Source of the DNA: an uncultured Clostridia bacterium
GTDB taxonomy: Bacteria; Bacillota; Clostridia; Oscillospirales; Acutalibacteraceae
Reading direction: 5' to 3'
Length of the DNA stretch: 35,115 nt
Assembly: GCA_947628175.1 (NCBI GenBank)
Contig: CANQZA010000018.1
Span: 1-35,115, forward strand
Part shown: in pieces, positions 1-35,115 of the stretch
How the letters are laid out: every line of letters begins with the position of its first letter
Position numbering within the stretch: position 1 is the stretch's first letter
The notes under the pieces: model-generated
Told to the model about the DNA's origin: nothing
Databases searched by the model: none
What the model saw: the letters and a program-made list of their open reading frames with translations, nothing else
Position numbers and translations under genes: made by a program

Positions 1-342
1 TGTATGTCTTGCAGTGGTTGTTGTGCTCTGACCCGATGATTTTTTATCATCGGATTTTGGCTGCGGTTTGGATGTTGACTGATCTTCTGATTTTTCATCG
101 GCGGATTTTTGCTCATTTGTTGTGTTTTCTGCCGTTTCGGTCTGACCCTCTGATTTTTCATCATTAGCAGCCTGCAAAGTGTTTTTTTCGGCTGAGTTTT
201 CTGAAACGGATTGTGTATTATCTGCCGAAAAAGAAGAAGTCATATTCTCATCAGCATTTTTATTAACCGCTGCGTTATTACTGCAACCCACAATCAATAC
301 TGCAACAAACAAAAATATCAAAACTAAATTTACTTTTTTCAT
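1..342 (-). CDS. Putative secreted lipoprotein, partial at window edge
   Basis: The reading frame is open from an ATG at 342 to the window edge, 114 codons with no stop, so the C-terminus lies outside. The product starts with a lipoprotein signal peptide: MKK, a hydrophobic core at residues 5-18, and a lipobox ending at Cys20 (I17-V18-G19-C20). The remainder (21-114) is low-complexity, rich in Ser, Glu, Lys, Asp and Thr, with recurring Asp-Glu-Lys-Ser units, which suggests a disordered linker tethering a domain beyond the edge. An AAAGGAG ribosome-binding site precedes the start. It lies downstream of parB on the same strand and has its own promoter at 365-393, so it is probably cargo of the same accessory element. 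No function can be named from this part. Confidence 0.75.
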   Translation of the reverse strand, partial: MKKVNLVLIFLFVAVLIVGCSNNAAVNKNADENMTSSFSADNTQSVSENSAEKNTLQAANDEKSEGQTETAENTTNEQKSADEKSEDQSTSKPQPKSDDKKSSGQSTTTTARHT

Positions 343-364
343 TTTTATCGCTCCTTTTGTTGTT

Positions 365-393
365 ATATTAACTCTAAAGAAAATATTTAGCAA
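365..393 (-). promoter_or_regulatory. Sigma-A-type promoter of the lipoprotein gene
   Basis: On the minus strand the -35 TTGCTA (388-393) and the -10 TAATAT (365-370) are separated by exactly 17 bp. The expected start, near 358, leaves a leader of about 16 nt that contains the AAAGGAG site of the lipoprotein gene. Confidence 0.6.
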
Positions 394-547
394 GAGTGCG
401 ATTTACATTAAATCATAAGCATCACTCCTTTTAGTTTTGTATTGTTTATATATAAACATCTCTTTATGAGATAGTTTATTCTTATTTCGGTAAGTATTGT
501 TAAAAGGTTAGGGTGTGGGAAAGGGAAACGGAAAATTTATAATTACA

Positions 548-1486
548 TTACCGTGCCTCTCTCAGTTTTTGCCTTTCAAGATATTTACCGTAATACTCTA
601 AAGCCCTGCAAACATAATCCTGTCTTTTTTCGGTTGGGACGCTTTTAGGTATATATCTTTCAACCGCCTTATTCGGAATTATGATTTTTTCTTTTTGATT
701 TGGCTTTTCTTCCTGCATTGTTGAATAAATAATTTCTCTTGTGAGATTGCCTTCATTAAATTCTTTATGCAGTCGGATTGCCTGTGCGTGTGACGGCGTA
801 CAAAATTCATCATCTATCGCATCTACCAAATCCCTTTGGCAATCTTCATCAAGATATGAAATCTCAACGGCGGGGGATAATTTCATTTTGCCCTCGTCTA
901 CCATTTCAAGCAGTTCAGGGACAAGATAGGTTAAGCGGATATATCTATAAATCTGAGTTTTGCTATCTCCTGTGTTTTCGGCAAGTACCATTGCTGAATT
1001 TAACTTTGTTCCAACTTGGGAAAAAGTTAAATCTGTTCTTTGACCTTGTCTGTTCATAGCATCAAGTTTCATTTTATACGCATAGGCTTTTTCACTTGGT
1101 AAAATATGCTCTCTCTGAATATTGCTGTCTACCATAATAATCGTTGCCGCATCATCATCTAAATTTGAAACGATACAACGCAAATTATTTTTAAGAGCAT
1201 ATTCACTTGCCCTTTTTCGCCTGTGACCCGATATGAGTTCATATCTGCCGTCTGCCTTTGGTCTTACAATAGCGGGAACAAGCACGCCGTTTTCAGTAAC
1301 GCTTTCGATAAGTTTTAACATATCTTCATCATCACGAACTTTAAAAGGGTGATTTGGAAAATCATCAATTAAAGATAATGGAATGTCTTTTATCTCAGGC
1401 ATCTTGCCGTTTTCTCTTTCCTGCTGTGATGAAAATAAATCATCGAGATTCGGCAGCGAGAAATCTGTCTTTCTTTCTCTGTTCAC
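548..1486 (-). CDS. parB: ParB/Spo0J-family partition protein (ICE/plasmid type)
   Basis: A 312-residue member of the ParB/RepB/Spo0J family, the DNA-binding partner of a ParA ATPase in segregation or maintenance of plasmids and integrative elements. The N-terminal ParB domain is visible: 'IPLSLIDDFPNHPF' around residue 35, then the GHRR box (S-G-H-R-R-K-R-A-S, about 86-94) that forms the CTPase/clamp pocket in characterised ParB proteins. A helix-turn-helix segment follows at roughly 150-185. The start is GTG at 1486, nine bases after a GGAGG site. The first 47 nt overlap the 3' end of parA, so the two are co-transcribed and probably translationally coupled. No parS-like palindrome was identified nearby. 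Its position beside a tRNA suggests an integrated element, not the chromosomal parAB locus, which normally lies near oriC. Confidence 0.85.
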   Translation of the reverse strand: MNRERKTDFSLPNLDDLFSSQQERENGKMPEIKDIPLSLIDDFPNHPFKVRDDEDMLKLIESVTENGVLVPAIVRPKADGRYELISGHRRKRASEYALKNNLRCIVSNLDDDAATIIMVDSNIQREHILPSEKAYAYKMKLDAMNRQGQRTDLTFSQVGTKLNSAMVLAENTGDSKTQIYRYIRLTYLVPELLEMVDEGKMKLSPAVEISYLDEDCQRDLVDAIDDEFCTPSHAQAIRLHKEFNEGNLTREIIYSTMQEEKPNQKEKIIIPNKAVERYIPKSVPTEKRQDYVCRALEYYGKYLERQKLREAR

Positions 1487-2267
1487 AATTAAGTACCTCC
1501 TTTGTCAAATTTTCATACGCCTGTGCTGCCGTACTGTTTGGAGCGTAAGTGTATATGCTTTTGCCCTTTGAACTCGTTTCAGCAGCTTTAACGGCAATAG
1601 GTATATTGGTTTTAAATATATTAATATATCTGCCGTAATTCTCTGTTATAGCGTCTTTCGTGCTTTTAGCTAAGTTTGTTCTTCCGTCAACAAGGGTTAA
1701 AAGCACTCCGTCAATCTTCAACTTTGGATTGATTTGCCTTTTTACCTTTGATATTGTCTGAATAAGCTGCGTCATTCCTTTTGCAGAAAGATATTGAGCC
1801 TGTACGGGTATAATTACACTATCTGCCGCCGCAAGAGAATTAATTGTTACCATGCTCAAAGAGGGCATACAATCTATAAGGATATAGTCATAATTATCTT
1901 TAATGGATTTCAGATAGCCTTTCATTGCAACCTCTCTGCTCATAGCATTAACAAGACTTAATTCAAGTGCGGACAATTCTACATTAGCGGGGATTAAGTC
2001 AACACCTTCATCGTGATGAAGAATAACATCATCAGGCATACTGTTATTATCCTGAATAAAGTCTAAAATCTTATCTGCAAGTGTAATTGGCAAATTGTCA
2101 TTATCTTTCCACCCAAGACTGACAGTTAAATCACCCTGTGGATCAGCGTCAACAAGCAGCACTTTTTTACCTTGCATTGCTAAACCTACCCCTAAATTGA
2201 TAGCAGTTGTTGTTTTTCCAACGCCTCCTTTTTGATTGCATATCGCAATCGTTTTGCAGTTTGACAT
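1440..2267 (-). CDS. parA: ParA/Soj-family partition ATPase
   Basis: A 275-residue P-loop ATPase of the ParA/MinD superfamily. The deviant Walker A motif K-G-G-V-G-K-T-T is at residues 13-20 with the signature lysine, Walker A' (V-D-A-D-P-Q-G) is near 39-45, and Walker B (I-L-I-D-C-M-P-S) near 126. There is no N-terminal helix-turn-helix, so this is a small ParA whose autoregulation, if any, would depend on ParB. It sits directly upstream of parB with a 47-nt overlap. The start at 2267 follows a GGAG about 12 bases upstream, and a small inverted repeat (GCCATT/AATGGC, 2296-2314) lies just before it. Together with parB it forms a maintenance module typical of conjugative or plasmid-derived elements of Firmicutes. 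Confidence 0.9.
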   Translation of the reverse strand: MSNCKTIAICNQKGGVGKTTTAINLGVGLAMQGKKVLLVDADPQGDLTVSLGWKDNDNLPITLADKILDFIQDNNSMPDDVILHHDEGVDLIPANVELSALELSLVNAMSREVAMKGYLKSIKDNYDYILIDCMPSLSMVTINSLAAADSVIIPVQAQYLSAKGMTQLIQTISKVKRQINPKLKIDGVLLTLVDGRTNLAKSTKDAITENYGRYINIFKTNIPIAVKAAETSSKGKSIYTYAPNSTAAQAYENLTKEVLNCEQRKKDRFLAAESR

Positions 2268-2319
2268 AGGTTATATAGCTCCTTTCCAAAATTCCGCCAT
2301 TACTGAAAAATGGCTATGT

Positions 2320-2363
2320 AAAAAGAAAAAAGCCACTTGTTTTATGAAAATAAAGCAAGTGGC
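2320..2363 (-). terminator. Hairpin followed by T-run upstream of parA
   Basis: A 12-bp stem (2332-2343 with 2352-2363, one G-T pair, 8-nt loop) is followed on the minus strand by TTTTTTCTTTTT. It has the form of a rho-independent terminator for transcripts from the tRNA side, or an attenuator before parA. Confidence 0.55.
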
Positions 2364-2417
2364 ACTATATGAAAATATGTTTATATTCAATTAGAAATAT
2401 TCATAAAAAAGCATTTG

Positions 2418-2463
2418 AAAATCTACCCCAAAATCTACCCCTTGTACCCCTAAAATCTACCCC
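2418..2463. repeat. Three exact 12-bp direct repeats AAAATCTACCCC
   Basis: Copies lie at 2418-2429, 2430-2441 (directly adjacent) and 2452-2463. The 10-nt spacer before the third copy itself contains TACCCC. The repeats sit about 140 bp beyond the 3' end of the tRNA and 150 bp upstream of parA. Short direct repeats at this kind of junction often bind recombinases or partition proteins, but no function is shown here. Confidence 0.7.
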
Positions 2464-2559
2464 AAAACTTTCATTTTGTGCGTGGTTTGTATAAGTTTGT
2501 ATCAGTATAAAATTGAAACAAAAAAGTCCTGAAATGCCTGTGTTTAAGCCAAATTTCGC

Positions 2560-2601
2560 ATAACAAAAGGCATTGGCAAGTCCTCCGACTTTCCAATGCC
2601 T
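2560..2601 (-). terminator. Rho-independent terminator of the tRNA-Pro gene
   Basis: A 15-position stem with one internal mismatch (2568-2582 with 2587-2601, loop CTCC) begins two bases after the CCA end of the tRNA on the minus strand and is followed by TTTTGTTAT. Confidence 0.75.
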
Positions 2602-2603
2602 CG

Positions 2604-2681
2604 TGGTCGAGGTGACAGGACTTGAACCTGCGGCATCTTGCTCCCTAAGCAAGCACTCTAGCCAAACTGAGTTACACCTCG
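2604..2681 (-). tRNA. tRNA-Pro (anticodon AGG), CCA encoded
   Basis: A complete cloverleaf reads on the minus strand: 7-bp acceptor CGAGGTG/CACCTCG, D-arm ACTC/GAGT, anticodon stem CTTGC/GCAAG enclosing the loop TTAGGGA, 5-nt variable region, T-arm GCAGG/CCTGT with loop TTCAAGT, discriminator A, then encoded CCA. T33 followed by AGG gives anticodon AGG (reads CCU), with G37 and the C1-G72 pair typical of bacterial proline tRNAs. The unmodified first anticodon base would be A34, unusual for bacterial proline tRNAs, which generally carry U, G or C there. The gene borders the ParA/ParB segment, a common arrangement for elements integrated at tRNA 3' ends. Confidence 0.93.
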
Positions 2682-2786
2682 TTATTCACAATTGATTTTT
2701 TAGTGCGTGAACATTCTAATATATAAACGGCTTTTTGTCAAGTGTTAATTAGATGTTATATTTAAATAATCAATTGTGTTGAATTT

Positions 2787-4448
2787 TTACGGCTCATTGT
2801 GTATTCTTTCACCGGTTTCAAGGTTGAACGAAAGATTGCCCTGCTCACCGTTGAGAAGATAATCAATACTGATTTTTTTCCCCTGTGTGAATCCGGCGGA
2901 GAGTATTTTTGCTTTCGGTGATGTCACTGTTTTTACAAAAACATCCTTTTGCTGTTTTGTATATGTTGAGACATCGTCGGAAACAAAAAGAAGATTTCCG
3001 CAGAGGCTGTTAATCTCCGCAATAAGCCGTCTTTTTGCAAACGGCATTTTTATGTTGTTATCTCTGAGGAGAAAAACATCGGGGTCGTTGAGGAATGCTC
3101 TGCCGTCAAGATGCCTGCGGAAGATGGTATTCATAATCGTATGCTGTGTTGACACATCTTCGCGTGAGAAGGAGTTATTCTCCCAGCGCAGGGCGACATC
3201 GGCACCGATACGGCAGAAGTCAACCTTTCCGAAAGCGGGCGCGAGGGGAACGCCGCAGCCGAGTATGATTTTATCACCGCAGCACGCACGAAGCAAATCC
3301 ATTGCGTCGCACATGATTTCGCCCCTGCTTTTGCCGTGAATCGGGATAATGGAGCAGGCATAAAGAAAATCAAGCTTGACCATATCATAGCCCCAGTCGT
3401 TCAGTACCGTGTCGAAAACCTTATGAAGATAGTCGCGGACCTCGCTGTTATAAATATCAAGCGCGAAGAAGCCGCCCCAATTTTGAGAGGCATAATGATA
3501 TTTGCCGTTTTTATCATGAACAAGCCAGTCCTTATGTTCTTTAAAAATATAGGATTTCGGTGTTACGGCAAATGGAGCAAGCCAGAGACCGGCGAGCATA
3601 TTATGACTGTGAATCAGGGAAGCTGCTGCTTTCATGCCGCTCGGGAATTTTTCGGAATTTACAATGAGCCAGTCACCGACCGTGCGTTGATAGCCGTCAT
3701 CAATCTGGAAAATATCAACATCCGTGCCGAGCTTGGATATGGATTCGAGATCGCGGCGAACGATATCCTCCGTGACGGAGGTATAATAATTATACCATGT
3801 TGTATAGCCGCATTTGCGTTTAACACGCGGTTTTGGAATATTCATCATTTCAAAGTACCTGTCAAAGCATTCGTCATAGTCTCCCTCCAATTTACAGAGC
3901 GAGAGCACATTCTTTTCCTTCTTAAAGATGACGCCCTGCAAATCCTTTTCCACGGAAAAAGTGGCGTTATTGACATCAAAGGTGAGGATAGTATATCCGG
4001 TTCTTTCGCTCAGTGAGCCGAAAAGACGAAGTTTATTGCCTTTTCTGACATAAGCGTAGGAATAGCCGTAGAAAATTCCGCTTTTTTCAGGATATTGATG
4101 GAAGGTGAGATCACCTGCGCCGAAGATGCCCAGCAGGTTGAATTTACGCTTTTCAAGACCAAGCAGGCGCGGATTAAATTCGTCCATAGCGCCTGTGGGC
4201 GCATATTCGCGTGTAACGGTCCAGCTCTGGTAGCCGTTTGTAAAAATTCTTTCGTCATACGATATATCCATATCGGTAATCAGCTCAAATTTTATGAATT
4301 CTATACTTTTTTTTGGGATAACAGTTACATTTAAAAGAGTATCTCCGTCATCAACGATGACAGAAAAATCATCGTTTTGCGCAGAGGTGCTTTTTTTGAT
4401 GACGCCGTCTGCATAATATTCAAAATGAAATCTGAAGCTATAATCCAT
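2787..4448 (-). CDS. GH36-family alpha-galactosidase, cytoplasmic
   Basis: A 553-residue clan GH-D glycosidase, predicted to hydrolyse terminal alpha-1,6-galactosides such as melibiose or raffinose oligosaccharides. An N-terminal beta-sandwich (about 1-200) precedes a (beta/alpha)8 barrel. The barrel shows 'FQIDDGYQ' (247-254), W-L-A-P-F (289-293), the K-x-D nucleophile motif (V-K-L-D, D360), and D417 in R-I-G-A-D as the likely acid/base. No signal peptide is present, so the substrate must be imported. At 553 residues it belongs with the shorter GH36 proteins, not the roughly 720-residue AgaN/RafA type, so specificity is uncertain. The gene is divergent from the alcohol dehydrogenase at 4599 and has its own extended -10 promoter at 4481-4509. 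Confidence 0.85.
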   Translation of the reverse strand: MDYSFRFHFEYYADGVIKKSTSAQNDDFSVIVDDGDTLLNVTVIPKKSIEFIKFELITDMDISYDERIFTNGYQSWTVTREYAPTGAMDEFNPRLLGLEKRKFNLLGIFGAGDLTFHQYPEKSGIFYGYSYAYVRKGNKLRLFGSLSERTGYTILTFDVNNATFSVEKDLQGVIFKKEKNVLSLCKLEGDYDECFDRYFEMMNIPKPRVKRKCGYTTWYNYYTSVTEDIVRRDLESISKLGTDVDIFQIDDGYQRTVGDWLIVNSEKFPSGMKAAASLIHSHNMLAGLWLAPFAVTPKSYIFKEHKDWLVHDKNGKYHYASQNWGGFFALDIYNSEVRDYLHKVFDTVLNDWGYDMVKLDFLYACSIIPIHGKSRGEIMCDAMDLLRACCGDKIILGCGVPLAPAFGKVDFCRIGADVALRWENNSFSREDVSTQHTIMNTIFRRHLDGRAFLNDPDVFLLRDNNIKMPFAKRRLIAEINSLCGNLLFVSDDVSTYTKQQKDVFVKTVTSPKAKILSAGFTQGKKISIDYLLNGEQGNLSFNLETGERIHNEP

Positions 4449-4480
4449 ACTATCACCCTTTTAAAATATTTTACAATTTG

Positions 4481-4509
4481 ATAGTACCATATAAGCACAC
4501 TTTTTGCAA
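4481..4509 (-). promoter_or_regulatory. Promoter of the GH36 gene
   Basis: Minus strand: -35 TTGCAA (4504-4509), 17-bp spacer, -10 TACTAT (4481-4486) with an upstream TG (extended -10). The expected start near 4474 gives a leader of about 26 nt that includes AAAAGGGTGA. Confidence 0.65.
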
Positions 4510-4519
4510 GGCGCTCATA

Positions 4520-4536
4520 TTTCAAAGCGTTTGAAA
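4520..4536. promoter_or_regulatory. Palindromic operator candidate between divergent promoters
   Basis: TTTCAAA-GCG-TTTGAAA is a perfect 7-bp inverted repeat around a 3-bp centre. It lies 10 bp upstream of the -35 of the GH36 promoter and 12 bp upstream of the -35 of the dehydrogenase promoter. The form resembles operators of LacI/GalR-type sugar regulators; no regulator gene is in the window. Confidence 0.45.
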
Positions 4537-4548
4537 CGGCGTTTGATA

Positions 4549-4577
4549 TTGAAAAAACGGGGTAAAAATGATAAGAT
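4549..4577 (+). promoter_or_regulatory. Promoter of the iron-type alcohol dehydrogenase gene
   Basis: TTGAAA (4549-4554), 17-bp spacer, TAAGAT (4572-4577) preceded by TGA (extended -10). The predicted start near 4584 would leave an unusually short leader of about 15 nt that begins almost at the AAAAGGAG site. Confidence 0.55.
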
Positions 4578-4598
4578 ATTTCAAAAGGAGATGCTGAT

Positions 4599-5729
4599 AT
4601 GCAATGGGAATTTAATCTGCCTGTAAAAATTATTTTCGGAACAGGCAAAAGAAAAAATATAAAGGAATACATTGAAGAAGCAGGCGGAACAAGGGGTGTT
4701 CTTGTCTGCGGCAAAAGTTTTGCGGAAAACTCAGCCGCTGATGAATTTGTGCGTATGAGCGACGGACTGATTAAGGAGATATTCAGTGATGTAAGACCTA
4801 ATCCCACAACGGATAATGTTGATGCCTGTGTTGAAATGATGAGAAAAACGGACGCCGATTTCGCGGTTGCCCTCGGCGGAGGCTCGCCTATGGACTGCTG
4901 CAAGGCGGCATGTGCCATTGCAAGAGGCAATGATACAATCAGGTCATATCACAGTGAGGGCAAGCCTGTACGCGCAGAGGAGTCAATCCCTATGATTGCC
5001 TTTCCCACAACCTCGGGAACAGCATCGGAGGTTACGAATATTTCGGTGCTTACCGATGTGGAAAAGAATATAAAAAATCCAATGAACGATCCCGCAATGT
5101 ATCCCCGGATCGCGGTTGTCGATCCGGAGCTTACGCTTACCGTTCCCAAACAGGTTACTGCGTCAACAGGGCTTGATGTTTTGGCGCATGCCGTTGAAAG
5201 CTACTGGGCTACAATTCATCAGCCAATTTGCTCTGCGTGCTCTGTGTACAGCGCACGGCTTGTTTTTGAATGGCTTGAAAAAGCGTATAATAATCCCACA
5301 GATCTTTACGCGCGTGAGAAAATGGCGCAGGCATCTATTGTAGCGGGTGTCGCTTTCAGTCATCCGAGGACAACGGGTTCTCACGCATGCTCTTTTCCGC
5401 TTACGCATAGTTATGGTGTTCCTCACGGTGAGGCATGTGCATTCACACTGGATTATTTTCTGAAATTCAATGCGGACCATGCGGACCGTGACGGCAGGAT
5501 TACCGCTCTTGCGAAAGACTGCGGTTTTGAGAATGCGTATGAAATGGCAGATGAGATAAGTGCAATGAAAAAGCGTATGGGTATGAAAAGCCGTCTGTGT
5601 GAAATAGGCTGTGTTACAGACAGTCAGATAGAAGAGCTGACAAAAAAGAGCATGTCCATGCTCATGACAAGAAATCCCGCAGCACTTACGGAAAGCGATA
5701 TAAAAAGAATGTATGACTCGTTAAGGTAA
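4599..5729 (+). CDS. Iron-containing (group III) alcohol dehydrogenase
   Basis: A 376-residue NAD(P)-dependent Fe-ADH. The dinucleotide-binding motif GGGSPMD is at 93-99 and the 'PTTSGTASEVT' segment at 136-146. Candidate metal ligands are D193, H197, H262 and H276 in the contexts G-L-D-V-L-A-H, G-S-H-A and V-P-H-G-E, matching the D-H-H-H set of FucO-type enzymes. The substrate cannot be assigned, since the family covers butanol, propanediol, glycerol and phosphonoacetaldehyde reductases. The divergent alpha-galactosidase offers only weak context (sugar fermentation). An AAGGAG site precedes the ATG, and no other gene follows before the teichoic acid promoter at 5777. Confidence 0.88.
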   Translation: MQWEFNLPVKIIFGTGKRKNIKEYIEEAGGTRGVLVCGKSFAENSAADEFVRMSDGLIKEIFSDVRPNPTTDNVDACVEMMRKTDADFAVALGGGSPMDCCKAACAIARGNDTIRSYHSEGKPVRAEESIPMIAFPTTSGTASEVTNISVLTDVEKNIKNPMNDPAMYPRIAVVDPELTLTVPKQVTASTGLDVLAHAVESYWATIHQPICSACSVYSARLVFEWLEKAYNNPTDLYAREKMAQASIVAGVAFSHPRTTGSHACSFPLTHSYGVPHGEACAFTLDYFLKFNADHADRDGRITALAKDCGFENAYEMADEISAMKKRMGMKSRLCEIGCVTDSQIEELTKKSMSMLMTRNPAALTESDIKRMYDSLR

Positions 5730-5776
5730 AACGGCAGATATATAGGATGAAATCGTGTCTGTTATTTTAAATAATA

Positions 5777-5805
5777 TAGACAGAACAAACATATTATGTT
5801 AATAT
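5777..5805 (+). promoter_or_regulatory. Promoter of the teichoic acid operon
   Basis: TAGACA (5777-5782), exactly 17 bp, TAATAT (5800-5805) with an upstream TG. A second AT-rich box TATAAT at 5805-5810 lacks a matching -35. The -35 hexamer overlaps an imperfect inverted repeat (TGTCT at 5757-5761 with AGACA at 5778-5782). The leader to the first gene is about 25 nt. Confidence 0.55.
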
Positions 5806-5836
5806 ATAATGCATAACAGTTGTCAGAGGGAAAGAA

Positions 5837-7324
5837 ATGGGCAGTTACGAGGTTAATATAGAAAATCTTAATATAGCTGATTCTTATGTTGAAATCACAG
5901 TTTCCATATCAGGAAGGGAAATCTATTATCCGCGTATTTCCGCATGCTTTTATTCCGGTAATACCAATCGTATTCTGCCTATGGATTTAAAATACTGTGA
6001 CGACAAAAAAGCAGTTGCCATAGGTAAATTTGATATACCCTTTCTGTTTTACAGCGATAGCAGCGCAAAGGATTTGAGCGTCAAGTTCCTGTTCAGCGAC
6101 GGCAGGGCGGACAATATCATTCTTGAGCCTGACGAGAAGGTCGTCATACCTGCTATGAAAAAAAGGGCGCTTCTTCATTTTATAAAGAGCAGCAAAAGAG
6201 AAAAGCTGAAAATTTTTTTCGGCAAGTTCATATCTCTGATGTTTCTGCCATACAGGCATATGAAAGTTCAGCCCAATAAAATAACCTTTTTATCAAACAG
6301 ATCTGACAGGCTTACGGGAAATATCAAAGCCGTTTTTCACGAGATGACAAAGATTGACGGTGTTGATATAACCGTTCTCTGTAAAAAGGGAGGAATCAAG
6401 AGCAGCCTTCCCAATATTTTCAAATTTTTCAAACTGTATGCAACATCAAGAGTTGTTTTTGTTGATGACTATTATCATTTTGTTTCTTATGTAAAAAAGA
6501 AGGACGAGGTAATTCTCATTCAGCTCTGGCATGCCTGCGGCGCGTTTAAAACCTTTGGATTTTCAAGACTCGGCAGGGACAGCTATCTTCGGCAGAGCTC
6601 GCCTAATCACAGACAGTATGATTATGTGGTGGTCAGTTCTGACGATGTTATACCTTACTATGCCGAGGGCTTCGGCATTTCTATGGAAAAGGTGATTCCG
6701 CTCGGCTCTCCGAGGTGCGACGCACTTGAGGATGAGAATTATAAACAGCGCTTTAAAAAGAATTTTTATAAAAGCAATCCACAGCTTGAGAATAAAAAAA
6801 TTATACTTTTTGCTCCCACCTTCCGAGGAGGAGGTATGGGCAATTGCAGTTACCCTGTTGAAAAATTTGAAATAGATAAAATTCTTTCGTCTTTGGGCAG
6901 TGATTACTGCATCATAGTAAAAATGCACCCGTATCTTACACAAAGACCTGTTTGTTCTTCGGAATTTGAAAACAGAGTATTCGATTTTACACTTACCTAT
7001 GATATAAATGATCTGCTGTTTGTCGCAGATGTGCTGATTACCGATTATTCAAGCGTTATTTTTGAGGCGTCCATAGTCGGTGTGCCTATGCTTTTTTTTG
7101 CGTTTGACCTTAACGAATACAGCAGAGACAGGGATTTTTACTGCAATTATTCCTCATTTGTGCCGGGAAAAATTGTTTATAATACCGCGCAGATTATTGA
7201 CGCCGTAAATCATGAGGATTACAACCGCGCGCTTATTGCGCCGTTTAAAAAAAGATTTTTCGGCGCGACTGCCGGACACGCAACTGATAATGTTGTTGAA
7301 TTTACAAAGGAGCTTTTAAAATAG
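5837..7324 (+). CDS. CDP-glycerol/CDP-ribitol phosphotransferase (TagF/TarL family), first copy
   Basis: A 495-residue member of the poly(glycerophosphate) glycerophosphotransferase family (Glyphos_transf), GT-B fold. Residues 1-105 form a beta-rich N-terminal domain like that in ribitol/glycerol polymerases, followed by a basic amphipathic stretch (about 108-140) suited to membrane contact. Catalytic-domain hallmarks are Q-L-W-H-A-C-G-A-F-K (H232), F-A-P-T-F-R (325-330), K-M-H-P (H364) and T-D-Y-S-S-V (402-407). With TarI and TarJ in the same operon, the likely donor is CDP-ribitol, so a TarK/TarL-type role building or priming poly(ribitol-phosphate) on the inner membrane face is favoured over a strict glycerol role. 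The next gene is a paralogue 3 nt downstream. Confidence 0.85.
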   Translation: MGSYEVNIENLNIADSYVEITVSISGREIYYPRISACFYSGNTNRILPMDLKYCDDKKAVAIGKFDIPFLFYSDSSAKDLSVKFLFSDGRADNIILEPDEKVVIPAMKKRALLHFIKSSKREKLKIFFGKFISLMFLPYRHMKVQPNKITFLSNRSDRLTGNIKAVFHEMTKIDGVDITVLCKKGGIKSSLPNIFKFFKLYATSRVVFVDDYYHFVSYVKKKDEVILIQLWHACGAFKTFGFSRLGRDSYLRQSSPNHRQYDYVVVSSDDVIPYYAEGFGISMEKVIPLGSPRCDALEDENYKQRFKKNFYKSNPQLENKKIILFAPTFRGGGMGNCSYPVEKFEIDKILSSLGSDYCIIVKMHPYLTQRPVCSSEFENRVFDFTLTYDINDLLFVADVLITDYSSVIFEASIVGVPMLFFAFDLNEYSRDRDFYCNYSSFVPGKIVYNTAQIIDAVNHEDYNRALIAPFKKRFFGATAGHATDNVVEFTKELLK

Positions 7325-7327
7325 TCT

Positions 7328-9235
7328 ATGGTTTTTGATTGCAAAATGATTATCAATAAGCTTAGTATTGAGGGAAATAAGCTTAATCTTTCAGCTTCAA
7401 TCAGTTGCCCTTTTGATATGGATGTGACTTCCCCCAAGGCGAAGATTGTTTTTGAGTGCGGCTCGAAAACAAGGCGTCTGCCGTTTCTTGTTACAAATTA
7501 TTTCAGGCAGAAGCAGAGTGATTCGTGCATTGTCGTGTGTACCTATACATTTCTGATTGACAAAATATTTTATAATTACGACAGTGTGAGCGATATAAGA
7601 GCACGGATAGATTTTTATTATGGTGAAAATGAGGTTGAAAAAGTCCCGTTTACTGTATCGACAAATGTGCTCAATGAAAATCCGAACCTTGAACTTGAGG
7701 AAAAATATATTGAATACGAGTGCTTTAACGGTGTTACCGTATTTGACAGTGAGGAGGATTATGACGCCTCAAAAAGAGAGAGTGCGGACAGTTACACCTT
7801 TAGCTTTGACTGTGAAAACAGCAATATAATCCTTTCAAAGATACCGCAGGCAAGGCAGGAGATAAGCTTTGCGCAGAGAAGCCGGATCATTGTTCCCGTT
7901 GTAAGATTTGTATTTTTTGTTGTAAGAATAATTCTTGCGGTTTTGCTGCTGCCGTATTTTGCCGCTGACGGTTTTTTTGCGGCGCTCGACATTCTGCCGA
8001 AGAGGCAGACCAAGCAGATTGACGGTCTGGGCAAAAACATTTTTGTACAGATAAAGATAAATCTCTCATCGTTTATGAAAACAAGCTTCAAAAAGGCAAC
8101 TTTTATCAACAATGTGAGAAAACCGATTTTTGCGGTTTGCAGGCTATATTATAAAATACTGTCCAAAAAGGATATTGTTCCCAACAGGATTGCTTTTATG
8201 TCCGGCAGGCGAGACGAGCTTGGCGGAAATCCGCAGTTTGTATATGATTTAATCAAGGACAAAGAGGATATTGATTTTCAATTTCTGCTGTTTTCAGATC
8301 CGTCAGGGCACAATAAAATTAAAAATATCAGGCGGTTTCTCAGGTTGTATGCAACCTCTAAGATTGTGATTATTGACGATTATTTCAGACTGCTTAATAT
8401 TGTGGACAAGCGCGAGGGAGTAAAACTGTTTCAGCTCTGGCATGCCTGCGGCGCGTTTAAGACTTTCGGCTTTACAAGGCTGGGCAAAAAGGGAGGACCC
8501 AAGCAGACTGATCCCAACCACAGAATGTACGACTATGCCATTGTAAGCTCGCAAGAGATAGCAAAGCACTATGCGGAGGGATTTGGACTCAGCGACGAAT
8601 GTATTGCGGCAACGGGTATTCCCCGCACCGATATTTTTATGGACAGCGAGTATGCCGACAGGGTGAGAAAGCAGTTTTATGAAAAGTATCCTCGGCTTAA
8701 AAATAAAAAGATTATGCTGTTTGCCCCCACTTTCAGAGGAAACGGGCAGATGAGTGCCTATTATCCTACGGATGCCTTTCATGCTGTGGATATGTATGAG
8801 GAACTCGCAGGGCAGTATGCGATATTGATTAAGCTGCACCCGTTTTGTAAGGAGAGATTTGAAATACCTCCTCAGTACAGCGATGTGATAATAGATTTAT
8901 CGCAGGAGGACGAACTCAACGACCTGCTGTTTGTCACCGATTTGCTTGTAACCGATTATTCAAGCGTTGTCTTTGAGGCTTCTCTTTTAAATATACCTAT
9001 GCTTTTTTACGCATACGATTTATACGACTATATTTCAAGCCGTGATTTTTATTATGATTTTGAGAGCTTTGTTCCCGGTAAAATCGTATTTTCCGAAAGA
9101 GAAATGCTTGAGGCAATCACACAAAATGATTTTGAGCAGGATAAGGTAAGCGGCTTTAAGACAAAGTTTTTTGACCATCTTGACGGCAAATCAAGCCAAA
9201 GAGTGGCGAATTTGATTTTGGAGAATTTAAAATAA
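7328..9235 (+). CDS. CDP-glycerol/CDP-ribitol phosphotransferase, second copy with membrane segment
   Basis: A 635-residue paralogue of the preceding protein. It has a longer beta-rich N-terminal region (1-180), then a hydrophobic segment (about 187-215) likely to insert in or dip into the membrane. The GT-B catalytic domain repeats the landmarks: Q-L-W-H-A-C-G (H372), F-A-P-T-F-R near 465, K-L-H-P near 505 and T-D-Y-S-S-V near 545. The central domains of the two copies are clearly alike, and the DNA encoding Q-L-W-H-A-C-G-A-F-K is identical or nearly so in both, so this is a tandem duplication or shows gene conversion. One enzyme may prime and the other extend the teichoic acid chain; which does what cannot be read from sequence. 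AGGAG lies 12 nt before the ATG, so a slightly different start is possible. Confidence 0.85.
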   Translation: MVFDCKMIINKLSIEGNKLNLSASISCPFDMDVTSPKAKIVFECGSKTRRLPFLVTNYFRQKQSDSCIVVCTYTFLIDKIFYNYDSVSDIRARIDFYYGENEVEKVPFTVSTNVLNENPNLELEEKYIEYECFNGVTVFDSEEDYDASKRESADSYTFSFDCENSNIILSKIPQARQEISFAQRSRIIVPVVRFVFFVVRIILAVLLLPYFAADGFFAALDILPKRQTKQIDGLGKNIFVQIKINLSSFMKTSFKKATFINNVRKPIFAVCRLYYKILSKKDIVPNRIAFMSGRRDELGGNPQFVYDLIKDKEDIDFQFLLFSDPSGHNKIKNIRRFLRLYATSKIVIIDDYFRLLNIVDKREGVKLFQLWHACGAFKTFGFTRLGKKGGPKQTDPNHRMYDYAIVSSQEIAKHYAEGFGLSDECIAATGIPRTDIFMDSEYADRVRKQFYEKYPRLKNKKIMLFAPTFRGNGQMSAYYPTDAFHAVDMYEELAGQYAILIKLHPFCKERFEIPPQYSDVIIDLSQEDELNDLLFVTDLLVTDYSSVVFEASLLNIPMLFYAYDLYDYISSRDFYYDFESFVPGKIVFSEREMLEAITQNDFEQDKVSGFKTKFFDHLDGKSSQRVANLILENLK

Positions 9236-9251
9236 TTTCGGAGTGTTTCAT

Positions 9252-10373
9252 ATGAATGAAAAAGGTTTGACAAAAAATGATTCTCAATGCCTGAAAGGTG
9301 TTGGTATCCTTTTGATGTTGTTTTATCATTTATTCAGAACACAGTCAGTTTTTAAGGGACATGACATCAGTTTTTATCCGTTTGATGAACATACTGTTGT
9401 TGCCGCTTCCTATATGTGCAAAATCTGTGTCTGCGTTTTCGCCTTTGTAACAGGATACGGTTTGCTAAAATCAATAAAAAATACGCAGATTGACAGAAAC
9501 TCTGTTGCCCGATGGAATGTGAAAAGACTTTTGAAAACAATGTCGGGCTTCTACTTTATATATGTAATTGCGTTTGTTGTGACCTTTGCCATTGACGGTC
9601 TGCCCAAAAGCACATATTTTACGGGATCGGTTTTAAAGGGTATTTTATATGTAATCCTTGATTTTTTAGGGCTAAGCAATTTATTCTCCACACCCATGCT
9701 TATAGGAACTTGGTGGTATATGAGCGCGGCGGTCATATATATTCTGCTCGTACCGCTGATTTATGAAATTTCTAAAAAAATGGGGGGGTATCTCCCTGTT
9801 GTTATTACGGTAGCAATGATACCCACGGTACTGAAAATCGGTTTTACCGGAGGCAGAAATCCGTATACATTTTTACTTGTAATGATTTTCGGAATGATTT
9901 TTGCCGATTATAATTTATTTGAAAAGATAAACGGCAGACTGCCCGGAAATAAAATGATGTCCTATATATCGTCCTTTTTCATTTTTGGCGGTGTAAGCGC
10001 ATTTTTCTGTTTCCTTTCTGAGAGAAAGGACAGCGAGGCAGGCTGGCAGCTTATTTACAGTGTGTTTCCCGTTTTTGTAATCTGTTTTTTGCGGTACTGT
10101 GTAATCAGAATACCGGTTGTCAGGCAAATTCTTTCGTTTTTAGGCAAATATTCCATGACAATATTTTTAACGCACACATTTATCCGTTATAATTATTTGA
10201 ACGGTTTTGTTTATTCCTTCGGCAATTTTATAAAAATTTATGCAGTGTTGTTGGTACTGTCACTTGCGCTGGCAGTTGTGCTTGACACAGTTAAAAAGCT
10301 TATACGATACAACAGGCTTGTGAACAGGGTAACATCCCTTTCACTTGTTATGGTTGATAAAATAGTAAAATAG
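9252..10373 (+). CDS. Acyltransferase-3 family integral membrane protein
   Basis: A 373-residue polytopic protein with about ten hydrophobic segments, matching the acyltransferase 3 (OafA/WecH-like) family that O-acylates cell-surface sugars or polyols. The N-terminus has the family arrangement: a charged stretch then 'GVGILLMLFYHLFR', which contains the histidine equivalent to the conserved first-helix residue, and a 'GTWWYMSAAVIYIL' segment later. The ATG at 9252 is preferred over an in-frame GTG at 9243 because CGGAG at 9239-9243 then has an 8-nt spacing. Its place between polymerase genes and tarI suggests O-acetylation or similar decoration of the teichoic acid, which is inference from context. 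Confidence 0.75.
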   Translation: MNEKGLTKNDSQCLKGVGILLMLFYHLFRTQSVFKGHDISFYPFDEHTVVAASYMCKICVCVFAFVTGYGLLKSIKNTQIDRNSVARWNVKRLLKTMSGFYFIYVIAFVVTFAIDGLPKSTYFTGSVLKGILYVILDFLGLSNLFSTPMLIGTWWYMSAAVIYILLVPLIYEISKKMGGYLPVVITVAMIPTVLKIGFTGGRNPYTFLLVMIFGMIFADYNLFEKINGRLPGNKMMSYISSFFIFGGVSAFFCFLSERKDSEAGWQLIYSVFPVFVICFLRYCVIRIPVVRQILSFLGKYSMTIFLTHTFIRYNYLNGFVYSFGNFIKIYAVLLVLSLALAVVLDTVKKLIRYNRLVNRVTSLSLVMVDKIVK

Positions 10374-10399
10374 GACATTAAATTAAGGAGATATTCATT

Positions 10400-11113
10400 A
10401 TGGTTTACGGTGTGATTTTGGCGGGCGGTATCGGCTCAAGAATGGGGGGCGACAAGCCCAAACAGTATCTGACGGTTAAGGAAAAGCCGATTATCATATA
10501 TACGATTGAGAAGTTTTTTGCCGTTCCCGATATTGAAAAAATAATTGTGCTGTGCCCTAAGCAGTGGGTGGAGCACACAAAAAATCTTATTGAAAAGCAT
10601 ATTGCTCCCGCCCAGCCGAGGGTTGCCGTTATTGAGGGCGGAGAGACACGAAACGAAACGATTATGAATGCCATAAAATTTATTGAGGACGAGGGCTGTC
10701 TGGACGACGAGACAATTATTGTCACCCATGACAGTGTAAGGCCGTTTGTTACGAACAGAATTATTACCGAAAATATTGAATACGCAAAAAAATTCGGTGC
10801 GTGCGATACCGTTGTGCCCGCAACAGATACGATTGTCGAGTCTGATGACAATGTGGTTATAAGCTCTATACCCGACAGAAGCAAGATGTATCAGGGTCAG
10901 ACTCCGCAGTCCTTTAATGCGCTTAAACTCAAAAAAATGTATTATGCTCTTTCTGACGAGGAAAAGAATATTCTCACAGACGCGGCAAAAATTTTTATCA
11001 TCAAGGGTGAACGGGTTGCTCTGGTTCAGGGGGAGACATATAATATGAAAATTACTTATCCTTATGATTTGCGTGTTGCCAAGTCACTGCTTGAGGAGGA
11101 GGAAAATGATTAA
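10400..11113 (+). CDS. tarI: Ribitol-5-phosphate cytidylyltransferase TarI
   Basis: A 237-residue IspD/TarI-family nucleotidyltransferase. The signature 'GGIGSRMGGDKPKQY' is at 9-23, with 'GGETRNETI' near 74 and V-T-H-D-S-V-R-P-F near 109, which bind CTP and metal. IspD (methylerythritol pathway) is a close relative, but the neighbouring tarJ, overlapping by 8 nt, and the phosphotransferases indicate CDP-ribitol synthesis from ribitol-5-phosphate and CTP in the cytoplasm. An AAGGAG site precedes the ATG. Confidence 0.88.
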   Translation: MVYGVILAGGIGSRMGGDKPKQYLTVKEKPIIIYTIEKFFAVPDIEKIIVLCPKQWVEHTKNLIEKHIAPAQPRVAVIEGGETRNETIMNAIKFIEDEGCLDDETIIVTHDSVRPFVTNRIITENIEYAKKFGACDTVVPATDTIVESDDNVVISSIPDRSKMYQGQTPQSFNALKLKKMYYALSDEEKNILTDAAKIFIIKGERVALVQGETYNMKITYPYDLRVAKSLLEEEEND

Positions 11114-12131
11114 TACCGTATATCGTCTCGTCGCCCCGAGAAGGTTTGAAATCGCTTTTGAGGACATCAACCTTTTTGGTGAAAACGCTATTGTAAGGCC
11201 TACAAATCTTTCCATCTGCAATGCGGATATGAGATACTATCTTGGAACGCGCGACGCAAATATTCTTGCGCAAAAGCTGCCTATGGCGTTGATTCACGAG
11301 GGTGTTGGCAGGGTTGTATTTGATCCCACGGGAACCTATAAGCCGGGTGAAACCGTAGTAATGGTTCCGAATATGCCGACTGAAACAGATGCGTTTATCA
11401 AAGAAAACTATCTGCGTTCATCCAAATTCTGCGGCTCGTCAATGGACGGCTTTTTGCAGGAGTTTGTTGAAATCTCACCCAAAAGGCTTGTGAAGCTGCC
11501 TGAGGGAATGGATATGAATGTTGCGGCATTCACCGAAATTGTATCCGTATCGGTTCACGCAATATCAAGGTTCGATGAAATTGCGCATGGCAGAAGAGAT
11601 GTGATCGGCGTATGGGGTGACGGCAATCTTGGTTACATAACATCCCTTTTCCTTAAATACACCTTCCCCAAATCAAAAATTGTCGTTTTCGGCACCGTTG
11701 AGGAAAAACTCGCCGATTTCACTTTCGCGGACGAAACATACCTTGTAAATCAGGTGCCTGAAGGCTTCACCATGGATCACGCCTTTGAATGTGTCGGTGG
11801 AAACGGAAGCCCTGTCGCAATAGAGCAGATTATAGATTTAATCAGACCAGAGGCAACCATTTCAATACTGGGCGTGAGTGAATATCCCGTTCCCGTCAAC
11901 ACGAGAATGATTCTGGAAAAAGGATTAAGAATGTTCGGCTCAAGCAGAAGCGGTGTTGAGGATTTTAAAAAAACTGTCGATATGTATAGCAAACATCCTG
12001 AAATTATCGACTATCTCGGAAATCTGATAAGCAGTGTAAACACGGTAAGAACCATTTCCGATATTAAAGACGCCTTTGAAAAGGATACGCATAAATCATT
12101 TGGTAAAGTTATAATGGAGTGGGAAGAATAA
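11106..12131 (+). CDS. tarJ: Ribulose-5-phosphate reductase TarJ (zinc-type MDR dehydrogenase)
   Basis: A 341-residue medium-chain dehydrogenase, the usual TarJ length. It reduces ribulose-5-phosphate to ribitol-5-phosphate with NADPH, supplying TarI. Visible are an N-terminal catalytic domain, a nucleotide-binding segment around 'VWGDGNLGYI', and 'FECVGGNGSP' downstream. The start is the ATG at 11106, directly after GAGGAGGAGG, giving an ATGATTAA overlap with the end of tarI. An upstream in-frame ATG at 11064 lies inside tarI and has no such site. The overlap argues for coupled translation, consistent with the TarI-TarJ complex known in staphylococci. Confidence 0.87.
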   Translation: MINTVYRLVAPRRFEIAFEDINLFGENAIVRPTNLSICNADMRYYLGTRDANILAQKLPMALIHEGVGRVVFDPTGTYKPGETVVMVPNMPTETDAFIKENYLRSSKFCGSSMDGFLQEFVEISPKRLVKLPEGMDMNVAAFTEIVSVSVHAISRFDEIAHGRRDVIGVWGDGNLGYITSLFLKYTFPKSKIVVFGTVEEKLADFTFADETYLVNQVPEGFTMDHAFECVGGNGSPVAIEQIIDLIRPEATISILGVSEYPVPVNTRMILEKGLRMFGSSRSGVEDFKKTVDMYSKHPEIIDYLGNLISSVNTVRTISDIKDAFEKDTHKSFGKVIMEWEE

Positions 12132-12137
12132 ACAAAT

Positions 12138-12608
12138 ATGCCTGATTTTATAAAAAAGTTGTACAAAAAGTATGAAGAGGTAATCAAATATGTTGTTTTC
12201 GGTGTTCTTACTACACTTGTAAACCTCATAATTTTTAAAATTTTTGATAAGATACTCGGAGCCGACTTATTCCTGGTTACAAATGTTATCGCATGGGTAG
12301 GAGCGGTCATTTTCGCATATATTACAAATAAGCTGTGGGTATTTGAGTCAAAAAGCTGGAGAGGCAGTACAGTTATTAAAGAGCTTATAGGCTTTTTCGG
12401 CGCGCGGATTTTTTCGCTTGGCGTTGAAGAAGCGGGTCTTTGGCTTATGGTTGATATTTTAAAATTCAAAAATATGAGCGGATTTGAAATTTTTTCTTTC
12501 AAATTCGACGGCAATTTTATCGCAAAGCTGATTATGCAGGTTGTAGTCGTTGTACTGAACTACTTTTTCAGCAAATTTGTTATTTTTCGTAAAAAAAAGA
12601 AAAAATAA
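12138..12608 (+). CDS. GtrA-family membrane protein
   Basis: A 156-residue protein with four hydrophobic segments. The N-terminal 'YVVFGVLTTLVNLIIF' and a central 'NKLWVFESKSW' loop match the GtrA/DPMS family. These proteins are proposed to flip or hold lipid-linked sugars (bactoprenyl-phosphate-glucose in phage serotype conversion) and commonly assist surface polysaccharide or teichoic acid glycosylation. The C-terminus is highly basic (FRKKKKK). It starts 7 nt after tarJ with only a weak ribosome-binding site, consistent with coupling. No glycosyltransferase partner is adjacent. Confidence 0.8.
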   Translation: MPDFIKKLYKKYEEVIKYVVFGVLTTLVNLIIFKIFDKILGADLFLVTNVIAWVGAVIFAYITNKLWVFESKSWRGSTVIKELIGFFGARIFSLGVEEAGLWLMVDILKFKNMSGFEIFSFKFDGNFIAKLIMQVVVVVLNYFFSKFVIFRKKKKK

Positions 12609-12626
12609 TTTTTAAAGGAGAAGACC

Positions 12627-13682
12627 ATGAAAAAATTTACCCGTATTCTTTGTGTGATTTTCGCAATACTCACGGCAGTACCGCTGATGACCTCCTGTTC
12701 AAAGGAAATTGAATCTACACCGGTAAATGTCAATGACTTCAGAATAACCGCATATGTCGTTGGCGATACCTGTAAGGATTTGGAGAGCTTTGAATCAGGT
12801 CATATTGAAACGGTTACGGATGTCATTTTTTTCGGAAAGGCTGATTTTAACGAGCAGGGAGAAATTACACTTGCAGATGATTTTGAACTGTGTCTGGGCA
12901 ACATAAAAAAGGTTATGGCTGATTATCCCGATAAAAAGCTGTATCTTAATATTTTGGGTCCGTCCAGTCAGTCTGAATCCGATGACTGGTATGAGCAGAT
13001 GGACGATCAGGGCGAAAGGCATAATAATGCCTTTAAAAGCGGAAAGCTTGAGGGCAATATAAAGTCAGTGCTTGAAAAATACGGATTTGACGGTATATTT
13101 TTTGACTACGAATTTCCTATAAAGAAAAAGTACTGGAAAGAATATAACCGCTTTATTGTTTCGCTTGACCGTGTTTTGGGAAATGATTTTGAAATAGGGA
13201 TGTCAATGGTGGACTGGGATCTTAACAAACAGTCACAAGAGGCGATGGCAGCAACCGACAGAATTGAGGTTATGAGCTATGACAACTGGGATGACGACGG
13301 AAATCACGCAACCTTTGAGCTGGCGAAAGACAATATCGAAAAATTTGTGAAGGCAGGCTATGACAAAGCAAAGCTTGACCTGGGTGTTCCGTTTTATGCG
13401 CGCCCCACAACAGGTGAGGCATATTGGTATGAATATAAGGCATACTATGATAAATTCGACGAAAACGGTCTTTATAAGGACGATTCTCAGTCAAAGCTCA
13501 CTTTCTCATTTAATACATACGATGTGATTAAGCAGAAAACCGACTGGGCAATCAGCGAAGGCTTAGGCGGGATGATGGTATGGCATTGGGCGTGTGACAC
13601 AGAAAGCACAAATGAAAAATCACTTTTTGCGGCAATGAAAGAATCCAAAACAAATGCGATTGAAAAATCATCCGCTAAATAA
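12627..13682 (+). CDS. GH18-like glycoside hydrolase lipoprotein
   Basis: A 351-residue exported protein: MKK, hydrophobic core, and a lipobox ending at Cys24 (M-T-S-C). The rest is a GH18-type barrel of the kind seen in spore cortex or peptidoglycan N-acetylglucosaminidases and chitinase-like proteins. The catalytic motif reads D155-G-I-F-F-D160-Y-E162, against the usual DGxDxDxE. The acid Glu162 and Asp160 are kept, while the middle Asp is Phe. M-S-Y-D (216-219) supplies the expected Tyr. It is the seventh gene of the teichoic acid operon and probably acts on cell-wall glycan outside the membrane; substrate unknown. A good AAAGGAG precedes the ATG. Confidence 0.75.
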   Translation: MKKFTRILCVIFAILTAVPLMTSCSKEIESTPVNVNDFRITAYVVGDTCKDLESFESGHIETVTDVIFFGKADFNEQGEITLADDFELCLGNIKKVMADYPDKKLYLNILGPSSQSESDDWYEQMDDQGERHNNAFKSGKLEGNIKSVLEKYGFDGIFFDYEFPIKKKYWKEYNRFIVSLDRVLGNDFEIGMSMVDWDLNKQSQEAMAATDRIEVMSYDNWDDDGNHATFELAKDNIEKFVKAGYDKAKLDLGVPFYARPTTGEAYWYEYKAYYDKFDENGLYKDDSQSKLTFSFNTYDVIKQKTDWAISEGLGGMMVWHWACDTESTNEKSLFAAMKESKTNAIEKSSAK

Positions 13683-13712
13683 CAGAATTCAATATAAAAT
13701 ACGGAGGTCATG

Positions 13713-15005
13713 ATGGATATTCCCTTAGGGTGGCAATTCTTTATACAGTTCGTTCTTATAGCGGTAAATGCTGTTTTTGCAAGCGCTGAGATTGCCATTG
13801 TATCAATGAATGATTTAAAGCTTGAAAGGCTTGCTTCTCAGGGCAATAAAAGGGCAAAGCGCCTTGTTAAGCTGACGGATAAGCCCGCGGGTTTTCTTGC
13901 GACCATTCAGGTTGCAATCACGCTTTCGGGGTTTTTGGGCAGTGCGTTTGCAGCGGATAATTTTTCGGATATGATTGTTGCATGGCTCATCGGTCTTGGT
14001 GTTTCCATAAAAGCGTCCACCCTCAACACGATAGCCGTTGTTGTTATCACAATTGTTTTATCCTATTTAACTCTTGTTTTCGGCGAGCTTGTCCCAAAGC
14101 GTATTGCAATGAAAAAGAGTGAACAGATAGCACTTGCTCTGTCAGGACTGATTTATATATCATCAAAGATATTCGCGCCGCTTGTTGCGCTTCTGACCGG
14201 TTCAACCAATCTTATGCTGCGCCTTGTGCGTATAAATCCCGATGAGAACGAGGAAGAGGTTTCTGAAGAAGAAATCAGGATGATGGTTGATATGGGAAGC
14301 CAGAAGGGTGTTATAGATGTCAGCGAAAAAAACATGATTGTAAATGTTTTTGAATTTGACGATAAGGACTGTGGTGAGGTATGCACCCACAGAAAGGATA
14401 TTGTGGCGCTTGATATGGATGACTCCGCCGGAGAATGGAGCGAAACCATAAACAACAGCAATCACAGTATGTACCCCGTTTTCAGGGAATCGATTGATAA
14501 TGTGGAGGCGATTCTTGACGCAAAGCAATACTTCAGAGCAGAGGACAAGTCAAAGGAAAATATTTGCAGGACTGCGTTTTTAAAACCGGTTTATGTTCCC
14601 GACAGTATGAAAACGGATGTCCTTTTCAGGCAGATGCAGGAGTCGCACAATTATTTCGCCGTTGTTCTTGACGAATACGGCGGAACAGTCGGCATAATCA
14701 CAATGAATGATTTGCTTGAACAGATTGTAGGAAATCTTCAGGACGACGGATCTGATATAATCTGTATGGATAAAAACTGCTGGAAAATTAAAGGTCTGGC
14801 CTCGCTTGATGATGTTGCGCAGGCAACGAATCTCAGCCTTCCGGTTGATGAGTATGAGACGCTGAGCGGATATATCCTCGGCATATACTGCAAAATTCCA
14901 AAGGACGGCAGTTCATTTGAGGTAGAAACCGATGAGCTTAAAATAGAGGTTTTAAATATTATAAATCATACCGTAGAGGTATGTATCGTTACGGCGAAAC
15001 AGTAA
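13713..15005 (+). CDS. CNNM/CorC (hemolysin C) family membrane protein with CBS pair
   Basis: About 430 residues. The order is an N-terminal DUF21/CNNM transmembrane domain (hydrophobic stretches at about 5-25, 60-85, 95-120 and 130-155), a CBS pair (about 205-330, including 'VVLDEYGGTVGIITMNDLLEQIVG'), and a C-terminal CorC/HlyC transporter-associated domain (about 345-430). Family members are linked to Mg2+ or other divalent cation efflux or homeostasis. ATG at 13713 is chosen because GGAGG (13703-13707) is 5 nt away; an adjacent in-frame ATG at 13710 is only 2 nt away. It is the last gene before the terminator at 15010. Cation homeostasis fits an anionic wall polymer, though the link is inferred. 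Confidence 0.85.
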   Translation: MDIPLGWQFFIQFVLIAVNAVFASAEIAIVSMNDLKLERLASQGNKRAKRLVKLTDKPAGFLATIQVAITLSGFLGSAFAADNFSDMIVAWLIGLGVSIKASTLNTIAVVVITIVLSYLTLVFGELVPKRIAMKKSEQIALALSGLIYISSKIFAPLVALLTGSTNLMLRLVRINPDENEEEVSEEEIRMMVDMGSQKGVIDVSEKNMIVNVFEFDDKDCGEVCTHRKDIVALDMDDSAGEWSETINNSNHSMYPVFRESIDNVEAILDAKQYFRAEDKSKENICRTAFLKPVYVPDSMKTDVLFRQMQESHNYFAVVLDEYGGTVGIITMNDLLEQIVGNLQDDGSDIICMDKNCWKIKGLASLDDVAQATNLSLPVDEYETLSGYILGIYCKIPKDGSSFEVETDELKIEVLNIINHTVEVCIVTAKQ

Positions 15006-15009
15006 TCAT

Positions 15010-15056
15010 AACCCGCCCGAATCCTTTTGATTCAGGCGGGTTATTTCGCTTTTTTC
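15010..15056 (+). terminator. Rho-independent terminator ending the teichoic acid operon
   Basis: The stem AACCCGCC/GGCGGGTT plus GAATC/GATTC, with one C-A mismatch and a CTTTT loop (15010-15042), is followed by ATTTCGCTTTTTT. It starts 4 nt after the stop codon. Confidence 0.85.
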
Positions 15057-15112
15057 TTGCACTTCGGCGCAATTTCCGGGCTTCTTCATATAATATTGTC
15101 GAGGTGATTTTT

Positions 15113-16936
15113 ATGTGCGGAATAGCAGGAATTTTAAGCCAATCCATAGATTTAAGAGAAAAAAGACCGATGATTGAAAACATAAGCAAGAGCCTTGAAA
15201 TGAGAGGACCTGATGACAGAGGTGAATATATTACGCAAAGCACGGCGCTGATTCACCGCCGTCTTGCAGTTATTGATCCGCAGCGCGGCTCGCAGCCGAT
15301 GCGCTTTGGCAGATATGTTATAGTATACAACGGCGAGCTTTACAACACGCAGGAAATACGGCACAGCCTCATTTTGCAGGGCTATCATTTTGACACGCAT
15401 TGCGACACGGAGGTAGTTCTCAAGGCATATGACAAGTGGAAAGAGAAAAGCGTTGAAATGCTCAACGGCATTTTTGCGTACGCGGTTTATGATACGCAGG
15501 ACAGCTCCCTCTTTATCGCGCGCGACAGAATAGGCGTCAAGCCGCTTTATTATTCACAGGTCAAAGGGATATTTGCTTTTGCGAGCAGAATAAAAAGCCT
15601 TTTATGTATACCGCAGATACGACCTGTTGTGGACGAGAACGGGCTCAATGAAATTTTTATGCTCGGGCCCGCAAAAACACCCGGCCATGCTGTTTTCAGA
15701 GATATCAAGGAGCTTTTGCCCGCACATTATCTTATCTATAAAGACGAAAAGATAACCGTAAAAGAATATTGGACTCTTGATGCTTATGAGAACAGGGAAA
15801 CAGTTGAGGAAGCGGTAGAGCATACACACTGGCTTGTAAAGGACTCAATTGAACGGCAGCTTGTTTCCGATGTCGCGCTGGCAACCTTTTTAAGCGGGGG
15901 TCTTGATTCGTCAATCATATCAAAGATTGCATCCGACCGTTATAAAGCGGACGGCAAAATTCTCGACACCTATTCCGTTGATTATACGGACAACGATATT
16001 TATTTTAAAAAAAGCCTGTTTCAGCCGAACAAGGATTCGGATTATATTGACCTTATTTCAGAGGCAATCGGATCCAATCATCATAATATTGTGCTCGATA
16101 ACAGTGCGGTTGCAGATGCTCTTTCGGATTCCGCGATAGCGAGAGGTGTGCCCGGATTTGCCGATGTTGATTCGTCACTTCTTTTATTCTGCAAAGAGGT
16201 AAAAAAGAACTTCACCGTCTGCCTTTCAGGTGAGTGTGCGGATGAGATTTTCGGAGGATATCCGTGGTATCACAGAAAGGAAATCCTTTTTGAGGAATGC
16301 TTCCCGTGGTCTCGTTCTACGGATGTGAGACGCAGTATTCTCAGAGACGGCTTTTTAAAAAACGGTGAGGAGTATATGTCAAACGCGTATAGCCGGACCG
16401 TCGAGAAAACATCATACCTTGACGGCGAAAGTGCGCTTGAACGGCGTATGCGGGAGATGTTTATTCTGAATCTCAACTGGTTTATGCAGACTCTCCTTTC
16501 AAGAAAGGATGTTATGAGCATGGAATCCTCGCTTGAGGTGAGAGTCCCGTTTTGTGATTACAGGCTTGTGGAATATGCGTATAATCTTCCGTGGGCATTA
16601 AAAGCGCTTGAGGGCAGAGAAAAGGGAATACTAAGAAAAGCATTTGAAAACGAGCTGCCACAGGAAATCGTATGGCGCAAAAAAAGTCCGTACCCGAAAA
16701 CACACAATCCCGTCTATTTTAAGCGTGTATGCGAGCTTGCAGAGCAGGCGCTGCGGGATAGAGGCTGTCCTCTTTATGATATGCTCAATATTGAAAATGT
16801 AAGAAAATTGATGGAAAATCCCGACGCGCTCACAGAGCCGTGGTACGGTCAGCTTATGCGCGCGCCGCAGGTAATTGCATATATTTATCAGATATATGTA
16901 TGGATTCAGGATTACAAGGTTGAGTTTGCGCTTTGA
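15113..16936 (+). CDS. asnB: Asparagine synthetase B, glutamine-hydrolysing
   Basis: A 607-residue two-domain enzyme making asparagine from aspartate, ATP and glutamine. The start is fixed at the ATG at 15113 because maturation must expose Cys2 (M-C-G-I-A-G-I) as the glutaminase nucleophile; GAGGTGA lies upstream. The N-terminal Ntn amidotransferase shows R-G-P-D-D-R-G (31-37) and Y-N-G-E-L-Y-N (72-78). The synthetase domain carries the ATP pyrophosphatase loop S-G-G-L-D-S-S (261-267), and 'LEVRVPFCDYRLVEYA' lies towards the end. It is monocistronic in appearance: the teichoic operon terminator lies before it, TATAAT at 15089-15094 could serve as a -10 (no good -35 seen), and 287 nt separate it from the next gene. 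Confidence 0.93.
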   Translation: MCGIAGILSQSIDLREKRPMIENISKSLEMRGPDDRGEYITQSTALIHRRLAVIDPQRGSQPMRFGRYVIVYNGELYNTQEIRHSLILQGYHFDTHCDTEVVLKAYDKWKEKSVEMLNGIFAYAVYDTQDSSLFIARDRIGVKPLYYSQVKGIFAFASRIKSLLCIPQIRPVVDENGLNEIFMLGPAKTPGHAVFRDIKELLPAHYLIYKDEKITVKEYWTLDAYENRETVEEAVEHTHWLVKDSIERQLVSDVALATFLSGGLDSSIISKIASDRYKADGKILDTYSVDYTDNDIYFKKSLFQPNKDSDYIDLISEAIGSNHHNIVLDNSAVADALSDSAIARGVPGFADVDSSLLLFCKEVKKNFTVCLSGECADEIFGGYPWYHRKEILFEECFPWSRSTDVRRSILRDGFLKNGEEYMSNAYSRTVEKTSYLDGESALERRMREMFILNLNWFMQTLLSRKDVMSMESSLEVRVPFCDYRLVEYAYNLPWALKALEGREKGILRKAFENELPQEIVWRKKSPYPKTHNPVYFKRVCELAEQALRDRGCPLYDMLNIENVRKLMENPDALTEPWYGQLMRAPQVIAYIYQIYVWIQDYKVEFAL

Positions 16937-17043
16937 GTGTGATATACTGGAAACAGAAAACAAAAAAGGACTTAGTGTGATTTTCTCGCTTAGTCGATTA
17001 TATAGCCAGTTGAGGTAGCCAAAATTTACCTGTTCAACAGCAC

Positions 17044-17133
17044 TTAAATTTTGACCTCTGCCAGTTTTTTTGCTTCCTGTTTCCCGCCCTGTGAGCGGTC
17101 GCAAACGAACTCCTCAAAACTTGCCTGCGGCAT
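17044..17133 (-). pseudogene. Short coding remnant or dispersed-repeat ORF, 29 residues
   Basis: Within the 287-nt gap after asnB the minus strand holds an in-frame peptide ending A-E-V-K-I-stop and containing 'ASFEEFVCDRSQGGKQEAKK'. The frame is open a few codons further upstream. It has no ribosome-binding site and no neighbour on that strand. It looks like a leftover of a longer gene or part of an intergenic repeat family. I cannot assign a family. Confidence 0.3.
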
Positions 17134-17167
17134 ATTTTGAGATGGCGAATTCCAACTATACGCCTTA

Positions 17168-17217
17168 TCCGGCTACATTGGGTGTATAGGATGTATAATT
17201 TACTGTCTGTAGCCGGA
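17168..17217 (+). promoter_or_regulatory. Inverted repeat flanking a TATAAT box before the nitroreductase
   Basis: TCCGGCTACA (17168-17177) and TGTAGCCGGA (17208-17217) form a perfect 10-bp inverted repeat with a 30-nt interval holding a consensus -10 TATAAT (17194-17199). The left arm occupies the expected -35 place and the right arm the start site and the ribosome-binding site. It could be an operator pair or, if transcribed, a hairpin hiding the start. Confidence 0.45.
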
Positions 17218-17223
17218 AAGGCT

Positions 17224-18024
17224 ATGGAAATTAAAATGACGAATGAGCAGTATATAAAGGCGATTGAAATGCGCCGTTCAAGAAGAACATATATGCCGCA
17301 TGCGCTTGACGATACCTCTATGCAGGCGGTTAAAAATATGGTTGATATTGTGAACAAGGCAGCGGGAGTCAACTTTATTTTTATTGAGGACGGAACCGCG
17401 CCGTTCACGCTTTTTACAGGTAAATTTTCAATAATTGCCGTATGCGGACCTGATACCGAAAGGGCGAGAATACAGTGCGGCTATTACGGCGAGATGATTG
17501 TTCTTGAATGTGTGTATCACGGGCTCGGGACCTGCTGGGTGAGCGGAACATATAACGAAAACAAGGTATATGAGATGATTCATCTCCCAAAAGAGCTGAG
17601 GCTTTACGGTGTAATCGTTGTAGGCAATGTTAAGGATAAGCTGAGCATTAAGGAAAAAACAATGTACAATGTGACGCACAAGCAGAATAAGCCTTATCAG
17701 AAAATGTTTGAGGTGTGTGACGAAAAGCTGCCGCCTTATTATGAATACGCCATGAAAATGGTTGAAAAAGCTCCCTCCGCTGTCAACAGAAGGCCCGTTC
17801 ATTTTAAATATGAAAAAGGCATTATATCGGGGTATGTTGATGAGCCGTATTCTGACAAGAGCATCGATTTCGGAATTGCTCAGCTTCATTTCAAGCTTGG
17901 CGCTGCCGCAAAGGGACTAAAAGGCGAATGGGATTTTACGGGCAGATTTTGTACCGAGGATAACAAGGTTATAAAATTCCCTGAAAATTTTGAAGAAAAA
18001 GGAAAGGAAAGTAAAAATGAGTAG
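17224..18024 (+). CDS. TM1586-type nitroreductase family protein
   Basis: About 266 residues resembling the putative TM nitroreductase family (PF14512 type), a duplicated, pseudo-symmetric FMN flavoprotein fold in which one chain carries two nitroreductase-like halves. Visible are 'EMRRSRRTYM' near the N-terminus (phosphate-binding arginines), 'ALGTCWV'-like 'GLGTCWVSGTY' at about 100, and 'VEKAPSAVNRRPVHF' opening the second half, with the flavin-contact pattern A-P-S-A-x-N-R-R-P. The physiological substrate is unknown. The start may be the ATG at 17224 or at 17236; the site GGAAAGG is very close to the first. The stop overlaps the next gene by 8 nt. Confidence 0.75.
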   Translation: MEIKMTNEQYIKAIEMRRSRRTYMPHALDDTSMQAVKNMVDIVNKAAGVNFIFIEDGTAPFTLFTGKFSIIAVCGPDTERARIQCGYYGEMIVLECVYHGLGTCWVSGTYNENKVYEMIHLPKELRLYGVIVVGNVKDKLSIKEKTMYNVTHKQNKPYQKMFEVCDEKLPPYYEYAMKMVEKAPSAVNRRPVHFKYEKGIISGYVDEPYSDKSIDFGIAQLHFKLGAAAKGLKGEWDFTGRFCTEDNKVIKFPENFEEKGKESKNE

Positions 18025-18886
18025 TGCAAAAAAATGGTCTAAGAAAAAGAAGATAGCCATTATTGTTTTGTCAGTATTTTTTGTGCTGATATTTCTGGCG
18101 GTAATAGCCGGAGTAATTGCGCTGAATATGTACTGCAAAACCGCCGACTATCAAATCGTTCCGACACAGGAGGGTGTTACGCTTATTGCTCACCGTGGAT
18201 TCCGTGCCGCCGCACCCGAGAACACAACTGCCGCTTTTGAAGAGGCGGGCAAGGCAGGATATTGGGGCGCGGAGTGTGATATTTACAGAACTGCCGACGG
18301 TGTATGGGTTGTTTCGCACGACATAACAACCTACAGAATGATGGATAAATCCGCCTTCATTGAGAAAAAAACATATGATGAGCTGATGACCTACAAGATT
18401 GACAACGGCTCAAATCTTGAAAAATATCCCGATTTGAAATTATGCTCTTTTGAAGAATATCTTGAAATCTGTAAAAAATATAATATGGCAGCCGTTATTG
18501 AGCTCAAGGGCAAAAACAACACCGAGCATTACGACGAGGTTGTAAAGCTTGTTGAGCAGTACGGAGTGGAAGCTGTCTATATTTCCTTTCATTTTGAAAA
18601 CCTGCAAAAAATAAGGGCGCTGAGTGAGGACGATGTCTATTATCTTGTTCAGAAGATTGACGATGAAGCAATAGAGCTTGCCAAATCACTTGAAAACTGC
18701 GGAATAGATTTCAACGGTCAAAAGGAAGAAAATTTTGAAAATTCCGTTATACAAAACTGCATTGACAACGGACTGAAGGTAGGCGCGTGGACGATTAATG
18801 ATACAGAGCTTTTGGAAAAGCTCGTCAACAACAGTGTAACTGTGATAACAACCGACGCCATTACATATTGGGATGTTCAGGTATAA
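18017..18886 (+). CDS. Membrane-anchored glycerophosphodiester phosphodiesterase
   Basis: A 289-residue GDPD-family enzyme releasing glycerol-3-phosphate from glycerophosphodiesters. An N-terminal lysine-rich stretch and one transmembrane helix (about 13-36) place the catalytic domain outside. The active-site signature is complete: L-I-A-H-R-G-F, then P-E-N-T-T-A-A-F, G-A-E-C-D-I-Y with the metal-binding Glu/Asp, V-V-S-H-D, 'AAVIELKGK', and a C-terminal 'VGAWTINDTELL'. The start at 18017 is chosen for the AAAGGAAAGGAAAG upstream and the 8-nt overlap with the nitroreductase. Extracellular location and the teichoic acid operon nearby suggest possible action on glycerophosphate polymers or deacylated lipids. 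Confidence 0.85.
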   Translation: MSSAKKWSKKKKIAIIVLSVFFVLIFLAVIAGVIALNMYCKTADYQIVPTQEGVTLIAHRGFRAAAPENTTAAFEEAGKAGYWGAECDIYRTADGVWVVSHDITTYRMMDKSAFIEKKTYDELMTYKIDNGSNLEKYPDLKLCSFEEYLEICKKYNMAAVIELKGKNNTEHYDEVVKLVEQYGVEAVYISFHFENLQKIRALSEDDVYYLVQKIDDEAIELAKSLENCGIDFNGQKEENFENSVIQNCIDNGLKVGAWTINDTELLEKLVNNSVTVITTDAITYWDVQV

Positions 18887-19211
18887 GGTTTACGCCGCCG
18901 TAAGGCAGATTCCCAGAGGGTATGTCGCGACATATGCCCAGATAGGCGAAATGGTTTCATCAAAAAAAGCTGCAAGAGCGGTAGGCAACGCGCTTCATAT
19001 AAATGCATTCCCTGATAGTACACCCTGTTACAGAGTTGTCAATGCAAAGGGAGAGCTTGCAAAAAACTTCGGCTGCGGCGGAATAGACGAGCAAAAACGC
19101 CGGCTTGAGGCAGACGGCATAGAGGTTATTGCCTATAAAGTTGATCTTAAAAAATATCAATGGAACGGCAGCTTATCATTTGATTCTTGTGATTGCACCG
19201 TTGAATTTTAA
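18873..19211 (+). CDS. MGMT/Ogt-family alkyltransferase-like protein
   Basis: A 112-residue protein equal to the DNA-binding, alkyl-acceptor domain of O6-methylguanine-DNA methyltransferase, without the N-terminal ribonuclease-H-like half. 'IPRGYVATYAQIGEMV' near the start, 'AARAVGNALHIN' (the arginine-finger helix) and the acceptor motif P-C-Y-R-V-V are present. The acceptor Cys is kept, but the usual His of P-C-H-R is Tyr. It therefore differs both from active MGMT (PCHR) and from classical Atl1-type proteins, which lack the Cys. It may still act or may only flag lesions for excision repair. It overlaps the GDPD gene by 14 nt and has no clear ribosome-binding site, so expression by coupling is likely. 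Confidence 0.8.
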   Translation: MFRYKVYAAVRQIPRGYVATYAQIGEMVSSKKAARAVGNALHINAFPDSTPCYRVVNAKGELAKNFGCGGIDEQKRRLEADGIEVIAYKVDLKKYQWNGSLSFDSCDCTVEF

Positions 19212-19229
19212 TTTTCTTAAATTTATGAA
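19201..19229 (+). promoter_or_regulatory. Possible promoter of the M23 gene
   Basis: TTGAAT (19201-19206), 17 bp, TATGAA (19224-19229), overlapping the stop of the MGMT-like gene. Its transcript would begin at the hairpin at 19235. Confidence 0.3.
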
Positions 19230-19234
19230 TAAAA

Positions 19235-19274
19235 AATAACACCTCAGGCAATAATGCTTTTGAGGTGTTATTTT
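19235..19274. terminator. 14-bp perfect hairpin spanning the M23 ribosome-binding site
   Basis: AAAATAACACCTCA pairs exactly with TGAGGTGTTATTTT. On the plus strand it could end the MGMT-like transcript, although it has only four terminal T residues. It also contains the GAGGTG used by the ATG at 19275. On the minus strand it is followed by TTTTTT, but no minus-strand gene is near. Confidence 0.55.
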
Positions 19275-19994
19275 ATGGCGACTAAAGACAAACCAAACAA
19301 TAAAAATCTGAGAGCTCTTTTTTCGGTTATATGCCTTTGCATAATTGCTCTGGGACTTATCGTGTATTTCTCGACACAGAGTGCTGATACCACAAAAGTT
19401 AATGAGGCGACGACACTTGCGCAGACGACTGAAGTTCAAAAAAGGGTAACGGTTAAGGATACTACCGAAAAGAAAACCGTGCAGAGTGAAAAGACGACGA
19501 AATCCGCAGGCAAAACAACAACTGCCGCAAAGGAAAAAACCACGGAAAAGGCTACCATGCAGGCAGGCGATACAAATACGCCTTATAAATCATTTTACAA
19601 ATATCCCTGCCGGGAAACAGTCGTTTCAGGCTACAGTGAGGAGCTTGTCAGAAACGATACCATGGGCGATTATCGTGCGCATACCGCAGTGGATTTCAAG
19701 TGTGACGCAGGTGAAAAAATAGTGGCAATAAATGACGGACTTGTCCTTTCCGTCACCAAGGATAATTTGCTTGGAAATATTATTGAGATTGACCATGGCG
19801 GCAAGCTTGTTGCGAGATACTGCGGTCTGGATACGGTGCATGTTTCAAAGGGCGACTATGTAACAATCGGACAGACTGTCGGCACTGCCGGTTCCGTTCC
19901 TTTTGAAGCAAGCGGTGAAACGCATATTCATTTTGAAACAAGGCTTGACGGAAAACTTGTGAATCCTCTTGATGTAATGGGAAAAAGTGAATAG
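19275..19994 (+). CDS. Membrane-anchored M23-family protein, SpoIIQ-like
   Basis: A 239-residue protein with one N-terminal transmembrane helix (about 13-33), a Thr/Lys-rich linker (about 36-98) and a LytM/M23 domain (about 115-235). The zinc motif H136-x-x-x-D140 and the H217-x-H219 pair are present, whereas the catalytic His usually found in a Y-x-H-L motif is Gly (Y-C-G-L). That architecture fits SpoIIQ, the forespore partner of SpoIIIAH, in which the zinc site is often kept but endopeptidase activity is doubtful. The ATG at 19275 follows GAGGTG; an upstream in-frame ATG at 19254 lies inside the hairpin. It is followed by a terminator and is probably monocistronic. Assignment to SpoIIQ rests on architecture alone. 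Confidence 0.7.
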   Translation: MATKDKPNNKNLRALFSVICLCIIALGLIVYFSTQSADTTKVNEATTLAQTTEVQKRVTVKDTTEKKTVQSEKTTKSAGKTTTAAKEKTTEKATMQAGDTNTPYKSFYKYPCRETVVSGYSEELVRNDTMGDYRAHTAVDFKCDAGEKIVAINDGLVLSVTKDNLLGNIIEIDHGGKLVARYCGLDTVHVSKGDYVTIGQTVGTAGSVPFEASGETHIHFETRLDGKLVNPLDVMGKSE

Positions 19995-20012
19995 AGAAAA
20001 GGATTTAAAAAA

Positions 20013-20059
20013 GAAAACGAAAGCGGCTTGATTTGCAAGCCGTTTTCTATTTTACTTCG
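20013..20059 (+). terminator. Terminator after the M23 gene
   Basis: CGGCTTG/CAAGCCG with an ATTTG loop, extended by GAAAA/TTTTC across a bulge, followed by TATTTTACTT. Confidence 0.6.
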
Positions 20060-20116
20060 CAGTTTTCAACAGCATAGTCAACGCGTATATTTATCATTTA
20101 TTTCTTGAACGGTTAG

Positions 20117-20218
20117 GAAGTCGGAATCCGTACCTATAATACAGTTAAGGTAAACGGAAAGCGTACAAAAATGTATTCTTCGTGGTCAAAGGTTAAAATG
20201 GTTATAACAAAGAAATAG
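20117..20218 (+). pseudogene. C-terminal remnant of a fibronectin-III-like surface protein
   Basis: A 33-residue open frame ending in TAG reads V-G-I-R-T-Y-N-T-V-K-V-N-G-K-R-T and then Y-S-S-W-S-K-V-K. This is the pattern of the last two strands of Fn3 domains in clostridial secreted proteins. It has no start codon, no ribosome-binding site, and an in-frame TAG immediately upstream, so only the tail of a former gene is left. It lies in the 378-nt gap between the M23 gene and the phage-like operon, where apart from two terminators and an operator-like repeat I see nothing else. Confidence 0.5.
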
Positions 20219-20273
20219 AACGGCATTTTTATGCACTATAACTGAATAAGCAAAAATATTTTGCTGAATTTAA

Positions 20274-20313
20274 GGGAATTTATGCACAATTTGTGCATAA
20301 ATTCCCTCTTTTT
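20274..20313 (+). terminator. Strong hairpin with T-run upstream of the phage-like operon
   Basis: A perfect 15-bp inverted repeat (20274-20288 with 20292-20306, loop ATT) followed by TCTTTTT. It insulates the phage-like operon from upstream transcription. Confidence 0.75.
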
Positions 20314-20323
20314 CGTCTATTAG

Positions 20324-20347
20324 TGCAGGGACTTTTTATTACCTGCA
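20324..20347 (+). promoter_or_regulatory. Inverted repeat TGCAGG-N12-CCTGCA before the phage-like operon
   Basis: Perfect 6-bp arms with a 12-bp interval lie between the upstream terminator and the first phage gene, where the promoter must be. No convincing sigma-A hexamer pair is visible, so an activator or another sigma factor may be needed. Confidence 0.35.
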
Positions 20348-20372
20348 ATATACCGGTTTTGGAGATGGTTTT

Positions 20373-20708
20373 ATGACACGGAGGAAAAAGGTTACACAAA
20401 AGGAGGTCTGCGAAGGCTTGAGGCGCCTTGCCTTTGGAGAAATAACAGACGCAGTTTCGCTCCTTTTTGAATCTGAGGAAAAAATACTCGAAACCCTGCC
20501 GCAGCTTAATCTTTTTAATGTCAGCGAGATAAAGAGGCCAAAGGGCGGAGGAATGGAAATTAAATTTTTCGACAGGCTGAAGGCTCTTGATAAATTACGG
20601 GAAGTTATATCTGCCGACAGTGAAAAATCTTCTGTATCCTTTTATGACGCACTTGAAAAAAGTGCTTCGGGTGCGGAGAGTATTTATAAGGATGATGAAG
20701 ATGAGTAG
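20373..20708 (+). CDS. Phage terminase small subunit-like protein
   Basis: A 111-residue protein with a basic N-terminus, a helical region, and a central motif 'GGMEIKFFDRLKALDKL' like the C-terminal part of PBSX XtmA-type small terminases (I-K-F-F-D-x-L-K-A). It lacks the usual N-terminal helix-turn-helix length, being shorter than most (about 150-250). It would recognise DNA and stimulate the ATPase of the large subunit, encoded immediately downstream with an 8-nt overlap. GGAGATGG precedes the ATG. It is the first gene of the operon. Confidence 0.7.
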   Translation: MTRRKKVTQKEVCEGLRRLAFGEITDAVSLLFESEEKILETLPQLNLFNVSEIKRPKGGGMEIKFFDRLKALDKLREVISADSEKSSVSFYDALEKSASGAESIYKDDEDE

Positions 20709-21960
20709 CTTTATTCCTTTTTCAAAAAAGCAGCTTGCAGTTCTTACATGGTGGTGCAAAAACAGCAGTGTCAAGGACAAAAACGGAATCATATGCGACG
20801 GCGCCGTTCGTTCGGGCAAAACGCTTTGCATGAGCATTTCCTTTGTGAGCTGGGCGTTTTACCATTTCGGCGACGCGTCATTTGCCATATGCGGCAAGAC
20901 GGTTGCCTCCCTGAGACGAAATGTGATAACGCCGCTTATCCCTGCGCTTAAATCGCTCGGATTTTCATGTGATTATAAAATCAGCAGAAATCTGTTGAAA
21001 ATTACAAAGGGTCGGATTGAAAACAGATTTTATCTTTTCGGCGGAAGAGACGAATCATCCGCGTCTTTGATACAGGGTATGACCCTGTGCGGCGTGATGC
21101 TTGACGAGGTGGCGCTTATGCCGCGGTCCTTTGTTGAGCAGGCACTTGCCAGATGCTCTGCCGAAAATGCCAAATATTTTTTTAACTGCAATCCTGAGCA
21201 TCCCTACCATTGGTTTTATATTGAGTGGATAAAAAAATATAAGGAAAAAAATGTTCTTTACATACATTTTTCAATGGAGGATAACCCTTCACTTTCAAAA
21301 GCAGTTATAAACCGGTATAAAAGTCTTTATTCGGGCGCCTTCTATCAGCGGTTTGTTGAGGGGAAATGGGTATCGGCACAGGGGTTGGTTTACCCGATGT
21401 TTGACACGCAAAGGCATATTAAAAAACCGCGCTTGAATATGAACAGATATTATCTGTCCTGTGACTACGGAACGGTAAATCCCTTTTCCCTCGGGCTGTG
21501 GGGAGAGGGAAATGACGGCTGGTACAGGATTGATGAATATTATCATTCAAGCCGTGATGCGGGAATTCAGCTTACCGACGAGGAATATTACGGTGCGGTT
21601 AAAAAACTTGCGCAGGGTAAAAAAATAGAGGCCTTAATTATAGACCCGTCTGCCGCATCTTTTATTCAGACCGTTATGCGGCATAATGAATTCAGGGTTA
21701 TCAAAGCGGATAATGATGTGATGTCGGGGATTAACCGTGTATGTCAGGCATTAAAAAACGATGAGATTTTTATTGCACCAAACTGCCGTGACACAATCCG
21801 TGAGTTTTCACAGTACCGCTGGGATGACAGTATAAAAAAAGACGCTCCGAAAAAAGAAAATGACCACGCAATGGATGATATAAGGTACTTCGTCTCAACA
21901 GTAATAAAAGATGGGCCGTCTGCCGATTCTTTTATCTCCATTGCAGTAGAAAGGAAATGA
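20701..21960 (+). CDS. Phage terminase large subunit (PBSX/XtmB type)
   Basis: A 419-residue DNA-packaging motor. Walker A-like D-G-A-V-R-S-G-K-T is at 33-41 and the Walker B-like 'GVMLDEVALM' has Asp-Glu at 135-136. The C-terminal RNase H-like nuclease has acidic clusters in S-C-D-Y-G-T, 'LIIDPSAASF' and D-H-A-M-D-D. All catalytic landmarks of both domains look intact, so packaging competence is plausible. ATG at 20701 is chosen: AAGGA lies 8 nt upstream and the frame overlaps the small-subunit stop. Confidence 0.9.
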   Translation: MSSFIPFSKKQLAVLTWWCKNSSVKDKNGIICDGAVRSGKTLCMSISFVSWAFYHFGDASFAICGKTVASLRRNVITPLIPALKSLGFSCDYKISRNLLKITKGRIENRFYLFGGRDESSASLIQGMTLCGVMLDEVALMPRSFVEQALARCSAENAKYFFNCNPEHPYHWFYIEWIKKYKEKNVLYIHFSMEDNPSLSKAVINRYKSLYSGAFYQRFVEGKWVSAQGLVYPMFDTQRHIKKPRLNMNRYYLSCDYGTVNPFSLGLWGEGNDGWYRIDEYYHSSRDAGIQLTDEEYYGAVKKLAQGKKIEALIIDPSAASFIQTVMRHNEFRVIKADNDVMSGINRVCQALKNDEIFIAPNCRDTIREFSQYRWDDSIKKDAPKKENDHAMDDIRYFVSTVIKDGPSADSFISIAVERK

Positions 21961-21964
21961 GGCT

Positions 21965-23092
21965 TTGGGTTTTTTATCGTTTAAACGAAAAAGCAAAAAT
22001 ACAACGGCCGCCTCTTCAGTCCAGACATCAATGGGCACACACCACCCTTATTATCAGCTTTCAAGCTACTTTCCCGCGGGGATGGATACAAGAGTCTATG
22101 ACTCTTTGAGAAACGCAGTACCGATAATAGACGCGGCGATTAATAAAATTGTGCGGCTTGCCGAGGGCTTTCATTTTGAAACGGGCTGCGAGCAGACGGA
22201 TTATAGGATAAATTCGTTTTTTGAGCATATCAATGTCGGAGGAAATCAGCAGGGAATCGGGGCATTTGTATCCAATTATCTCAATCAGCTTCTGACCTAC
22301 GGTACGGCAGTAGGTGAAATTGTCCTGAGCGGCACCGGAATTTATGCGCTTTATAACAGTGATCTTAAAAGCATTGAATTGAAAAGGGCGGCAAATATGA
22401 TAGATGTTGAGTTTTATAATTCGGGAACAAAGCTTTCCAATCCGCAGCTGATACTCTATTCTGTGCTCAATCCCAGAGCGGACGATTTATGCGGCACAAG
22501 TCTTTTGAACGGTCTGCCGTTTATCAGTGATATTCTGATGAAAATTTATAACACCATCGGTGAGAACTGGGAGCATGCAGGCAATGTAAGATATGCTGTG
22601 ACATGCAAGCCTTCAGGCGACGGTACAGACCGTGATTTTTCAAAAGAGCGCGCAGAACAGATGGCCTCTGCCTGGAAAGAGGCGATGGATTCAAAAACGG
22701 TTAAGGATTTTGTGGCAGTCGGTGATGTAAGCGTTAAGGTAATCGGTGCAGACAATATAAGTCTTGACAGTGAAATTCCCGTAAAACAGCTTCTTGAACA
22801 GATTGTGGCAAAAACAGGTCTGCCGCCGTTTATGCTTGGTCTCAGTTGGTCGTCTACCGAAAGAATGAGTACTCAGCAGGCGGATATTCTCACGACAGAG
22901 CTTCAGTCATACAGACGCATTCTGACTCCTGTAATAGCGAAAATAGGCAATATGTATCTTGCCTTTAACGGCATTAATCGGGAGGCAAAAGTCGTATGGG
23001 ATGAAATTACGCTTCAGGATGAGTGTGACTCGGCAAGAGCGCGGCTTTATCTTGCGCAGGCGGATAAATTAAATAGAGAGGAGCAGATATGA
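21965..23092 (+). CDS. Phage portal protein (TTG start)
   Basis: A 375-residue protein between terminase and the prohead protease, the usual place for the portal. The C-terminal part, including 'TGLPPFMLGLSWSSTERMST' followed by Q-Q-A-D-I-L-T-T-E-L, is characteristic of portal proteins. The start is TTG at 21965 after AGGAAATGAGG; there is no suitable ATG before the conserved region. The 3' end overlaps the protease gene as ATGA. The dodecameric ring would form the DNA entry and exit channel and the docking point for the connectors. Confidence 0.82.
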   Translation: MGFLSFKRKSKNTTAASSVQTSMGTHHPYYQLSSYFPAGMDTRVYDSLRNAVPIIDAAINKIVRLAEGFHFETGCEQTDYRINSFFEHINVGGNQQGIGAFVSNYLNQLLTYGTAVGEIVLSGTGIYALYNSDLKSIELKRAANMIDVEFYNSGTKLSNPQLILYSVLNPRADDLCGTSLLNGLPFISDILMKIYNTIGENWEHAGNVRYAVTCKPSGDGTDRDFSKERAEQMASAWKEAMDSKTVKDFVAVGDVSVKVIGADNISLDSEIPVKQLLEQIVAKTGLPPFMLGLSWSSTERMSTQQADILTTELQSYRRILTPVIAKIGNMYLAFNGINREAKVVWDEITLQDECDSARARLYLAQADKLNREEQI

Positions 23093-24057
23093 CACACGGA
23101 TATATTGAAAAAAGTGTCGCTCCCGTACAAAGCGACATTGAAAAAATCAACCGTTTCACAAAAAGAGAATTTGATATGGACAGCCTTTATATTTTTAGTG
23201 TTGTGCTTTGCAACAATGATCTTGACAGGGACTGGGAAAAGTTTTCAACGGGTACACTTAATCAGCTTGCCGAAAAATTTCTCGGCAGAACGGGTATTTG
23301 CGACCATTCAATGAAATCAAGCGATCAGATGGCGCGGATTTTTGATACATGGGTTGAAAAGGTTGCAGGCAGAAAAACTGCTGACGGCGAAGAATTTTAT
23401 CAGCTTAAGGCAAAGGCGTATATGGTAAGAAGCGAGGAAAATGCTTCCATGATTACCGATATAGATGCGGGAATCAAGAAAGAGGTTTCCGTCTCCTGTT
23501 CAGTCGGCAGCCGCATATGCTCAATTTGCGGTACAGACAAGGCGGAATCAAGATGTGAGCATATAGGCGGAAAAAAATATAACGGCAAAACGGCATTTAC
23601 GGTTTTAAATGACGCCAAGGATGCTTATGAATTCAGCTTTGTGGCAGTTCCCGCTCAGAGAGAAGCGGGCGTTACAAAATCATTTAATTTACATGAGGAT
23701 GATGTGAATATGACAGACATTATTAAAGCACTTAACAATTGCACAGATGAGATTGTGCTCACAAAAAAGCAGGCAAAGGCTCTTCTAAGCCATATGGATG
23801 AGCTTGAAACAGAGGCACAGCTCGGCAGAGAATACAAAAAAAGTCTTGCCGATGAGGTGATTATGCTTTGTTCGGCGGCAGTTCCCGAAATGGATTTAAA
23901 GGTTTTCGGCTCTGTTGCACAGGTTATGACGGCCAATGAGCTTATTGCCTTTAAAAAAGCGTTTTTAAAGCGTACAGGCTCTCAGAATGTTCGTGTTCAG
24001 ACAGTACCGCAGAAAAATGGATTATCTGAGAAAGAATACGGTCAGTTTAAAATTTAG
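23089..24057 (+). CDS. Prohead protease fused to a scaffold-like C-terminus
   Basis: A 322-residue protein. The N-terminal half resembles HK97-type (U35) prohead proteases: H73 in I-C-D-H-S, S136 in E-V-S-V-S-C-S-V-G, and the later Y-E-F-S-F-V-A-V-P-A-Q. An insertion with C144-x2-C147-x8-C156-x-H158 looks like a small zinc knuckle. The C-terminal part (about 215-300) is helical and charged, consistent with an internal scaffolding delta domain, so one gene would supply both protease and scaffold. It overlaps portal by 4 nt and precedes the capsid gene. Confidence 0.75.
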   Translation: MTHGYIEKSVAPVQSDIEKINRFTKREFDMDSLYIFSVVLCNNDLDRDWEKFSTGTLNQLAEKFLGRTGICDHSMKSSDQMARIFDTWVEKVAGRKTADGEEFYQLKAKAYMVRSEENASMITDIDAGIKKEVSVSCSVGSRICSICGTDKAESRCEHIGGKKYNGKTAFTVLNDAKDAYEFSFVAVPAQREAGVTKSFNLHEDDVNMTDIIKALNNCTDEIVLTKKQAKALLSHMDELETEAQLGREYKKSLADEVIMLCSAAVPEMDLKVFGSVAQVMTANELIAFKKAFLKRTGSQNVRVQTVPQKNGLSEKEYGQFKI

Positions 24058-24079
24058 ATAACGATAAGGAGAAATTAGT

Positions 24080-25072
24080 ATGGCATACGATAACATAAGA
24101 CTTGAAAAAGGACTTTACACAACAGGAAAATCATTTACGCAGGCTCTGGAGGAGCTTGATCCTTCGGAAAACTATAAGGGAACTTCACTTGAAGGTCTTG
24201 ATGCGTTTGAGCGCCAGCTCAAAAGGTTTGACATCAAGGTGTCCGGACCGGATTCCGATACGATAGCAAAATTCTTCAGCACAACAGATTCGTCGGCGCT
24301 TTTCCCGGAATATATTGCAAGAGCAGTTGCAATCGGCGCTGAGAATCATTCAAAAATTGAAAAAATTATTGCAACAACCACAAGAATAGACTCTCTTGAT
24401 TACAGATCGTATCAGACGATTATGACAAGCAGTCAGCTTGAGCTTCTGAATACAGATGAGGGGCAGTCTTTTACAGAGGTTCCTATCAAAACGAACGATA
24501 CGCTCACAAAGCTTCATAAATACGGCAGACTTCTTGTTGCTACATACGAGGCAATTAAATTTCAAAAGCTTGATCTTTTTTCGGTAATTCTTAAACAGAT
24601 AGGCGCACATATATCAAACAGCCAGTTCAGATCCGCTCTTCTTGTGATTGAAAACAGTAATGTAGAAAAAATTTCGGCTACTCCCGAGGGTATCAAGTAC
24701 GAGGATCTTGTCAATCTCTGGAACAGCTTTGACGCTTATAATATGACAACTCTTGTCGCCTGCGGAAAGGATGTTGCAAATATTCTTAAAATGCCGGAAT
24801 TCAGGGACGCAAACGCGGGTCTTGATTTTCACGGAACAGGCAGAGTCGTAACGCCTCTTGGCGCTGAGCTTTTGCGTTGTGATAATTACAACGAAGGCAA
24901 CCTTATCGGCCTTGATAAGAGTTGTGCACTTGAGAGGGTTGAGGCCGCGCCTGTTACCGTAGAGTTTGAAAAGATTATTGACCGTCAGTTTGAAAGAGCA
25001 GCCATTTATACCATTGTAGGATTTTCAAAAATTCTTGACGGTGCGTCAAAATATCTTACAACGCACGAATAA
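24080..25072 (+). CDS. Major capsid protein, HK97 fold
   Basis: A 330-residue protein in the canonical slot after protease/scaffold, preceded by AAGGAG. A helical N-terminal arm (1-60) is followed by P-domain and A-domain-like segments ending 'FERAAIYTIVGFSKILDG', typical of HK97-like major capsids. A cleavage site for the protease cannot be placed with confidence. It has no stop or truncation and is probably the most abundant product of the operon. Confidence 0.8.
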   Translation: MAYDNIRLEKGLYTTGKSFTQALEELDPSENYKGTSLEGLDAFERQLKRFDIKVSGPDSDTIAKFFSTTDSSALFPEYIARAVAIGAENHSKIEKIIATTTRIDSLDYRSYQTIMTSSQLELLNTDEGQSFTEVPIKTNDTLTKLHKYGRLLVATYEAIKFQKLDLFSVILKQIGAHISNSQFRSALLVIENSNVEKISATPEGIKYEDLVNLWNSFDAYNMTTLVACGKDVANILKMPEFRDANAGLDFHGTGRVVTPLGAELLRCDNYNEGNLIGLDKSCALERVEAAPVTVEFEKIIDRQFERAAIYTIVGFSKILDGASKYLTTHE

Positions 25073-25092
25073 AAGCAAGGGGAAGCGCTGCG

Positions 25093-25449
25093 ATGACGGA
25101 TTGTAATTTAATCAGGGATGAGCTTGTCAAAATTACGGGAATGCGTGAAGAGGAAGTACAAAGATATGACAGTCAGATTGAAAATACCGCCAAATATATC
25201 TGCTCACTTCTTAAAAGCAGTGAGCTGGAAAATGACAGTCGTACGGTTCATCTTTGCGCGTCAAAGGTCTATTACAAAATCGCTTTATTACAGTATTCAA
25301 GCGACAATGTGGCCTCTTTTAAAGCAGGAGATATATCCTATACAAGGGACAGCAGCTTTCTTGAAAATGTGAAAGCGCTTATGACGCTTGCACTTGAGGA
25401 GTGCAGAGACTTTGTAAGCCTCGATAACTTTGTTTTTGAGGCGGTGTAA
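25093..25449 (+). CDS. Head-tail connector-like protein (gp6-type position)
   Basis: A 118-residue, largely alpha-helical protein directly after the capsid gene. Size, predicted helices and place fit the adaptor ring that binds the portal (HK97 gp6 / SPP1 gp15 role). No signature motif was recognised, so the call is from context. It is followed 1 nt later by the next gene. Confidence 0.55.
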   Translation: MTDCNLIRDELVKITGMREEEVQRYDSQIENTAKYICSLLKSSELENDSRTVHLCASKVYYKIALLQYSSDNVASFKAGDISYTRDSSFLENVKALMTLALEECRDFVSLDNFVFEAV

Positions 25450-25450
25450 A

Positions 25451-25813
25451 ATGAACAATTGTGCAATCATTATATCTGACAGGCTCGACAAAACAGGCAA
25501 TACAGTTTATCTCAGAGACGAAAGCTGGATTTCAACGCCGTTTAAGGCATGTATTTTCAGGCTGTGGAACAGGCAGAGGTCGGCATTTGAGCACGACTTT
25601 ACTGAAATAGGGCAGGTTACAGACGATTACTACCTTTATCTGGGACCTGCCGAACACAATATAACCGCTCTGAGCGAGAACGCTGTCGTACTGGCGGACG
25701 ACGGAAAATATGAATTCAAAAGAAGAAACGAATTTAAATCAGGCGATGATGTTCTGTACTATACAGGTATTTTAAAGAAAATTCAGGGGGAATATGATTA
25801 TGATGATGAATGA
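25451..25813 (+). CDS. Head-completion (stopper-like) protein
   Basis: A 120-residue, beta-rich protein with an acidic C-terminus, second after the capsid gene. The slot is that of the stopper/head-closure protein (SPP1 gp16-like). The ATG at 25451 follows GAGGCGGTG. Its 3' end overlaps the following gene by 14 nt. Function is inferred from order and size only. Confidence 0.5.
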   Translation: MNNCAIIISDRLDKTGNTVYLRDESWISTPFKACIFRLWNRQRSAFEHDFTEIGQVTDDYYLYLGPAEHNITALSENAVVLADDGKYEFKRRNEFKSGDDVLYYTGILKKIQGEYDYDDE

Positions 25814-26210
25814 CAGCGTCAGTTCCTTTATTGAGAGACTTAAAAAATGTCCCGATCTTGACGGTGTGAGAATATTGAGCTCATATCCCTGTGCAATTAA
25901 ACCGACTCAGCTTGACAGAGCGGTTATCGCGGTCGGCTTTTGCGACGCGGATATGTCCTCATCCGGTTTGGGTGAGGACAGCCGCGCAGGCTGCTACTCG
26001 GTTTTTGCCGATATATTTCTGCCGTGGAAAAAGGACAATTCCGTTATGGGCGATATTTTTAAAAACATCTGCCTGTGTGTCGGGGATATGAATATCCTTT
26101 CCATAAAGGCAGACAGGATAGCTGTTGATAAAGCAACAGCCTCCTTTGTCCTTAAATCTGTTTTTACATTTAACGAGGAGATAGACTTTGGAGGTGATGA
26201 CGGTGAATGA
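25800..26210 (+). CDS. Tail-completion/terminator-like phage protein
   Basis: About 136 residues, mixed alpha/beta, ending with an acidic tail. Third after the capsid gene, it sits where tail terminator or tail-to-head joining proteins are found. Several in-frame ATG codons occur (25794, 25800, 25803, 25806); 25800 gives a 9-nt spacing from AGGGGG. If it is a tail terminator its presence is notable, because the tail tube it would cap is not encoded here. Confidence 0.5.
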   Translation: MMMNDSVSSFIERLKKCPDLDGVRILSSYPCAIKPTQLDRAVIAVGFCDADMSSSGLGEDSRAGCYSVFADIFLPWKKDNSVMGDIFKNICLCVGDMNILSIKADRIAVDKATASFVLKSVFTFNEEIDFGGDDGE

Positions 26211-26289
26211 CGAATTTGAAAATGCAGAGCAGGTAAGCGAAATCATACGCCTTGATCAGAAAAGATATGATAAAAATACGGGAGGCTGA
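26203..26289 (+). CDS. Small ORF (28 residues) where tail genes are expected
   Basis: GTG at 26203 with GGAGG eight bases upstream opens a 28-residue charged peptide (N-D-E-F-E-N-A-E-Q-V-S-E-I-I-R-L-D-Q-K-R-Y). It overlaps the preceding gene by 8 nt and ends 1 nt before the next ATG. The good ribosome-binding site and the exact fit suggest it is translated. It occupies the only space left between connectors and baseplate genes. No family recognised. Confidence 0.45.
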   Translation: MNDEFENAEQVSEIIRLDQKRYDKNTGG

Positions 26290-26290
26290 T

Positions 26291-26806
26291 ATGAAAACAA
26301 TAAAAATGAAATTCAGGGATTTTGAATTTCCCGTCAATCCCTCGTCAATCGTAATCACTTCAGACAGAAATGTAAATATCAGTCATATGGCAGACGGCAC
26401 AAGTGCAGCAGGCAGCGTTTCACTCAATCCTGTTGTTGTAAGCGGAGAGGGTGAATTTTACACAGATGAGGCAGAGTCTTATTGCGAATATCTGGCGCAT
26501 CTTCTGAGGGAAGGGCGATCAGGCTGGCTGTTTGTTCCGTTAGGCGAACCGATAAAAGCATTTTTAACGGAATTTTCTTACAGCAAAAGTGTAAGAAAAA
26601 ATTGCATTTCATACCAATTTACCTTCACGCAGGAGCGCGCGGATAAAAAGGAAATTGCCGATTTAGGATATACATATGCTTTAAAGGGCGAAAATGCGTT
26701 TGATATTGCCCATAGAGAGCGTGTTTCCGTCAGTGAAATTATGCTGAAAAATGATTTTCGCACACCATTCAGCATCATAGAAGGAGACAGGGTGATACTC
26801 AGATGA
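26291..26806 (+). CDS. LysM-containing tail/baseplate protein (XkdP-like)
   Basis: A 171-residue protein. The N-terminal part ('FRDFEFPVNPSSI') resembles the tube-proximal domain of PBSX XkdP. The C-terminal 50 residues form a LysM-like module: 'YALKGENAFDIAHRERVSVS', then I-M-L-K-N and G-D-R-V-I-L-R. In contractile tails such proteins (XkdP, gp53-like) join tube and baseplate hub. The ATG at 26291 follows GGGAGG. It overlaps the next gene as ATGA. Confidence 0.75.
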   Translation: MKTIKMKFRDFEFPVNPSSIVITSDRNVNISHMADGTSAAGSVSLNPVVVSGEGEFYTDEAESYCEYLAHLLREGRSGWLFVPLGEPIKAFLTEFSYSKSVRKNCISYQFTFTQERADKKEIADLGYTYALKGENAFDIAHRERVSVSEIMLKNDFRTPFSIIEGDRVILR

Positions 26807-27747
26807 AAATTAAAGTAACGGATATTGACGGTGTGGATTATTATATAGACAAGCCTGTACAGATTATTTTTATTCAGACTGTCGGTGCCGCCTGTGATGC
26901 ACTCTCTGTCACATTCAACAGTGATACATTTACCGCTGAAATTGTTGCGGTGCGGGCCTATGACGGCACACAGACGATATTCAACGGCTATTGCGACAAT
27001 CAGCGTATTACTGAGGACAGCCAATCAAGACAGGTGTATTTCTACGCGCGTTCCTCCGCGTGCATACTGCTTGACAGCCAGGCAATGCCTTTTACATACA
27101 ACAAACCGACGGCGAATCAGCTTTGCTTTTCATTTGCAGAGACTTATGGCTTTAAAAACGGACTTCCTGAGATATATTCGGAAGATAAATACGAAGTTGA
27201 AAAGGGTGTTTCATGCTACGGGGCAATCAACAACTTTGTTTCGCTTTTAACAGGCAGTGAAGTGTATGTTACGCCCGATAACGAGCTGAGACTGCTCCGG
27301 CCGAGCGGCGGCATAAAAACCATCAACGCTTATGATGTAATATCTGCCACAGCAGTGACAAACAGAAGCGAACCGATTTATGAAATCAGCTACAAAAGAG
27401 AGGCATCCTCAGGCTATATCCTTCACACCAGTTCATCTATGGGGAAAAAAATCGGCATAGGGAGAAAGCAGTATGTCAATCTCTCCGCTCTTGCGCAGTG
27501 GCAGAGGGATTATACAATTGCAAAGAGGCTGCGGGATTCCTACAGTGATTATAAAATTCTGGAGATTAAGGTGAACGGCTTTGTCGCCGACGGTCTTTAT
27601 CAGAGGTTTGACTATACGGGAGCAGGAGAAGTATATCACGACTATGTTCTTGCGGAAAAAAAGTATACCTTTGACAGCAGGGGCGGATTTACAAGGCTGA
27701 TTTTGAAAAAAGTATTTGATGTAAAGGAGATTACCTATGTGGATTAG
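26803..27747 (+). CDS. Baseplate hub protein, gpD/XkdQ-like
   Basis: A 314-residue protein of the size and place of XkdQ / late-control protein D, which forms the trimeric hub under the tail tube. Beta-rich N-terminal part, a central region with 'VSCYGAINNFVSLLTGSEVY', and a C-terminal barrel-like part ending 'GGFTRLILKKVF'. It directly follows the XkdP-like gene and precedes the spike, as in PBSX-type baseplate modules. Overlaps at both ends indicate coupled translation. Confidence 0.7.
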   Translation: MKIKVTDIDGVDYYIDKPVQIIFIQTVGAACDALSVTFNSDTFTAEIVAVRAYDGTQTIFNGYCDNQRITEDSQSRQVYFYARSSACILLDSQAMPFTYNKPTANQLCFSFAETYGFKNGLPEIYSEDKYEVEKGVSCYGAINNFVSLLTGSEVYVTPDNELRLLRPSGGIKTINAYDVISATAVTNRSEPIYEISYKREASSGYILHTSSSMGKKIGIGRKQYVNLSALAQWQRDYTIAKRLRDSYSDYKILEIKVNGFVADGLYQRFDYTGAGEVYHDYVLAEKKYTFDSRGGFTRLILKKVFDVKEITYVD

Positions 27748-28087
27748 CAGGCAGATTACCAACGGGCAGGACAGGGAATTGGTTCAGTCGGGCAGAGTAA
27801 CACTGAATACCGCGGGTCAGGTTGAGGCGGTTTCAACAGGCGCGGAGAGAAATGTCAATATGTATTCACCCTTCGGCTACAGCTTTTCTGTCCCGTCAGG
27901 CTGCGAGGTGCTTTTAACCAACAGCGACGGTCAGAAGGCCGCACTCGGTGTTTTGATGGAAAATGACGGGCTTGCGTGCGGAGAAATAAAAATTTCTTCT
28001 CCGTCAGGAGCGTATATTCTGCTTAAAAACAACGGAAGTGTTGTTATAAACGGAAAAGAAATTGATAAAAGCGGAGTGATAAAGTGA
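27737..28087 (+). CDS. Baseplate spike-like protein
   Basis: A 116-residue protein with the alternation of hydrophobic and polar residues expected for an OB-fold plus short beta-helix. The C-terminus 'GAYILLKNNGSVVING' matches the repeating strand pattern of gpV/VgrG-type tips. It lies between hub and gp25-like genes, the usual spike place. It is much shorter than typical membrane-piercing spikes and shows no His-x-His iron motif. Confidence 0.6.
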   Translation: MWISRQITNGQDRELVQSGRVTLNTAGQVEAVSTGAERNVNMYSPFGYSFSVPSGCEVLLTNSDGQKAALGVLMENDGLACGEIKISSPSGAYILLKNNGSVVINGKEIDKSGVIK

Positions 28088-28407
28088 CCTATAAAATCGA
28101 AAACGGCACATATGCCAGAGATGAAAACGGCAGATTTGAAAAAATCGACTATATTGATGAAATTGTTCAAAGCTGCGCAATGGAGCTTAAATGCTTATTG
28201 GGAAGTATATATACCGACAAGGATTTTGGAATCCGTTTTGACAGCTTCCGTTATTTTTTGAATTGGAACTATAATTTATATAATGTCAGGCAGGCGTTAT
28301 CGGATATCAGCGGTGTTTTTGTAAAATCTGTCATATGTACAGACGCACAGGCGGTTGTTAATCTTTTAATTAACGGTTATGAAAGGCAGGTTAAAATAAA
28401 GATATGA
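28084..28407 (+). CDS. gp25/XkdS-like baseplate wedge protein
   Basis: A 107-residue protein in the slot of gp25/gpW/XkdS, next to baseplate J. Its tail 'YERQVKIKI' and the 'FGIRFDSFRYFLNW' centre fit the small wedge/lysozyme-fold family. In sheathed systems gp25 starts sheath assembly. GTG start overlapping the spike stop (GTGA). Confidence 0.6.
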   Translation: MTYKIENGTYARDENGRFEKIDYIDEIVQSCAMELKCLLGSIYTDKDFGIRFDSFRYFLNWNYNLYNVRQALSDISGVFVKSVICTDAQAVVNLLINGYERQVKIKI

Positions 28408-29471
28408 ATTTAACATATGAAGATATACTCGGCAATATGAAGCAGGCATATTATGAAAAATGTCAGGAGCTTGCCGATACGGGCAGTGAAATGGGAAAAC
28501 GCCTTGAGGTGCTTGCGGGTGAGCTTTTTTCACTTTCGTGTTATGCGGATTATGTTTTTAAACAGGCATTTGTTCAGACCGCGACGGGCAAGGCGCTTGA
28601 TCATCACGGGATTATGCGCGGCTGTACGAGAAAAAGTGCCTGTGCGGCACGCGGAGAGCTTACATTCTATATCTCAGAAGCTCTTGAAAATGAGCTTGTA
28701 ATACCAAAATCCACGGTCTGTTCGGTTTATAAAAAGCCGTATCTTCAGTTTGCAACAATTGAGGAGGCTGTGATTCCCGCGGGGCAGACAGCCGTCAGGG
28801 TGACGGCGGAATCTCTCGGTAAATCGGAGGAGTACAATGTTGACGAAGGCACGGTTACAGTTATGGTTAATGCGCCGATAGGCGTTCTCGGCGTTACAAA
28901 CGGCAAATTTTCAGGAGGCTTCGGCGAGGAAACGGAAAGTGCCTACCGTCAGAGAATAATAAACAGCTATAAAATTCCGTCAAACGGTGTAAACGCGCAA
29001 TCGGTTGAAAATGCCGTAATCAATATTGAGAATGTGACGGACTGCCATGTGGGATATAATGCAGATTCATCTATGCTCAATATCATTGTGACAACAAAAA
29101 GCGGAGTGCTTTCACAGGAGGATACACTCGATATAATAAGAAGTACCGCAATAGCGGACCTCTTCGGCATACAGAGGAACATTGCTCTTGCAAAGGCGCA
29201 GGGTTTTAATCTTACTGCGGATATAAAAATCAGAACCGGGTTTGATGCTGAAAAAATCAGACTTGAAGTAACAAAGAGGATGACGGATTTATGCTCAGCA
29301 GAGAGGATCGGCACGAATCTGTCGCTTAACAGTATCACAAAAGAGCTTTTCGGGATAGACGGTCTCAGTGACATCAGTATTCACAGCAGGGACGCTCTTG
29401 GGAATATTATATACTGCGAAAGCGACAGATACCTGAAGCCTCTGGAATTGGCGGTGAACTGCTTTGGCTGA
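28404..29471 (+). CDS. Baseplate J-like protein (XkdT/gp47 family)
   Basis: A 355-residue baseplate wedge protein. Family features are 'ATGKALDHHGIMRGCTRKSA' (about 58-77), the 'VIPAGQTAVRVTAESLGKSE' beta segment, and 'FGEETESAYRQRI' followed by 'SNGVNAQSVENAVINI'. Proteins of this family form the baseplate ring in contractile injection systems and myophages. It overlaps both neighbours by 4-8 nt. Confidence 0.85.
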   Translation: MNLTYEDILGNMKQAYYEKCQELADTGSEMGKRLEVLAGELFSLSCYADYVFKQAFVQTATGKALDHHGIMRGCTRKSACAARGELTFYISEALENELVIPKSTVCSVYKKPYLQFATIEEAVIPAGQTAVRVTAESLGKSEEYNVDEGTVTVMVNAPIGVLGVTNGKFSGGFGEETESAYRQRIINSYKIPSNGVNAQSVENAVINIENVTDCHVGYNADSSMLNIIVTTKSGVLSQEDTLDIIRSTAIADLFGIQRNIALAKAQGFNLTADIKIRTGFDAEKIRLEVTKRMTDLCSAERIGTNLSLNSITKELFGIDGLSDISIHSRDALGNIIYCESDRYLKPLELAVNCFG

Positions 29472-30033
29472 TGATGAAAATATTGAAAAGCGCATAACCG
29501 ATATGTATAAAGCACTCGGCTATGATACAGAAGATCCCCTTATCAGTGCCGAAATTGCGGCATACACCGCCGGAATTTCAATGGTAAAGGAAAAGATAGC
29601 TTATGCTGAACAGGAAACACAGCCGTACACGGCAAAATATGAGGGGCTCGAGTATTTGTGCGAGCTTATGAATGTGGATTCTCATCTGCCTGCCGAAGAG
29701 CTCAGGCAAATTATTATCAAAAGAATGAACACCCGATACGGAGAATATACATTCGGAGAGCTTGCAAAGGCAATTGCCGCGGTAAGCTCAAAAATTAAGG
29801 CGAGTGTCAGCAGAGGCAGAGTTTTATTCAACAATTTGGATGACAAAAGCATTGATATTCTTCCGCAGATAGGAAGGATTATTGAGGAATATATTATGCC
29901 TCCTGCCGTTATCTCGTCAACAGGCAGCGGATGTACCTTTGCATTCTGGGATAATACAGAGTATCGTTTTGAGGAGTACGACGGCTTTAACTGTCCGTTC
30001 TCACTGCTTGAAACCGTGATACCGAATGTTTAA
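29464..30033 (+). CDS. Phage tail protein I/XkdU-like (DUF2313-type)
   Basis: A 189-residue protein directly after baseplate J, matching XkdU/YmfQ/gpI in size and order. An N-terminal helical region and 'RYGEYTFGELAKAIAAVSSK' are visible, then an aromatic C-terminus. It would join the wedge to the fibre. TTG start at 29464 overlapping the J stop by 8 nt, with a weak ribosome-binding site. Confidence 0.65.
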   Translation: MADDENIEKRITDMYKALGYDTEDPLISAEIAAYTAGISMVKEKIAYAEQETQPYTAKYEGLEYLCELMNVDSHLPAEELRQIIIKRMNTRYGEYTFGELAKAIAAVSSKIKASVSRGRVLFNNLDDKSIDILPQIGRIIEEYIMPPAVISSTGSGCTFAFWDNTEYRFEEYDGFNCPFSLLETVIPNV

Positions 30034-30050
30034 AACAGAAAGGAAATTTT

Positions 30051-30533
30051 ATGAGCAGTACAAATAAAACACAAAATCTTAAATTAAACAACTGGATAGC
30101 TTCAGATAAACCGAAAAGAGAAGACTTCAATATGGACAATCAGATTATAGACGCGGCGCTGACCGAGCATAAAAATGATGTCGTTTCCCATATAAATCAG
30201 GAGGAAAGGGAGCGCTGGAATGATTATATGTTCAGCGCAACCTATTTCGGCAACGGCAGTTATTCACGCACAATAACACCGGCCTGTACATTCCCGATAC
30301 GAGCGGGTTTTATTTTTTCAAGCAACAGACCGCTTTCGGTTATTAAGTTTTCGGCGAATCAAAAATATAATTATGCCGCGTTTTTCAGTCCGATGGTAAC
30401 AACGCTCGGTGTAAAGCTGAGCAACGACGCAAAGAGCTTTACGGTTACACAGAATTCGACTGCCGCAACGGAAAACGAATATATGAATCTTAATGAATCA
30501 GGCGTTGCTTATCAGTATGTTTTGTTCAGATGA
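30051..30533 (+). CDS. Short tail-fibre/receptor-binding-like protein
   Basis: A 160-residue protein. Its N-terminus, with 'TQNLKLNNWIASDKPKREDF' and then H-I-N-Q-E-E-R-E-R-W, is the attachment motif of clostridial phage tail fibres. The C-terminal 90 residues form a small beta-rich head. It is short for a fibre and is the last gene of the operon. No chaperone, holin or endolysin follows. Confidence 0.7.
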   Translation: MSSTNKTQNLKLNNWIASDKPKREDFNMDNQIIDAALTEHKNDVVSHINQEERERWNDYMFSATYFGNGSYSRTITPACTFPIRAGFIFSSNRPLSVIKFSANQKYNYAAFFSPMVTTLGVKLSNDAKSFTVTQNSTAATENEYMNLNESGVAYQYVLFR

Positions 30534-30534
30534 C

Positions 30535-30567
30535 AAAAAACCGTCCCTTTAAAACGGGACGGTTTTT
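30535..30567. terminator. Bidirectional terminator between phage-like operon and minus-strand genes
   Basis: AAAAAACCGTCCC and GGGACGGTTTTTT form a 13-bp stem with T-runs on both strands. It ends the phage-like operon (plus) and the small-protein genes (minus). Confidence 0.92.
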
Positions 30568-30816
30568 TTACAACTCATTTTCCTCCTGATATTCCTTTGA
30601 GAATTCTGTATTGAGTTTATCGGGGATAGGAACACCCATTTCGGTTTTCTCATCTGGTTGAACAGTAGGATTTGATACCCACGAGGAATAACGGTTTGTG
30701 AGCTCGGGAGACAGTTTGTACTTTTCCTCAAAGCTCTTTTTGTGCTTGCGCACGGTTGATTCAACATCATAATTGTTAAGACTGCTGATGGTTTGTTCCT
30801 CTTTATTTTTGCTCAT
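30568..30816 (-). CDS. Small protein of unknown function, 82 residues
   Basis: A highly charged, proline-containing soluble protein without signal or membrane segment. The centre 'YKLSPELTNRYSSWVSNPTV' is the most structured-looking part and both ends are acidic and probably disordered. It overlaps the 52-residue gene upstream by 14 nt, so the two are coupled. Both would be transcribed from the sigma-G/F-like promoter at 30982-31011, or by read-through from hemW, ending at the shared terminator. No family recognised. Confidence 0.65.
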   Translation of the reverse strand: MSKNKEEQTISSLNNYDVESTVRKHKKSFEEKYKLSPELTNRYSSWVSNPTVQPDEKTEMGVPIPDKLNTEFSKEYQEENEL

Positions 30817-30961
30817 ACTTTGTTAAATCCTCTGCAACAGCTTTTAAATCGTCAAGGGAGTTTAATTTTGCGCCGCTGAGCATAATATCCGTTTTTACAC
30901 TTTGCGGCAGCGTGTTAAAATACTCCTTCATCTCCGGTGTCAGATTAAACATATCAGGCAT
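30803..30961 (-). CDS. Small protein of unknown function, 52 residues
   Basis: The ATG at 30961 with AAGGAG upstream opens a 52-residue, mostly helical protein beginning M-P-D-M-F-N-L-T-P-E-M and containing 'LPQSVKTDIMLSGAKLNSLD'. A longer frame opening at 31060 overlaps hemW and lacks a ribosome-binding site, so it was not used. It lies 41 nt after hemW, directly behind a sequence matching forespore promoters. No family recognised. Confidence 0.65.
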   Translation of the reverse strand: MPDMFNLTPEMKEYFNTLPQSVKTDIMLSGAKLNSLDDLKAVAEDLTKYEQK

Positions 30962-30981
30962 AGTAATCACTCCTTCGCAAT

Positions 30982-31011
30982 TAGTATGCCTGAAATTTTT
31001 ATTTATATTAA
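30982..31011 (-). promoter_or_regulatory. Sigma-G/F-like forespore promoter candidate
   Basis: Minus strand: TTAATA (31006-31011), 17 bp, CATACTA (30982-30988). CATACTA is the textbook sigma-G -10 (CATnnTA), and the -35 differs from TGAATA by one base. It overlaps the end of hemW and precedes the AAGGAG of the 52-residue gene. Confidence 0.5.
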
Positions 31012-32043
31012 ATTTGATAGAATTGTATTTGAAACAAGCATTCCCCGCGGAGTAAGACACAGGCGGGAGTTGTCCGTTTTCATCAGTCCCGCTTTTAGAT
31101 ACGGGCGGATGTCTTTTTTTATAAGATTTTTTTCAATTCCCTTATTGAGCCGCAGACCAAGCATAATCTTTTCATCGTTGCCTCCGCCGCGGCCGTCGTC
31201 AACGATATTCATATCCCTGTCATAATAAAATCTCCTACCCTGCCAGAAAGAGTGTGCGGTGGCACCTATGCCGAGATACGGCGCCAGAGTCCAGTATTTT
31301 AGATTGTGCCTGCTCTCAAAGCCGGGTTTTGAAAAATTGCTTATTTCATACTGCTCAAAGCCGAGCGCTTTAAGGCAATCTATTGTTTTAAGATACATAA
31401 GGCACACCTCCTCCTCATCAGGAAGTGACAGCCTGTCGCGCAAAGCGTAAAATTTTGTGCCCTCTTCTATTTTAAGCATATAGGCGCTGATATGTGTAAC
31501 GCCTGCTTTCTTTATAAAATCAAAACTTTCGTCAAGACTTTCAACCGTTTGCTTTGGTGTTGCAAGCATAAGATCAAGGCTTATGTTTGTTATTTTCGCT
31601 TTTTTTGCATATATTACAGCTTTTTCAATGTCGTCTTTTGTGCATACTCTGCCTAATGCGGTTCTTTCCGTATTTCGTGCGCTCTGCATACCAAGGCTTA
31701 TTCTGTTGACGCCAAAGCAACTGTATGCCTCCAAATCTTTCTGTGTAACGGATGACGGATTGCATTCAACGGTTATTTCGCAGTTGTCTGAAATCGTAAA
31801 ATGATTTTTGCACGCTTCAATGACTTTGCCGATGAGGGCGCTGTCTATAACTGAGGGAGTTCCGCCGCCGAAATAAATGGTGTCAAATTCACCGTTGTAT
31901 TTTTCTATTTCTTCAATCAGCCTGTCAATATATTTTTCGGCAAGTGCCCTGTCATATTTTACACTGAAAAAGTCACAGTACGGGCATTTGCTTCTGCAAA
32001 AGGGAATGTGAAAATATAAACCTGCTTTTTCTATTTCAATCAC
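31003..32043 (-). CDS. hemW: HemW, radical SAM heme chaperone
   Basis: A 346-residue radical SAM protein. The cluster motif C16-x3-C20-x2-C23 lies in H-I-P-F-C-R-S-K-C-P-Y-C. It also has 'YFGGGTPSVI' (about 57-66), 'NRISLGMQS' and the C-terminal 'RHNLKYWTLAPYLGIGATAH', the HNxxYW feature of HemW. HemW, long annotated as anaerobic coproporphyrinogen III oxidase-like, binds heme and is proposed to insert it in respiratory enzymes. GTG start with a weak AGG site; there is no other start before the Cys motif. It lies downstream of typA across a 160-nt gap with a long inverted repeat. Confidence 0.9.
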   Translation of the reverse strand: MIEIEKAGLYFHIPFCRSKCPYCDFFSVKYDRALAEKYIDRLIEEIEKYNGEFDTIYFGGGTPSVIDSALIGKVIEACKNHFTISDNCEITVECNPSSVTQKDLEAYSCFGVNRISLGMQSARNTERTALGRVCTKDDIEKAVIYAKKAKITNISLDLMLATPKQTVESLDESFDFIKKAGVTHISAYMLKIEEGTKFYALRDRLSLPDEEEVCLMYLKTIDCLKALGFEQYEISNFSKPGFESRHNLKYWTLAPYLGIGATAHSFWQGRRFYYDRDMNIVDDGRGGGNDEKIMLGLRLNKGIEKNLIKKDIRPYLKAGLMKTDNSRLCLTPRGMLVSNTILSNLI

Positions 32044-32094
32044 TGCCTAAGTATTTATTTTTAAAAGAACGCTGCTTTTGATAAAATGTTTGGC

Positions 32095-32156
32095 CTGACA
32101 GCGGCATTCAATATGGAAAAAATGAGACGCGGCATAGGTGATTCCACCGCTGTCAG
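32095..32156. repeat. 10-bp inverted repeat with 42-nt loop between typA and hemW
   Basis: CTGACAGCGG (32095-32104) and CCGCTGTCAG (32147-32156) are exact reverse complements. The loop holds a second GCGGCAT. No T-run follows, so it is not a standard terminator. Confidence 0.45.
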
Positions 32157-32203
32157 TATCCCTTGTGACAAACGCGGCAGTATTCAAAAGACAAGAGAAG
32201 CGC

Positions 32204-34036
32204 TTATTTTTTTCTGCTTTCCGCCTTGAGTCTGAGGCTTTTGTCGAGAATGGTTTTTCTCAGGCGTATGGATTTGGGTGTAATCTCAAGCAGTTCATCA
32301 TCCGCAAGAAACTCCATACTCTGCTCAAGCGACAGCACAGTCGGGGGAACAAGCTTGAGCGCTTCATCTGAGCCGCTTGCGCGGGTGTTTGTAACATGCT
32401 TTTTTTTGCACACATTGCAGACAATGTCCTCATCCTTTGCGCATTCGCCTACAATCATACCCTCGTACACATCAACACCGGGTGATACAAACAGCTTTCC
32501 TCTGTCCTGTGTGTTCCAGAGTCCGTAGCCGGTAGTAGTTCCTGTTTCGTGGGCGACTATCGAACCTCTGTTTCTTGCTGTAATGTCGCCCTTGTATTCC
32601 TCATATCCGACAAAGAGCTGATTCATAATTCCGTTTCCGTTTGTGTCCGTAAGAAATTCGGAACGGTATCCTATAAGTCCTCTTGACGGAATTTTGATTT
32701 CAAGATGCGTCATGCCCGTTGAGCGTGTGTCCATATTTTCAATTTCTCCCCTGCGTGAGCAGAGTTTTTCCATAACATTGCCGACATATTCCTCGGGAAC
32801 TTCTATTATGGCAAGCTCCATAGGTTCAAGCGTTTTTCCGCTGCTGTCTTTTTTTAGGATTACCTGAGGCCGTGAAACCTGAAATTCATAGTTTTCTCGG
32901 CGCATTGTTTCAATGAGAATGGAAAGGTGGAGCTCGCCCCGTCCCGATACCTTGAAGGTATCCATTGAATCGGTTTCCTCAACCCGCATCGACACATTTG
33001 TTTCGACCTCTTTAAAAAGTCTGTCACGGATATTTCTTGATGTTACATATTTTCCCTCTCTGCCGGCAAAGGGCGAGTCGTTTACTATAAAGTTCATTGA
33101 GATTGTGGGTTCATCAATTTCAACAAACGGCAACGGCTCAATGCATTCGGGATCGCAGGCGGTTTCGCCTATATTAAGGTCTGTGACTCCCGCAACGCAT
33201 ATAAGGTCGCCGAAGCCTGCCTGCGGGCAGTCCACTCTTTTTAGCCCCTCAAACTGATATATTTTTGAAAATTTAATGTTTTCTTGTGTGCCGTCCTGCC
33301 TGCACAGCACATAAGGCGTGTTTACTTTAACCGTGCCTCTTTCAACCCTGCCTATGCCTATTCTGCCCACATAGTCGTCATACTCAAGAGAGGAAAAGAG
33401 AATCTGGGCGGGACCGTCGGCGTCACCGACAGGGGAGGGTATGTATTTCAAAATAGCGTCCAGCAACGGCCTCATATCACCGCTGCGGTCATCGGGACTG
33501 AGGCTGGAATACCCGTCTTTTGCAGATGCGTAGATGACAGGAAATTCAATCTGCTCATCATCTGCACCGAGTTCGATGAAAAGATCAAGCACCTCATCCA
33601 CAACTTGCTGCGGTCTTGCGCCGTCACGGTCTATTTTGTTTACAACAACAAGAGGGGTTTTGTGAAGCGCAAGTGCCTTTTTGAGCACAAATCTTGTCTG
33701 CGGCATGCAGCCTTCAAATGCGTCAACAAGCAGAAGAACACCGTCCACCATAGTCAGAATACGCTCAACTTCGCCGCCGAAATCAGCGTGTCCCGGAGTA
33801 TCAACAATATTAATTTTTGTGTTTTTATAGTGTATGGCAGTGTTTTTGGATAGAATTGTGATTCCTCTTTCTCTCTCGAGATCGTTGGAGTCCATAACCC
33901 TTTCGTCAACCGTCTCATTGTCGCGGAAGATGCCGCTTTGATGAAGCATCTCATCAACAAGCGTTGTTTTGCCATGGTCTACATGGGCGATTATTGCAAT
34001 ATTCTTAATCTCATTTCGTATATTCAAATTTTTCAC
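32204..34036 (-). CDS. typA: TypA/BipA ribosome-associated GTPase
   Basis: A 610-residue translational GTPase of the usual family length. G1 A-H-V-D-H-G-K-T is at 17-24, G2 '[14 protein letters not shown]', G3 D-T-P-G-H-A-D-F and G4 N-K-I-D. The C-terminal family region '[20 protein letters not shown]' is present. BipA binds the 70S ribosome and supports late 50S assembly under stress. The start is GTG at 34036, overlapping the glnS stop as GTGA with only a weak AGG upstream, so translation probably depends on glnS. Confidence 0.95.
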
Positions 34037-35115
34037 CTGATTTTGCTATTTGGAATTTTAAAGCCGTCACGCAGTGCGACAGTTCTGTTAAATACAGGCA
34101 TTTCGTCTGTCGAGTCCTTGTCCTTGCAGAAGTATCCGTTTCTCATAAACTGATATTTTGCGCCAACCGCACAGTCCGAAAGTGCTTTTTCAGCATAACC
34201 GCTGTAAACGGTGAGGGAATTGGGATTTAGATTATCCTCAAAGGAGGATACACCCTCCTCGTCACTCGGATTTTCAGCGTCAAAAAGCCGTTCATAAAGC
34301 CTTATCTGCGCAGGTGTGTTTTCCTTTGCGCTTACCCAGTGAATTGTTCCCTTAACCTTTCTTCCGTCGGGAGAATCACCGCCGAAAGTATTCGGATCAT
34401 ATGTGCAATGAATGCAGGCGACCTCACCGTTTTCATCAAGGTCATATCCCGTGCAGGTCACAAAGTATGCCTTATAGAGCCTTACTTCGTTGCCGGGATA
34501 AAGCCTGTGGTATTTTTTTACAGGCTCAACCATAAAGTCGTTTCTCTCAATCCACAGTTCCTTGGAAAACGGCATAAATCTTGAGCCGTATTCAGGGTGG
34601 TCGGGGTGGTACTGTGCTTCAATTTCTTCCGTCTTATCATCGGGGTAATTGTCAATGACAAGTTTTACGGGATCAATAACGGCCATTGCCCTTGGTGACT
34701 TGGTGCCGAGATGATCTCTTACACATGCCTCGAGCAGAGGGAAATCAATAACGCTGTGGGCCTTTGAAACGCCGATTCTGTCGCAAAAATCGCGGATTGC
34801 CTCGGCAGGATAGCCTCTTCTTCTCATACCGCTTATTGTAGCCATACGCGGATCGTCCCAACCGGTAACAATCTGATCCTCAACAAGCTTCAGGCATTTG
34901 CGCTTGGAGGTGAGGGTGTAGTTGAGGTTCATTCTTGCAAATTCAATCTGTCTTGGCTTCTCACCCTCAATGAGCTCGTCCACAAACCAGTTATACAGAG
35001 GTCTGTGATTTTCAAATTCAAGCGAGCAAAGTGAATGTGTTACGCCCTCATATGCGTCGGAAAGAGGATGGGCAAAATCATACATCGGATAAACGCACCA
35101 TTTGTCGCCTGTTCT
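34033..35115 (-). CDS. glnS: Glutaminyl-tRNA synthetase, 3' portion
   Basis: 361 codons to the stop; the frame is open at the window edge, so the N-terminal catalytic Rossmann half with the HIGH motif lies outside. The visible part begins R-T-G-D-K-W-C-V-Y-P-M-Y-D-F and includes the class I signature region 'YTLTSKRK' and then 'GWDDPRMATISGMRRRG', which identify GlnRS over GluRS, followed by the beta-barrel anticodon-binding domains. It charges tRNA-Gln directly with glutamine. The 3' end overlaps typA. Confidence 0.95.
   Translation of the reverse strand, partial: RTGDKWCVYPMYDFAHPLSDAYEGVTHSLCSLEFENHRPLYNWFVDELIEGEKPRQIEFARMNLNYTLTSKRKCLKLVEDQIVTGWDDPRMATISGMRRRGYPAEAIRDFCDRIGVSKAHSVIDFPLLEACVRDHLGTKSPRAMAVIDPVKLVIDNYPDDKTEEIEAQYHPDHPEYGSRFMPFSKELWIERNDFMVEPVKKYHRLYPGNEVRLYKAYFVTCTGYDLDENGEVACIHCTYDPNTFGGDSPDGRKVKGTIHWVSAKENTPAQIRLYERLFDAENPSDEEGVSSFEDNLNPNSLTVYSGYAEKALSDCAVGAKYQFMRNGYFCKDKDSTDEMPVFNRTVALRDGFKIPNSKIR

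What the first reader, a model, noticed from the sequence alone, without database searches (positions are those of the whole stretch)
20373..30533. Compact phage-derived operon: complete head and baseplate but no sheath, tube or tape measure
Seen: fifteen plus-strand genes, nearly all overlapping or a few nt apart. They run terminase, portal, protease/scaffold, capsid, three connector-type genes, XkdP-, hub-, spike-, gp25-, J- and I-like genes, then a short fibre. Known: PBSX-type contractile modules place sheath (XkdK), tube (XkdM), assembly chaperones and a long tape measure (XkdO) between connectors and XkdP. Here about 80 nt separate them. There is also no integrase, repressor, replication or lysis gene, yet no frame is visibly broken. 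Inference: a domesticated, very short-tailed particle with the baseplate attached almost directly to the head, serving DNA transfer or cell killing, or a system that borrows tails from elsewhere.
Basis: partly seen in the sequence, partly recalled or inferred. Interest (0 to 1): 0.88.

Follow-up and report, generated by a model that had tools for sequence, protein, structure and literature searches.

The report
Domesticated phage particle without tail tube
Gut bacteria carry an old, inherited phage-derived gene set that still encodes a DNA-packing head and a landing baseplate, but the tail between them has been stripped away step by step, so it probably makes near-tailless DNA-carrying particles, most likely for exchanging genes.

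Summary
Confirmed. The operon at 20373-30533 encodes TerS, TerL, portal, protease/scaffold-position protein, capsid, three neck proteins and a hub-spike-gp25-J-I-fibre baseplate, with no sheath, tube or long tape measure. The 80-nt gap is not empty: it holds a conserved 28-codon ORF (26203-26289), probably the stump of the tape measure. The portal occurs once in each of 112 of 200 family genomes. The element's tree follows the host's (r 0.71, 0 of 999 permutations), and gene pairs close enough to measure show purifying selection. Relatives form a reduction series: sheath+tube+short tape measure; tube only, fused into a neck protein in 13 of 33 loci; no tube (the window and 26 relatives of its clade); neck protein fused straight to the fibre's C-terminal domain, without baseplate. 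TerS of the window's clade also lacks its DNA-binding domain, a trait reported for gene transfer agents (GTAs). Best explanation: a domesticated GTA-like element making near-tailless particles filled with host DNA. Particles, packaging and transfer are untested. It could not be matched to the Faecalibacterium FpGTA. Borrowed tails, PBSX-like killing, satellite and decaying-prophage readings fit less well. Novelty: new variant of a known kind, with an unusually clear record of tail loss.

The parts
20373..20708 (+). Small terminase (TerS), 111 aa, lacking the N-terminal DNA-binding (HTH) part
   Evidence: PF03592 matches profile 57-134 of 141 only; HTH found in 80 of 145 distinct TerS, in 0 of 25 of the window's clade (in L167 and L171 of these 25 TerS lies under 250 nt from a contig end)
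20701..21960 (+). Large terminase (TerL); ATG at 20701 read by eye
   Evidence: phrog_2 E 1.6e-51, PF03237 7.5e-13
21965..23092 (+). Portal protein
   Evidence: phrog_30703 E 3e-126; one match in each of 112 of 200 family genomes
23089..24057 (+). Head protease/scaffold-position protein
   Evidence: phrog_16951 E 1.4e-90 (function unknown); weak phrog_18299 head maturation protease 0.037; present in 61 of 61 loci
24080..25072 (+). Major capsid protein
   Evidence: phrog_3922 E 3.4e-80; PF25209 8e-08
25093..25449 (+). Neck gene con1 (adaptor position, inferred)
   Evidence: Best family E 0.015, function unknown; 61 of 61 loci
25451..25813 (+). Neck gene con2 (stopper position, inferred)
   Evidence: No hit below E 0.03; 56 of 61 loci; fused to the tube domain in 4 loci
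25794..26210 (+). Neck gene con3, tail terminator
26203..26289 (+). 28-codon ORF ending ..VSEIIRLDQKRYDKNTGG, candidate relic of the tape-measure C-terminus
   Evidence: Spacing and start context; profile hit (26.3 bits in the window) at the XkdP start in 63 of 79 distinct loci, and 3 hits elsewhere among 35,350 ORFs scanned, two of them in the same gap of L162 and L079; pN<pS in 91 of 91 pairs of 14 clade loci
26291..26806 (+). XkdP-like protein (LysM-like C-terminus is my reading)
   Evidence: No library hit; conserved position in 44 of 61 loci
26803..27747 (+). Baseplate hub
   Evidence: phrog_177 baseplate hub E 2.9e-04
27737..28087 (+). Spike-like protein
   Evidence: phrog_25991 E 3.5e-10 (function unknown); weak PF06890 Mu gp45 0.026
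28084..28407 (+). gp25-like wedge
   Evidence: phrog_120 baseplate wedge E 4.7e-04
28404..29471 (+). Baseplate J (wedge)
   Evidence: PF04865 E 2e-24; phrog_6 3.9e-51
29464..30033 (+). Gp I-like protein
   Evidence: No library hit below E 0.03; 41 of 61 loci
30051..30533 (+). Short fibre with C-terminal receptor-binding-type domain (function inferred)
   Evidence: phrog_33092 (function unknown) E 1.8e-07 for residues 1-45; phrog_27373 tail protein 0.007; C-terminal half recurs fused to con3 in state D loci
30536..30569 (+). Terminator-like hairpin and T run after the last gene
   Evidence: Read directly in the sequence; no scan was run

Best explanation
A domesticated, chromosomally fixed, GTA-like element. 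Shown: an intact, mainly vertically inherited, selected operon for a DNA-packaging head and a baseplate; no sheath or tube in it; a TerS without its DNA-binding domain; and relatives recording stepwise tail loss. Inferred: TerL with the truncated TerS fills small capsids with non-specific chromosomal DNA; the portal/con1/con2/terminator neck carries the XkdP-hub-spike complex directly, with the 28-residue peptide as a plug or adaptor left over from the tape measure; the particle is released by lysis encoded elsewhere; it docks through the fibre and J/I wedge; DNA leaves at the cell surface. More speculative: because RcGTA recipients import the delivered DNA with competence proteins, a tail that crosses the envelope could become dispensable, which would explain repeated tail loss in a gene-transfer particle.
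For: One portal match in each of 112 of 200 family genomes, with a stop inside it in 4; 70 of 394 in the order, a stop inside in 3; 8 of 391 class genomes, all 8 in the own order. Element vs BipA trees in 55 genomes: r 0.71, 0 of 999 permutations (max 0.17), 26 of 52 splits shared. dN/dS 0.04-0.17 in the three clade pairs L154/L155/L164. TerS HTH absent in 25 of 25 of the clade. Reduction series with 13 neck-tube and 8 neck-fibre fusions in 61 loci; tube fold and terminator fold. [quoted passage not shown] RcGTA DNA is imported by competence proteins (PMC10883770 and PMC7296036, passages).
Against: No particle, packaged DNA or transfer has been seen for this operon. No lysis, peptidoglycan-hydrolase or regulator match lies in it. 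Six of 34 strongly supported element splits conflict with strongly supported host splits. Nine of 61 loci keep the head with no XkdP, baseplate or fibre hit and only one tube domain among them, which fits loss of delivery or a capsid-only role as well. Four of 88 loci checked have a gene split over two ORFs, L162 of the window's own clade in four genes. TerS keeps its HTH in all state A and D loci of the family, yet lacks it in 8 of 9 state A loci of family f14, so HTH loss does not track tail loss. Among baseplate genes only J has strong support for its label. Pairs that include the window itself are largely saturated (dN/dS 0.08-0.45 where measurable).
Confidence: 0.66

Rival explanations
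1. Tail borrower: the element supplies heads and a baseplate and uses sheath, tube and tape measure from a resident prophage, as capsid-forming satellites (cf-PICI, recalled) use helper tails.
For: The genome has a contractile-tailed prophage with sheath, tube-position protein and 1650-aa tape measure on contig C20. The sheath and tube profiles used missed it, so similar prophages in other genomes would be missed too. States D and E look like head-plus-neck satellites.
Against: G071 has the window's layout but no second J gene; J was found in 2 of 17 state D/E genomes. No integrase, primase or regulator match in the operon; mainly vertical inheritance. The element keeps its own baseplate, which a whole borrowed tail would duplicate. 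J was not searched in G021, G149 or G127.
Confidence: 0.12
2. PBSX-like killing particle: a domesticated defective phage that kills relatives and happens to package DNA.
For: State A relatives have a contractile set in PBSX-like order (PBSX order recalled); PBSX is described as a GTA-like element acting as a tailocin (PMC12946183 discussion).
Against: No sheath or tube gene in the window's operon, so no puncturing device of its own; killing gives no reason to keep terminase, portal and capsid under strong selection.
Confidence: 0.07
3. Decaying prophage remnant with a tail-gene deletion.
For: Absence of tube, sheath, chaperone and most of the tape measure is real relative to state A; 4 of 88 loci have split genes, L162 in several.
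Against: 84 of 88 loci show no split gene; 27 distinct loci of the clade share the layout; dN/dS 0.04-0.17 in clade pairs; found in 79 of 135 sampled genera.
Confidence: 0.05
4. Capsid-only function (DNA storage, sequestration or lysis-linked release) in which delivery is no longer needed and tails erode.
For: Nine of 61 loci keep the head genes with almost nothing else.
Against: In the window's clade baseplate and fibre genes are under purifying selection; state D fuses the fibre's C-terminal domain to the neck, which suggests selection for docking.
Confidence: 0.1

Closest known systems
FpGTA of Faecalibacterium prausnitzii (PMC12946183; abstract, passages and sections 9, 10, 26 read)
   Same: Compact TerS-TerL-portal-scaffold-capsid operon in a gut member of the same order (order recalled); TerS without obvious DNA-binding domain; reported ~40-nm capsids without identifiable tails and ~9 kb packaged DNA.
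   Different: FpGTA baseplate and lysis genes lie in a second operon; the sections read report no tail-reduction series. The window's portal and capsid families were not found in three genomes that I take to be Faecalibacterium, so common descent is not shown.
RcGTA (Rhodogtaviriformidae)
   Same: Vertical inheritance, TerS without DNA-binding domain, stopper and terminator ring (passages); con3's relatives match the RcGTA chain 6tba_4A in fold.
   Different: RcGTA has a tail tube, a tape measure protein and a cell-wall peptidase (PMC7296036 passages); no such gene was recognised in the window's operon, apart from the candidate tape-measure stump.
PBSX (Bacillus subtilis)
   Same: Gene order of head, neck, XkdP-like, hub, spike, gp25, J, I (recalled); domesticated.
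   Different: PBSX has sheath, tube, chaperones, long tape measure and lysis genes (recalled); none was recognised here.
Capsid-forming PICI satellites (recalled; only a search listing seen)
   Same: Head and neck genes without a tail.
   Different: Those have integrase, regulation and replication genes and move (recalled); this is fixed, has its own baseplate and no match to such genes.

Membership tests
GTA (six features of PMC9662315, section 3) | Caudoviricete-derived proteins | tested here: met
   TerL, portal, capsid, J family hits
GTA (six features of PMC9662315, section 3) | Encapsidates mostly random host DNA | not testable with these tools
   Indirect only: TerS lacks the HTH
GTA (six features of PMC9662315, section 3) | Fully endogenised in the host genome | tested here: met
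   Single copy, host genes on both sides, no integrase or replication match in the operon
GTA (six features of PMC9662315, section 3) | Own genome cannot be fully packaged | not testable with these tools
   Capsid capacity unknown
GTA (six features of PMC9662315, section 3) | Mostly vertical inheritance, congruent trees | tested here: met
   55 of 61 genomes; 6 of 34 strong element splits conflict with the host gene
GTA (six features of PMC9662315, section 3) | Delivers DNA to other cells | not testable with these tools
   Needs experiment
FpGTA | Homologous head operon | tested here: inconclusive
PBSX | Contractile sheath and tube in the operon | tested here: not met
   No family or profile match in the operon; a resident prophage elsewhere has its own
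cf-PICI satellite | Integrase/regulator/replication module with mobility (recalled) | tested here: not met
   No such match in the operon; host-congruent tree

The most novel reading that the evidence does not exclude
Across one bacterial order a vertically inherited gene transfer system has evolved from a contractile-tailed particle to tailless ones, several times: first losing sheath and chaperone, then shrinking the tube to a single ring fused to the neck and the tape measure to a ~30-residue plug, then losing the tube, and in another branch fusing the receptor-binding domain straight onto the tail terminator. DNA is handed over at the cell surface, probably to the competence machinery, so no tail is needed.
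Probability: 0.4. Interest if true: 0.93.

Novelty: new variant of a known kind. Interest (0 to 1): 0.85.

Why it matters
It would be a further GTA-like lineage in gut Gram-positives, present in over half of one family's sampled genomes, and a candidate source for GTA-like DNA packaging reported in gut taxa for which the sections I read name no operon (PMC12946183: Onthomonas, Gemmiger, Ruminococcus callidus, CAG-115). It also gives living intermediates for how a contractile tail becomes no tail, and tests whether a phage head with a baseplate but no tube can still deliver DNA. A type strain, Clostridium (Faecalispora) sporosphaeroides DSM 1294, carries a form one step less reduced (L093/L228, state B), so the question is open to culture work.

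Tried and rejected
Hidden sheath or tube homologues among short ORFs: relatives' profiles find none in the window's operon. Sheath/tube elsewhere: PF04984 in the own genome, 0 at E up to 1; profile A2: 5 of 61 genomes, three of them the state A loci and two weak; profile A1: 32 of 61 genomes, none in G000, G021, G149, G071 or G127. PF04984 and A2 missed the sheath of the own prophage (phrog_205 5e-62) and A1 its tube-position protein, so they exclude near relatives only.

Shared host neighbours: of 60 relatives 6 share any neighbour gene with the window. The SpoIIQ-like M23 gene upstream (my reading of the sequence) recurs upstream in nine loci (L059, L060; L153, L155, L156, L158, L163, L164, L178); HemW is not shared, and BipA matches only weakly (27%) in L229.

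Free phage relatives: 6 records in the phage collection, five of them unannotated faecal contigs; the one I opened (MT835508.1) is a chromosome piece with ribosomal protein genes by my reading. The Microcystis phage match is 26%.

FpGTA homology: tried through a genus marker; inconclusive. A conserved promoter upstream of TerS: the alignment of 13 loci showed nothing clear.

Rows dropped or caveats: 6 of 61 genomes lack a usable BipA (G133, G061, G090, G195, G044, G120) and were left out; G174's is partial. Nine of 161 loci are the same sequence in two collections, so overcount; deduplicated figures are. The mini-ORF profile was seeded with 20 peptides from these loci, which match by construction; pS is near saturation (mean 0.83). 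The HTH profile was seeded from three loci and may miss divergent HTHs. dN/dS is Nei-Gojobori on 16 pairs; many are saturated, and con3 0.73 (L172/L174) and spike 0.53 (L103/L108) are the highest values. States A and E are hardly more clustered on the trees than shuffled labels (A 3 changes vs 2.9-3.0; E 6 vs 7.7). L083 is cut by a contig end.


Full report
What is there. The window is contig C18 of a 2.24-Mb, 121-contig genome. Between a SpoIIQ-like M23 gene and a HemW-like gene on the other strand lies one plus-strand operon with spacings of -20 to +22 nt. TerS, TerL, portal, capsid and J have clear matches to families of named function; hub and gp25 have weaker ones; the protease-position protein, the spike and the fibre N-terminus match families of unknown function; con1-3, the XkdP-like and the I-like genes have nothing better than E 0.015. 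No integrase, repressor, replication or lysis match lies in it.

The gap. They hold a 28-codon ORF, 26203-26289, that overlaps con3 by 8 nt, ends 1 nt before the next gene and has a GGAGGTGATG motif ahead of it. A short profile of its core finds it at that place in 63 of 79 distinct loci that have the XkdP gene (67 of 83 with duplicates). Elsewhere it has 3 hits among the 35,350 ORFs scanned, two of them in the same gap. In 14 of 14 clade loci given, the core is found, and pN is below pS in 91 of 91 pairs (means 0.31 and 0.83). In three relatives with a sheath the same C-terminal motif ends proteins of 95, 96 and 195 residues at the tape-measure position. I therefore read it as the stump of the tape measure. 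That it is translated is not shown.

Distribution. The portal is found once in each of 112 of 200 family genomes (79 of 135 genera), in 70 of 394 order genomes (one has an extra weak match) and in 8 of 391 class genomes, all of the own order. Named carriers include Clostridium sporosphaeroides DSM 1294 and Faecalispora jeddahensis among 80 loci kept of 567. Sixty family loci were fetched, of 112 positive genomes, chosen mainly for contig length. With the window, TerS, TerL, portal, protease-position protein, capsid and con1 are in 61 of 61, con2 in 56, con3 in 51, XkdP in 44, hub 42, spike 40, gp25, J and I 41, fibre 37.

The reduction series (61 family loci). State A, 3 loci: sheath (phrog_279 E 1e-30 and 1e-20 for the two tested), tube, chaperone-position ORF, short tape measure, baseplate. 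State B, 30 loci plus 3 without J: tube only, and in 13 of these 33 the tube domain is in one ORF with con3 (9) or con2 (4), which suggests a single ring rather than a polymer. State C, 8 loci including the window: XkdP and baseplate without tube. State D, 8 loci: con3 fused in one ~280-residue ORF to the fibre's C-terminal domain, no baseplate (19 such proteins aligned; 16 of those loci are not in the set of 61). State E, 9 loci: head and mostly neck genes, no XkdP, baseplate or fibre hit. In other families of the order 12 of 20 loci have the sheath, so A is the likely ancestral form. State C needs 4 changes on either tree against 7.6-7.7 with shuffled labels; D needs 4 on the host tree against 6.7 (lowest shuffle 4) and 2 on the element tree against 6.8; A and E are close to shuffled values. 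The window's clade is deep: 27 distinct loci with XkdP and J, none with tube or sheath, and the short gap is kept in all but L162.

Inheritance and selection. For 55 genomes the tree of TerL+portal+capsid+protease-position protein follows the BipA tree (r 0.71; 0 of 999 permutations, highest 0.17; 26 of 52 splits shared; 6 of 34 strong element splits conflict with strong host splits). dN/dS is 0.04-0.17 across genes in the three clade pairs L154/L155/L164 and 0.00-0.21 in L110/L113; pairs with the window itself are largely saturated, 0.08-0.45 where measurable. Split genes occur in 4 of 88 loci (L092, L115, L162, L168); L162 looks decayed or badly sequenced.

Packaging. TerS of the window matches only the second half of PF03592. 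An HTH-bearing N-terminus is present in 80 of 145 distinct TerS and in 0 of 25 of the clade (two of these 25 lie near a contig end); no other frame upstream hides one. [quoted passage not shown] That supports, but does not prove, non-specific packaging. Against a simple rule, the 3 state A and 8 state D loci of the family keep the HTH, while 8 of 9 state A loci of family f14 lack it.

Function. Three of the six GTA features of PMC9662315 could be tested and are met; three need experiments. I commit to a GTA-like DNA-carrying particle (0.66 overall; DNA transfer itself perhaps 0.55). The idea that tails became dispensable because recipients import the DNA with competence proteins is an inference from RcGTA; competence genes were not searched here.

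Relation to FpGTA. PMC12946183 (abstract, passages, sections 9, 10 and 26 read) reports capsids of ~40 nm without identifiable tails and ~9 kb DNA in F. prausnitzii. The window's portal and capsid were not detected in the three genomes that carry the MAM marker. If those are Faecalibacterium, the two elements are separate lineages that reached similar form. No paper describing the present element was seen in the listings of searches of one open-access library; subscription papers and most preprints are outside it.

Borrowed tail. The own genome has a separate contractile prophage on C20 with sheath, tape measure, J and lysin by family match, so the rival is possible here. Among 24 genomes tested, J outside the operon was found in G000, G003, G067 and in G061, whose operon contig is cut; G071, with the window's layout, has only its own.

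Noticed in passing
G000:C20, L242 880-16253: Contractile-tailed prophage in the same genome: sheath 344 aa (phrog_205 5e-62), tube-position protein, tape measure 1650 aa (phrog_6900 5e-75), J, and a lysin (phrog_291 2e-62).
   Followed up: partly
L189, L201, L190, L186, L184 and 14 more: Tail terminator fused to the fibre's C-terminal domain in one ~280-aa protein; in the family loci of this type read, host-type genes follow.
   Followed up: yes
L073, L074, L098, L104 (con2) and L088, L090, L094, L097, L103, L107, L108, L109, L114 (con3): Tail-tube domain fused to a neck protein, suggesting a one-ring tube.
   Followed up: partly
window 19254-19994: SpoIIQ-like M23 peptidase directly upstream, also upstream in nine other loci; may mark the ancestral insertion site.
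   Followed up: partly
MT835508.1 (L332): GenBank 'Bacteriophage sp.' record that reads as a bacterial chromosome piece (ribosomal protein genes) carrying a head-and-neck copy.
   Followed up: partly
window 5837-9232: Two adjacent TarL-like teichoic acid polymerase genes upstream (E 2e-83 and 3e-100, below NCBI's cut-off).
   Followed up: no
L101 (G041): State B copy whose genes are spread over about 15 kb with long spacers.
   Followed up: no
L318 (G467), L325 (G388), L100 (G174): Gene order changed: capsid before portal, capsid before protease-position gene, or neck genes ahead of TerS.
   Followed up: no
L162: Clade copy with TerL, protease-position, capsid and J genes split over two ORFs: decay or sequencing error.
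   Followed up: no
L091 (G067): Head and neck genes followed by a lone ORF that resembles the chaperone-position protein of state A, then host genes: looks like a half-finished tail deletion.
   Followed up: no
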